This document shows positions 1 through 64,000 of a stretch of DNA of 64,000 nucleotides, piece by piece. Under the pieces are notes generated by a model. The model saw only the letters and a program-made list of their open reading frames with translations, was not told the DNA's origin and made no database searches. Every line of letters starts with the position of its first letter. The stretch's first letter is position 1. The stretch spans positions 142,010,580 through 142,074,579 of the forward strand of contig CP092863.1 of NCBI GenBank assembly GCA_030710605.1, in the 5' to 3' direction. The DNA comes from Cordylochernes scorpioides (lineage: Eukaryota; Arthropoda; Arachnida; Pseudoscorpiones; Chernetidae). The position numbers were made by a program, and so were the translations under genes.

Positions 1-339
1 ATTTAACATAGGTTATATAATCGCCTGGAGCAAATTCATAAAAAGCGTGAAATAATAAGAGGCGAAAGCTTTCTTTAAAAGAAACCTTTTGCCCATATGA
101 TTTTACGCTTTTTATTTATTTAACATGTCGTGTCTCAGCTACAACCCCTCCTACAACTGGCCCGATGAGACCGGGGACTCTACAACCTTCCTGGACTGGA
201 CCACGAACCCAGAATTAGACCAAGCATTAGTGACCATGGTCCACTCAAATGATAGGGAACTTCCCCAAATAAACCCCTTGAGCCTTACATCCCCCCGCCT
301 CTGTCTCATCCATATTAAAGACAAAGGGAGAAGAAAAAA

Positions 340-1371
340 GAATACAAAGCCCCAAAACTCAAGAAATAAAAAGCTCCAAAACTCAAGAACACAAAGCTCC
401 AAAACTCAAGAATACAAAGCCCCAAAACTCAAGAATACAAAGCTCCAAAACTCAAGAATACAAAGCCCCAAAACTCAAGAATACAAAGCCCCAAAACTCA
501 AGAATACATAGCTCCAAAACTCAAGAATACAAAGCCCCAAAACTTAGGAATACAAAGCTCCAAAACTCTAGAATACAAACCTCAAAACTCAAGAATACAA
601 AGCTCCAAAACTCAAGAATACAAAGCCCCAAACTCAAGAATACAAAGCTCCAAAACTCAAGAATACAAAGCCCCAAAACTTAGGAATACAAAGCTCCAAA
701 ACTCAAGAATACAAAGCCCCAAAACTCAAGAATACAAAGCTCCAAAACTCAAGAATACAAAGCCCCAAACTCAAGAATACAAAGCTCCAAAACTCAAGAA
801 TACAAAGCCCCAAAACTCAAGAATACAAAGCTCCAAAACTCAAGAATACAAAGCCCCAAAACTCAAGAATACAAAGCTCCAAAACTCAAGAAATACAAAG
901 CTCCAAAACTCAAGAAATACAAAGCTCCAAAACTCAAGAACACAAAGCTCCAAAACTCAAGAATACAAAGCTCCAAAACTCAAGAATTACAAAGCTCCAA
1001 AACTCAAGAATACAAAGCCCCAAAACTTAGGAATACAAAGCTCCAAAACTCAAGAATACAAACCTCAAAACTCAAGAATACAAAGCCCCAAAACTCAAGA
1101 ATACAAAGCCCCAAAACTTAGGAATACAAAGCTCCAAAACTCAAGAATACAAAGCTCCAAAACTCAAGAATACAAAGCCCCAAAACTCAAGAATACAAAG
1201 CTCCAAAACTCAAGAATACAAAGCTCCAAAACTCAAGAATACAAAGCCCCAAAACTTAGGAATACAAAGCTCCAAAACTCTAGAATACAAAGCTCCAAAA
1301 CTCAAGAATATAAACCTCAAAACTCAAGAATACAAAGCTCCAAAACTCTAGAAATACAAAGCTCCAAAACT
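340..1371. repeat. 23-bp minisatellite, copy A
   Basis: A direct tandem array of a 23-bp unit (read as tacaaagctccaaaactc + aagaa on the plus strand, with ct/cc variants). The length suggests about 45 units. It begins directly at the splice donor of the duplicated METTL6 exon 3, whose first intron bases look like one unit. Reading frames inside it are by-products of the repeat. Confidence 0.93.
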
Positions 1372-1374
1372 CAC

Positions 1375-1690
1375 CTTTTGGGAAGTAGTAAGCTCTAGTT
1401 CCATCTTGCCTCACGTAGAAATTCTCAGATAACTTATGGCCAGGCTTGAAACGAAGCATAGCCTGATCATAGAGTCCATAATCTCTGAAGCAGACACGTC
1501 CCCCGGGCCGCAGGACTCTGTGGATGTTGCGCAGGGCGACGGCCATCTTGTCTGGATGTAGCGCTGAGAGAACAAACACCAGAGTGGCCAAGGCAATAGT
1601 GCCAGGCTGGATATGCTGGCTCAGACTGTCCTCCTGGGAGATGTCGCACACAAAGGCCTGGCACTTCTGGATGTCGTAGAGGGGATTGCT
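1375..1690 (-). pseudogene. Duplicated METTL6 exon 3 (orphan copy)
   Basis: 316 bases encode the same 105 residues as the exon at 43582-43897, from [10 protein letters not shown] to the codon before the donor, with no amino-acid change. Both splice signals are kept: an AG acceptor just above 1690 and a GTGAGT donor just below 1375. The region covers the C-terminal half of the methyltransferase fold, including the HPDKM and [14 protein letters not shown] segments. It lies about 35 kb downstream of the terminal METTL6 exon, and no matching exon 1 or 2 is visible on its upstream side, so it probably makes no enzyme alone. It could belong to a second copy that extends past the left edge, or be an inert duplicate too young to have decayed. 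Confidence 0.85.
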
Positions 1691-1819
1691 CTGGATCACA
1701 GAGTGATTGTCATGCTTTGTGTGCTGAATGGGGTATTAATATCATTGGTAGGGACTTGGTGGGTGGGTGAAATCTAATTCTGATTACAGTAGAACATCCA
1801 TGAAAGGACACCTCTCAAC

Positions 1820-2309
1820 GAAATGAAAGAATTAAAGCACAAATGTTTCTTTTATACATAAAACAAACTTCTACTGTCCTTACTGCGATGAAAAAATATA
1901 TTGGGAGGGCTTGGCTCATCAGTGGTGAACCCTCCTAGCGGTTTCACCAATTTAATCTACCAGACCGTTTTTAGAGTTCAATACTGTATTGGATCATTCT
2001 ACTTATATATACTACACTGAAGGGTGAAATCTTAGAAATGGTATTTAAGCAAACTAAGCTTATGTGCATAGTTTACTTAAATTACATTGCTAAGATTCCA
2101 CCCTTCAGTGTAGCATATATAAGTAGAATGATCCAATACAGTATTAGAACCCTAAAAACGGTCTGGTAGATTAAATTGGTGAAACCGCTAGGAGGATTCA
2201 CCACTGATGAGCCAAGCCCTCCCAATATATTTTTTCATCGCAGTAAGGACAGTAGAAGTTTGTTTTATGTGTAAAAGAAATATCTGTGCTTTAATTCTTT
2301 CATTTCTTA
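1820..2309. mobile_element. Foldback element F1 (in duplication copy A)
   Basis: A long inverted repeat with arms of roughly 220 bases meeting near 2065. The arms carry the family core ctactgtccttactgc(g/c)atg and gggagggcttggctc. No transposase is encoded. Related copies or single arms lie at 44026-44525, 44641-44890, 6090-6315, 60929-61150, 3055-3130, 10795-10900 and 18190-18260. Confidence 0.85.
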
Positions 2310-2582
2310 GACATGTGGTATACTTGCACTGAAAGCAGTCATTAACTACCCACCATGATTATCATGGCTTGTACCATGTTTACTAGGGAGAGATATGTAC
2401 CACTATCATCATAGATAACCTACACAAAGAAGAAAAAACAGGAAAAATAAATCTCTGAGGCTGACACCTGGTGACCATGGGGGTTGTTTCGACCCGGCTA
2501 TCTTCCCTTTTTCTTGTACTTCCACATAAGCCATTTTATTTATATATTATTAAATATTATGACATATATATATATAGATGGA

Positions 2583-2675
2583 AATTTTGCCGGGAGGAAA
2601 TTGATCTAAAGAGACTAGGGTCGCCTCTCCCGTCAAAATAGACGTCTAAAACCAGACGCCATCTATTGACCGTCG
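2583..2675. mobile_element. Foldback element F3, truncated by gap
   Basis: The start of the family seen complete at 47800-48250 (core gtcaaaatagacgtctaaaa, then ccatctattgaccgtcg). The assembly breaks into Ns where the other copy enters a long palindrome, so the gap is probably caused by the palindrome. Confidence 0.75.
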
Positions 2676-2775
2676 NNNNNNNNNNNNNNNNNNNNNNNNN
2701 NNNNNNNNNNNNNNNNNNNNNNNNNNNNNNNNNNNNNNNNNNNNNNNNNNNNNNNNNNNNNNNNNNNNNNNNNNN
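2676..2775. other. Assembly gap (100 N)
   Basis: Exactly 100 Ns, the usual placeholder for a gap of unknown size. It interrupts foldback F3. Confidence 0.99.
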
Positions 2776-3127
2776 CATTGACTAAAAGTCAATAAAATTA
2801 TTTAATTGTCAAAAAAAAAAAAAAATTGTCATACATACATACATACATAATACATACATACAAACATTGATTTATATATATAGATATTCCAAATTATGCC
2901 TTATCATTAAAAAGTGTCTACTTTCTATGTACAGTGAAAATCTTGCTAAATCTTGCATTTCCAGATTGTAGAAATGTGTTTTAAAAAAATAAACAAAATA
3001 TAGCCTTAATAATGATGTAATGCTATAAAGCACCATTTATATATGGAAAATTGAATCATTTAATCATTAATGTCTCCCTTACACATAAAACAAACTTCTA
3101 CTGTTCTTACTGCCATGAAAAAATATT

Positions 3128-3282
3128 GGCTACTTGGTTACTTGGTTTGGTTATTTGCACTCGCTGGTGGGGTTGGACTTTTACAAAAATCGGGGGCTAT
3201 TGGAACTTTTTTTTTTTCAGAAAAAGTGCCCAATGCGGGAATCGAACACAGGTCGTAATAGTCGAAAACCAACGGTTTAGAC
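3128..3282 (-). mobile_element. tRNA-derived SINE, 3' part split by hAT
   Basis: Minus-strand SINE body and part of the head. The head resumes at 6055-6081 on the far side of the hAT element. The 8-bp gtttagac flanking the hAT is SINE sequence duplicated by the hAT insertion. Confidence 0.85.
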
Positions 3283-3436
3283 CAAGCATGTCAAACTCAA
3301 ATCCTAACACGGGCCAAATAAAAAAGTAATAAGATTATGTGGGCCGCAAAAAAAAGAAAACAAGTAATTAAATTTTTATAGTAACATTTATGTAGGTTTA
3401 TTTTAAAAAATACTAATAAGAAAAAAGAAAGTAAAG

Positions 3437-5585
3437 TTAATATTTTCTCCCTGATATTTGGCATCTCTTTTCTGCTACCATCTTTCCTACTTCAGGGGAA
3501 ATCTTGTTCGCAGTGATTAATTTTAAAACTGACCCAAGGTGAACGTCAGTAATTCTCGATCTGATTGGAGACTTATTTCCTTTCATAAGTGAAAATAACT
3601 GCTCGCACCGATAAGTACTTCCAAACATGGACATAATTTCATATGCTAATTTTCGAGTGTTTTCAAATCTGGCTGGCAAATTTTGGAAATTTAAGAAACG
3701 CCAACTTCAATGAATTTTGCCTTAAATCTGAATCGCACTGGATATCTATTACCTCCATTTGCATATGATTAGGTACTGATTCTATTTTTATCGAGAAAAT
3801 CGAAGAAAACAAAGTAAACTTGCCTTCCAAAGATTTGAAATCAGAAAACCTTGTTTCAAATTCATTTCTAAGACTTAAAATTTTTTCAGCATATTTTTGA
3901 TACGATGCAGTTTCACCTAAACTTGATTTGTACATGTTGCATGTCGGAAAGTGCATTAAATCTTCGTTTTTCAACTGCTTTTCCCAATGAACTAGCTTAC
4001 ATTTGAATGCATTAACTTGGTCACACATGTTGGTAATGATCTGATCCTTTCCTTGCAGTTTCAAATTTAAATCCGACAAGTGTTTTGTTATGTCAACCAT
4101 GAAGGAAAAATCTTGCAACCATACTTGATCAGAAAACAAAGTGATGTCTTGATTCTTGGTTATTAAAAACTGACATATTTCTTCTTTCAAGTCCCAAAAT
4201 TGTTTGAGAACCTTGGAGCATGATAGCCAACGTACCTCGGTATAGTATGATAAACCTGAATATTCGCTTTCTAATTCAGTTAAGAACAGAGAGAACTGTC
4301 GCTGATTTAAACCTCGAGATCTTATGAAATTGATGAATTTTTTTTTTTGCTTATCCCTAGTACACGTGGTACAGGCCATGATAATCATGGTGGGTAGTTA
4401 GCGACTGCTTTTTACTGTAAGCGCACCACATGTCTACACATGTGAAAGCAGATCGACTTTGCACTTACAAATGTGCCAGAGCCCCGTTTGGTTACTTGCA
4501 CTCGCTGGTGGGGTTGGACTTTTGCAAGAATCGGGGGGCCATTGGAGCATTTTTTTTTTTTTTTAAACAGAAAAAAAGTGTCCAATGCGGGGATCGAACC
4601 CGGGTCGTAGTGGTCGTAAACCAAACGGTTTAACCAGCCTTCCACCGACCCCCCATGAATTTTTTGATAGGTGTCAACACATTTTCCATTTTTATTACCA
4701 TCGTACATAATACTTCCTGATGTATAATGCAATGCGTATAATGAATACCATCAGAAATTTCACTTAGTTTTTTTCGCAGTAATGCTACGAAACCGTTGGT
4801 TTTTCCAGTCATTGAAGGAGCTCCATCTGTTGCTACAGAAGTCAATTTTGATTGAGGTAAATTGTATTTTTGCAGAAGATCATAAACACAATTAAATATA
4901 TCTTCTCCTGTAGTAGTGCCATGCATCGGTACTAGTTCCAATAATTCCTCAAAAATGTTGAAATCCGTGTCGCAAGCTCGAAAAAAAAACAGCTAACTGA
5001 GCTACGCCCCCAATGTCCGTACCCTCATCACAGGCAATGGAAAATGCTTCGAAACAAGATGATTTTTCTTTTATCTGATAATTTAAATTTCTGGCCATAT
5101 CAGTAACTCTTTCCACAACGGTATTTCGAGACAAAGATATTGCTTGAAACGTCTTCACACTTCCAGGACAAACAATTTCTGCAGCTTTAATTAAACATTC
5201 CTTGATGAAATCACCTTCAGTAAAAGGTTTTGAGTGTTTAGCTATCATCTCCGATAAAACGTAGCTTGCATGCACCGCCATTTCACTCTCTTGTGATACT
5301 TTAGTAAACATAAACTGTTGTTTTTTTCATTCCCAACTTGAACTCTTTTAACTTTTCTTGTCTCATTAAACCTTCGTAGGTATCATATTTTGATTTATGT
5401 TGTTCATAATGACGTTTAATGTTATATAATTTTGGTACACTAATAGCATTATTACATATCAAGCAGATGATTTTATCTTTTACTTCAGAGCAAAAATACT
5501 CTAATTCCCACTTTTCTTGAAAATTCCTATGTTCGTCAGTAATTTTTCGTTTAGTTTTACTGCCACTTGGTTTTGATGAAGACAT
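3437..5585 (-). pseudogene. hAT transposase, GTF2IRD2/ZBED-like, copy 1
   Basis: The N-terminus has a BED-type zinc finger (CLIC, then H-x4-H near residues 53-75). A long DDE/RNase H-like core follows, with SVATDGAPSMTGK near the middle. The C-terminal hAT dimerisation segment includes YRCEQLFSLMK and ends SGRKY. The frame is broken by an extra A in the run near 5325, by the T run near 4985, by a SINE at 4343-4654, and by an indel near 3670. The family moves DNA by cut-and-paste; this copy cannot encode a working enzyme. The closest named host relatives are GTF2IRD2-type proteins, but the terminal repeats show that this is the transposon itself. Confidence 0.9.
4343..4654 (-). mobile_element. 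tRNA-derived SINE inside hAT copy 1
   Basis: Full-length minus-strand copy flanked by a 10-bp target duplication atgaattttt (4333-4342, 4655-4664). It interrupts the transposase between its core and C-terminal parts. The same insertion is in hAT copy 2. Confidence 0.9.
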
Positions 5586-6054
5586 ATTGAATACAAAGGT
5601 CTGAAAAAAAATTAGTAATCGCTAACACAAAATAATAAAATGTTTTAATTAATATTTTAAACATTTTTTAAAAATTAATATTTTTTAACTTACCAGACAC
5701 AGAATAACTGCACAAATTATTGAACGTAACTTAAAAAAAAAATTTTTTTTCTAGTACTCCGAAAGAATATTTTCTTTAAACTTTATGGCACACAATACTT
5801 ATGGCGATGTACATACGTTATGTATGTAGGTATAATATTATCAAAACTTACGACTTATGTATGGTGACCAGTGGTTCGTTATTAATAAATAAATTATGTA
5901 TAATTACAATTTTTAAAAATTAGGCTACAAATTTTTACAATTTTTTTTTTTAACTTTATAATTTTTTTTTTATTAAAATATATTGTCTGGTGGGCCGCAA
6001 ATTTATTCGTTGTGGGCTGCATGAGGCCCGCGGGCCGCGAGTTTGACATGCTTG

Positions 6055-6081
6055 GTTTAGACCATCCTTCCACCGACCCCC
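6055..6081 (-). mobile_element. SINE head remainder right of hAT copy 1
   Basis: The tRNA-like head of the SINE that begins at 3128, ending in ccaccgaccccc. It starts with the second copy of the hAT target duplication. Confidence 0.8.
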
Positions 6082-6089
6082 TTAATAGG

Positions 6090-6315
6090 AAATGAAATCA
6101 TTAAACCACGAATGTTTCTTTTATGCAAAAAATAATTTCTACTGTCCTTACTGCCATGAAAAAATATTGGGAGGGCTTGGCTTATCAGTGGTGAAACTGC
6201 TGGGAGGGTTCACCACTGATAAGCCAAGCCCTCCCAATATTTTTTCATGGCAGTAAGGACAGTAGAAATTATTTTTGCATAAAAGAAACATTCGTGGTTT
6301 AATGATTTCATTTCC
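6090..6315. mobile_element. Foldback element F1, short form
   Basis: An almost perfect palindrome with its centre near 6202. The arms run from ggaaatgaaatcattaaac to the mirrored end. Two SINEs flank it head to head, so the palindrome extends into them at the ccaccgacccc ends. Confidence 0.85.
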
Positions 6316-6316
6316 T

Positions 6317-6626
6317 GGGGGTCGGTGGAAGGATGGTCTAAACCGTTGGTTTTCGACCGTTACGACCCGTGTTCGATTCCCGCATTGGGCACTTTTTTTT
6401 GATAAAAAAAAATGTTCCAATAGCCCCTGATTCTTGCAAAAGTCCCACCCCACCAGCGAGTGCAAGTAAACAAATGGGGCTCTGGCACATTTGTAAATGC
6501 AAAGTCGAACTGTTTTTCACATGTGTAGACATGTGGTGTACTTACAGTAAAAGCAGTCAACTTCTTCTACTCACCATGATTATCATGGCCTGTATCACAT
6601 GTACTAGGGATAAGCAAAAAAAAAAA
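6317..6626 (+). mobile_element. tRNA-derived SINE
   Basis: Full-length plus-strand copy, from ggggtcggtggaagg to tagggataagc and an A-rich tail. The head carries a recognisable B box, gttcgattcc. Confidence 0.88.
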
Positions 6627-6915
6627 CCCTATTAATAATGATGATAAATTTACATTTTTCAATAGATGGGGCTGTGTGTTATGATGAAATCTATGATGAG
6701 CCTCATATATCTTTGTTTTGAGATCAGAGTTTTCTATCCTCTAGATATACTGTCAGTTTTGCCTAAGAAGTCCCATCTGCCTTGATTTTTCAGCTTCAAT
6801 AAGCCAAAAAAAAAAAATCAACTTGTCATGGTCAGTTCCATTAAAGACCATTATAAAGAGTTTCTGTGCTTTTACAAAATAGCATTATTGGATCAATCAG
6901 GTTGTGAATTTGTTT
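6627..6915. other. Spacer between SINE and tandem array
   Basis: No gene is visible. The stretch is shared in inverted orientation with 60340-60620, so it is part of the duplicated composite. Confidence 0.7.
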
Positions 6916-7690
6916 GTGATGGTGGTGTCTTGTCCATGGAGCAGATCAGATCGGTCCATGCACCCTGATCACAATACCGGCCAACTGAGGTGGTGGTGTC
7001 TTGTCCATGGAGCAGATCAGATCGGTCCATGTACCCTGTTCACAATATCAGCCAACTGAGATGGTGTTTCGTCCATGGAGCAGATCAGATCGGTCCATGT
7101 ACCCTGTTCACAATACCAGCCAACTGAGGTGGTGTCTTGTCCATGGAGTAGATCAGATAGGTCCATGCATCCTGATCACAATACCGGCCAACTGAGGTGG
7201 TGGTGTCTTGTCCATGGAGCAGATCAGATCGGTCCATGTACCCTGTTCACAATATCAGCCAACTGAGATGGTGTTTCGTCCATGGAGCAGATCAGATCGG
7301 TCCATGTACCCTGATCACAATACCGGCCAACTGAGGTGGTGGTGTCTTGTCCATGGATCAGATCAGATCGGTCCATGCACCCTGATCACAATACCGGCCA
7401 ACTGAGGTGGTTGTCTTGTCCATGGAGCAGATCAGATCGGTCCGTACACCCTGATCACAATACCGGCCAACTGAGGTGGTGTCTTGTCCATTGAGCAGAT
7501 CAGATCGGTCCATGCACCCTTATCACAATACCGGCCATCTGAGGTGGTGTCTTGTCCATGGAGCAGATCAGATCGGTCTGTGCACCCTGATCACAATACC
7601 GGCCAACTGAGGTGGTGGTGTCTTGTCCATGGAGCAGATCAGATCAGTCCGTGCACCCTGATCACAATACCGGCCAACTGAGGTGACTTG
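6916..7690. repeat. Tandem array of about 68 bp, copy A
   Basis: About eleven head-to-tail units built on cttgtccatggagcagatc and accggccaactgagg. Unit length varies, mostly 68 or 71 bp, through extra ggt triplets. It is rich in GATC. The mirrored array is at 59640-60330. Confidence 0.92.
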
Positions 7691-7830
7691 TCCATATGGA
7701 TGTCCTGTTCTGGATTGATGTCTGCCATATAGAGGGCTGCAAGGATGGCCAGGCAACTGTATATGTGTGAATTTGTTATTAAAAAGGGCACAGATACATC
7801 TATTGTTCTTGACATGCTTGACAATGCACA

Positions 7831-7930
7831 TTTGTTCGATTGTACAATTACTAAAATTGGAATGATACAGAGAAGATTAGCATGGCCCCAGCGCATAGAT
7901 GATATGAAAAATTGTGAAGTGTCAACCATT
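7831..7930 (+). pseudogene. U6 snRNA-derived sequence
   Basis: The stretch from about 7850 matches the conserved centre of U6 snRNA: actaaaattggaa, then the ACAGAGA box in gatacagagaagattagc, then atggcccc and gcgca. The 3' part (gatgatatg to gtgaagtgtc) is diverged but alignable. The 5' stem-loop is poorly kept and there is no clear terminal T run, so a functional spliceosomal gene is unlikely. It sits just beyond the edge of the inverted segmental repeat. Confidence 0.85.
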
Positions 7931-7984
7931 GTTGAGTTCGTTTGAGGAAGGTGGCAATGAGTTACTGAAACGATAAGGCACAAT

Positions 7985-8110
7985 TTGGATTATAGATTAT
8001 AAACACAAGGTAATAAGACCAAATCCAGATTAATTGTGTGTCACATTTCATTAACAGTGTTTTTTACCATCTTTATTTGGATTTCGTCTTATTGCCTTGT
8101 GTTTTGAGTA
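7985..8110. mobile_element. Foldback MITE F2
   Basis: Inverted arms aaacacaaggtaataagac and the complement, enclosing ccaaatccagattaa and its partner. It has no coding capacity. The same family occurs at 35393, 37350, 48755, 48985, 57520 and 58830. Confidence 0.8.
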
Positions 8111-8128
8111 ACCGAAACATACTGGGGT

Positions 8129-8340
8129 ATGAAACACATGGACGGTTATCATGGATGTATCATCGCATGTAGAAATGTACCACTAAGTACTAAGTACAAT
8201 TCTCAAGCTGCAACCCCAAAACCCATTATTGACTGTATTGACTCATCCTTTGATGAGCTCTACTCCTCCCCAGCAAAAACATTAACAAGTAAGAAGACTT
8301 GTAGAAATGCATCTTATAGAGATATTCAAATAAAGATAAT
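8129..8340 (+). pseudogene. Non-LTR retrotransposon C-terminal fragment
   Basis: The segment reading YNSQAATPKPIIDCID then [11 protein letters not shown] is a diverged version of the C-terminus at 49540-49680, which follows an RNase H domain. It is 5'-truncated and eroded. A second tail piece lies at 8690-8815 (acaagcttgataccctaata, gagtggagataag). Confidence 0.65.
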
Positions 8341-9140
8341 CTGTGTGAAAGTATAAGGAGAGGAAACTCTGCCTTTGCCAGCCCCAAGCCCCCATGAAAA
8401 AGGAGGAGGGGGAGCAGTAACAAGCTCATTAAGAAACCTGGGTTTAGCTGACCTGGCTGATAGTACCCTGTAAGGGCTCCAGGGATACAGGATGAGCAGC
8501 ATTTGTACTCCATGTTAGGAGCGGCTGCACATGGCGTCTGTTCCTCATGTCAGAGGCAGCTATTTCTTTTGGAGCTAAGTCGGCCTGCTACTGAGTAGTG
8601 CTCCCAGTCTTTATGACAAAGGCAGATGCATTCTACTTCACCCAGTCATGATGGTTGCCAAACAGACACCATCAAGGGTCACAACCTGATACCCTAATAT
8701 GATTGAGTGGAGATAAGAAAGAAGAAGAAGACTCATCCCCAACAGACACCATCAACAAGCTCTACAAGCTTGATACCCTAATATAATTTTTGAGTGGAGA
8801 TAAGAAAGAAAAAGACATGCAGAAATGCATTTTATAGAGATATTCAAATAAAGATAATCTATGTGAAAGTGTAAGGAGAGGAAAACGAAATTTTAGCTGG
8901 GAAGATTACATTCCTTGTCGACCACATGTTCTGCCATCTAAAAATGGATGTTTCATGGAACTGTGGGGGGGGTCTCCTCCTCTTCATATGGAGAAAGGAC
9001 ACCTGATCATGCATACAAATGTTGTGGATAACTTCTGTCAGCTATCGGATAGATGAATCAGAGAATTTATTTTTTTAATATTTATTATCAATATATAATA
9101 TATATACATATAAGGGGGATAGTTATAAGTTTATATAAAT
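8341..9140. other. Intergenic LINE debris
   Basis: Holds a direct repeat (8290-8362 and 8822-8885, core gatattcaaataaagataat) and the 3' tail of an RNase H type LINE near 8700-8815. Otherwise no gene is visible. Confidence 0.6.
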
Positions 9141-9143
9141 AGG

Positions 9144-9149
9144 TTTATT
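9144..9149 (-). promoter_or_regulatory. Polyadenylation signal AATAAA
   Basis: Canonical hexamer on the minus strand, 57 bases past the stop codon of the disordered-protein gene. Confidence 0.55.
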
Positions 9150-9205
9150 TCATTATATCGTCAAACGACTTATGATGATATATGTAAATAGGATAATTGA
9201 ATGAA

Positions 9206-10020
9206 TTAGTCGTTTTCTTCGTCAGTGTAGTCGCTGCTGTATTCATAGCTGCTAGGTCTGCGGTATCTTGGTGGTATGGTGGTATGTGGTCTTCTGGTAG
9301 ATCTTGGTAGTTCTTCTTCTGTAGATACTTCTTCACTAGAGACATCATCGTAGAGTATCAATCTACCATTTGAAGTTGCAGGACGTGGGTTTACATTTGG
9401 TTTTCTCTTTGCCGGTAAAGATGGTTTTGGATAAGCTTCGTGATGTTTGAAGACGTAGACTGGGGCATCATGTGCTGGTTTGTGGTACATACTGACATTG
9501 AGGTTACCTGTATTATTACGACGGAGTGCTGCAACAGCTAAGCCATAGCTGCGGCTGGTGACATTATCTCGATGGACACCTGATCTTACTTTTCTATCAA
9601 TATCTAACCATCGGAAATCTTTGGAAGGTCGTACGAATATTGTACGGTCATCTGTATCACTTTGATTACTTCGTCTTTCATCTCTGTGGAATTTTACAAT
9701 TGGTCGTGGTTTTGGTGTTGACATTACTGGTGGTTTTTTCATCCCAGAGTATTTTAGAAAGAGTTCTTTGAATGATGGGAAATCTTCGGGTGATTTGGGG
9801 ATTTCGGAAGGTGTGGAAGTTGTATTGCTAGCAATAGTACGTAAAGCTCCCATAGCATCTTGTACTAAGTTGAGAACAGGGTTACGATCGGCGAAGAAAC
9901 GGTACTGATTATCAGGTAGACTGCTACCTGGGTAGACCCTGCGGTTGGAGTGATAGCTTTCTGAAGGGTAGAGCATAGACCAGGAATCCAAGAGGTCTGA
10001 TTGGGACAGCATAGGCACAT
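9206..10020 (-). CDS. Terminal exon of the disordered-protein gene
   Basis: 815 bases: two bases complete an Asp codon, then 270 codons and TAA. The acceptor is gtgttctag. The text begins VPMLSQSDLLDSW and ends in an acidic serine- and tyrosine-rich tail. It contains KP and RP-rich linkers and no folded domain that I recognise. Confidence 0.75.
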
Positions 10021-13000
10021 CTAGAACACACAGTACGATGGTGTTCAAACCCATGAATTAACATAGAATTTATCTTGAACAACTCCCTTAAACATTTTTT
10101 TAAAAATTAAAACAACGATAATGTCCCTAATTGCTATAGAAGAAGTTCCGGTTCCAAAATCACTTTTTTAGGTACCGCTCAACAAGAGCAACCTAGAGTT
10201 TATGATAATTGAAACAACTAATAATATGTGAAGGTTATTAACATATTAAACAAAAGGTTAACGCAGGATTTAATCCCGGTTCATAACTGTCGGGAATCGA
10301 GGGTGTTACCTACTTGTCCACCGACTATGATTAAATGAAAATATCGGAGATTATTTTGAATGAATAGAGAGGCACATTAAACAGAATGAAACAATATAAA
10401 TATAGACTATTTCTATGCAGATATTCTACTACAAAGAATAAAAATTGAAAGAGGAGGGGCATGGCTCATCAGTAGTTAACCCTTTCAACAGTTTCCTCAA
10501 ATTTTTTCATTTATAGTAGTTCAATTCATTGCATTCATTCATGGTAGGGTTGGACTTTTACAAAAATCGGGAGACATTTAAGCAATTTTTTGTTCAGAAA
10601 AAAAAAAAAAAAGTGTCCAATACGGGGTTCGAACCCGGGTCATAGCTATTGAAGAATCAACGGTTTATACCACTCCTCCACACATCAAAGCTCAAAAAAG
10701 CAACTCGTAAGAATAGATAATATGATACATTAGCGCGCCACCTGTTATGGGAATTCGAAACTATTATAGACGCGTATGATACTTTTAAAAAGTAAACAAA
10801 TTTTTTCCTACTGTCCTTACTGCAATGAAAAATTTAATGGGAGGTCCTGGCTCATCAATGATAAACCCTCCTAGCGGTTTCGCCAGTTTAATCTATTATC
10901 CAAACTTGGTAAACATACCTCTTAAGAAATATTCACGTTCTGTTGCCACTTTATAGCCACGTTCTCGAAGTCCTTCTTTCTGTAAGGCCTTGTCGTTATT
11001 GCGGAATCCTCGATCCGAGAGTTCGAGATGATGTTCTTTGTTGCCAAGAGCATGTGCTTTTTCTTCTTCGCCGCTGAAACCTCGGTCGTTGAGGGTCTTA
11101 CTGGCTCCACGGAAACCACCGCCGGGATGGTCGGCACGCCGGGTCCATGGAGGTTCTTGGCGATACCGGCCATGTTCCAGGTCCGTCCTGAGGACTTCTT
11201 CTTTCTCATTGTCCCTGCTGAATGCTGCCATGTGCTCCTCTTCCAATAGCCGTAGATCTCCTCGCTGGACTTTGTGTCCGCTTCGGGACTTGTCCATGTC
11301 GCTCTTCAGGAAATGTTCTGGAACATCACCATGTTGTTACATAGTTGTTAACATATGGTGATTATGCAACTTTACTTGATGGCATGCACCATCTATCGGA
11401 ATATACCTCAACTATTTATATAAGTACACTTTATTTACGTTACATAGACAAATTGACAATACTTAAGGAAATGGAAAGTCGTTTATATCGCCGGTAGTCT
11501 GATTTTTGTTTTTTAGGAAACAGAAGTAATTTTATTCACATTTGATTATCTCGTGTGTATTCAATAAAAGTCACTGTAATATCTTTTAGAATTATTGTCG
11601 GAATCCCAATATACATGTTAAAAGGTACAACTTACTTAAGTTTTGCCCATTCGACCAATTGAACGATGAATCTCTCCTAGTCCCCCTATAAAAGGAAATG
11701 TATAGGGATAACATGTTGCGTACGTGGTTCTAAACCGCGCTGAGAAGGAGGAAACCCTCGAGATACCCTCGCTGGACAGAAAACAATTCTGTGCGAATTC
11801 CTCAACAATGCCATCGAGCATGTTGGGAACAAAAAACTGCGCAATAAGCAAGGGCCTGTCCACATTCAGGGCGGCTTGTAGCAATAAGATCCAGACGTCC
11901 CTTCAGAGAAGGCTTCGTCTGATGTAAATATTTTCTTTTTTGACGTGACAACGTCTTAAATTAGGTTGCGGCTGGGAGTCACTTATGAAAAAGTGTAACG
12001 CCCGGTAACGTTACGATAAGTCACCGAACGAGAGTGCTGCGCGCGCAGCTGCGCGCGCAGCGCTAGAGAATTAGGCGCATTGAATCGGCGCATGCTTGTC
12101 TCTGTCTTTGTCTTTCTCGAACGTTCTTGGCGTTGAAAAAACAAGAAAGCGTCATAATACAAGTTCACACGTGTGGTTAAAGTATCGTCAGCTGTGTCTG
12201 TAGTGAAAATGTGGAGTGCTTAGATTCGTCATTTACAACAACTACAACAATAAAGGTAAATAATTGTACACTGATATTTCATTATCGTAAACTATGATTG
12301 ATTGATTAATTGTTAGATTGACACAAAAGTTGAGAAACTGAGTTTATAGGTTATGTCATACTATTGATAAATGTTGATAGTGTTAAGTAAATTATTAGTT
12401 TAAAATTAATTAATTAATTTATTATTATTTTACAAATTTTAAATAGTTTCAAATTTATTTAGCAAAAATTTGAACCTTCGATCTGAATAAATATTTTGAT
12501 TTTCGAATTGATTCTTTAAAATTACAAATATTAAGAAAAAGTGGCAGATATAAGAAAACTTTATTTAAACTGTGTTGAGCAAGAATTTTAACATCTAATT
12601 TAAGTAAATGTTTTAATTTTCAACTTCATCATTTACAATTACAAATTTTATTTAATTTCAAATTTATTTAGCAAAAATTTGAACCTTCGATCTGAATAAG
12701 TGTTTTGATTTTCAAATACCAACGCGGCTGGTGGAGTGGCGATCTATCGTAAATTATCATCGACATCTACGGCGGAAGTGTTCCAAGTTGCGATTACAGA
12801 CGTAACTCGTGTCATTAAAACCAAGGGTGACATGTGCATGACTGAAGTTACTTGCTTCGCCGCTAATACTAGCTTCAAGTTTATACTCGGTGCTGTATAT
12901 ATTCATCCAGGAGCTAGTATGCAGGATATTGGAATGTTACTATGGCAAGGACTCGGTCCGTACATTCACAACAGCCAGTACGTGCCACCGTTCGTGCAAG

Positions 13001-16000
13001 TTGATTTTAGTATACCGATTCTTCTGTGTGGTGATTTTAACAAAAACGTAAAGCCTGACAACTCGTTTCTTAATATCATGAAAAATACGTATAATCTTGA
13101 TTGCGTATCAAACGTTTCTAAGTCAACTACGTTAAAAGGAACAACTATCGACTTGACTTTCGCAAGACACATTACAGCAGAAACACTTCCTTTCATTTCA
13201 TATTTCTCCTATCATCGTCCTATCCTCAACAAAATCACTCAAATAGGAATTAGTTGAGTTTAAGTTTACATGTACAATGTTTTAGTAAACAAAATATATT
13301 TCTATAGTTAAAATTTGTGCAATTCTTATTTTCATTCAATTCCTTGTTCCTATTGTGCAATTTAATTATATTCGTATCAATAAATATTCTACCGTTGTTT
13401 ATTACAATACTGTATTTTTTAATTTAACTCTAAATGTATTATTTTCTGTTGACTAGGATTCAATAAAGTTGTTAATTTAAGACGAAAAATCCTTTCAATA
13501 ATTATAATAACGAATAGATTCAAAAAGGATAAGTTTCTTTATTTGAAAAATCATTCGAGCTTTCGGGCGCAAGCTGCCCTTCTACAGGAATATTAGATAC
13601 AATTTTAAGTAATCATGTATTTACAGTTATATATATTTTATTTTCAAATAAAGAAACTTATCCTTTTTGAATCTATTCGTTATTATAAAGTTGTTAATTG
13701 TCTCTCTTTCTATTACTCTTACCTTTTTCATAGTATTCGATCTCCGTTCTTTCCTTTAAGGAAGGGCGTGGCGGAGGTGTGGGTCGAGGTGCCCTGGTGG
13801 CCGAGTAACGGCTAGGGGCTGTCTCCGCGGGCATGTAGTGGTGGGAGGAGTCAGGCTGTAGATAGTGGCTGGGGGGCGTGGCCGGCTCAGGGGGCGGGTG
13901 GTAGTGATTGGAGGAGGAGTAGGAGGGGTCGGGCTCTACGTCCATCCTTTCCCTGCATGCCCCGCCCACATTTAGAATGACCCCCAGACAAGGCTAGTAT
14001 GTCCTTTAGGTTTGGTTTGACCCTCAGACTTGACTTACTATGAGCTTTCAGATAGGTTTAGCATGTCCTTCAATCAAAGAACATGGTTTCCAAAACTTTC
14101 AGAGAAGAGGAGCGACATTTCTTTGGTGTCCCTACACTGAAGATAAACCACAGCACGCTTTGCCTTATGGTTTATAAATCATAATGGTAACGCCATTTTT
14201 CATTACCAGTCACAATGGGTGCCAAGAAGTCCATATCATCGGTTGCGAATTGGCCGAGTTGAATCTCGCTGAAGGATTTCCTTCTGACTTGCTGTTTAGG
14301 TATGATATGGAACACATTAAGAACCTTTTTTTTGCCGCACTAGGTGTTTGACTAGTACAATATGTGAATTTCATATTTAGATTTGTAAGAATAAAGTAAT
14401 CCAAATTAATATGGACGATCTAAGGAACCATAACTGATTTAATGAGCCGGTTAAGCCTTGCTAGGACGTGTACTTAGACATTCATGACTTTATCTTTGAG
14501 ACAAACATATCATTACTGGTAGGATCAACCAGGTATCCAGTCCTCGCCGTGAGACACCCTCGGGCCGCCTCGCCGTTACGGCCATCGCACTTTTGTAAGT
14601 CTAAAGGCTAAATCATGCATAGTAATCAGTAGAACATTCGAAAGAATATCGTTTATTTCTTGAAACATCTGATCAACGACGATTCAGTCATAATTATCGC
14701 TTAGCTGATAATCCATTATTTGTGAATGACCTTTGACAAACAATTTCGTCAAGGGAAGACCCCTTGCTTGAGACATGCTATTTTCACCCTATTCAGCTTT
14801 CAGACGACCAAAGATTTCTCAAGGTTTGGATCCCTCAGCTACAAGGAAACGTTATACAGATCTTTGATCTTGTTTGGACTCCTTTATTGTTCGAATTATA
14901 GAGTTTAACCGCGCGTTACTGCGAACTTGACTCGATTTTTTTTTCAAATCAAACACAACTCCTCATTTTGATATAGATAACTCGTATATATATATATATG
15001 AAAAAATGAAAGAAAAAATAAAAGATAAAAAGATCAGGTGTTGAAATCAAAAATAAAAATGGCATATCCTGACCAGGAGCACATGTGCTTTACAGAAGGC
15101 AGAACGTCATCTGGTGGAACAGAAATCAACTAATCATTGATTTAGCCTGTTCCCTGATATTTGGCCAACCCAATTTCTTGATAAATCAAGAAAAGTCATC
15201 CACAAACGCATTTCGCGCTTTTTGGCGCTCGTCAGCGTGGAGTAGGCTGTACCACTGCGACCAAAAATATTTTTTGGTCCCAGAGGCTTCTTGAAAAACC
15301 AAGAAATGGGTATTTAAGGCCAAACTTGCGTAAATACGCTTAACACATGAAAAAATGAAAGAAAAAAAATAAAAGATAAAAATATCAGGTGTTGAAATCA
15401 AAAATAAAAATGGCATATCCTGACCAGAAGCATATGTGCTTTCGTGGATGGCTTTTCTTGATTTATCAAGAAATTGGGTTGGCCAAATATCAGGGAACAG
15501 GCTAAATCAATGATTAGTTGATTTCTGTTCCATCAGATGGCATTTAGCCTTCTTGCAAAGCAAATGTGCTCCTGGTCAGGATATGCCATATATATATATG
15601 TATAAACAGTTTGGATTTTATATTCACAAAAAGTAGCAAAGTTACTTAAATTCAATGATAAATTTGGATTTGTAAAATATTCGGTGTAACACTGAAAGAA
15701 ATTTATTTAAAAAAAAACACAGCTTTAATAATGGTTTTTAACCCGGGTTTAGTTGACATAAATATAGCTTTGACTACCAGATTTAATCTTTTGACGATAT
15801 AAATGAATAGCACTAAAAGAGACATAATTAATTATAGATATAAACAAATTTAGATTGAACCTCATATTCACGTTTTTATTTATGATCAAACGTTACCAAT
15901 GATTAGTTACGTAACATGAACATGTCTGCGTCTAAAGATAGAAAATTAGAACTAAAGACACCATAAAAAACGATACCGGGTTGAGCAGACGAATTTATTA

Positions 16001-16913
16001 AAAAACAAAAGGCGGTGACCTCATTCTTTTCCCTGATTAGTTGGCTGAGATCTCTCGGAACTAATTGGTTCTTCATGCTCTATCTTCCATCCAATCATTT
16101 TTGTCGTTTGGTTTAATTGTTGCTACCATGACTTTATCAGTTTTGTTTTCTATGATTGTTGTGATTTTTATGTTTTTTTTTTCATATTTTAAAAGGTTCT
16201 ATATATGAGTTTAATGAAATAATTATATTTTAAGGTTTGCATATGTTGTATATATATTAATTTATTAATTGTTACCACAGAGTGTGTGTAAGCTCACAGG
16301 AAAATAGGCGCTAAGTGAAAGAAAAAAAAGTTCCTTTGTTCAATAATGTTCCTTTTGTATTTTGATCTCTATCTTGTGAATCAATAAATATAATGTTTAA
16401 TTAATAATTCTTGGAATCAGTTTCATTAAAAATTCTAAGCAAAGTCAACAGCATATATATGCGGTAATAATAAACCAACTTAAAATCTCTGCTAGTATAA
16501 CACATGTTACGTCAATATAAAATTATAAGGCAGGTATACAATTATGTAAAAAAAAGTTGTAAAAATAGGTTAAATAGTAAAAGACTTGATTTACTTAAAC
16601 AACAACAACAAAAACAAACAAAAAAAGAGAATTAAAATAAATGTAAAAAAAATATATATTTTTTGTATTGTTCCATAATGCAAAAGAAATTGAACTCTTC
16701 TTCGATCTGATTAAATTCCTCTTTTTTTGTAATTTTGAAAGTCGGGTACTGTAACAATAATTGGCTTCACTATTGTATTTCTTTAATGCAGAAACAACTC
16801 AATAATAGTCACAGTAAAAATTATTACTTACATGAAAGTTTTGTTTGGATCAGGTTCCGAGGCCGAGTCCGCCACCTCCACATGTTGCTGATAAACTACA
16901 GGCTTTTCAGAAC
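9206..16913 (-). CDS. Unrecognised disordered protein, last four exons
   Basis: Four minus-strand exons join with matching phases: 16832-16913, 13723-13952, 10919-11317 and 9206-10020. Each intron is GT-AG. Together they give about 507 residues and a stop; earlier exons are not seen. The product is hydrophilic, with a proline-rich part (PPPEPATPPS, RPTPPPRPSL), a charged middle full of E, K, R and G, and an acidic end (SSEEVSTEEE, SDYTDEEND). There is no clear transmembrane segment or catalytic motif in these exons. The composition would suit the cytoplasmic tail of a membrane or scaffold protein, but that is a guess. Introns hold foldback F1, a SINE, a satellite monomer, an endonuclease remnant and mariner and rRNA fragments. 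Confidence 0.75.
10545..10680 (-). mobile_element. Diverged SINE copy
   Basis: Minus-strand partial copy with cggggttcgaacccgggtc as its B-box region and an internal A run. It lies in the intron between exons 10919-11317 and 9206-10020. Confidence 0.75.
10795..10900. mobile_element. F1 arm fragment
   Basis: One arm of foldback F1 (tactgtccttactgcaatg, gggaggtcctggctcatc). It ends about 20 bases from the donor of the exon at 10919. The 70 bases before it match 18537-18610. Confidence 0.7.
10919..11317 (-). CDS. Exon of the disordered-protein gene (charged segment)
   Basis: 399 bases, phase 1 at both ends, acceptor gatgttccag and donor gtatgt. It encodes a highly charged stretch (HFLKSDMDKSRSGHK to KVATEREYFLRG) with many E, K, R and G residues and no cysteine. 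GC content is much higher than in the surrounding DNA, as expected of a real exon. Confidence 0.75.
11318..12700. other. Intron stretch with satellite monomer and CpG palindrome
   Basis: 11535-11650 is a single unit of the 123-125 bp satellite at 28.7-30.7 kb. 12036-12061 is a perfect GC-rich palindrome. 12455-12530 and 12655-12715 are direct repeats with the core gaaccttcgatctgaataa. A minus-strand open stretch at 11636-11884 is not recognisable. Confidence 0.6.
12036..12061. repeat. Perfect 26-bp GC-rich palindrome
   Basis: Alternating GCGC blocks around a central AGCT, self-complementary over all 26 bases, in otherwise AT-rich DNA. Confidence 0.9.
12718..13257 (+). pseudogene. EEP-type endonuclease domain fragment (Helentron- or LINE-derived)
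   Basis: An open frame from NAAGGVAIYRK to a stop at 13257. It has the endonuclease/exonuclease/phosphatase signatures AGGVAIY, GAVYIHPG, ILLCGDFN, then TTLKGTTIDLTFAR and SYFSYHRPIL. The N-terminal part with the first metal-binding Glu is missing. Endonucleases of this style occur in non-LTR elements and as C-terminal domains of Helentron-type helicase proteins, and the ending resembles the latter. It lies antisense in an intron of the disordered-protein gene. Confidence 0.7.
13502..13688. mobile_element. Foldback MITE with 48-bp perfect arms
   Basis: Arms 13502-13549 and 13641-13688 are exact reverse complements, separated by about 90 bases. It ends 35 bases from the donor of the neighbouring exon. 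Confidence 0.9.
13723..13952 (-). CDS. Exon of the disordered-protein gene (proline-rich segment)
   Basis: 230 bases, acceptor gggcatgcag and donor GTAAGA. One base finishes the ATG codon shared with the upstream exon, and one base begins a Glu codon shared with the next exon. It encodes DVEPDPSYSSS, PPPEPATPPS and PTPPPRPSLKE. The proline clusters could bind SH3 or WW domains. GC content is strikingly high. Confidence 0.78.
14075..14330 (-). pseudogene. mariner transposase remnant
   Basis: The minus-strand reading contains FLAPIVTGNEKW followed by a Tyr-His-Tyr-Asp stretch, then GTPKKCRSSS and KVLETMFFD. This is the order of a mariner catalytic core (TGDEKW ... PKK ... VFWD). Stops and frameshifts are present. 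Confidence 0.75.
14401..14535 (-). pseudogene. 18S rRNA 5' fragment with flanking ETS-like DNA
   Basis: The reverse strand starts tacctggttgatcct, the canonical small-subunit rRNA beginning, and continues through tgtctcaaagat, tctaagtaca and ctcattaaatcagttatggt to ccttagatcgt. It is diverged and carries a deletion. The GC-rich stretch at 14536-14595 upstream looks like external transcribed spacer, which points to a DNA fragment of an rDNA unit, not a copy of mature rRNA. Confidence 0.88.
15060..15589. mobile_element. Foldback element F5
   Basis: Inverted arms of about 140 bases (15060-15200 and 15440-15589), beginning tggcatatcctgaccagg. The interior carries an 80-bp direct repeat (15000-15080 and 15348-15430). 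Confidence 0.85.
15600..16831. other. AT-rich intron/intergenic DNA
   Basis: No gene, RNA or repeat family that I can support. Homopolymer A and T runs and short AT repeats. Confidence 0.6.
16832..16913 (-). CDS. Small 82-base exon of the disordered-protein gene
   Basis: Flanked by a clean acceptor (atttatgcgcag) and a strong donor, GTAAGT. Two bases finish an incoming codon, then 26 codons read SEKPVVYQQHVEVADSASEP and DPNKTF, and two bases (AT) join the G of the next exon to make Met. The phase fit and its raised GC content against very AT-rich flanks support it. Confidence 0.7.
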
Positions 16914-18820
16914 CTGCGCATAAATATTTGTAATCTGGACTTTGAACGTGTGATATAAATCAGACACATATATCAGACTACATGTAGTTATTTATGAAAA
17001 GTTACACCTAATTTCAACGCATAAAACGTATTTGACGGTGTTCTAATTGAAAATTGATTGGATTTTTACCATAAGTTAAAAGAAATCAATCCCTCTTTCT
17101 TAAAAAATCTTTAAAATGATTGAATTTTATAATTAATGGGTTTAAATAATCAAAATAAAGTGTGCATATATAAATATTTCATAAATATACATGTGCATTT
17201 ATTAAAATATAAGTTTAATTAAAGAATCATGTAGTTTATTAAGTAAAAACTATTTTTATATTTTCATTAAAAAGTGTTAAAAAATTGTATCCCTCTAAAT
17301 TGTAAGTTATTTTCATAAATCTAGTTGCGTATTAATTATATAGGCACTTGAAATTAATTTATAAAATATTAAAAAAAAACTTTTGACTTTTAATTACGTT
17401 GTTTTTTCTTTTATTAAAAATGCCATCATTAAGGGGTTGAATTATACTTTTTGTTAGTTATATTTCTTTAAAATATATTTTATATTAAAAATTCACAATT
17501 TTAAATCAATAAAGCATAAACAAAATGATAAGCCAAAATTATTAAATATTTATTTTATATAAAATATATGAAAAAATATATAATTTAGTTAATATACAAA
17601 ATTTAAAACAAAAAAATGCGGATTTTCACGGTAATTCAATTTTTAATTGATTAATTTTGCTATATATAAAAACTTTTGCATGAAATATTTGATGTTAATA
17701 TTTAAAAATTTATTTTTAAAATTTTTATGCTCTTCTCATTAATTCGTTTGGTTAAGATTTATTACAAAATGATATATTTTAAACTATGTAATTAATAATG
17801 TGTGAAATTCTTTATCAAAATTTCCAAAGTTTTTTTAACGTAAAATATTTAAGTTCTAATAAATATTTATACGAGAAAACTATACATGATAATTGTGCAT
17901 CATTATTGTTAATTCGTCCTAACTATAATTCAGCTCTCCCTTTAAGTTTGTGGTTCTATAAAATTTGATGTTATAAAATAAGTTATCGCTTTTACTTTCA
18001 TTTAAAATTAAAAGAAAATGTGTGATTAATAATTAAATACATTTTTAAATGATAGATCATGAATATGCTCTTAAATGATAAAGGGTCAAGTGACTTGTCC
18101 AAAGGTGTCTTAAGGTCTAGTCCTTTTGAAAATTACCGAAATTTAAATTTTCATTTTAGAATTTTAATATTTTTGACGATTTTCAATTCCAAAAACACTT
18201 ACCTACTGCAATGAGAAGAAATTTGACAGGACCTGACTTATTAGTGGTGAACCCTCTCAACATTTTGGCTTTCGATCTTTACCGTTTTTCTACAGGTGCT
18301 CGATTATATATACAAAAAAACTCTTATGCCACGGAATTACGTTTAATTGTTGATATCAAACTTTATACACAAAATTTTATTCAATTATTTTTGTATATTA
18401 TAATCCATTCTTTTTTATATTAGAGAATACCTGTAGAGAGAAACGATAGAGTTCGGTAGCTTGTGCAAATAGGTTGTATGAAAAATAAATTCTTTTTAAC
18501 CCTAAAATAATATAATTTGTATTGTATTATGTATTAGAGCGCCATCTGTTATGAGAAATTTAAACTATTTTTGACGCGTATGATTCTTTTTGAAATAAAG
18601 CAATTTTCTCTACTATCCTTACTGTATTATCTATTTGGAAGATTTTGTTGAGTGGTGATGATAAGGTATGTTTCAGTACTGGAGATTGAATATACGATGT
18701 TGACGGCCAAAATCGAATAAGTCATCTTGTTGTACGAATTCTTAAGATGAAATCCGTACTGTCGATGGTTCATACTATGTGAATGATGGTAATGAAGACA
18801 AATGGTTGGCAAAGTGAACG
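16914..18820. other. Very AT-rich DNA with repeat fragments
   Basis: No gene visible. 18190-18260 holds an F1-related piece, and 18537-18630 is shared with 10728-10830. Confidence 0.6.
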
Positions 18821-18829
18821 AGAAAATTG

Positions 18830-19530
18830 AAGATTAGAAGGGCAATAGAGGTCGATGGTATTGAAACAAGCATAAAGGCATAGATTGAGAACTAAGGTGG
18901 AATCTCATCAGATTTCATCTAATCATCAAGATAAAGATGGTGGTCTACTCGGTGAAATCGTCATTGAGATATTGCACACCTTCCTGGGAGGGTGGCAAAG
19001 TAAATGAGGAAACTGAGGATTGGAAGGGCAATGGAAGTCAATGGTCTTGAAACAAGCATAGAGATTGAGAAATAAGATGGAATATAATCAGATTTCATCT
19101 AATCATCAAGATAGAGATGGTAGTCTACTCGATGAAATCATCATTAAGATATTGCACACATTCCTGGGAGGGTGGCAAAGTAAATGAGGAAACTGAGGAT
19201 TGGAAGAGCAATAGAAGTCAATGGTCTTGAAACAAGCATAGAGATTGAGAAATAAGATGGAATATAATCAGATTTCATCTAATCATCAAGATAGAGATGG
19301 TGGTCTACTCTATGAAATCATCATTAAGATATTGCATACCTTCCTGGGAGGGTGGCAAAGTAAATGAGGAAACTGAGGATTGGAAGAGCAATAGAAGTCA
19401 ATGGTCTTGAAACAAGCATAGAGATTGAGAACTTTCATCTGATCATCAAGATAGAAATGATGGTCTACTCGATGAAATCATCATTAAGATATTGCACACC
19501 TTCATGGGAGGTTGGCTTCATGTCAATATT
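18830..19530. repeat. 180-bp tandem repeat, about four units
   Basis: Marker tggaagagcaatagaagtca recurs with a 180-bp period (about 19021, 19201, 19381), with a slightly longer first unit near 18835. The last unit is shortened by loss of part of its centre. Confidence 0.88.
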
Positions 19531-19741
19531 CGATGGATCCATATCAAGTTTATAGGTCAGATCAGAACGGAGTTAATCATAAAACAAATTTATGTTAACA
19601 AGGAAAGTATTCACAGAATTTGTCAGATCACTGAGAGATATCTAAACAAAATATTTAGAGAGATATTTATAACCCAGGGAGCACAGAACGCCAACTACCC
19701 GGGGAGTCCAGCTTACCAGTATGGACTAGTGTTGAGTACTT

Positions 19742-20230
19742 TTACTCGCGTCCTGTTTTGATTACTGAGTTGAACCAATTGACCAGGAAGTTCCATTCTG
19801 AGGTTGAGTCTGGGAGACTGGCCATAGATCTAGGATTGAGGTGGGTCAGTCTAAGCAGGATATCTGTTTGTATCCTATGTCTTAGGAATGCTGGACAGCT
19901 GAAGAGAAGATGATCGACTGTCTGTGGTTCTACTTGAACAGTGGATACAGGTAGGGTCTGTTTCGGGATGCACACGTGTAATGTCTGCCAGTACATGGTC
20001 CGTGAGGATGGTGGTGGGGGCCTCTCCATGGCGGATTTTTGGTAGAAATTTGAGGAGATGGTTTGGAGTGGAAGCAATTCTCCTGAGGGATCTGATCGAA
20101 TGGTCTTGAGAATATAATACAGTCCATGATGATAAAGCAGCCTTACGTGCTAGGTTTAGAGCATGAGTTCGAGGCAGGGTGGAGTATGAGTGTGGTAGGA
20201 CAGAAATTATTTACAAATCAAACGCTGACG
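19742..20230 (-). pseudogene. Non-LTR retrotransposon C-terminal fragment
   Basis: The minus-strand reading ends in a zinc-binding-like tail, with DPTCIHCSS in one frame and then VDHLLFSCPAF in the next. That is the C-x2-C ... H ... C pattern common after the reverse transcriptase or RNase H of non-LTR elements. A frameshift separates the halves. Neither the clade nor the upstream part can be recovered here. Confidence 0.65.
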
Positions 20231-20886
20231 TGGCATCATATGATTAATGATGATTTTACCGAGTAGGCTATCACAGATTATTCTGAGACAATATATACTT
20301 GTATATAGATATTAATTGATACTTAGAATTTAAGAAAATATATGTCTCTTACATAATCTATGTGTTTAGGTTTGAGAAACAGTCTTAAGAAATCTTTGCT
20401 TTTTTTTTCTGTTATCTGCGTTTCTTGAAAAAAAGAATAATAATTCATTATCTCTCTCGAAACGAAACTACCATTAATTTATAAATGCCAATATTATTTC
20501 GTAGATCTCTATTATATACGCATTTTTTAAAAATATATGGAATTATTCAATAGAAAAAATGGTTTACGTTTTTTAAAATTTCTTTTGGTTTTGTGCTCTC
20601 TTCAACTTATTTTTTTAAATCATCCAAATGAAAAATTATGATATACTGAAATATCTCGCTTTGAAAAAAAGAAAAATTCGCAAAATTTTTATATCAAAAG
20701 ATAATTTTAAGAAAAGCAATTTTAAAATGTAATTTAAAAAATACTATTCGTTTTGAATATTTTAAAGAGATATATTCATAAGAAAACGATATATATTTTA
20801 ATATCTCTCTCTATTATTATATATATATTTTTTCACAGAATATAAAAAAAAAAAAGTGAAATTTGAAAAAAAAATTGTTAGTGATA
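20231..20886. other. AT-rich upstream region of the K/E-rich gene
   Basis: No gene. An acceptor-like stretch, tatattttttcacag, ends at about 20839, so a 5' UTR intron is possible. Confidence 0.45.
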
Positions 20887-23800
20887 ATGAATCCTGAGAA
20901 TTTCAATCCTAAATCAAATATTAATGAGGATAGAAAATCGAATGCTGCTATATTTTCCTCCAGTCCATTTTTAAATATCAAAAGACTTGATCCAAATGCT
21001 TATACTATACTAGAAAAAAACTCTTTCACGGGCGGATGTACCTATTTAAAAAAATTACCAAGGCAAACAGAAGCCAAAATAAGTTCGCCTCCAAAAATCC
21101 AAGCAGAAGACCAAAGACTTCCATGTAGACCTTATCAAAAGGATGACCTATATACCTTAAGCAAGAGATTAAGAGAAAAAAATGCCCCTAAAGATTCATC
21201 ATCGTCAAACAGATTCAAGGTACTTATAATAAAATACTTCCCGTATTGTCCGATCAAGATTATTCAATACAATTTAATTCCCTAAGCGAAGGAAGATTTC
21301 ACCAGTTTCCCGAAGCGGATTATCTCGAATACGCTAAGAAAGAAATTATCCCAGAAGAAAGATCGTATTATTACAAAGAAAGAGAAGATACATTTCTTGA
21401 TCACCATCCATTCGATTCTTTAAGCGAAGGAAGACTTCACAAGTTTCTTAAGGAAGATTATCTTGAGTATTCTAAGAATGAAAGTCTTCTCGAAGAAAGA
21501 TCATATCCGTACAAAGGATATACCTCCATTGACCCACTTAAAATGGACGTTCATAAAGTTCCCAAAAGGAATTTGGAAAGACGATGGGATTTCACGAAAG
21601 AAGATGGCGAAAACAATGTCTTCAAAAATAAAAAAGGTCCGAAAGAAGTTTTAGACTCGGCACAGAGATTCGAGCCTCCAGAATCAACAAAAACGAAGAG
21701 GTATCCGAAATCGGCAAGTGAGAATTACTTTGTACCGGAAAAACAGAAACTTTTTGCAAGAAAAAGACTAGGGAACATCCTACGACAGCTCTTTCCCAAA
21801 TGGACTACAGATGTCAAACCAGTTTATTCTATGGTAGATCCCAGCTACGAGGACGATCCTCAACTAAGAAGTTATGAGGATTGGCAGCTAAAATACCTAT
21901 CCAACCAAAATATTTCTAATTATCCAGAAAAAGCAAATCAAGAGTGGTTGAACCAGCGTGAAAATGCCGTTTGTTATTATTTCCCTGATTCAGACCTATC
22001 ATCATGTTCAAGTTCCTGCGAATACCTTATATTCAAAAAATCCAATTTTCCTAAATCCATCTACAACCCAAGCCATCACATTCAAGAAAATTATCACAAG
22101 TATTTCATTAAACCCTCACCCAATTCTTCTTTAGAATCGGGAAAAAGCAAGCTGAAATCTAGACAACAAGCTAAATTTCTAGAATCAAATATTAGGCAGG
22201 GACATATTAAGCAAAACCTTGATGATGATACTATTCCCCAAAAAAGCCAAAGATCTAGAAAAATGCGGGACTTGGACGATTCTTTTCGAATTCAGTTTCA
22301 ACTAGTATCAAATATGCCAGATCACGACATTTCAAGACAAAGAAAATACACCGCTACAAGATTACCTTTTCAACTATCCGAAACAGTAATCATTGATAAG
22401 ATGATGGCAACGCAGGATTATGAAGAAGAATATATCCTACAAGAGAACTTTTCATACCCAAATTATGCCAAGACTGACGAACAATTTCAGATCCAAATTC
22501 TGAATAAGCCTCAGGTTTTTAAAAAAATGAAAGATAAGGTACCCTTCCCGAAAACAAGAAAAAGTACTAGTCATTTAGCAACCACTTCGAACAAATCGAA
22601 AGGTGAATCATCATCTAAAATCAAATTAGCAAGCGCTGCAGTGATAAAGAAAGAAAAAAAGGCCGAAAAACCAGACGAACAAGAAATTAAACGAGAAACG
22701 AAAGGAAGTAAGGAGCATCGAATTGAGCAGAAGAAATTAAAAGAATCGATTCCAAAGAATCCGCCTATAAAATCACAAAGAAAAAAAGATGAGGAAATTG
22801 GTGAAAGGAAAAAAGCATCGAGAAAAGACGTACCCCAAGTTGAACTAAAAGAAACTAAAGGAGATGAAAATAAAAAGAAACAACAAGTCGGTAAATCTAA
22901 AAAAGAATTAACAGAAATTAAGAATGACAAATTAGTAAAACGAGAACAGATGGGGAAGCTAACAGAAATTAGAGAACAATTTTATATAGAGCGGTTTGAA
23001 CATAAAAGGAAAACAGAAACTGATGGAATAGAACCAATTAAAGAATCCAAAAAGAAAGCAGAAGAAATTGGGTGGCGGGAACCAAAAGATATATCACAAA
23101 TGCCTGTAGACACACGCTTATATAAAAAGAAAATGAAAGAACAAAAGACAGCTCTAAAAGAACCATATCGACCAAAAGAAAATAAAATGGAGATAAAAAC
23201 AACTGAAATTTTAAATGAAGTTGGATGTAATAAATCTCAATGCGGTATAATAAGGAAGACAAAGGACATCGAAGTAAAAAAGGAAAAAATAGGAGAAAAG
23301 ATAAAGGAGAAACCAGATACACACAAATTTTTAAAAAGAAGGAAAGACGAAAAGAGGGAACCTCTATTGATTTGATTGAAATGAATAAAGCCAAAGAGAA
23401 AGAAAGAATGAAACAAGAAAAGTTCGAGCCTACAGATACGAAAAAAACACCATCACATAGGCCGAGCAAAAAAGGTGGTTTACAAATGAAGCGAGTGAAA
23501 ATAGAAGGTGAAGAAAAGAAAGAAGATGAAAATATTGAAAGAAAAACATTAGATTCCAAAGAAAAAAAGCATAAGCTTGAAAAAGATAAGTTAAAAAAGA
23601 AAATAAAGATAAGACAATGTATATTAGATACATTTGAACCTAAAGAAAGGAAAACGACAGGACGGGAATATAAAAACGAAGAGGAAAAAAGGAAATATTT
23701 GTTAGGGGAAAAAAGTAAAATCAAGCAAAGACAAATTTGTGAGTTGGAGGCTCTATCCGAATCATCTCAAACTTCCGACATGGCGATGGATTTAGAGGAA

Positions 23801-26395
23801 CAAAAATTTGAACCTGAAAAAACAGACGAACCCCGGAGAAAAACAACCAAAGAAGGACAAATGAGTGAACCCAAAAGAAAAACGACAGCATTAATGGAAA
23901 AACGAAAGGAAAAAATTAGTGAATTCAAGAGAAAATTGATCGAAATCACCTATGAAATTGAAGAGCAAAAAGAAGTGTATCAATTTGTAAATAAAAACAC
24001 AGAATGTGATGAAAAACGAAAAAGAGAAATGATTGAACTAAAGAAAAAATGCTCAGAAGCTAAGGTTATACAGAAAAAAGGCACCGATGATCCCAAAAGG
24101 AAAGCTATAGAACTTAAGGAAGATGAGGAAGAGGAAAGCTGTGGACTTACAGATGCAGAAAAAGAAGAAATCTGTGGAACCATAACAAAAACACTAGAAA
24201 TTAAGGATAAAGTAGAAGAAGAAACGAATGAACCAGATGCAGATAAATTCAAAGATGAAATAAAGGAGGAGATTTTTGAACTAAAAAAGAAACTAAAAGA
24301 AGTTAAGGAAGATCAAGAAGAAAAAATATACGAATTTAAAAAGAAGATGAAGGAAGTTGTGGAAAAGATCAAAGAAGAAATAACTGAACCCAAAAAGAAA
24401 TCGATAGATATTATGGAAGAACATAAATATTCAACATCCCAGGTAAAATATGCTGAGTTAATAGGTAGTAAAGAAATAGTTGAAAACGTAGTTGAACTTG
24501 AAAAGAAATCGTCAAAGATCAAAGACGACGAAGGAGAACTTACAAAGAAAACTTCAAAAGATATCGACGACAAAAAAGAAGAAATGCTCGACTCTAAAAA
24601 CAAAGTCACAACAGAAAAAGACGAAGAGGAAGTCTACATGCCCGAACATGTCAAGAAAAATATATGCCAATCGAAAGAAGAATTAGTTGAACCCAAAAAG
24701 GAAACGGCAGAACCCCAAACTATATTGACAGAAAATACCGAAAAAGAAGAAAAAACGGTATGCGAACCTGAAATAAAATTATCAGAAACTTCGTGCGTAC
24801 AAAATGAAGACGTATACGAACATGTAAAGCAGTCGAAAGAAATGAAGGATAAGCACGAAGATATATGTGAACTCACAAAGAAAACCTCAGACACTACAGT
24901 AATACAGAAAAAAGACATTTGTGAACCTATAAAGATACCGAAAGAAATAAAAGACGAGCATGAGGAAATATGCAAACCCAAAATGAAAACAGCTCAACAA
25001 GAAACCGAAGAATATTTGTATAGAGCTTTGCAAAAAATTTGTGAGGAAGAATATGGAATAGCTGACAGGAAACTACCACAAGAACCCATAGACAATATCC
25101 ATAAGCAGTTCGTAGAGCACATAGACATGTGTTTCGAAAGACCTTCTCGCAAGAAAGATATGGCACGAGAACTGGACAAAAATGCCACAAAACGTAAAGA
25201 AGAGCATAGAGATACATGTTTAGATTGGTCTTCCTTCAATACAGGAGGGGCACAAGAATCGTGTATGTCCAATAAGCGGAAAGAAGATCATAAATCCTTC
25301 GAAAGACCTTCTCGCAAGAAAGATTCAAAACAAGAACTGGATAGCTTCACTAAATATAAAGAAGACCATAGGGATACAAATTTTAAATGGTTTTCTTACA
25401 AGAAAGAAATAATGGATGAGAAACCATCAAAACGACAGGATTATCAATCCCGTCATTCAAGTATCAAAAAATCAGTAAGAACCACGGAAAAAGATTCCGA
25501 AATGAAGAGAAAGTCAACAAGACGCCAATCTTTCGTTTCAAACCCACATAAGTCACAAAAGAGAAATTTATCAATACCAGTTGGAGAAGAAAATGGCCCC
25601 TGGCCGATAAAAAACGATGTCATATTTGACATCAAAAGTGGTCCTGATAGGGAAGAGCCAAAATGTAACATCCTAACATCCTCTTCATATGTATTCAATT
25701 TCCAAAAACCTAACGACCCATCACCAACCTATCGGTCAAATTTGCAAGAATGTAAATTCCTTTGCTATCTACCCGAACAAGAACCTTTCTTGTTTAAAAC
25801 GAAGTCAATCGGCTTTCCTCTTAGTACGATGGAAGAATACGGATTAAAAAGAGATTCAAGAAAGCAATCCAAATATACTTATTATCCTATTTTCGCTATG
25901 AAACCACGTTTCCCATCAAAATGCAGTTTAGCATCCAATATTAATTTTACCCATGATACGATAATGAAAAAAAGCAATCTTTATAGAGGTTCAAGAACAA
26001 GCCAATGTGATCTCTCTACTTTTAGGCCGTCAGATCAATTTCAAAGAGTTCCTTTGGAATCTTGCACATCCTCCTCTTCTTCGGAAAACTCAGCCAGATA
26101 TTCTCCATATTCAAGAGGCAGTTTCCAAAGCTATTATTCTTCTTCGTACCTATATCCATTAAGTTATCTTTTAGATACAGAATTTTGTAGCAAACGACCG
26201 AATCCTCCTTCTTCTGCAGAAATCATAGCTTTAAGACAATCCAATTTTAATGGACCTTCAACTTCAAGATTAACACCAATTGAATCTCAAATGAACAATC
26301 CCTACGTGAATTACGAACTTACGGAAAGATTTAAAGAAATAGATAAAACGTTAGATCAAATGTGTGATATTATTTCAAAAAGAACTGACCAGTAA
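20887..26395 (+). CDS. Giant K/E-rich protein, unrecognised (two frameshifts)
   Basis: About 1,830 residues in three overlapping frames: ATG 20887 to about 21200, about 21200 to 23340, then about 23340 to TAA 26395. Both shifts are single-base-like and lie in A-rich sequence, so assembly error or real decay are both possible. The N-terminus is moderately charged; a repeat of about 44 residues occurs twice (SLSEGRFHQF, SLSEGRLHKF; 21270-21520). The middle 1,000 residues are Lys/Glu-rich with recurring EPKKK and ICEL-type steps, suggestive of long helices. A second duplication (ERPSRKKD twice, 25130-25390) precedes a Ser/Tyr/Pro-rich C-terminus ending in a short helix (ERFKEIDKTLDQMCDII). No known domain is recognised. 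Intronless structural, perhaps sperm-type, proteins look like this; that is inference. Confidence 0.75.
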
Positions 26396-26955
26396 CTGAA
26401 GAATTTCAATACAGATTTAAGGAAAAAAAGAATATCAAGAAGAACAATATTTCTTGAATAATATCCTATAAAAATAGATGTTTAAGAGAAAAACAAACTC
26501 GACAATGATTTTATGGGTCAATAGGATCAAATATCATCCTAAAAAAAGAAAGCTTAGTTGGAATTCTTTCATTTTTTTTTACAGGTAGATTTTTCTCCAA
26601 TACTTTTATCCCCGGCAATGTCTATGGCATCTGGAAAAGCTAGACAAGAATGGAATCATAACCTGTGAAGTCATCCATAGTTTTTAGAATTCTTTTATAA
26701 CCGAATCTAGTTCTGCAAACCGAAATATCTATATTTGAACGGTATTCAATACGTCATTGAAAAGTGAACTCTTCGTTTTTATTTTACGGGCATCCAAAAA
26801 TTCGGATTACAATAAAATAAAATTTCTCACAAATGCTTATGAGATTATTTCAAATTTCACATTCGTTTTAAAGCCATTAAAATATAAAGAAATAGCTTGA
26901 ACGCGTTTCAATAAACGTTATTTCTTTTTCGTTTTTTTCGATATATATGAGAAAT
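26396..26955. other. 3' flank of the K/E-rich gene
   Basis: AT-rich. AATAAA hexamers near 26812 and 26909 could serve as polyadenylation signals. No further gene. Confidence 0.5.
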
Positions 26956-26969
26956 ATATATATATACAC

Positions 26970-27335
26970 AAAGACAAAGGTCACCTCTCACGTCAAAATA
27001 GACGTCAAAGCTAGACACCATCTATTGACCGTCGCCGCAAACTAGCGGCCTCAGGTCGGTAACAAAGCCACAACACCAGCTTTGACAAACTGAGGAACGT
27101 CCACCTAGAGACCATGGTTTCGGGCTAATGGCCCTCGTCAGTCTAGGGCGGACTTTATTTCATGAGATCCACAAATGACCTGAAAATATATAAAGGTAAC
27201 CTGTAAAGGTAACCTTTTATGTCAAAATAGGCACGAAACCTATTAAACGTCTATGTAAACTAGCAGACTTGGGTTGGTGACAAATCATAACACCACTTTT
27301 GGCAAATTCAGAACACTCACCTATGGAGACCATTT
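26970..27335. mobile_element. F3 element, linear copy plus fragment
   Basis: 26985-27190 matches 47860-48110 (gtcaaaatagacgtc, ccatctattgaccgtcg, cgtcagtctagggcggac). 27195-27335 is a second, more diverged piece. Confidence 0.75.
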
Positions 27336-27341
27336 AAAAAT

Positions 27342-27557
27342 GTATCCCTAGTACACGAGGTACAGGCCTTGATAATCATGGTAGGTAGTTAGCGACTGCT
27401 TTTACTGTAAGTACACCACATATCTACACTTGTGAAAAACAGTTAGACTTTTCACTTACAAATGTGCTAGAGCCCCGTTTAGTTGTTTGCACTCGCTGGT
27501 GGGGTTGGACTTTTGGAAGAATCAGCGGGAATCGAACCGGGTCGTAACCTGTGCTCA
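27342..27557 (-). mobile_element. SINE copy, diverged
   Basis: Minus-strand copy running from the atccctagtac tail region to a shortened B-box region, gggaatcgaaccgggtcg. Confidence 0.8.
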
Positions 27558-27567
27558 AAGCTAATCC

Positions 27568-27750
27568 CTTAATATTAAGTTAAAAACATCTGGCCTCCCA
27601 GAGATAAGAGTTTTAAAATATATTTTAAAATTTACAAATCTCTAGCTTTCGGGAACGATATTTGTAAATTAAAAAAATATTTTAAGAAACTCTCTCTCTC
27701 TTATTCCTAAAGAGCCTGGTGTGTTTTAAACTTAATATTGAAACAAGGAA
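27568..27750. mobile_element. Imperfect foldback
   Basis: Left arm cttaatattaagtt ... ctggcctcccagag and the right arm's complement (taaacttaatatt, agagcctggtg) pair across a centre near 27640. Confidence 0.65.
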
Positions 27751-28243
27751 TTATTTTATTGTTTTGAGTTTAAACACTTATTTATAGATATCAGCCTAAA
27801 AGGACTTTCCCCACTGGCGAAGAATCATCCTTCAAATAGTAAGAGCTCTACTTGAACCCTATTTCCTCTAAACATCAAAAAAATGTTTAGAGAAGTAAGA
27901 TTTTACCAATGTGAAATTGGCTATGACATTAATATTCAGGCCTCACCCAAAGACCCAGCTCTTCAGATCATGATCCTACTCGATGATGGTAAAAGCCTCC
28001 CTGGTGAAGGACATATCACAACAGTAAGACCAGTACCTATGGGCTAGCGACAAGCCTCTGAACCCACAGGCTATGTAAGACAATCGAGCCATGACAATAT
28101 GCGCAGGATGAGACAGAACAAACCTCTCTGTAAAAGACAATTTGACTCTGCAACAGGGTATTGTTCTTTACATAGAGTTGATCTACTGTATTAAGATCAT
28201 CTTAGGATAAAATAATTGTCAGCTATCCATTAGCATCATTCTA
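27751..28243. other. Intergenic, no supported gene
   Basis: A short open frame at 27882 is not convincing. 28120-28190 resembles the ctctgtaa...gttgtcctttaca repeat at 58100-58240. Confidence 0.5.
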
Positions 28244-28244
28244 T

Positions 28245-28460
28245 TTTTTTTTTGCTTATCCCTAGTACACGTGGTAAAGGCCATTATAATCATGGTGGGT
28301 AGAGGTTGACGACTGCTTTTACAGTAAGTGCACTACATGTCTACACATATGAAAAGCAGTTCGACTTTGCACTTACAAATGTGCCAGAGCCCCCGTTTGG
28401 TTACTTGTACTTGCTGGTGGGGTTGGACTTTTGCAAGAATCGGAAACCATTGGAGTATTT
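28245..28460 (-). mobile_element. 5'-truncated SINE with target duplication
   Basis: Flanked by a perfect 12-bp duplication gcatcattctat (28233-28244 and 28461-28472). The tRNA-like head is missing, so the copy was truncated during target-primed reverse transcription. Confidence 0.9.
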
Positions 28461-28475
28461 GCATCATTCTATAAA

Positions 28476-28600
28476 AGCAAAGATCCCCTCTCTCCCGTCA
28501 AAATAGACGTCAAAACTAGATGCCATCTATGACGGGTGACGGGAGAGGCGACTTTTGCTTTTTTATAGATCAATATCCTTCCGGGAAAATTTCCATCTAT
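28476..28600. mobile_element. Short F3 foldback
   Basis: Small palindromic derivative: tctcccgtcaaaatagacgtc on the left and gacgggagaggcgac on the right. Confidence 0.75.
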
Positions 28601-28704
28601 TTTTTATCATTATTATTATTACACTCATGGATAAAACTTAAGAAAGTAGAAGGTCTTTGTTGTCGTCTTTTTTTTTTTGAAGGAGACGGGGCAATTTTGT
28701 CTAT

Positions 28705-30677
28705 ACTTGGTTATCACGTGTGTCTTGAATAAAGGTCACTGTGTTATCAAATATCTTTCAGAGTTATTGTCTCAATCCCGATATACATGCTGAAAGGTAT
28801 AACTTCCTTAAGTTTTGTCTATGAGTGTATACACACTTGGTTATCTCGTATGTCTTCAATAAAGGTCACTGTAATATCTTTCAGAGTTATTGTCTCAATT
28901 CCGATATACATGCTGAAAGGTATAACTTCCTTAAGTTTTGTCTATGAGTGTATACACACTTGGTTATCTCGTATGTCTTCAATAAAGGTCACTGTAATAT
29001 CTTTCAGAGTTATTGTCTCAATTCCGATATACATGCTGAAAGGTATAACTTCCTTAAGTTTTGTCTATGAGTGTATATACACTTGGTTATCTCGTATGTC
29101 TTCAATAAAGGTCACTGTAATATCTTTCAGAGTTATTGTCTCAATTCCGATATACATGCTGAAAGGTATAACTTCCTTAAGTTTTGTCTATGAGTGTATA
29201 CACACTTGGTTATCTCGTATGTCTTCAATAAAGGTCACTGTAATATCTTTCAGAGTTATTGTCTCAATTCCGATATACATGCTGAAAGGTATAACTTCCT
29301 TAAGTTTTGTCTATGAGTGTATACACACTTGGTTATCTCGTATGTCTTCAATAAAGGTCACTGTAATATCTTTCAGAGTTATTGTCTGAATCCCGATATA
29401 CATGATAAAACCTACAACTTCTTTAAGTTTTGTCTATGAGTGTATACACACTTGGTTATCTCGTGTGTCTTCAATAAAGGTCACTGTAATATCTTTCAGA
29501 GTTATTGTCTGAATCCCGATATATACATGATAAAACCTACAACTTCTTTAAGTTTTGTCTATGAGTGTATACACACTTGGTTATCTCGTGTGTCTTCAAT
29601 AAAGGTCACTGTAATATCTTTCAGAGTTATTGTCTGAATCCCGATATATACATGATAAAACCTACAACTTCTTTAAGTTTTGTCTATGAGTGTATACACA
29701 CTTGGTTATCTCGTGTGTCTTCAATAAAGGTCACTGTAATATCTTTCAGAGTTATTGTCTGAATCCCGATATATACATGATAAAACCTACAACTTCTTTA
29801 AGTTTTGTCTATGAGTGTATACACACTTGGTTATCTCGTGTGTCTTCAATAAAGGTCACTGTAATATCTTTCAGAGTTATTGTCTGAATCCGATATATAC
29901 ATGATAAAACCTGCAACTTCTTTAAGTTTTGTCTATGAGTGTATACACACTTGGTTATCTCGTGTGTCTTCAATAAAATTCACTGTAATATCTTTCAGAG
30001 TTATTGTCTCAATTCCGATATACATGCTAAAAGGTACAACTTCCTTAAGTTTTGTCCATGAGTGTATATACACTTGGTTATCTCGTGTGTCTTCAATAAA
30101 GGTCACTGTAATATCTTTCAGAGTTATTGTCATAATCCCGATATACATGCTAGGTACAACTTCCTTAAGTTTTGTCCATGAGTGTATACACACTTGGTTA
30201 TCTCGTATGTCTTCAATACAAGTCATTGTAATATCAGAGTTATTGTCTCAATTCCGATATACATGCTGAAAGGTAAAACTTCCTTAAGTTTTGTCTATGA
30301 GAGTGTATATACACTTGGTTATCTCGTGTGTCTTCAATAAAAGTCACTGTAATATATTTCAGAGTTATTGTCTGAATCCCGATATACATGGTAAAATGTA
30401 CAATTTCCCTAAGTTTTGTCCATGAGTGTATATATACTTGGTTATCTCGTGTGTCTTCAATAAAAGTCACTGTAATATATTTCAGAGTTATTGTCTGAAT
30501 CCGATATACATGGTAAAATGTACAATTTCCCTAAGTTTTGTCCATGAGTGTATACACACTTGGTTATCTCGTATGTCTTCAATAAAGGTCACTGTAATAT
30601 CTTTCAGAGTTATTATCTGAATCCTAATATACATGCTAAAAGGTATAACTTCCCTAAGTTTTGTCCGTTAGTGTATA
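28705..30677. repeat. 123-125 bp satellite array
   Basis: About sixteen head-to-tail units built on cttggttatctcgtgtgtct, aataaaggtcactgtaat and taagttttgtctatgagtg. The first five or so units are 123 bp and keep one 200-codon open frame (28787-29389); later units are 125 bp and shift frame each time. Single monomers occur at 11535-11650 and, split by a LINE, at 37855-37892 and 42615-42660. Confidence 0.93.
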
Positions 30678-30679
30678 TT

Positions 30680-31153
30680 ATTTTCACTATTATTATTACA
30701 CATATGCACACCTCATGTGTTTTCTGATATCTCTTCTTTGTTTTTTTAGGTTTTCACGAATAAACCAGACAGAAAGAAAAACAATAGTCAAATGTATTGA
30801 TATATATTTTTTTCAAAAATAAATGAAAAACCTAACCAAAGTTAAATACACGTGACTACGTTAGAGAAAAAAAACTTTAAGAAAACAACAAAAAATATAT
30901 AACTTCTATAATAAAATAAAAAATAACATATAATATAATAATTATAAATTATATATATATAAATTAATTTAAAAAATAATAATATATTGAATTATACACA
31001 CACCTGTAAAAAAGGAACTTTTAGAAATAACTTCTAAAAATTAAAAGGATATTACGCTTTATAAAAAAAATTCTAAGATAAATCATATTTTAAGAGTCCC
31101 AATCAAATTTAAAAATTGTAATACTTTTTTTTAATAATCAATATGTATAAGTA
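30680..31153. other. AT-rich upstream region
   Basis: No gene. Upstream flank of the second K/E-rich locus, with long A and T runs. Confidence 0.5.
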
Positions 31154-34100
31154 ATGACTTCAAATTCTTTTCTGTCGTCCATACACAATTACGAGAGCAG
31201 TTTATCTTTTGCTCAAGTTTGTTTTTGTGACTCAAGCGGCATTCATTTCAAAAAAGGGAAAAGAACACAATTATTAAAAGAAGGTTTTAAATATTCGATG
31301 AAAAATCATGGGAGAAGAGAATTGAAAACAGACGGTAAACATTTTATATTTCCATATCCCCTTTTACCAAATCAAATTGTCAAACTGAGCGACGATAAGA
31401 AACCCATCTTTTATTATTCATCTTCACCCAATCAAGAATATACGAGTAAATTTGATTCAATGTCATGCGAAGAAACTTCGCTAATCTCAGAAGCTATTTA
31501 TACAAAGAATAACAATTTTCCTTTAAATTCCCATATCGGTGATGATGTTTCGTTTTGCACGTGCGGATTATACGAAAATCCAATTAGGCCTTACACGAAA
31601 AGAATCCATTGGACGTCTACCTATAGTTAAGACTTTCAAAAAAGAAAGTCTTTCTAAAAAACTGCTTCAATATAAACGACAAACCTACCGCCGAAATGCA
31701 CAAATGTATGATGATATTGCAAGAGTTGGACAAACTCTTTTAAGTAGAGGAATCCCAAGTGAATTTAAAGAAATCAAAGAACAGTTATCATCAACTACGA
31801 TTGATTCGAAAATATCTTCTGCTCATAAATACAATTCATTACAGTTAGAATCCTTAAAGGATAGTGAAAATAAAAAGCCATTTATCGTCGAAGATTCATC
31901 TTTAGAAAGTATTTCCTTTACGAAAAATCAATTTTCTAAATTATCTATTGAATACAGAAGATAAACAAAGTGAAATTCCAATAGAAAAATGTATTTATGA
32001 TATCGATTTAGATGAATCAGACCAAGTTGCATTTTCGGCACGTCCATTTGGACTTCTTGAAATGATATGCACGCAGGAATTTACATCGGAGCTTTCTGAA
32101 GAGAGTGAAATAGAAAAATCAAATTACGAACATGAAACGAATACAGATGATTTCGAAATACCAACCTCAACCGAACAGAATACATTCAATTTACAAGAAG
32201 GATCCCAAAAACTATCAAAGAAAAATTCGAACCTAGCAAAGAACGGATTACCTATTCCTATAAAGGCAAAACAACTAAGAATATCGAAGACAGGACAAAA
32301 ATAAAGTCAGAATTTGAGGATATGGATAATAGGAATAAACTATTAGAGTTAGCTAAAGTAAAAAATAAAGAAGACAAAGAATTTTATCAAATTATGTTTA
32401 GCCTATTAAGTTAAAAGTCCAAAAAGAGAAGCAATTGAGTCTTACTCACTATCCCGTCAATCAAGTACTATACCCCTATCCTGTAATATTTGCGGTAAGA
32501 AGTGTAAAACCTACAGAGTAGAAAAATCTAACGCAATGAAAGTGGTGAGGCCTGAAAAAGAAGAAAGAAGCTTAAAGGATTCGACATCCAACTTATAAAA
32601 GAAGCTAGAGAGGCTAAAGTAAAAGAGATGAAATTAAAACGTGATGAAAGATTTTTCAAACAGGAAGACGAGTTGTCCTCTAAAGAAGAAATGGATTGGA
32701 ATGACGAAGAACAATATATGAAAACAGAAAGAAGATTATTTAGAACCTATAGTAGGCGTAGATCCTAAAGATGGAGTGTTAAACCTAAACAAACACATAT
32801 ATCTTATAAAAAATGTGAAAGAGGAATATATGATAGAGCTAAAACGGGTTTGAAAGTACTAAAGCTGAAGAAAGAAAACGAAAGGGGAATGATGAAGAAT
32901 TAGAGGAAAGAGTGATAGGACTTAGGTCAAAAAGGAGAGCACCAACTCTCATCAAGACTGATGAAATGGAAACAAGACCCAGATCTCACTCAAGAAGCCG
33001 TAAAAGATCAAGTGATTCGAAACAAAAATTACAATCCTTTAAATGCAAAAATCCTGATCACCGCGAGTATTCACCTCAGTCATGCCAACAACCCAAGAGA
33101 CGTCCAAAATTCAAGAATAAATCAGAACTAAAAATATCTGATGAATTAGAACCACGTCCACAAAAAGACTAGTTGTACCATGTTCTTCAAAAAATCAACC
33201 GATCCATGTACGCCAAAAAAATCATCAGAACGATGTAAGCCTAAAAAAAAGATCATCAAAACACCAAGTAAGACAAAAACGAAAAGTAACAAAATTACCA
33301 GAAGAAACATATCCATTAAGCGTACCAAAAGCCGAACCAGAAACATATCCCCCAAAACTGCCTCCAGAAACATATCCCCCAAAACTGCCTCCAGAATCAC
33401 TTCCAAAAAGCGTACCAGAAGAACAATATACATGTTCACAAGCAGAAGAACCATGCGCACCTGAAAAACTAGAACCCCTATCTCCCAAAACTACCAGAAC
33501 CAACACCAAAACTGTCCGAACCAACACCAAAAGTGTCAGAAAACAACACCAAAATTGTCAGAAACCAGCACCAAAATTGTCAGAACCAACACCAGAACTG
33601 CCAGAAGGCACCAATACCAAACCAACCAGAACCACCACCGCCACCATCACCGCCGCCCCAAAAATACCACAAGACAACCAAGCGTCAAATCCCAGCCGCC
33701 ACCTTCAAGAACAACCGTCCATCCAACCCTCATCACATCAATATCGCCAGAAGAGTCTATCACAAAGCCTATAGAGCAAAAACCAACTCAAACTCCAGCA
33801 CAACCTCAGAAATACAGCCAAATCCATCAAAACCGTCGAAAAAATCGCTTTCAAAACGACTCTCAATACTGATATTTCAACGAAAACCACCCCGGAAAAA
33901 CCACAACCCAACAACCCACAACACATCACCTGAACTTGTCACGACCTCCAAGCGACGAATGTTTTCCTTTTCTGAATGTCATACCATGCCAATCGGAAGA
34001 ACAACTTCCCTGCGAACAACATCAAAGCTGCTGTATTTCAAATGATACTGATACAACGTTGCCATTTCCCTCCATATAATTCGTGTTGTTTTCAAGATTG

Positions 34101-35134
34101 GGAGCAACATAAACATTCTTACTCATTTCGCCAACCAACAGAACCAATCAAATGGGATTCAGAATGCACTTTCCAACCATCTAAGCCAACTTGGGAGATC
34201 ACATGCCATCTTTAGAACACCAATGCTGTCTCCCAGATAAGAAACATATGTCCAACAACTTCCAACACGATATGGGACCCACCAGAAGATAAATTTACAC
34301 CAATACGACCGACCAATACAGCTAAACAACTTCTAAATAGAGTTGAAGATATGAATTGCCAATTGGATATTATCTATAACTTTCTCAAAATGAACCAGGA
34401 AGATGAAATGAGTCGCCAAACTAAAACAGTGCCAAATGAGCTATAACGAAGAGGTTTGACATCTTTTTGCCATGATACATTTGATTTAAATTTTGATGAT
34501 GATCCACGCAATAGGAATTTTCTACTGGAAAATTATCATCCAGATGATACATGTTAATAGGGATGTTGGAATGGAACAATTATTATCCATGTGAAAGAAT
34601 CAATAGAAATTTTGTACGGGAACATTATAACCCAGACGACACATGCAATAGAAATTTTGTACGGGAAAATTATAACCCAGACGACCCTTTCAACAGAAAT
34701 GTACGGGGAAAATTATATTCCAGGCGACCCTTTCAACAGAAATGTACGGGAAAATTATCTTCCAGGCGACCCTTTTCAACAGAAATGTTGTACGGGAAAA
34801 TTATCTTCCAAGCGACCCTTGCAACAGAAATGTTGTACGGGAAAATTATCTTCCAAACGACCCTTGCAACAGAAATGTTGTACGGGAAAATTATCTTCCA
34901 AACGACCCTTGCAACAGAAAATGTTGTACGGGAAAATTATCTTCCAACGACCCTTGCAACAGAAATGTATGTACGGAAAAATGATCTTTCAAACGACCCT
35001 TGCAACAGAAATGTTGCACGGGGAAAATTATAATCCAAACGACCCTTGCAACAGGAATATTGTACGGGATAATTATCCTCCAGGTTTTGACGATGAAAGT
35101 CCAATTTTTTGCCCTAGTTGTGCAAAGATGTGAT
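31154..35134 (+). pseudogene. Second large structural-protein locus, decayed
   Basis: A protein-like reading runs through several frames: 31154-31600, then about 31600-31964, 31960-32304, 32270-32413, and onward. It has about ten frameshifts or stops. Segments seen in order are a Ser/Lys-rich start, an acidic part, a CNICGKKC motif near 32485, a K/E-rich stretch, a proline-rich part with ETYPPKLPP repeats (33300-33400), a Cys-rich part (33953-34216), a short helix (RVEDMNCQLDIIYNFL, 34340-34390), and a 15-residue repeat block. Layout and ending resemble the locus at 20887-26395 only loosely. Many more breaks than its neighbour suggest a pseudogene, but consensus errors are possible. Confidence 0.6.
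34480..35080 (+). repeat. 45-bp coding-type tandem repeat
   Basis: About thirteen units encode NRNVVRENYLPNDPC-like 15-mers with one Cys per unit. The unit length is a multiple of three, and substitutions between units are mostly protein-conserving, which points to selection as coding sequence at some time. Indels of 1-3 bases break the frame repeatedly. The block ends FDDESPIFCPSCAKM and a stop at 35132. Confidence 0.85.
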
Positions 35135-35249
35135 GATCCCTGTTTTTTTACAATGTACAAAATTACAAGCTCAATAAAATTCGTCAGATTACAAAAAAAA
35201 AAAGGTTGGTACATAATTTTTTTAAAAAATTTATTTAAAAAAATAAAAA

Positions 35250-35349
35250 NNNNNNNNNNNNNNNNNNNNNNNNNNNNNNNNNNNNNNNNNNNNNNNNNNN
35301 NNNNNNNNNNNNNNNNNNNNNNNNNNNNNNNNNNNNNNNNNNNNNNNNN
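35250..35349. other. Assembly gap (100 N)
   Basis: Placeholder gap directly before a Helitron 3' end. Confidence 0.99.
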
Positions 35350-35391
35350 CACACGGGTCAATCCGGGGCGAAGCCCGGGTCACCCGTCTAG
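35350..35391 (+). mobile_element. Helitron 3' terminus
   Basis: GC-rich hairpin (ccggggcgaagcccggg) about ten bases before a terminal CTAG followed by T. This is almost identical to the end at 47750-47792. The rest of the element is lost in the gap. Confidence 0.85.
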
Positions 35392-35392
35392 T

Positions 35393-35520
35393 AGATTATA
35401 AACACAAGGTAATAAGACCAAATCCAAATAAGTAAATAGTGTGCGACGTTTCGCTAACAACGCTGTTACAGAAACATCACACACTATTTATTTATTTGGA
35501 TTTGGTCTTATTACCAAGTT
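35393..35520. mobile_element. Foldback MITE F2
   Basis: Arms aaacacaaggtaataagacc and complement around gacgtttcgctaacaacgc. It begins next to the Helitron terminus. Confidence 0.85.
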
Positions 35521-35524
35521 TATA

Positions 35525-35862
35525 TGCCATTTGTGAATTTTCACTCAGCATTCTAATTTTAAAATTTGATTTTTGACCAAAACAAAGTGATATTAATCCA
35601 AAAGTAAGAAAAAGTAAAATTGTTTATTGAAAATATTTATTTTGTGATGTTTTTTTGTATTTATATAAAAGGTGTATATAAATCTGCATTATTAAATAAA
35701 TAACAACAATGAAATGTCTTTATATTTGTATAAAAAATCATGTGATATGAAACATGTATGTTACAAAAGGTCACATTATATACAGTCCTCCTCCTACTTC
35801 TTTAATTCAACACCTCAAAGATCAGAATCTTTGGTTGAAATAAAATCTGTGTGTCTGGAATT
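35525..35862. other. AT-rich intergenic
   Basis: No gene visible. Confidence 0.5.
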
Positions 35863-35874
35863 ATAGTTGGGTAG

Positions 35875-36184
35875 GGGGTCGGTGGAAGGCTGGTTAAACC
35901 GTTTGGTTTTCGACCACTAGGACCCGGGTTCGATTCCCGCATTGGACACTTTTTTCTGTTTAAAAAAAAAAAAAAATGCTCCAATGGCCCCCGATTCTTG
36001 CAAAAGTCCAACCCCACCAGCGAGTGCAAGTAACCAAACCGGGCTCTGGCATTTGTAAGTGCAAAGTCGAACTGCTTTTCACATGTGTAGACATGTGATG
36101 CGCTTACAGTAAAAAGCAGTCGCTAACTACCCACCATGATTATCATGGCCTGTACCACGAGTACTAGGGATAAGCAAAAAAAAA
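35875..36184 (+). mobile_element. Full-length tRNA-derived SINE (reference copy)
   Basis: 310 bases with a perfect 11-bp target duplication atagttgggta (35864-35874, 36185-36195). The structure is a tRNA-like head from ggggtcggtggaagg with B box gggttcgattcc, an internal T then A run, an unrelated body (gcgagtgcaag, ctctggca, acatgtgtagacatgtg), and a tail ending in tagggataagc plus A run. The head supplies an internal RNA polymerase III promoter; mobilisation must come from a LINE. At least a dozen copies are in the window. Confidence 0.93.
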
Positions 36185-36195
36185 ATAGTTGGGTA

Positions 36196-37100
36196 AGTTA
36201 AAGAAAATAAGCTGATTGTGGAATTCTGGAAAACAATTGAATCAAAGTAAGAGTGTTGAATTGAAGTCGGTTCAAAGTTGGTTGTTGTTGTTTCTTATCC
36301 CCTTGTGTAAAGATTACACAAATTCCATGAGTTCATGCTCTTCGAGCTGTTTGATGATAAGAAGCGGCCTCTCCCAAAAGTCCTGTTTAGTACATCTAAT
36401 GCAAGCCAAAATGTGTTCTGGAGCTGCAGGTACCAAACTAAATTTTGGGCAAGTGTTAAAGTGTTGAATTGAAGTTGGTTCAATTAAAGTCTGTGTGTGT
36501 ATGGAATTATAGTTGAGTAAAGTTAAAGAAAATGGATTGGTTGTGGAATACTGGAAAACAATTGAATCAAAGTAAGTGTTGAATTGAAGTCAGTTAAAAG
36601 TAAATATGATGATTAGAATTCTGAAAATGGTTGAATCAATGTAAAGTGTTGAATTGAAGTTGGTTCAATTAAAGTCTCTGTGTCTGGAATTATAGTTGGG
36701 TAAAGTTAAAGAAAATAAGCTGATTGTGGAATTCTGGAAAACAATTGCATCGAAGTAAGTGTTGAATTGAAGTCGGTTATAAAAGTAAATATGATGATTG
36801 GAATTTGGAAAAGTGTTGAAGCAAGTGTTGAATTAAAGTTGGGTAAATTAAAGTTTTTTTTTCTAATTATCCCTAGTACATGTGGTACAGGCCATGATAA
36901 TCATGGTGGCTAGAAGTTGGCAACTTCTTTTACTGTAAGTGCACCACATGTCCATACATGTGAAAAGCAATTCAACTTTGCACTTACAAATGTGCCAGGT
37001 AAATTAAAGTAAATAGGTTGATTTGAATTCGAAAGAACTGTTGAATTAAAGTCGGGTGTTGAATTATAGTGGGTTGAATTAAAATAGGTGTTGAATTAAA
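36196..37100. repeat. Degenerate repeat of about 190 bp
   Basis: Recurring gtgttgaattgaagtcgg, attatagttgggtaaagtt and tgtggaattctggaaaac blocks at about 36180, 36500 and 36690. It lies just downstream of METTL6. Confidence 0.75.
36855..36997 (-). mobile_element. 5'-truncated SINE with target duplication
   Basis: Perfect 13-bp duplication ggtaaattaaagt (36842-36854, 36998-37010). Only the tail and half of the body are present. Confidence 0.9.
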
Positions 37101-37146
37101 GAGGTTATACTGGATATGTATATATAGAAAGAGAGTGTGTGGTGTA

Positions 37147-37286
37147 TCAAGATTTCTTGATAAATTTTCCTTGAACAAAGACTCGAGGGACTTCAATCCC
37201 TTCCTTCTTGTTCACCGTGGACCTCTGGATGTACTCGCAGCTCTCGACTGAGAATCCGGCTTCTGTGAAGAGGGACTCCAGTTGTT
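37147..37286 (-). CDS. METTL6: METTL6 exon 4 (terminal)
   Basis: 140 bases. Acceptor ctctgtgtccag; two bases complete a Glu codon, then 45 codons and TGA. It encodes the last strand region, with [15 protein letters not shown] and GKFIKKS at the end. Confidence 0.94.
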
Positions 37287-40200
37287 CTGGACACAGAGAG
37301 AACATTTAGTGGTTTAGATATTGGGGTCCTTGTTGTGTAGAGGTTTCTTGTTTAAAACCAAATAACATAAGGTAATAAGACTAAATACAGGGGGTCAGTG
37401 GAAGGATGGTCTAAACAGCTGGTTTTTGACCACTACGACCCTGGTTCAATTCCCGAATTTGGCACTTTTTTTCTGATTTAAAAAAAAAAAATCTCCAATG
37501 GCCCCCGATTCTTGCAAAAGTTCAACCCTACCAGCAAGTGCAAGTAACCAAACGGGGCTCTGGCACATTTGTAAGTGCAAAGTTGAACTGTTTTTCACAT
37601 GTGTAGACACTTGGTGTACTTACAGTAAAAGCAGTTGCCAACTTCTACCCACTATGATTATCATGGCCTGTACCAAGTGTACTAGGAATAACAAAAAAAA
37701 AAAAACTAAATCCAAATAAATAAATGGTCTATTACCTTGTATTTCTAATCTATAATCCAAATTGTGCCTTATCATAAAAACCAGATAAATGAATAGTGTG
37801 CGGTGACATTTTGGTAACAGAGCATTGTTACTGAAACTCCACACACTATTTACTCTCATAGACAAAACTTAAGGAAGTTGTACCTTTTAGCAACAACAAC
37901 AAACAACAAAACAGCTTTATTAGGGCATCTTGCCCTGTACGGATTCTCCGTGGAGTTACAGACAATATTAACCATAAGAGAACAGGTGAAAATATAGTAT
38001 TTACAGTCAAGGTATGTCAAACAGGGTGACTTTTTATTGTGCCCCTGTTCTTCTCTCTTCCATGAGTGCAATTTTATTCCCAACCGCTTTTTGAAAGTTG
38101 AACAGTTCAATTGCCCAACTTTTCTTATCTGAAACAGTTTTTATTAGCTTTATTGAGTTCAAATGCGGTCTAGGAAGACTTTTCAGGATCTTTTTTCTCT
38201 CTCCTTCCAGATCCCCGCATTCGGCAATAAAATGGTATATTTCATCAGTTATCTGACTTCCACATAACCCACAGTACAAATCTTCTTTCTTAATTGCGTA
38301 AATATGATTTTCTTTGATCATTGTTGACATTAATCTGATCTGTGCAATAAAACTCACTAAAGCTGAAGACAGATAGCATGAAAAGTAATTTTCTGGAATA
38401 AATGAATCATAAAGTAACCTATAGTTTGAGTATGTTTTCGTAAGAGATAATTTTGCCAGATCTTGCTGCAATAGCTGTTCAATTTTTATTTTTAGTATAT
38501 TCGGAAGTTCGATCTGTATGTCATCATAATTTAACCTATAGTTTAGCCATGTGAGTCCACAATGATTGATGATATCCATAATATTCTTACAGAATCCTAT
38601 AGGTTTTTTTGTCATTAAGGAAATTTCCTTCAATCTATTCCAGCATAGCTTAGGTAGTCTATTGTCTTCCATTTTTTGTAATCTAATGAAATATTTCAAA
38701 TTAATTTGATCGTTGTAAAAGTCAAAGATATTCTGCCTGTTTCCAGCCTTACAATGTACCCTGGTATATATCTTGGTAGATTCAGAAAATTTTTGATAAA
38801 CGTATTCTGTAATTGGTCTATAATATCCGTATTGTCCCAAGCCCACACAGGGGCCGCATAGAGCAGTATTGATTTAATAACTGAGTCAAATAGATTCAGA
38901 GCAACTTTTAATGAGTTAATTTTTTCTTTTTTTATCAGTCTAATAGCTGCATTTATTGCCGTATTTGCTTTGGCTTTATAAAAGAGGGCTACCTTTTTAC
39001 TATTAATAGTGGAAGTGAATGGATATCCCAGATATGTAATATTGGACGCAACAGTCAGTGGGGTGTCACCCCAGTACCAGTTTTCGTGTCTTGCCGGTCT
39101 TCCTCCATTTCTGAATACTATTATTTTGGACTTATTTTCATTTAAAACTAATTTGTTCTTATCCAGGTAAGACTTTAGTAAATTGATTTTAATTTGAAGA
39201 TTAATTTTCGATTCTCCAATTATGGCTATGTCATCCGCATACATAAGTAGGTGTAAAACGCCAAAATCAGGGAGATGAAATCCTGTAAGTGCTGAGTTAT
39301 TATAAAGTTCTATTAGGTCGGCCATATATAGTATAAATAAAAGTGGGGAAAGTGATTCTCCCTGCAACACTCCAGAATTAATTTTCACATTATTTGAATA
39401 TTGTCCTTTCCATCGGATAGTGATCTTAGCTTCTTGGTAAAAGTTTTTTATCAGCATTACAAATTTATTGCTAATGCCCATTTTATGCAATTTTTGCCAA
39501 AGTAAATCATGTGGGACTGTGTCGAAAGCTTTAGTCAAATCGACGAAGAAGACATATAGCTTGCCTCGTTTTCTTCTCAGAGATAATTGGATGAGTGAAT
39601 TCAGTAGTATTATGTGGTCAGTGCATGATCGGTTCTTACGGAAACCTGCTTGGTTTTCTAAAATAATCATTCTTTTTTCTATCCAGTTGTTTAATCTGTT
39701 CTTAGTATTGTAGTAAATAATTTAGATATATTACTGCAGAGGGCAATCCCTCTGTAATTTGTTGGGTTATTCTTATCACCGCTTTTATATATAGGGTGTA
39801 CTATTGAGTTCGTCCAGAGTTGCGGGTATTTTTCTGTGGACATTATTTTGTTGAATAGGTTTTTCAATTTATTTAAAGTCGGTATTGGTAAATTCTTTAG
39901 CAACTCATTTGGTATACCATCGAGTCCCACTGCTTTGCCGTTCGCTAGTTTTTTTACTACATCATGGATCTCTTCAAGGGTTATTTCCGCGTCTAAATCT
40001 GGATCTTTCCAACCGATCATCTGGTTTACCGTAAAAGTAGCTTCTTTATTTTCTTTGTTCAGTAAATTTTTATAAAATAAAAACCATTCTTTTATATCAA
40101 TCTCACCTTGTATTATTGGTTTTTTTCTGAAGGATGCAATGGCATTCCAGAAGGATTTGGGATCTTTGGCGTTTTTTTATCCTTTCATTCTTGTCCTTAT

Positions 40201-43200
40201 TGAATTCATCTCTTTTTCTTTGCAGGAGCTTAAAATATTCCCTCCTAGCCTCAATATATTTTTGGCGGTCGTGTATGTTATTTGAGTTCCTACATCTTTG
40301 TAAACTTACTTTGGTCGTTTTTTTCATAATATAGCAATCTTTGTCATACCAAGGTTTTGAAAGTTGGTGTCGTCGTTTAGCAAATTTAATTATATTTGCC
40401 GATTCCATTGCCGTGTAGATCTGTTTAGTAAAATTTGCTGTTTCTGTGTTAATATTGGTTTCATTTCCAACTTCAATATCACTTAAATTATGTTTTAGCA
40501 TCTCCACATTTTCTTTCGTCCAAATGAATTTTCGTGTTAGTATTTCATTTTTGTACGAGGATTTAATAGCTTCATACCCAGTATTAATTTGTAAAACAAT
40601 TGGTAAGTGGTCTGAATATGAAAGTTCTTCGATCCACATATCCGATATGATCTGTGTTAAACCGTGTGTGTACATGAAATAATCCAAAACCGATGAACCT
40701 CTTTCTGAAATAAAAGTGAATGAGCCGTGCGTGTCACCCTTAGTTCTTCCATTAGCTATTGTTATAGAATTTGAATCAGTGAAGGAAATTAGTTTTTCAG
40801 ATAGTTTCGAAGATATTAGGTCTTTAGATTTCCTATATTTGTTGAGGGGTGAATTTAGTTTCAGTGGGTTATGGAAGCCTCCAGCATTGCCTATTCTAAT
40901 ATTGATGTCACCAGCTATTAGTACTTCGTTACCTTCACTCATGTGATAATCAATATGCCTAAGTAAATTTGTTAAATTTTGTTCTTGTAATGCATTAGGA
41001 GGTAAATAAGCAAACAGCAAACATATACTCTCGGTGGTTTTGTCTAGAAATTTGTGTGTCAAGACAGATATCCAGTAAGGGTTTGTTTCGATTTTTCTAA
41101 CCGTATGTTGGAAGTTTTTTTTTTATTCCAATCAGAATTCCCCCCGAGCCCCTTCCCTTTAGTTCTGTCTTCATTGCTGGGCTTTGAATTATGTAATATT
41201 CATCAGTTAACAATTCAATAACACCAGTGATCCATGTTTCATTTAGTGCAAAAAGTTCGTATTTTTTTTAGGTATTCAACGAGTGGAAATATTGATGTTA
41301 TTCTATTGAATCCATTTATATTCCATTGTAATATTTTAATTTTAGTATCTATATGTTTGGCCTGAGTTACTTGTTTGTCTTTTATTGCCGATTCACAGTT
41401 TTTCGTATGTGTATACCTAATTTTAGTTGTATTTCTATCTGATATATTATCCATAGCCTTTGAGTTTTTAATTTTAGAAGTTTTAGCCGTGAGTGTTTTA
41501 TCATAAAGTGGCTGTATGGACATTGTATTAGAGATCAGTTTATCAATGGGTTGACTATTTACAAGTGATTGTTTCCTATCTGCCTGCTACAATGAATGTC
41601 CATTGGCATCTACAATTTGTCCATCACAGACCTTATATGCTATGCCATTAATTATTAACTTATTGTCCCTTAGCTTAGCTAGAGTACCTTTTTCGACGAG
41701 TTCTCTTCTTTTGACATTCAGAACGCGTCGTTGTTCTCTCATCTTCATACTATAGTCCTTCGATAGTGAAATCTTAGTTCCTCTTAGATTGAAAGCAGCT
41801 TTGAATAGAGTTGTTCTATCGTTTTGTTCTGGGACTTCAACCAGGATCGGTGCACCAGGTTTTCTGGATACTCGGTGGCATCGCGTGATGTTTATCTTCT
41901 CCGTTGTCCGCATATTTTCTTCGATAACCCTCCGTATCCGTTCTCGGCAGTCCTCGTTAATGTCTTGTTCTATTCCGTAAAAAATAAGGTTCCTTTCTCT
42001 GCTCTTTGCATCCAAGTATTCAAGCTGGTCTTCTAAGTCTTTTATTTTTTTGGAGTTTTGAGAGAGTGCTGCCTTTGTAACGGCAGAAGATTCCTCTAAT
42101 TGTTGCAGTCTTTGATTTATATTTCTACTCTATCGTCGATTGCCGAAAAAACGGGATTCCAGCCTCTCACCCCAGTTATCCAGCCTTTTGGTGAGTGCAT
42201 TTATCAGATCTTTGATCTCTTTATCCCTATCTAAGCTTGTTTCCAACGTCGTTTGTTTGGACATCCTAGGGCCTGGATTTTGTTCAAATACCAGCTAATA
42301 CCAAGAGCATTAAAACTACACATATAAGGAGAAAGTTTCGGAAATATTTTGAAAGTGAAATATTGACGCGTGATAAGCAAATCTTTTTGCCGCCGTATGT
42401 ATCTGGCTTGAAAGTATGTAAATTTAACTCAGAATTCTTGTCTAATAGACATAAAATTATGATGGTAAGATATATTGGATATGAAGGTTTCATTTCAGAT
42501 ATATTGAGTTTGAACTTTGGCAAAAATAGAGGAAATATTTTAGTAAGACAGTTCACTTACCGAGAGCGACGTTGCTTGCAGCCTATTCGTGCCGCCTCCT
42601 AGCGGAGAATCCCCACCTTTTAGCATATATATGGGGATTCAGACAATATTGTAGCATTTGACCATTGATCACCGTTTTGCAGCAACATTTTAAAATAATG
42701 CGCCAGTTATCTTTAGCCCCTCGATCAGGATACACTGTGACATGGGTTATATATTTGCCTGGAGCAAATTCATAAAAAGTGCAAAATCACATTGTAAAAG
42801 GTTTCTTTTGAAGAAACAAAAAAAAAAAAACATAATTTAACATGTTGTGTCTCAACTACAACCCCTCCTGAAACCAGCCCGACAAGACCCGGGGCTCTAC
42901 AACCTTCCTGGACCGAACCATGAAGCAAAAATTAGACAATGCATTAGTGACCATGGTCCACTCAAATGAAAGGGAACTTCCCCAAATAAACCCCTTGAGC
43001 CTTACATCCCCGCCTCTGTCTCATCCATATTAAAGACAAAGGGAGAAGAAAAAGAATACAAAGCTTCAAAACTCAAGAACACAAAGCTCCAAAACTCAAG
43101 AATACAAAGCTCCAAAACTCAAGAATACAAAGCTTCAAAACTCAAGAATACAAAGCCCCAAAACTCAAGAACACAAAGCTCCAAAACTCAAGAATACAAA

Positions 43201-46200
43201 GCTCCAAAACTCAAGAATACAAAGCTTCAAAACTCAAGAATACAAAGCCCCAAAACTCATGAATACAAAGCTCCAAAACTCAAGAATACAAAGCTCCAAA
43301 ACTCAAGAATACAAAGCCCCAAAACTCATGAATACAAAGCTCCAAAACTCAAGAATACAAAGCTCCAAAACTCAAGAATACAAAGCCCCAAAACTCAAGA
43401 ATACAAAGCTCCAAAACTCAAGAATACAAAGCTCCAAAACTCAAGAATACAAAGCTCCAAAACTCAAGAATACAAAGCTTCAAAACTCAGAATACAAAGC
43501 CCAAAACTCAAGAATACAAAGCTCCAAAACTCAAGAATACAAAGCTCCCAAAACTTAGGAATACAAAGCCCCAAAACTCACCTTTTGGGAAGTAGTAAGC
43601 TCTAGTTCCATCTTGCCTCACATAGAAATTCTCAGATAACTTATGGCCAGGTTTGAAACGAAGCATAGCTTGATCATAGAGTCCATAATCTCTGAAGCAG
43701 ACACGTCCCCCAGGCCGCAGGACTCTGTGGATGTTGCGCAGGGCGACGGCCATCTTGTCTGGATGTAGCGCTGAGAGGACAAACACCAGAGTGGCCAAGG
43801 CAATGGTGCCAGGCTGGATATGTTGGCTCAGACTGTCCTCCTGGGAGATGTCGCACACAAAGGCCTGGCACTTCTGGATGTCGTAGAGAGGATTGCTCTG
43901 GACCACAGAGTGATTGTCATGCTTGTGTGCTGAATGGGGTATTAATATCATTGGTAGGGACTTGGTGGGTGGGTGAAATCTAATTCTGATTACAGTAGAA
44001 CATCCATGAGAGGACACCTCTCAACGAAATGAAAGAATTAAAGCGCAGATATTTCTTTTACACATAAAACAAACTTCTACTGTCCTTACTGCGATGAAAA
44101 AATATATTGGGAGGGCTTGGTTCATTAGTGGTGAACCCTCCCCCAGCATTTTCGCCAATTTAATCTACCAGACAGCTTCTCAGAGATCTAATACTGTATT
44201 GGATGATTCTGCTTATATATGCTACACTGAAGGGTGGAATCTTAGAAATGGTATTTAAGCAAACTAAACTTATGTCCATAGTTTGCTTGAATACCATTTC
44301 TAATATTCCACGCTTCAGTGTAGAATATATAAGTAGAATGATCCAATACAGTATTAGATCTCTGAGAAGCTGTTTGGTAGATTAAATTGGCGAAAATGCT
44401 GGGGGAGGGTTCACCACTAATGAACCAAGCCCTCCCAATATATTTTTTCATCGCAGTAAGGACAGTAGAGAAAGTTTGTTTTATGTGTAAAAGAAACATT
44501 CATGCTTTAATAGTGTTCATTTCTAAGACATGTGGTATACTTGCACTGAAAGCAGTCATTAACTACCCACCATGATTATCATGGCTTGTACCATGTTTAC
44601 TAGGGAGAGATATGTATCACTATCATCATAGATAACCTACAAAATAAAAGGATTTAAAGCGCGAATGTTTCTTTTATACATAAAACGAACTTCTACTGTC
44701 CTTACTGCGATGAAAAAATATATTGGGAGGGCTTGGCTCATCAGTGGTGAACCCTCCCAGCGGTTTCGCCAATTTAATCCACCAGGCCGCTTCTCAGAGC
44801 TCTAATACTGTATTGGATCATTCTGCTTTTATATGCTACACTGAAGGATGGAATCTTAGAAATGGTTTTCAAGTAAACTATGGACATAAGCTCATAGGAC
44901 AGTAGAATTACATTCGAATATTTGCTTCGAACAATGCTCTTCAGCAAACTATAAAGACAAGGCCATTAGGGATAAATTAACACAAAGCAATAACGCGCCA
45001 TCTATACATATAAAATAAAAGGATTTAAAAGCGCGAATGTTTCTTTTATACATAAACCGAACTTCTAAAACGAACATAGATAACCTACACAAAGAAGAAA
45101 AAAACAGGAAAAATAAATCTCTGAGGCTGACACCTGGTGACCATGGAGGTTGTTTCGACCCGGCTATCTCCCCTTTTTCTTGTACTTCCACATAAGCCAT
45201 TTTATTTATATATTATTAAATATTATGACATATATATCTATATTAATAAAATGGAAATTTCATAAGTGTTGTTCACTAAAAACTTTCGTTACAATGCATC
45301 AATTTCGACCAAATTTTCAACATTTATGTAAAACGAGATGGAGCAGGTTTTGCTTAACATCAAAATATTTTTCCTAACTTTAACATACATAACTTTGCTG
45401 TTATCGATAAAATACAAAAAAATTCAACAGAGTTAAAGTGTTTACACTTTCAAAAGTGTTTACACTTTAGCGCTTCTTTGAAAATTAGTTTTAATCTTTT
45501 TTATATATATTTTAATAACTTTTATACATGGTAAGATACTTTTATTTTATAGTTTTCATATTTTATACAAAAAAAAGTTGAAGCCTTACTTGATGAGATC
45601 AATTTTATTTTTTAGATAAATTTTTAGGCTTTTCGAAAGTGTTTACACTTTTGAACTTCTTGGAAAATTAGTTTTAATCTTTTTTATATATATTTTAATA
45701 ACTTTTTATACATGGTAAGATACTTTTATTTTATAGTTTTCATATTTTATATCAAAAAAAAGTTGAAGCCTTACTTGATGAGATCAATTTTATATTTTAG
45801 ATAAATTTTTAGGCTAATTTTAATTTATTTCTTTTTATTTTATATACAGATTATATATGCTATTTCTAACTTACGTGGTTAGTATTTTTATAAGACTAAG
45901 GTTATTTATATTATTTTTTACAAAAAAAGATTGAAATTTCATTAATGTGCTCAATTTTATGTCTTTTTTGAGGACCTTAACAAAATTTTAAATTAATTGT
46001 TTAGATATTTTTTAATAACAGATTATTTATGGTGTTTTCCACTTATATGGGTTGTTTTGTAAAAAAAAATTTGGGTTATTTCTATTTTTTTTTTCACTAA
46101 AAAGCTTGAAATTTCATTAATGTGCTCAATTTTATGTCTTTTTTGAGGACCTTAACAAAATTTTAATTAATTGCTTAGATATTTTAAAAGTAGATTATTT

Positions 46201-49200
46201 ATAGTTTTTTTTTAACATATAGGGGTTGTATTTTGTATTTTAGAAAATTATTTCTATTTTTTTAGCTCAAAAAAGCATGCTTTTTCATTGCCGAATCCAG
46301 CGGTTGGTCTATTTTTGAAGCTTTTTAATGAAAACTGGTTTTGTACATTAATTTTTTGGTAATAATATTATGATTTTAGTTTTTTAAAATCTTTTTAAAC
46401 ATATCTGAAGGTTATTTTGAATAAAAAATTTAAAAATTTTGAACATATAGGGGTTGTATTTTGAATTTTAGAAAATTATTTCTATTTTTTAGCTCAAAAA
46501 AGCATGCTTTTTCATTGCCGTATCCAGCGGTTGGTCTATTTTTGAAGCTTTTTAATGATAACTGGTTTTGTACATTAATTTTTGGTAATATATATAATAT
46601 TATAATTTTAGTTTTTTTAAATCTTTTTAACATATCTGAAGGTTATTTTGAATAAAAAATTTAAAAATTTTGATTTTTACCTCAAAAAGACGGAAATTTT
46701 TATGCTTTGTTTAGAAATTGCTGGTTTTGAAGCTTTTGTTATTAATCTCAATCTAAATTTTTTTTCAGAATATGCCATACAGTTTATTTATTATATTTTC
46801 TACATATATGGGTTGTATCTAAAAAATAGGTTATTTATATTTTTAAATAAACAAGGGATTTCTTTTACGGATTCATTTATTTGTCTTTTTGAAGTCCTTT
46901 TTCAAAATTTTTTTAAAGATATTTTAATTTAATTTGATTAAATATTTTATATTTAGATTATTTATAGTTTTTTTTTAACATATAGGGGTTGTATTTTGAA
47001 TTTTAGAAAATTATTTCTATTTTTTAGCTCAAAAAAGCATGCTTTTTCATTGCCGTATCCAGCGGTTGGTCTATTTTTGAAGCTTTTTAATGATAACTGG
47101 TTTTGTACATTAATTTTTTGGTAATATAATATTATGATTTTAGTTTTTTAAAATCTTTTTAACATATCTGAAGGTTATTTTGAATAAAAAATTTAAAATT
47201 TTGATTTTTACCTCAAAAAGACAGGAAATTTTTATGCTTTGTTTAGAAATTGCTGGTTTTGGAAGCTTTTGTTATTAATCTCAATCTAAATTTTTTTTCA
47301 GAATATGCCTCGCCACAGCCGACGTTTACTTGGTAGGAATACGGCTGCTTCCAGAAGATATAGGAATGCTAGAGCTATTGAGACACCACTTCAAAGTGAG
47401 ACGCGTCGTGCGCTTCGCCGTCTTAGGTATTCTGAAGCCCGCGTCGCAGCTACACAAACTATGCAAGTTCCTGTTCAGCGTATTCAGCTTTGGACTCATA
47501 AGCCTTTTTCAGGTTTGCAGTATAATGCCCATATTGATTATAAAGCTGATTCATCTGTCGATATAGGCCAAATGTCTCGGGTATGCCAAACTTAAAACTA
47601 TATATTCAAATTATTCTACTTAGCTCACGAACAGCGCCCTCTATCAAAGATTAGATTAAATTAGGCTGATGCAAACAAATAGATAATGCTAATAACAAAC
47701 AATTATAAAAAAAAATCTTATCTGAATATATATCACTCGGGTAGATATGCACACGGGTCAATCCCGGGGCGAAGCCCGGGCCATTCGTCTAGTATATATA
47801 TATAGATGGAAATTTTGCCGGGAGGAAATTGATCTAAAGAGACAAGGGTCGCCTCTCCCGTCAAAATAGACGTCTAAAACCAGACGCCATCTATTGACCG
47901 TCGCCGCAACTAGTGGCCTCGGGTCGGTGACAAAGGCACAACACCAGCTTTGGCAAACTGAAAAGCATCCATTTATATTTTAGCCATAGATTTGGCCCAG
48001 TCACTTTGCCAGTTAAATACCTCTTTGGCAGATTGTCAAGATTCCATTAGATCCCTTGTGGATCTCATGGAATAAAGTCCGCCCTAGACTGACGAGGGCC
48101 ATTAGCCCGAAACCATGGTCTCTAGGTGGATGCTTTTCAGTTTGCCAAAGCTGGTGTTGTGGCTTTGTCACCGACCCGAGGCCGCTAGTTGCGGCGACGG
48201 TCAATAGATGGCGTCTAGTTTTGAGGGGAGAGGCGACCTTTGTCTCTATATATATATATATATATAGTTAAACCTGTCTAAAGCGCCCCCTCTTGGACTC
48301 ACCAAAATAGGGTGCTATAGAGAGGGGGTGCTATAGACAGGTTACTTTTAATGTAAATCGCATTGTACTACATATTTAAAATCAGGCGCTATTTAGAAGG
48401 AGCGCTAAAGACAGGTTTAACTGTATATATATATATATATGTTGTACAGGCCATGATATTCATGATGGGTAGAAGTTAGCGACTGCTTTTACTGTAATTG
48501 CAGCTCATGTCTACATATGTGAAAAGCAGTTTGACTTTGCCACTTACAAATGTACACTTGCACATACAAAAACCTACCTTAACCAGCTCAATAGCTCTAG
48601 GAGAGAAGTCACAAGCGTAAACAAAGGGTTTGTAGCCTTCCTCTATAAGTGGGAAGATAAAGTTCCCCACTCCACAGCCCACCTCCAACAAACATGGCCG
48701 CACATCGCTGTCTTCTTCATCCTGCATCACAACAGTCATTTATGATAAATCATAATTTGGATTATAGCTACAAGAAAATAAGACCAAATACAAATAAATT
48801 AATAGTGTGTGACGTTCTGGTAACATCATTATTACCATTTTTATTCTTTTGCTTCTGATGATGATCTTATGAAGATGGTAACAATGATGTTACCGAAACA
48901 TCACACACTATTAAATTTGGATTTATTTTCTTGTATCTATAATGACATTAAAAAAATAATAAAACTTTCATACTGATAATGATACAGCACAATTTGGATT
49001 TTATATCATAAACATAAGGTAATAAGACAAAATCCAAATAAATAAATAGTGTGACGTTTCGGTAACAATGCTGTTACTGAAATGTTACACACTATTTATT
49101 TATTTGGATTTGGTCTTATTACCTTGTGTTTCATACAGATTGGTAAAAAAAAGTACCCCACACAAAAATATCTTATTCAAAAATTAATTTAAAATTTTAA

Positions 49201-50367
49201 AATATTTTTCTTTTTTTATTGGAAAAGCATGTGCAGGTGAATATTTGTTTTTTAAACAGTTTGTATTTTTTCATTTGACATTATTAAGCCAGTTGAAGTG
49301 ATGAGCTGGCAGACTCTCTGGCAAAGGCTGGAGCTCTTGGCCTACCTGAAGCAAGAGAATCCACCACCCAACTAGACGAAAGAGACCTCCTCCGTACCAT
49401 CAAAACCCAATGCCTGCAGGAATGGAAATCTGATGCTGCACATGACTGGTACAGAGGAGGGACAAGCACCGGTTCTGTCCTCCCAAGAGAACAACAGTCT
49501 TTGATTTCCAGACTTAAGTCTGGTCATCTACGGACAATGACTTTCCAGAATGGTTGCAAGGTTTTCCTACTATGTACTAAGTGCAATTCTCAGCCTGCAA
49601 CCCCAAGACATATTATTGACTGTATTGACTCATCCATTGATGAGCTCTACTCTTCCCCGGCAGATACCCTCAAAAATCTCAAGCTTTACAAGCTTGATAC
49701 CTTAGTGTGATTGAGTGGAGATAAGAAAGAAGAAGAGAAGAAGCCAGTTGAAGAGCTTCTTTGCTTGAAAGCTTGCTTTTCTAATAAATATATATATATA
49801 TATGTATTGTTAAATTTTTAATTCATTTTTTAATAAATTTTTATAAGATTACTTAATGTATGTGTGTGTGAATTCAAAATATCTTAAAGAGATGTATATA
49901 ATATACTTTTGCATCTGATATATGTGGTTATATATTTGGGTTATAGGATACATAAATGAGAGGTTTTGCGACAAGCTCCCTGGTTTCTTAACCCTGAACT
50001 AATATCAAACTAACCTTAACTAATCAAACCTTATAATAGATTGTAAACATTTTACACTATATTAGGGTTAGTAAAGCAGGCAACTAGTTTCTAGACTTCA
50101 AAGTGAAGTGGTATCATATTAAAATATAAAAGTAAAGTTTACCTCTAAATTGATATCCAATTCGAATTCCCTGTTTGTCCAATGTCTATCTTTAAAAAAG
50201 CGCGTTTCATTTCGTTTGTAAAACAGGTCCCAATTCTTTTTAGCTTCTATCTCTAATTTGTTTTGTTTAAATTCCGATACCAATTTGGTATCTCTTTCTA
50301 GAGTCTCGACTTCTTGTTGATTAAGAGAACGTGCTTCATGCTGATATTTGTCACTTGTTTCATTCAT
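37147..50367 (-). CDS. METTL6: METTL6, tRNA N3-methylcytidine methyltransferase (4 exons)
   Basis: Exons 50143-50367, 48578-48721, 43582-43897 and 37147-37286 join with phases 0, 0, 1 and GT-AG introns, giving 274 residues against about 284 in human METTL6. Family knowledge: it methylates C32 of serine tRNAs using S-adenosylmethionine, together with seryl-tRNA synthetase. Seen here: [10 protein letters not shown] (44-53), FFKDRHWT (57-64), SAM-binding motif [10 protein letters not shown] (87-96), CDFSPRAIE (about 113-121), [32 protein letters not shown], and the C-terminal [18 protein letters not shown], which separates METTL6 from METTL2 and METTL8. All key motifs are intact, so the gene looks functional. 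Introns hold a LINE, a Helitron, foldbacks and SINEs. Confidence 0.95.
37350..37860. mobile_element. F2 MITE pair interrupted by a SINE
   Basis: MITE arms at 37360-37389 and 37705-37745 are split by a SINE; a second partial MITE follows at 37780-37855. It lies at the 3' end of METTL6 intron 3. Confidence 0.75.
37390..37704 (+). mobile_element. tRNA-derived SINE inside F2 MITE
   Basis: Plus-strand full-length copy. The flanking near-duplication actaaatac/actaaatcc is MITE sequence, so the SINE is younger than the MITE. Confidence 0.85.
38034..41586 (-). pseudogene. LINE copy 1 ORF2: endonuclease and reverse transcriptase
   Basis: In order on the minus strand: WNINGF (about 41310), [12 protein letters not shown] (about 40920), [69 protein letters not shown] (about 39230), and a C-terminal CGLCGSQ ... 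H ... C zinc-binding-like tail. Frameshifts near 41240-41060, 40100, 39700 and 38750 break it. The first codons follow the ORF1 TAG in the same frame (CAG GCA). Confidence 0.9.
41587..42284 (-). pseudogene. LINE copy 1 ORF1
   Basis: A hydrophobic stretch, then AGI-EQNPGP (a one-base insertion splits the motif near 42275), a coiled-coil segment, and an RRM-like domain starting [12 protein letters not shown] and ending in [12 protein letters not shown] with TAG at 41587-41589. The domain order equals that of the intact copy at 51658. Confidence 0.85.
43054..43578. repeat. 23-bp minisatellite, copy B
   Basis: Same unit as at 340-1371, about 23 units. It starts three bases into METTL6 intron 3. 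Confidence 0.93.
43582..43897 (-). CDS. METTL6: METTL6 exon 3
   Basis: 316 bases, acceptor ctctgtggtccag, donor GTGAGT. It encodes [10 protein letters not shown] to YYFPK plus one base, covering the central and C-terminal parts of the methyltransferase fold. The intron that follows opens directly into the minisatellite. Confidence 0.95.
44026..44525. mobile_element. Foldback element F1 (in duplication copy B)
   Basis: Counterpart of 1820-2309; arms meet near 44275. It lies in METTL6 intron 2. A lone F1 arm follows at 44641-44890. Confidence 0.85.
44641..44890. mobile_element. F1 single arm
   Basis: One arm of the foldback, oriented like the left arm, without its partner. Confidence 0.75.
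45237..47792 (+). mobile_element. Non-autonomous Helitron with verified ends
   Basis: Starts TC (tctatattaataaaatgg) and ends with a GC-rich hairpin, a short spacer and CTAG, between A and T. The paralogous block at 2560-2580 has the same flanks joined without it (gacatata then tatatatagatgg), so both ends are fixed by an empty site. 2,556 bases, very AT-rich, with internal repeats (45480/45650; 46210/46450/46970) and the first part of a Helitron protein near the 3' end. It sits in METTL6 intron 2. Confidence 0.93.
47305..47595 (+). pseudogene. Helitron Rep/helicase protein, N-terminal fragment
   Basis: Opens [18 protein letters not shown], an Arg-rich start typical of metazoan Helitron proteins, and runs to [18 protein letters not shown] and [10 protein letters not shown], where a stop follows. 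In complete proteins the next residues would begin a Cys-rich zinc region and the Rep domain; none of that is present. It is a relic of the autonomous parent. Confidence 0.75.
47800..48250. mobile_element. Foldback element F3, complete
   Basis: Arms of about 150 bases (gtcgcctctcccgtc, ccatctattgaccgtcgccg on the left, the complement ending gggagaggcgacc on the right) around a central unique part. No coding capacity. Confidence 0.88.
48267..48426. mobile_element. MITE F4
   Basis: Terminal inverted repeats starting agttaaacctgtct with agcgc inside, about 160 bases, in a TATA-rich target. Confidence 0.75.
48440..48570 (-). mobile_element. SINE fragment next to METTL6 exon 2 donor
   Basis: Minus-strand body portion (gtacaggccatgat, gtgaaaagcagtttgac) ending within about ten bases of the GT at 48576-48577. 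Confidence 0.75.
48578..48721 (-). CDS. METTL6: METTL6 exon 2 (SAM-binding motif)
   Basis: 144 bases, phase 0 at both ends, acceptor gtgatgcag and donor GTAGGT. It encodes [20 protein letters not shown] through [12 protein letters not shown], the glycine-rich loop and the acidic strand end that hold S-adenosylmethionine. Confidence 0.95.
48755..48945. mobile_element. Foldback MITE F2
   Basis: Arms agtgtgtgacgttctggtaac and complement, with a short insert around tgatgatgatcttatg. It lies in METTL6 intron 1. Confidence 0.8.
48985..49132. mobile_element. Foldback MITE F2
   Basis: Arms ataaggtaataagac and complement around gacgtttcggtaacaatgct. It lies in METTL6 intron 1. Confidence 0.85.
49299..49740 (+). 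mobile_element. 5'-truncated RNase H type LINE with 13-bp target duplication
   Basis: Perfect duplication aagccagttgaag (49286-49298, 49741-49753). One open frame (49300-49710) reads [14 protein letters not shown], the end of an RNase H domain, then [35 protein letters not shown] and a stop. The 3' end is followed by a gaagaag-type tail. It is unrelated to the 51.6-kb LINE, which lacks RNase H. It lies antisense in METTL6 intron 1. Confidence 0.9.
50143..50367 (-). CDS. METTL6: METTL6 exon 1
   Basis: 225 bases from ATG to a GTAAAC donor. It encodes 75 residues with [20 protein letters not shown] and [13 protein letters not shown], matching the N-terminal helix region of the family. The ATG at 50367 is the first in frame that keeps family length; nothing upstream suggests an earlier start. 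Confidence 0.93.
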
Positions 50368-51555
50368 TGAATTTAATATATTAATATATGATAAAAATAT
50401 ATATATAGATATAAAACTTCGATTGAGAAAACTATGTTAATTTATGAAAAAACGTTTATTTTTATTTGATGTTGTTTACTATAAACAGAGTTGCTTTTTC
50501 AACGAAAATATTTATAATAAATAATTGACAAAAATAGGCTAAGCTCCTTGAGTTGATGTCGTTCAAACGCGCTAATAAAACGAATAAAAATAAATTAATT
50601 TATATTGTGGCAGAATTAGAATTTGGGTGAAGCGGCAGCTCAAGCCTTTCTAAACCCCCCCCCCCCCCCCCCCCCCTGATCAACCTTAATTCTTGTTGTC
50701 CATTGTCCCCATAACACCATAACATAGGGTTAAAGGATTTGTTAGGTTTCCGATATTTAAATGAGAACATCCGACCACGAACAGATCTGACCATAGCAAT
50801 GCAGGGATATCTTGTAAGAGCTGGTTCTCTCACTTGGATCTGGAGGGCACAAAGGTTCAAATAGACATAGTCTAAAGTTTGGCTTTGGATGACGCTCTTG
50901 TAGGAGCCTGATGGAGAAAGAGAGTCCTATTATTTAAATTATAAATATTTTATTATTTATTTATTTCGTCTCAATTTACAGGTGTTACATTCAAGCACAG
51001 CTCGCGAGTCACCTTGTCCAGGCTATTTACACTTGACGAGTTGGTGGAGTAAAGGTGGTCTCCGACCTTGCAGGAGGGAATATTTTATTATTTTTATTGG
51101 GTAAAATATAAATAATCATCAGTGTTTTCAATTTTAATTCTGAAATTGTTAAAACACTAGCTATTTAAAACTAAATTTTAAATTTTTACTCTTCTTCTTT
51201 GCAGACTTCATAATGAATACAAATATATATATGAAGGCTTTTCTCATTGTAAGAATATATTTTGTAATTTTAAAATGTATAGGAATATATGTCTTAAGTA
51301 ATAAAGGCTTTTGTGTGTGCTAATTAGCTAATTAAATTAATAATACATCTGAATATAAGTTGTGTGAGAGAGAATTAAACATTTTAGTGTCAAAAATTAG
51401 CTAATTTTTGATAGCAAACCGCAAGTAATATGGAAATTAAGAATTAAGTAGCGATTCTTACTAATTCAAAGGATGATATACAACTCCAAAAATCAATAAT
51501 AGGAACTTTTTTTACATAAAAATGTGCTAAAGGGCTACCCATAGTCATTAAAAAC
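50368..51555. other. Intergenic between METTL6 and the LINE
   Basis: Contains the METTL6 promoter side, a run of 22 C (50655-50676), and unassigned GC-richer stretches at 50600-50890 and 50960-51085. The minus-strand open frame at 50600-50860 is not recognisable. Confidence 0.5.
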
Positions 51556-51657
51556 AGATTCGCCGCTAGGTGGCCGGACAATAAACAACACGTGCAGCAC
51601 CGCTCCGGTAAATATAGTTTATATTACTAATATTTCAGTGTATATTTGCCTTATACT

Positions 51658-52617
51658 ATGAAAGGGATAATACTGTCACTCTTAGTACTCGTGTTATGCA
51701 ACAATAAATATGCAAATTTACTCAAGGTAACGCACTATGCAAAAAACTCAGTACGAAGGGATAATGATAGACAATGTGGCCTAAATATAAACTTACCATC
51801 TGGGAATATATCTGGTAACCAAAAAAGACTGCTATGTATCATTCTGGCTCTATTATTTATCTCAGGCATTGAACAAAACCCAGGCCCCCCAACCAAAAAG
51901 CAAACTACTTTGACTGCGTCAGTACACTCAGGAGAGAGAGAATCAATAGATGGCGAGCTAAAAATGCTAATCTTGAACATGGCGACGGAAATAAAGAGTC
52001 TAGGAGAGAGAATTGACATCAGACTTACCAAAATAGAGACTCGAATGGACGATTGGGATAAGCGATTCTGCAATATAGAGGAGAAGCTAACCAAATGTAT
52101 AGAGTCTCAACAGGCTACCGAAAAACTGGCTTCATGTAATTCGTTAAAGGTAAATGAACTGGAGGCTAGAGTCGAATTTTTTGAGACGAGACTGCGTGAG
52201 CCCAATCTAGTGTTCTATGGTATTGAGAGGGAGGGTGACGAAAATCAGGCAGATTGCAACTTAAAGATTCAAAACATAATTAGAGATAAAATGGAAATCG
52301 GAGATGATATAAAAATAACAAAATGTCACCGACTTTCACGCGGATCCAATGCACCAGTTCTTGTTGTGGTGCCTGATTATGCTGATAGAGCAAAAATATT
52401 TAAAAATGCCTACAAACTCAGAGATACTAAAATTTCGATAAGTAAAGATTATAGTAAAAATGTTAGAGAGCAACGGCGCATCCTAATTGCAAAAAGGAAA
52501 GAATTGGGTGAAAGGGGAATAAAATCGAAGTTGAGAGATAACAAGCTTTTGGTAAATGATAAAGTCTGTAAAGTGATGAATGGCCAAGTTGTTGATAGCA
52601 CAGGAGTTGCTATATAG
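51658..52617 (+). CDS. LINE ORF1 protein with 2A-like motif
   Basis: 319 residues ending in TAG. Residues 2-18 and about 55-69 are hydrophobic; GIEQNPGP at 70-77 follows at once. Next come a coiled-coil stretch (about 100-175), an RRM-like domain (NLVFYGIEREGDE, ITKCHRLSRGSNAPVLVV, LRDTKISISKDYS) and a basic C-terminus (REQRRILIAKRKELGERG, KSKLRDNKLLVNDK). ORF1 proteins of this type bind the element RNA and form trimers. The motif resembles 2A peptides that make ribosomes skip the Gly-Pro bond, but Gly stands where Asp is usual. The first ATG, at 51658, starts the hydrophobic segment. Confidence 0.9.
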   Translation: MKGIILSLLVLVLCNNKYANLLKVTHYAKNSVRRDNDRQCGLNINLPSGNISGNQKRLLCIILALLFISGIEQNPGPPTKKQTTLTASVHSGERESIDGELKMLILNMATEIKSLGERIDIRLTKIETRMDDWDKRFCNIEEKLTKCIESQQATEKLASCNSLKVNELEARVEFFETRLREPNLVFYGIEREGDENQADCNLKIQNIIRDKMEIGDDIKITKCHRLSRGSNAPVLVVVPDYADRAKIFKNAYKLRDTKISISKDYSKNVREQRRILIAKRKELGERGIKSKLRDNKLLVNDKVCKVMNGQVVDSTGVAI

Positions 52618-52620
52618 CAA
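52615..52620 (+). promoter_or_regulatory. Candidate stop-codon readthrough site (TAG CAA)
   Basis: ORF1 ends TAG, and the next codon, CAA, begins an uninterrupted stretch in the same frame through ORF2. There is no ATG between here and the endonuclease core. The other copy has TAG CAG at 41584-41589. CA(A/G) after TAG is part of a known leaky context. Confidence 0.6.
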
Positions 52621-55600
52621 AAACCTTGTAGAAACAATTGTGTAAATAGAAGAAATACGACATCAAAATCACAAATTAATTCTCCGCCCCATAATCAAAT
52701 AACGGAAAGTTACTACGACATAAATACATGTAAATATGATTCTCAAGACGATGACAATGCAAATTTTTCTGAAAATTCGCGAGACATCGCCGAAAAAATA
52801 ATATGTTGGAATATAAATGGTTTCTATAGGATTCTTTCGATATTTCCACTCCTCGAGCACATAAAGAACTACGAAATTTTTGCTCTACTTGAAACATGGT
52901 GCCTGAACAGGACTAACATAACACTAAAAGATTATCAAATTATCGAATTACCTGCCACCAAAGAATCTGGAAGGGGAAGAGGGTCAGGGGGTATAATTGT
53001 CGGTTTTAGGGAAGGCGGGAAATATAGAGTAGAGAGTTCTGAAAAGGATGGCACTTGGTTATCTATTTTCTTATCAACAAACACAAGAGCCCCTCAACAT
53101 GTTATCTGTTTAATATTTGTATACCTTCCTCCAAACCAAATACAGCTGCATAACTTAGATAAGCTGTTTACATACATTCAAAAGCAAATAGCAGATGGAA
53201 AAGAAATTATTTTACTTGGAGATTTAAACATCAGAACTGGGAAGTTGGGAGGACTACACAATCCACTTAATTTCCAGCTCCCTCTAACATCGGAAAGAAG
53301 GGCTAAAGATCATATAATATCATCTCTGTCTAATAAACTTCTTGATTTCCTGGAAGATAATTCTTTGACAATAGTTAATGGAAGATCTAGAGGTGATAAA
53401 GATGGAGATTTTACATACATATCCGAAAGAGGCTCTTCAACTATTGACTATTGCATACTCTCACAGGGTTCACTACAAATTTTACTGGACTTCAAAGTCG
53501 ATGACCAACTGTACTCAGACCACCATCCTTTGGTTTTAACGATAAAAGGCCAAAACTTCAATGAGAAAAAAACCAAACGGGAAGATTATAATATTACGAG
53601 ATATAGATGGTCAGCCGATGGACTCGCAACGTTTAAAATGAAACTGGAAGAATTGCGGGAAAAAAACATACCAGCCTCCGATGACCTTGTATACACTTTC
53701 AATCAGCGAATTTTGGAAGCAATGTCATCTGCAAAAATAACCTACTCAATTAAGGGCGGCCCCAGGAAATCTAAGCCGTGGTTCGATAAGGACTGCTATG
53801 ATATGAAAAAACTGGCAAAAGAAAGTCTGAAGAAATATCGTAAAACAAATAGATTGGAAGACAGAGAATGTTATGCTTCTTCCAGAAAGAAATATCTTGC
53901 TTTATTGGATCTAAAAAGGAAAGGCTTTGATAATGAAAAACAGGAAATACTCAGAAATGCTAAAGACTCAAAGACCTTCTGGAAAACTATTGCGCTCTAC
54001 AAAAGCACATCTATAATCCAAGGAGAAATATCTATACAGGACTGGCTGAACTTTTACCGCGAACTAATGACTACAGAGAAAAATTTGAGAATTTGTAATT
54101 TACATAATGTGATTTCTCAGAACGATCCTATATTGGACTCAGAGATAACCAATGCAGACATATACAAGGAGATAGCTGGTTTGAGGAGTAACAAGGCATG
54201 CGGGCCCGATGGCATCCCCAATGAAGTATTAAAAACACTCCCTGATTCGTACATACTGCTGTTGAAACAACTCTACAATAGTGTTATGACGACTGGAAAA
54301 TACCCAGCAATTTGGACTAATTCCACTATACACCCAATCTTTAAAAACGGTTATAAGAACAGCCCCTCCAACTACCGAGGTATTGCACTGATTAGCAATG
54401 TATCAAAGCTTTTCACATCAATCCTAAGATCACGACTGGAGGAATGGGTCGAAGGAAGAAGGGTTATACCCGAAAACCAAGCGGGATTTAGAAAAGAAAG
54501 ATCATGTATTGACCACATATTTACACTAACTACTTTAATCCAACTATCATTAAGAAAAAAGAGGGGAAAACTATATGTCTTTTTTGTCGATCTAAGGAAG
54601 GCATTTGATACTGTACCCCACTCACTACTTTGGAAAAAACTTTACAACCTAGGCATAAGTTACCAATTCATAAGTACGATCAAAAGTTACTACGAACAAG
54701 CAACTATAGCTATCAGATGGAAGGGATCATTTACGGAAAGTATTAAGATAAACTCGGGAGTCCTCCAGGGAGAACCACTTTCCCCACTGCTATTTATATT
54801 ATTTATCACGGACTTAATCGAAATTTATAATAACTCAGACCTGCCGAGTGTAAATTTGCCAGAATTTGGAGATATCCATTTATTGCTGTACGCCGACGAC
54901 ATAGCAATTATAGGTGAGTCCAGGATAAACCTCCAAAAGAAGATCAAAATACTGAAAGAATATCTCGATGAGAACTTAATGACACTAAATGAGTCCAAGT
55001 CAAAGATTATGGTGTTCCGTAATGGAGGTAAACCCTCAAATAAGGATAGATGGTTCTGGAATGATAAACCCATAGCAATAACTTCAAGATATACATACTT
55101 GGGATTCCCTCTGACACCAACAATAACAACTACTCACCCGGCAAATTACTTTAAAGGAAAAGCACTTACAGCAATTAACGCCACACACCCAATATTAATA
55201 AAATCAAAAGCAAAGTCAATAAATTTATCAATCAAACTCTTTGATACAATAGTGAGAGCTGTCCTGACGTATGCCGCTCCATTATGGGCAACAGAGCATA
55301 AAGACTTACTGGACAATATACAAGACATATTTATCCGTAGGTTCCTGAATCTGCCCAGATACACTCCAGGTTACCTAATCAGATTAGAAACCGGTCGTAT
55401 CTCATTGAGTGTAACAGCCTTAAAATTAACCCTGAAGTATTGGCTGCGGGTGTTGAATATGAGCAGTGACAGATTGCCACGTATATGTTTTAATAGAACA
55501 CGGGAACTCTCTAATGCTTCGGGCACACCCATCGGTTTCATTAAAAAGCTCACTAATCTGCTTAACGATAATGGATCCCCTGCACTTGTTTCCTGTGATG

Positions 55601-56070
55601 ACCCTGAAACGCTGAGGAGCGCGATTACAGGGCTCTTAAAAACAGCGGCAGACCAATCTATACAAAACGACCTTACAAGAATGGATAAATCTAAGCTATA
55701 CTCTCACTACAAAGACATTCACATATCTTTCATGACGGAGGGATACCTTTTAGGGGATTTTCCTTTCCCGGTTGTAAGACTACTCGCACAAGTTAGAATA
55801 CTTTCAAGTTTTTTTAGAGAAAACCACACCAAGATGCTCTGCGGCGAGGACCCGACTTGTACCTTCTGTAATTCAAAACTACAAAATGAAATCACTCACT
55901 ATATTTTTGATTGCTCTGCTCTGAAAGAAGAAAGAAGAACCCTTATGCTCAAAACTGGGCAACTCTGTGCTTCACTTCCATCAATAATTGACAATATGAC
56001 CCAGAATAAGTATATTGCTACGGCGTTTTATGGTTTCCACAAGTCCATATCTCAGAAGAAGGCCAAGTGA
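52618..56070 (+). CDS. LINE ORF2: endonuclease, reverse transcriptase, zinc tail
   Basis: 1,150 codons in frame with ORF1. The endonuclease domain has WNINGF (about 52808), FALLETW, FVYLPPNQ, LLGDLNIRTG, GSSTIDY and YSDHHPLVL, the metal-binding and catalytic set of an apurinic-type nuclease that nicks the target. The reverse transcriptase has [59 protein letters not shown] (54889-54900), NESKSKIMVF and YTYLGFPL. The tail has C-x2-C ... H ... C (CTFCNSKLQNEITHYIFDC). No stop or shift is visible, so activity is plausible. The start is unclear: readthrough or reinitiation is needed. Confidence 0.93.
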   Translation, partial: QKPCRNNCVNRRNTTSKSQINSPPHNQITESYYDINTCKYDSQDDDNANFSENSRDIAEKIICWNINGFYRILSIFPLLEHIKNYEIFALLETWCLNRTNITLKDYQIIELPATKESGRGRGSGGIIVGFREGGKYRVESSEKDGTWLSIFLSTNTRAPQHVICLIFVYLPPNQIQLHNLDKLFTYIQKQIADGKEIILLGDLNIRTGKLGGLHNPLNFQLPLTSERRAKDHIISSLSNKLLDFLEDNSLTIVNGRSRGDKDGDFTYISERGSSTIDYCILSQGSLQILLDFKVDDQLYSDHHPLVLTIKGQNFNEKKTKREDYNITRYRWSADGLATFKMKLEELREKNIPASDDLVYTFNQRILEAMSSAKITYSIKGGPRKSKPWFDKDCYDMKKLAKESLKKYRKTNRLEDRECYASSRKKYLALLDLKRKGFDNEKQEILRNAKDSKTFWKTIALYKSTSIIQGEISIQDWLNFYRELMTTEKNLRICNLHNVISQNDPILDSEITNADIYKEIAGLRSNKACGPDGIPNEVLKTLPDSYILLLKQLYNSVMTTGKYPAIWTNSTIHPIFKNGYKNSPSNYRGIALISNVSKLFTSILRSRLEEWVEGRRVIPENQAGFRKERSCIDHIFTLTTLIQLSLRKKRGKLYVFFVDLRKAFDTVPHSLLWKKLYNLGISYQFISTIKSYYEQATIAIRWKGSFTESIKINSGVLQGEPLSPLLFILFITDLIEIYNNSDLPSVNLPEFGDIHLLLYADDIAIIGESRINLQKKIKILKEYLDENLMTLNESKSKIMVFRNGGKPSNKDRWFWNDKPIAITSRYTYLGFPLTPTITTTHPANYFKGKALTAINATHPILIKSKAKSINLSIKLFDTIVRAVLTYAAPLWATEHKDLLDNIQDIFIRRFLNLPRYTPGYLIRLETGRISLSVTALKLTLKYWLRVLNMSSDRLPRICFNRTRELSNASGTPIGFIKKLTNLLNDNGSPALVSCDDPETLRSAITGLLKTAADQSIQNDLTRMDKSKLYSHYKDIHISFMTEGYLLGDFPFPVVRLLAQVRILSSFFRENHTKMLCGEDPTCTFCNSKLQNEITHYIFDCSALKEERRTLMLKTGQLCASLPSIIDNMTQNKYIATAFYGFHKSISQKKAK

Positions 56071-56319
56071 TACTCACTCCTCACTTTCTTACTGCTACTA
56101 TTTTTTTGTTGATTTCTTGCTTCCCTCTTTCTTATTATTATTTTTTTTTTTTTTCCTTTTCTTGTTTTTTTTTTTTTTTTTCTTTCTCTTTTTACTCTGT
56201 ATATATCGCTATTTCCGTTGTCTCACTGCTTTGTTCTTATGCATACCTCTGGTGAATCCTGTATAGGGTCAGTGACCCTAAATAAAGGCTTTTTTGTTGT
56301 TGTTGTAGTCATTAAAAAC

Positions 56320-57519
56320 GACCAGGGCTTCCTTTATTAACCTCATGCAGTTTTAAATATTTGACTATAAAATTGGAACATGGGTTATAAATATTTTTCT
56401 AAAAATATATTTTATATACTTGAAATGAATATATATCTTCATTATGAAAACATGATAGAATATAAATGAAAGGTCAAATCCGATCTCTCAAATGAGAAAA
56501 TTTTAGGTGGCAAAGCTCTATATTTTGGGATGAATTCATGAAATGAATATTTAGATAAAGACAGTTGGATGAAAAAATAAATTATTTAACATAGCTCAAG
56601 TATTTTAAAACAATTAAGAAAATTTCAAATAATGTTGAAATGAACTTAGAGAATACGGTGATTGTTCTTTCTAATTATCGTAATTAAATGAAAAATATTT
56701 TTCACAGAAATAAAAACAATATTTCAGCCCGCCGATTTTGTATTTTGTTTTCCCTTTTTGCGATATTTTGACAATTGTTTACAATATTAATCCCATGTTT
56801 TGGGGCAATTTGTTAAATATATGAAATTTTAATACTCACACAGACATAAAATATAATATAACTTTTATTCCTTCTTCAAAATATTATTTACAAATAATTA
56901 CCTTTTTTTTGCATATATACTATTCCTTTCTGTAAGTTGTCAACTTTTGACAAGAACATTATTAATCGCTCGAAAATTTTGACTAGGCATAATTATTCGA
57001 TTTTTTTGGGTGTTGAACATAAAAATAATAATATAATAATAATAATATTCTTAAAATAACTAGCATTTTAAATATCACAATTTGATTTGAAAATCAAGTC
57101 CATTTTATCCTAATCACAATCGGCTTTATTGGCAGTCTTTTGGGAATATTTCCACTAATGTTTTTTTTTACACCTTTTGCAGCATCTCATAGTCATACAA
57201 CACCAATTGTATTGACATTTACAAATAATCATAATATAATAAAATATGCCATTGATAGTCATATTTAAAAATGCACCACTTAATAATTGATCATATAGTG
57301 AACTTTACATAGAATATTTTATAAAGTAAATTAGAATAGAGGTCTTAATTATTTTACCACATCTTAATATTTAATTGTCCCTATCAATTAGAATATGTTG
57401 ACAAACAGTTTTTTTTTCCAAGCATATTATAATTCAAACAATGTCAAGATGTCAAGATACGTTCCCAGATTACCATGTTTTTAGTTTGTGACAATGCTTT
57501 TGACAGTAATTAAATGATC
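56320..57519. other. AT-rich intergenic
   Basis: No gene, RNA or known repeat family visible. Confidence 0.6.
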
Positions 57520-57770
57520 TGTGATTTTAATACAAGAAAAAAAAAAAGACCTAATCCAAATAATTTATTAGTGTGTGAGATTTCAGCAACAACATTGTCA
57601 CCATCATCAGACAAAAGAATAAATGAGAAAAAATATCACAGCAAGTTCTTAAATAGTACTGTTATCAAGTGTTTAAACAATGTTGTTGCTAAAACGTCAC
57701 ACACTAATAAATTATTTGGATTAGGTCTTATTTTCTTGTATTATAATCTATAATTCGAATTGTTCTTTAT
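57520..57770. mobile_element. Foldback MITE F2, long form
   Basis: Arms aataatttattagtgtgtgag and complement, with an insert of about 90 bases. It is flanked by tacaagaaaa and the mirrored ttttcttgta. Confidence 0.8.
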
Positions 57771-57850
57771 CATTTCTGATCTGTGATTTGTTTGTAATGT
57801 TTTTAATTTTTAATGAATTTTAGAATACTGTGTTCCTAGCTTAGTTTAAA

Positions 57851-58240
57851 ATGCCTACAAATGTTCCAATTTGTATTGACAAACTTGCCATCACCACTAT
57901 GCCTCATTATTTAGATTTTCTCAGTCCTGAATATTGTGACAGGACCTTTATTCGTGAAAATATTGATGTTCTTTTTTTAAATTATAACACACTTTATAGT
58001 AATATTTGTTGAAGGCCAACAGCCCGAAATGCATATGTGGTTGGCTTTTCTTCGGAACAACTTTATTTTTTCTATCACCAAAATTACCTTGAGAGAGTCT
58101 CTAAAGGACACTTTGGCTCTGTAACTAGGTGTTGTCCTTTACAGAGAGGTAGTTCTACTGTAGCAACTCTCTGGTAAGAGGACATCTCTCCCTAAAGGGC
58201 ACTTTGGCTCTGTAACTAGGTGTTGTCCTTTACAGAGAGA
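57851..58240. other. Short ORF and direct repeat
   Basis: A 54-codon open frame at 57851 is not recognisable. Then a direct repeat at 58107-58149 and 58198-58241 (actttggctctgtaactagg). Confidence 0.4.
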
Positions 58241-58344
58241 TGTTCTGCTTTATTTGTCTGCTATCTCTATTGTGCCATTTTATATTCTCTCACAAGTATG
58301 AAGATTCGAATATGACGACAACATCAACTTATCTTTTGTTGCAG

Positions 58345-58656
58345 CCTGTTATCCATGAAGAAGCCCAAGCTGAAAACCCAACTGGCTCCAGCCATTCCCA
58401 GGGCGTACAGAACGAGAAGCATCAGCCAGCATTCTGTAACCCAAACGACCACCGATTCCACAGCTGCCTCCAACAAACAAACTACTAGGAAAACCAGGGG
58501 AACAACACTGAAGAAACCAACAACCGCTCCAATAACTCGAAAACCAGGAACCAAAACAAGAAATGCAGACAATAGAACGAAAAAGAAGGAATCCCAAGAA
58601 GAGATTCATCCGAAAAAAAAGCAGAGGGTCGCCCAAAAAATTTCCAAAGCCCCCAG
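58345..58656 (+). CDS. Candidate exon of a basic protein
   Basis: Acceptor ttatcttttgttgcag and donor GTAAAT frame 312 bases. From the ATG at 58355 the frame is open for 100 codons and ends in phase 2. It is rich in Lys, Thr, Arg and Ser (KKPKLKTQLAPAIPRAYRTR, KPGTKTRNADNRTKKK, EEIHPKKKQRVAQK) with nuclear-localisation-like clusters. No domain is recognised, and no following exon is found before the window ends in repeats. It could be a chance open frame. Confidence 0.4.
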
Positions 58657-58829
58657 GTAAATTTGCACATCTCAACCTTATTTACATATGCTCCAAAAGA
58701 GGCACCTCTCCCTTTAAAATACATCGAGTAATAGCTCTTCCGCAAAAAAAAAAAAAACATTTGCCGAATGCTAGTTCTAGGTACCAATAAGATGATATAA
58801 TGACATAGCAGGTCATATTAATGCATGAT

Positions 58830-59047
58830 TTATAAGACACAATTTGGATTATAGATTAGAAACACAAGGTAAAAAGACCAAATACAAAATAAAGTGGGTG
58901 ATGTTTCAGTAACAGTGTTGTTACCATCTTCAGACAAAAGTACTGAATTTTTAAATCTTTTGTCTGATGATGGTAACAAAGGCTGTGTTACTGAAAAGTC
59001 AATCACTATTAATTTATTTTGATTTGGTCTTATTACCTTGTAGCTTG
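58830..59047. mobile_element. Foldback MITE F2
   Basis: Arms aaacacaaggtaaaaagacc and the diverged complement, centre near 58940. Confidence 0.8.
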
Positions 59048-59216
59048 AATACATGATGTTTCAAAAACTGAAGAAACAGAGTGAAAAGAATAAAGGTAAA
59101 AAAAAGCAGATAAATAGTTTCAAATATACAGATGGCAGCACTCTATGTCATTATTTCTGTACATTAGTTACTGTGACACCATTCTTTCAGAACAATAACT
59201 CTTTACTAGTGTTTCT

Positions 59217-59481
59217 GAGGGGGTTGGTGGACCAGTGGTCTAAGCTGTTGATTTTTGACTGCTATGACCTGGGATTGAATCCCGTATTGGGCACTTTTTT
59301 TCTAATAAAAAAAATGCTCCAATGGCCCCCGATTCTTGCAAAAATCCAACCTCACTAGTGAGTGCTTGTAACCAAATGGGGCTCTGCCACACTTGTAAGT
59401 TCAAAAGTCAAACTGCTTTTGACATGTGGTGCACTTACAGTAAAAGCAGTCACCAAGTTTTACCCACCATGATTATCATGG
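59217..59481 (+). mobile_element. Diverged SINE copy
   Basis: Head gggggttggtggaccagtgg, B-box region gggattgaatccc, tail lost after catgattatcatgg. Confidence 0.85.
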
Positions 59482-59639
59482 CTGTGTCTAATAAAAATTA
59501 GTGTTTGTAAGCACAAATATAGCTTTTTAATAACAAATCCACACATATATACAGTTGCCTGGCCATCCTTGCAGCCCTCTATATGGCAGACATCAATCCA
59601 GAAAAGGACATCCATACGAACAAGTCACCTCAGTTGGTC

Positions 59640-60330
59640 TGTATTGTTATCAGGGTGCACAGACCGATCTGATCTGCTCCATGGACAAGACACCACCATC
59701 TCAGTTGGCCGGTATTATGATTAGGGTGCATGGACCGATCTGATCTGCTCCATGGACAAGACACCACCTCAGTTGGCCGGTATTGTGATCAGGGTGCATG
59801 GACCAATCTGATCTGCTCCATGGACAAGACACCACCACTACCTCAGTTGGCCGGTATTGTGATCAGGGTGCATGGACCGATCTGATCTGCTCCATGGACA
59901 AGACACCACCTCAGTTGGCCGGTATTGTGACCAGGGTACATGGACCGATCTGATCTGCTCCATGGACAAGACACCACCACTACCTCAGTTGGCCGGTATT
60001 GTGATCAGGGTGCATGGACCGATCTGATCTACTCCATGGACAAGACACCACCTCAGTTGGCCGGTATTGTGATCAGGGTGCATGGACCGATCTGATCTAC
60101 TCCATGGACAAGACACCACCACTACCTCAGTTGGCCGGTATTGTGATCAGGGTGCATGGACCGATCTGATCTACTCCATGGACAAGACACCACCTCAGTT
60201 GGCCGGTATTGTGATCAGGGTGCATGGACCGATCTGACCTACTCCATGGACAAGACACCACCTCAGTTGGCCGGTATTGTGATCAGGGTGCATGGACTGA
60301 TCTGATCTACTCCATGGACAAGACACCACC
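59640..60330. repeat. Tandem array of about 68 bp, copy B
   Basis: Mirrored version of 6916-7690 (cctcagttggccggtattgt, ctccatggacaagacacc), about ten units, with longer units where an extra actacc is present. Confidence 0.92.
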
Positions 60331-60621
60331 ATCACAAACAAATTCACAACCTGAATGATCCAATAATGCTATTTTGTAAAAGCACAGAAACTCTTTATAA
60401 TGGTCTTTAATGGAACTGACCATGACAAGGTGATTTTTTTTTTGGCTTATTGAAGCTGAAAAATCAAGGCAGATGGGACTTCTTAGGCAAAACTGACAGT
60501 ATATCTAGAGGATAGAAAACTCTGATCTCAAACCAAAGATATATGAGGTTCATTATAGATTTCATCATAACACACAGCCCCATCTATTGAAAAATGTAAA
60601 TTTATCATCATTATAATAGGG

Positions 60622-60926
60622 GTTTTTTTTTGCTTATCCCTAGTACATGTGATACAGGCAATGATAATCATGGTGGGTAGTTAGCGACTGCTTTTACTGT
60701 AAGTACACCACATGTCTACACATGTGAAAAACAGTTCGACTTTGCATTTACAAATGTGCCAGAGCCCCATTTGTTTACTTGCACTCGCTGGTGGGGTGGG
60801 ACTTTTGCAAGAATCGGGGGCTATTGGAACATTTTTTTTAATCAAAAAAAGTGCCCAATGCGGGAATCGAACACGGGTCGTAACGGTCGAAAACCAACGG
60901 TTTAGACCATCCTTCCACCGACCCCC
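60622..60926 (-). mobile_element. tRNA-derived SINE
   Basis: Full-length minus-strand copy, partner of 6317-6626. Confidence 0.88.
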
Positions 60927-60928
60927 AG

Positions 60929-61150
60929 GAAATGAAATCATTAAACCACGAATGTTTCTTTTATGCAAAAAATAATTTCTACTGTCCTTACTGCCATGAA
61001 AAAATATTGGGAGGGCTTGGCTTATCAGTGGTGAACCCTCCAGCAGTTTCACCACTGATAAGCCAAGCCCTCCCAATATTTTTTCATGGCAGTAAGGACA
61101 GCAGAAGTGTATTTTTTGCATAAAAGAAACATTCGTGGTTTAATGATTTC
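60929..61150. mobile_element. Foldback element F1, short form
   Basis: Palindrome centred near 61045, partner of 6090-6315. Confidence 0.85.
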
Positions 61151-61162
61151 ATTTCCTATTAA

Positions 61163-61189
61163 GGGGGTCGGTGGAAGGATGGTCTAAAC
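61163..61189 (+). mobile_element. SINE head left of hAT copy 2
   Basis: Starts gggggtcggtggaagg and ends in the hAT target duplication gtctaaac; the SINE resumes at 63949. Confidence 0.85.
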
Positions 61190-61644
61190 CAAGCATGTCA
61201 AACTCGCGGCCCGCGGGCCTCATGCAGCCCACAACGAATAAATTTGCGGCCCACCAGACAATATATTTTAATAAAAAAAATTTTATAAAGTTAAAAAAAA
61301 AATTGTAAAAATTTGTAGCCTAATTTTTAAAAATTGTAATTATACATAATTTATTTATTAATAACGAACCACTGGTCACCATACATAAGTCGTAAGTTTT
61401 GATAATACATCGCCATGTACATCGCCATAAGTATTGTGTGCCATAAAGTTTAAAGAAAATATTCTTTCGGAGTACTAGAAAAAATTTTTTTTTTTAAGTT
61501 ACGTTCAATAATTTGTGCAGTTATTCTGTGTCTGGTAAGTTAAAAAATATTAATTTTTTTAAAAAATGTTTAAAATATTAATTAAAACATTTTATTATTT
61601 TGTGTTAGCGATTACTAATTTTTTTTCTGACCTTTGTATTCAAT

Positions 61645-63800
61645 ATGTCTTCATCAAAACCAAGTGGCAGTAAAACTAAACGAAAAATTACTGACGAACA
61701 TAGGAATTTTCAAGAAAAGTGGGAATTAGAGTATTTTTGCTCTGAAGTAAAAGATAAAATCATCTGCTTGATATGTAATAATGCTATTAGTGTACCAAAA
61801 TTATATAACATTAAACGTCATTATGAACAACATAAATCAAAATATGATACCTACGAAGGTTTAATGAGACAAGAAAAGTTAAAAGAGTTCAAGTTGGGAA
61901 TGAAAAAACAACAGTTTATGTTTACTAAATTATCACAAGAGAGTGAAATGGCGGTGCATGCAAGCTACGTTTTATCGGAGATGATAGCTAAACACTCAAA
62001 ACCTTTTACTGAAGGTGATTTCATCAAGGAATGTTTAATTAAAGCTGCAGAAATTGTTTGTCCTGGAAGTGTGAAGACGTTTCAAGCAATATCTTTGTCT
62101 CGAAATACCGTTGTGGAAAGAGTTACTGATATGGCCAGAAATTTAAATGATCAGATAAAAGAAAAATCATCTTGTTTCGAAGCATTTTCCATTGCCTGTG
62201 ATGAGGGTACGGACATTGGGGGCGTAGCTCAGTTAGCTGTTTTTTTTTGAGCTTGCGACACGGATTTCAACATTTTTGAGGAATTATTGGAACTAGTACC
62301 GATGCATGGCACTACTACAGGAGAAGATATATTTAATTGTGTTTATGATCTTCTGCAAAAATACAATTTACCTCAATCAAAATTGACTTCTGTAGCAACA
62401 GATGGAGCTCTTTCAATGACTGGAAAAACCAACGGTTTCGTAGCATTACTGCGAAAAAAACTAAGTGAAATTTCTGATGGTTCCAATATTCATTATACGC
62501 ATTGCATTATACATCAGGAAGTATTATGTACGAAGGTAATAAAAATGGAAAATGTGTTGACACCTATCAAAAAATTCATGGGGGGTCGGTGGAAGGCTGG
62601 TTAAACCGTTTGGTTTACGACCACTACGACCCGGGTTCGATCCCCGCATTGGACACTTTTTTTCTGTTAAAAAAAAAAAAAAAAAAATGCTCCAATGGCC
62701 CCCGATTCTTGCAAAAGTCCAACCCCACCAGCGAGTGCAAGTAACCAAACGGGGCTCTGGCACATTTGTAAGTGAAAAGTCGATCTGCTTTCACATGTGT
62801 AGACATGTGGTGCGCTTACAGTAAAAAGCAGTCGCTAACTACCCACCATGATTATCATGCCCTGTACCATGTGTACTAGGGATAAGCAAAAAAAAAAATT
62901 CATCAATTTCATAAGATCTCGAGGTTTAAATCAGCGACAGTTCTCTCTGTTCTTAACTGAATTAGAAAGCGGATATTCAGGTTTATCATACTATACCGAG
63001 GTACGTTGGCTATCATGCTCCAAGGTTCTCAAACAATTTTGGGACTTGAAAGAAGAAATATGTCAGTTTTTAATAACCAAGAATCAAGACATCACTTTGT
63101 TTTCTGATCAAGTATGGTTGCAAGATTTTTCCTTCATGGTTGACATAACAAAACACTTGTCGGATTTAAATTTGAAACTGCAAGGAAAGGATCAGATCAT
63201 TACCAACATGTGTGACCAAGTTAATGCATTCAAATGTAAGCTAGTTCTTTGGGAAAAGCAGTTGAAAAACGAAGATTTAATGCACTTTCCGACATGCAAC
63301 ATGTACAAATCAAGTTTAGGTGAAACTGCATCGTATCAAAAATATGCTGAAAAAATTTTAAGTCTTAGAAATGAATTTGAAACAAGGTTTTCTGATTTCA
63401 AATCTTTGGAAGGCAAGTTTACTTTGTTTTCTTCGATTTTCTCGATAAATATAGAATCAGTACCTAATCATATGCAAATGGAGGTAATAGATATCCAGTG
63501 CGATTCAGATTTAAAGGCAAAATTCATTGAAGTTGGCATTTCTTAAATTTCCAAAATTTGCCAGCCAGATTTGAAAACACTCGAAAATTAGCATATGAAA
63601 TTATGTCCATGTTTGGAAGTACTTATCGGTGCGAGCAGTTATTTTCACTTATGAAAGGAAATAAGTCTCCAATCAGATCGAGAATTACTGACGTTCACCT
63701 TGGGTCAGTTTAAAAATTAATCACTGCGAACAAGATTTCCCCCGAAGTAGGAAAGATGGTAGCAGAAAAGAGATGCCAAATATCAGGGAGAAAATATTTA
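61645..63800 (+). pseudogene. hAT transposase, GTF2IRD2/ZBED-like, copy 2
   Basis: The first 200 codons are intact (BED zinc finger, CLICNN; MKKQQFMFTK), better than in copy 1. The frame is lost in the T run at 62241, regained at 62287, cut by a SINE at 62580, resumed until about 63546, then shifted; a TTA-to-TAA change near 63711 stops the dimerisation segment, and the original final stop is lost. The breaks differ from copy 1 in part, so the two have decayed separately since duplication, while the SINE is shared. Confidence 0.9.
62580..62889 (+). mobile_element. tRNA-derived SINE inside hAT copy 2
   Basis: Same insertion as 4343-4654. Flanking duplication aaaaattcat (62570-62579, repeated after the A tail). 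Confidence 0.9.
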
Positions 63801-63948
63801 CTTTCTTTTTTCTTATTAGTATTTTTTAAAATAAGCCTACATAAATGTTACTATAAAAATTTAATTACTTGTTTTCTTTTTTTGCGGCCCACATAATCTT
63901 ATTACTTTTTTATTTGGCCCGTGTTAGGATTTGAGTTTGACATGCTTG

Positions 63949-64000
63949 GTCTAAACCGTTGGTTTTCAACTGCTACGACCAGGGTTCGATTCCAGCATTG
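63949..64000 (+). mobile_element. SINE remainder right of hAT copy 2
   Basis: Resumes with gtctaaaccgttgg and includes the B-box region gggttcgattcc; cut by the window end. Confidence 0.85.

Follow-up and report, generated by a model that had tools for sequence, protein, structure and literature searches.

Readthrough of a conserved UAG codon as a candidate route to ORF2 in LINEs of the pseudoscorpion Cordylochernes scorpioides

How the second open reading frame (ORF) of two-ORF LINEs is translated is poorly understood, human L1 included. The question is posed anew by a LINE in a 64,000-nucleotide stretch of the C. scorpioides genome (assembly GCA_030710605.1, contig CP092863.1, positions 142,010,580 to 142,074,579; hereafter the window), in which ORF1 and ORF2 share one frame and are separated by a single UAG. 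The same frame, the lack of an AUG in most families and the one conserved UAG may make the answer readable from the sequence in this lineage.

The window element and its minus-strand relative

The plus-strand element (family A) displays the features of APE-type LINEs, i.e., an APE endonuclease, a LINE reverse transcriptase (RT), a target-site duplication and full-length insertion (Table 1). A previous sequence-only reading had placed a TAG-CAA at the end of ORF1 and an ORF2 of 1,150 codons in the same frame. Both are present, with the frame open from 52618 to 56067 and closed by TGA at 56068. ORF2 matched PF03372 (residues 64-302; 52807-53523), PF14529 (163-305) and PF00078 (580-831), all above the curated cut-offs, and matched human L1 ORF2p with an E-value of 1.1e-25. 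All 40 near-identical copies scored (of 758 candidates) were identical over 371 bp.

The TAG-CAG reported for a diverged copy on the minus strand (family B) was likewise found, in the same frame into the start of the endonuclease. A frameshift near 41260 interrupts the frame in this copy; the sister copy L047 has it open for 499 codons after the TAG, as far as the examined stretch reaches. Identity between A and B is 42% in ORF1, 40% in the first 499 codons of ORF2 and 59% in the RT. The two window copies had been regarded as independent; they belong instead to two related families, each with many near-identical copies (for B, 150 of 150 scored, out of 4,417 candidates, at 98-100%). The claim that no ATG precedes the endonuclease was correct for A, whose first in-frame ATG lies past the Pfam endonuclease match, but not for B, where codons 21 and 44 of the linker are both ATG.

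Table 1. Features of the two LINE copies in the window (positions are those of the window)
Feature	Position	Strand	Remark
Family B, C-terminal part of ORF1 to its TAG	41587..42129	-	
Family B UAG stop	41587..41589	-	
Family B CAG codon after the stop	41584..41586	-	
Family B linker and frameshifted ORF2 fragments	38034..41583	-	window copy
Family A LINE, full length	51556..56305	+	4,750 bp, (TTG)n tail; bounds marked by 14-bp direct repeat
Target-site duplication, 5' copy	51542..51555	.	14 bp, direct repeat
Target-site duplication, 3' copy	56306..56319	.	14 bp, direct repeat
Family A ORF1	51658..52617	+	319 aa, counted from the element's first ATG
2A-like GIEQNPGP near ORF1 N-terminus	51865..51888	+	after hydrophobic stretch; also in family B (L047) and family F (L105)
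Family A UAG between ORF1 and ORF2	52615..52617	+	proposed readthrough site
Family A CAA codon	52618..52620	+	CAR context, adjoins stop 3'
Family A linker	52618..52806	+	63 codons; open in the ORF1/ORF2 frame only; no in-frame ATG
Family A ORF2	52618..56070	+	1,150 codons plus TGA; endonuclease and RT
Family A earliest in-frame ATG past the stop	53638..53640	+	beyond the endonuclease

ORF1 was not recognised as L1-like in sequence searches against Pfam and the PDB. The predicted fold of the family A protein (ORF1p) comprises a coiled coil, an RRM and a C-terminal domain like those of human L1 ORF1p. The model was built from two sequences and has a mean pLDDT of 59.7. When it was compared with the PDB using Foldseek, the top eight matches were all human LINE-1 ORF1p (2yko, 2ykp, 2ykq, 2ldy and 2w7a among the best), with a best E-value of 2.3e-6 and six of the eight below 0.001, at query-normalised TM-scores of only 0.23-0.28. 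The 2A-like motif near the N-terminus recalls LINEs that carry 2A (StopGo), to which the present families add the conserved UAG junction. Relative to the 2A motif D[V/I]ExNPGP (PMC4981915, in excerpt), the I, the E and NPGP are present, and D is replaced by G in A, B and F.

Frame and linker in related families

Junctions from ten related families were surveyed in the source genome itself. Loci were picked by hand from four lists of similarity-ranked matches (10, 20, 20 and 20 of 150 each); since the families share ancestry and the loci were hand-picked, the counts given below are not independent draws. Within the first set of ten, L077 and L079 alone reach ORF1, and the other eight were left out of the junction counts. 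Six loci from a search with PF14529 (L069-L074; 150 scored of 24,195 candidates) represent other LINE types with other layouts and were excluded; family D consists of an ORF2 end fragment alone (L025), without a junction. Locus L149, which ends before the endonuclease and could belong to G or H, was counted under H. An automated tally with fuzzy anchors produced false matches at five or six errors and was discarded. Counts were taken from readings of the loci instead, and the stops of L143, L147 and L149 were read straight from the bases.

Seven families (A, B, C1, C2, F, G and H) have an open ORF2, and in one representative copy of each it lies in the frame of ORF1. Their linkers comprise 63, 87, 113, 56, 35, 79 and 40 codons, respectively, none of them an in-frame stop; the other frames of these linkers contain 1-18 stops each. 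The share of shuffled linkers with an open frame was 0.005, 0.0005, 5e-5, 0.009, 0.09, 0.002 and 0.1, in the same order, where F and H do not reach significance by themselves and the values, coming from related families, must not be multiplied. Among the copies examined, the linker was open in 28/30 (B), 3/7 (C1), 4/6 (C2), 11/11 (F), 4/4 (G) and 8/10 (H); in C, B and H, linker stops are also present in decayed copies. Families E and I, whose ORF2 is dead, showed an in-frame linker stop at every locus (8/8 and 14/14). Two families are recombinants that kept the frame: C2 joins a C ORF1 to an F ORF2, and G joins an H-type ORF1 (94% identical) to an A-like ORF2. With the exception of B, no family with an open ORF2 has an in-frame ATG in the linker. 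An RT profile search of viral and genome contigs returned 61 and 50 pattern-matching stretches, none of which was confirmed as a relative, and the whole evidence thus comes from one genome.

The stop codon and its context

Outside A and B, the junction stop was TAG at 61 of 62 loci and TAA or TGA at none; a C followed at position +4 in 58 and a CAR codon in 42 of the 62. Seven divergent ORF1 lineages (A, B, C1, E, F, H and I) all have TAGC (F by its majority form); six of the seven agree at +5 and +6 and have CAR, and three to four agree at +7 to +15. As a yardstick from the same ORF1s, at identical residues 85 of 208 pairs share the third base of four-fold degenerate codons and 137 of 243 share that of K, E and Q codons, while one of 13 K/E/Q columns is all G. 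The stops at the ends of ORF2 are TGA in A and TAA in B and in the C and D fragments. Conservation is not limited to the stop context, since columns -26, -12, -2 and +30 are also invariant among the seven lineages and +16, +20 and +28 agree in six. Part of it may reflect recent inheritance, as E and I keep TAG-CAA despite their dead ORF2.

A stop followed by CAR had been proposed from A and B. The CAR part holds in most families (A, B, C1, E, G, H and J, plus 12 of 14 I loci) but is not universal, the codon being CTA in C2 and CCA in F. The type I readthrough motif consists of UAG and a CARYYA directly 3' of it (PMC3542737, in excerpt). In human cells with CARYYA present, readthrough of UAG and UGA was far above that of UAA, and in the OPRL1 context each of the six CARYYA bases mattered (both from excerpts of PMC4132726). 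That the full UAG-CAR-YYA is absent here, as stated in the sequence-only reading, was borne out by all lineages, none of which has YYA at +7 to +9. B, C1 and E conform to the yeast consensus CARNBA; A, C2, F, G/H, I and J do not. Viewed across copies and against neutral expectation, TAG, CAR and frame are largely conserved, and neither random stop codons nor differing frames nor a conserved in-frame ATG were seen. Nested folds of the 118-120 nt from the stop did not reveal a stable RNA structure in five families (z = -0.58, 1.08, -0.16, 0.65 and 2.05).

Two explanations were rejected: a chance origin, given that TAG and frame recur in divergent families, and an altered code with UAG read as Gln, given that ORF1 and ORF2 of the window element contain no other in-frame UAG and that UAG occupies one and the same place in the ten families.

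Candidate routes to the ORF2 protein

ORF1 and ORF2 share a frame, the linker between them is open, six of seven families have no AUG there, and the UAG-C(AR) context is conserved. These features support the interpretation put forward in the sequence-only reading: the ORF2 protein (ORF2p) is probably the product of programmed UAG readthrough, made as an ORF1p-ORF2p fusion. We infer that such readthrough occurs, at what kind of rate, and how the fusion is used, as follows. Most ribosomes that complete ORF1 would terminate at the UAG and release ORF1p. In a small fraction, the UAG would be decoded by a near-cognate tRNA, aided by the following C and usually a CAR codon, and the ribosome would stay in frame through linker, endonuclease and RT. 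The outcome would be a rare fusion protein, a Gag-Pol arrangement inside a LINE, whose coiled coil may place a single chain with the enzymes amid many ORF1p chains on the RNA that encodes them. Such placement would set the ratio of ORF1p to ORF2p and favour action in cis. A more far-reaching scheme, to which we give somewhat less than an even chance, is that the RT is made only as the readthrough fusion and that a StopGo-like 2A acts at the other end of ORF1; each message would then undergo two recoding events, in parallel to Gag-Pol, with an L1-type ORF1p trimer as Gag.

Termination followed by AUG-independent reinitiation, with a restart at or just past the UAG on a non-AUG codon, would yield ORF2p as a separate protein. 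The ORF2 of human L1 is thought to be reached by unusual AUG-independent initiation (excerpts of PMC5972666 and PMC5009743), and an open linker is also expected if the restart occurs near the stop. However, it is a weaker reading than readthrough because it does not call for the common frame, which all seven families with an open ORF2 share, the two recombinants included. It also leaves the preference for UAG over UAA unexplained, and no codon past the stop is common to all seven lineages. We therefore regard this route as unlikely.

Reinitiation or internal entry at an in-frame linker ATG is very improbable. The two linker ATGs of family B would allow it, and Zorro3 of Candida requires the ATG of its ORF2 (PMC1965478, in excerpt), but the other six linkers offer no such codon and the first one in family A would bypass the endonuclease. 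Equally hard to credit is that rare stop-lost copies drive the families by supplying ORF2p in trans, with the TAG copies as passengers. Stop-lost copies do exist in family B (C7:55435940, a frame of 1,506 codons) and in family G (L117, a frame of 1,091 codons); yet, were such copies the sources and cis preference at work, they should be frequent, whereas a frame of fused length was found in one of the 150 B matches scored and in one of four G loci. LINEs such as L1 tend to reverse transcribe the RNA from which they were translated, so that a spliced or edited message would leave stop-less or TGG copies. Neither the 62 junction loci from families other than A and B nor 30 B loci contained TGG, the stop variants seen being TTG (L117) and CAG (L106). 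Loss of the stop at the RNA stage, whether it is spliced out or converted by A-to-I editing into UIG (read as Trp), is thus the least probable route, even though UAG editing can substitute for readthrough (PMC3542737, in excerpt).

The proposed readthrough resembles known systems to different degrees. With type I readthrough, as in tobamoviruses and others, the junction has in common (i) the UAG; (ii) an in-frame extension that holds a polymerase; (iii) no downstream structure found; and (iv) CAR as next codon in six of seven divergent ORF1 lineages. It differs in lacking YYA at +7 to +9 and in residing in a genomic LINE rather than an RNA virus. Gammaretroviral Gag-Pol (type III) likewise has a UAG between a structural RNA-binding protein and an RT in one frame; here, however, C takes the place of G at +4, the element lacks LTRs and is a target-primed LINE, and no stable structure was found (nested folds only, five families, no z below -0.6). 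Human LINE-1 shares the predicted ORF1p fold, the APE endonuclease and the RT, but its ORFs are 63 nt apart and an unconventional reinitiation has been proposed for ORF2 (PMC5972666, in excerpt), whereas the present families have one frame, one stop and, in six of seven, no usable AUG. SART1 also couples translation of two LINE ORFs, by an overlapping UAAUG and a downstream structure (excerpts of PMC5972666 and PMC5902531). Neither was found here; the stops of A, B and C1 have no ATG at them. No title among the literature matches listed dealt with LINE ORF2 expression via stop readthrough; as subscription papers lie mostly outside that literature, precedent may exist.

If true, readthrough at this junction would bring a Gag-Pol-like strategy to a target-primed retrotransposon. 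It would account for both the ORF1p:ORF2p ratio and action in cis by a single step, and it would mean that a UAG-C(AR) context is conserved in a genomic element of several families rather than in an RNA virus. The single conserved stop in a shared frame suggests that, in these LINEs, ribosomes must sometimes read through it for the copying enzyme to be made.

ORF1/ORF2 junctions in the window and in related families

In the plus-strand LINE, a copy of family A, the sequence-only reading had placed ORF1 and ORF2 in one frame separated by TAG-CAA, with no ATG before the endonuclease, and this was borne out. The frame stays open after the ORF1 stop for 1,150 codons to a TGA and encodes APE endonuclease and reverse transcriptase domains; the first in-frame ATG after the stop, at 53638, lies past the endonuclease. 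The TAG-CAG claimed for the minus-strand copy (family B) likewise proved to be in frame with the endonuclease start, past which frameshifts disrupt the frame. Identity between A and B was 42% for the ORF1 protein, 40% for the first 499 ORF2 codons and 59% for the reverse transcriptase, and the two copies represent two families.

Features of the window and junctions of the sampled LINE families
Feature	Position in window	Strand	Sequence or remark
Full-length LINE (family A)	51556-56305	+	14-bp duplication at both flanks
Family A ORF1	ATG 51658, TAG 52615-52617	+	element's first ATG
2A-like motif (family A)	51865-51888		GIEQNPGP
A junction			TAG CAA AAA
B junction	41589-41584 (TAG-CAG)	-	TAG CAG GCA
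C1 junction			TAG, CAA or CAG, then ATA; 7 loci
C2 junction			TAG CTA ATA; 6 loci
E junction			TAG CAA ACA; 8 loci
F junction			TAG CCA CTG; 10 loci, 1 more with TCA
G junction			TAG CAA CCC; 3 loci, 1 more with TTG replacing TAG
H junction			TAG CAA CCC; 10 loci, 1 breaking off before endonuclease
I junction			TAG CAA; 12/14 loci, AAA after TAG in other 2
J junction			TAG CAA GCT; 1 locus
Old F relative junction			TAG ATA; 1 locus
Minisatellite array	370-1398
Minisatellite array	42970-43605
ORF	1280-1735	-	presumably methyltransferase-like
ORF	43508-44020	-	presumably methyltransferase-like
Two overlapping long K/E-rich ORFs	21192-26395		727 and 1,053 codons
Transposase-like ORF	3663-4397	-	presumably hAT/ZBED-like
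Transposase-like ORF	62839-63546	+	presumably hAT/ZBED-like

Elsewhere in the window, the minisatellite arrays read as repeats like a unit of 18 protein letters (not shown), and each is adjoined by one of two similar minus-strand ORFs. The transposase-like ORFs by both window ends are near-identical and of opposite orientation.

The family A junction matched over 371/371 bp in all 40 scored copies (of 758 candidates), and the family B ORF1 end was 98-100% identical in all 150 scored matches (of 4,417 candidates). Both families are recent; such near-identical matches are little informative on selection because they were picked by similarity. TAG CAG GCA GAT was found at the junction in all 30 family B loci that were picked on ORF1 and not on the junction. 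Further families were reached stepwise, each from the one before: LINE fragments adjoining family A copies came first, followed by protein searches with the fragment ends, and short stretches picked by hand from the match lists were then fetched. All sampling was similarity-based, hand-picked and from one genome, and the ten families are labels for clearly distinct junction types and no full census.

Shared frame and open linker

ORF2 was open in seven families (A, B, C1, C2, F, G and H), and lay in the ORF1 frame in the representative copy of each. The linker from stop to endonuclease motif measured 63 (A), 87 (B), 113 (C1), 56 (C2), 35 (F), 79 (G) and 40 (H) codons, its length in nucleotides being a multiple of three in all seven; the representatives held no in-frame stop, and 1 to 18 stops in each other frame. 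Indels separating the A and B linkers preserve the frame. It was also kept in two recombinants: (i) C2, with C-type ORF1 and F-type ORF2 (loci L094, L097, L100-L102 and L104); (ii) G, with H-type ORF1 (94% identical) and A-like ORF2 (L117-L120), whose endonuclease start is 67% identical to A and 45% to H. A vestige of the start of the H endonuclease persists in the G linker. Across all fetched copies the linker was open in 28/30 (B), 3/7 (C1), 4/6 (C2), 11/11 (F), 4/4 (G) and 8/10 (H); single copies decay.

In families E and I, where ORF2 is dead, an in-frame linker stop was present in 8/8 E loci (mostly after 26 codons, 5/8) and 14/14 I loci (mostly after 18); the single J locus was likewise closed after 18 codons. 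The closed linkers of E and I are as expected if an open linker is kept up only where ORF2 is needed. The ORF1-bearing families with dead ORF2 resemble half-LINEs (L085-L092; L122, L123, L126, L132-L140, L145, L146; L143). With an ORF1 frame of 384 codons and many equal-score matches in the protein search, family E may be young.

Conservation of the stop context

The comparison took in ORF1 from seven divergent lineages: A, B, C1, E, F (majority form), H and I. Their C-terminal domains are 44-72% identical. Counted from the first base of the stop, TAGC (+1 to +4) was invariant (7/7), +5 and +6 agreed in 6/7 and +7 to +15 in 3 or 4 of 7. Columns -26, -12, -2 and +30 were also invariant and those at 6/7 include -1, +16, +20 and +28, which speaks against a sharp conservation boundary. 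As a yardstick from these ORF1s, third bases of four-fold codons matched in 85 of 208 pairs where the residue was identical; for K/E/Q the third base matched in 137 of 243, and of 13 K/E/Q columns only 1 was all-G. Over the initial 150 nt of linker sequence, CAR occurred at 46 of 1,015 positions and C made up 20%. Among the 62 junction loci outside A and B, 61 carried TAG, 58 a C at +4, 42 CAR, 10 CCA and 6 CTA. TAA was seen at none of the 62; the change from TAG to TAA is a single step, harmless for plain termination. The ORF2-end stops were TGA in A and TAA in B and in fragments of C and D. As the sequences are kin to each other, no combined probability is given.

Proposed readthrough and its alternatives

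Programmed readthrough is consistent with the frame that ORF1 and ORF2 share, the open linker, the lack of an AUG and the conservation of UAG-C(AR). For type I readthrough the motif is UAG-CAR-YYA, which is thought to work at the primary sequence level (accessible text of PMC3542737); in human cells, UAG and UGA in the CARYYA context are read through far better than UAA, and all six bases matter there (accessible text of PMC4132726). YYA after CAR was absent in every lineage sampled, the yeast consensus CARNBA (as given in PMC4132726) was matched only by B, C1 and E, and nested RNA folding of 118-120 nt starting at the stop revealed no unusual stability in five families, so that the stop context is a partial, putatively leaky type I context. 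No LINE precedent was found in the literature searched, whose coverage missed the likeliest works.

The strongest rival is an AUG-independent restart of translation, a mechanism proposed for L1 (accessible text of PMC5972666 and PMC5009743); however, it does not require the shared frame. Of the seven open-ORF2 families only B has in-frame linker ATGs; in the other six, reinitiation at a linker AUG is out. Two stop-lost copies exist, but such copies were rare in the sample: L106 (B copy, TAG to CAG) and L117 (G copy, TAG to TTG), with fused frames of 1,506 and 1,091 codons. New LINE copies are, as with L1, mostly made from the very RNA that was translated, so removal of the stop by message editing or splicing would be written into them; TGG, the mark of editing, was never seen at the sampled junctions, which argues against it.

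The predicted ORF1p model (mean pLDDT 59.7) has a long helix, then RRM-like and C-terminal domains. It resembles human LINE-1 ORF1p, to which all eight best PDB matches belong, although query-normalised TM-scores are low (0.23-0.28). At the ORF1 N-terminus, GIEQNPGP follows a hydrophobic stretch in A, L047 (a B locus) and L105 (an F locus); it begins with G, where the 2A motif normally has D (accessible text of PMC4981915). If active, this 2A-like motif would add a second recoding event. With programmed readthrough, and given the likeness of the ORF1p model to human LINE-1 ORF1p, an occasional ORF1p-ORF2p chain could be built into ORF1p trimers on the RNA that encodes it, much as Gag-Pol is with Gag.
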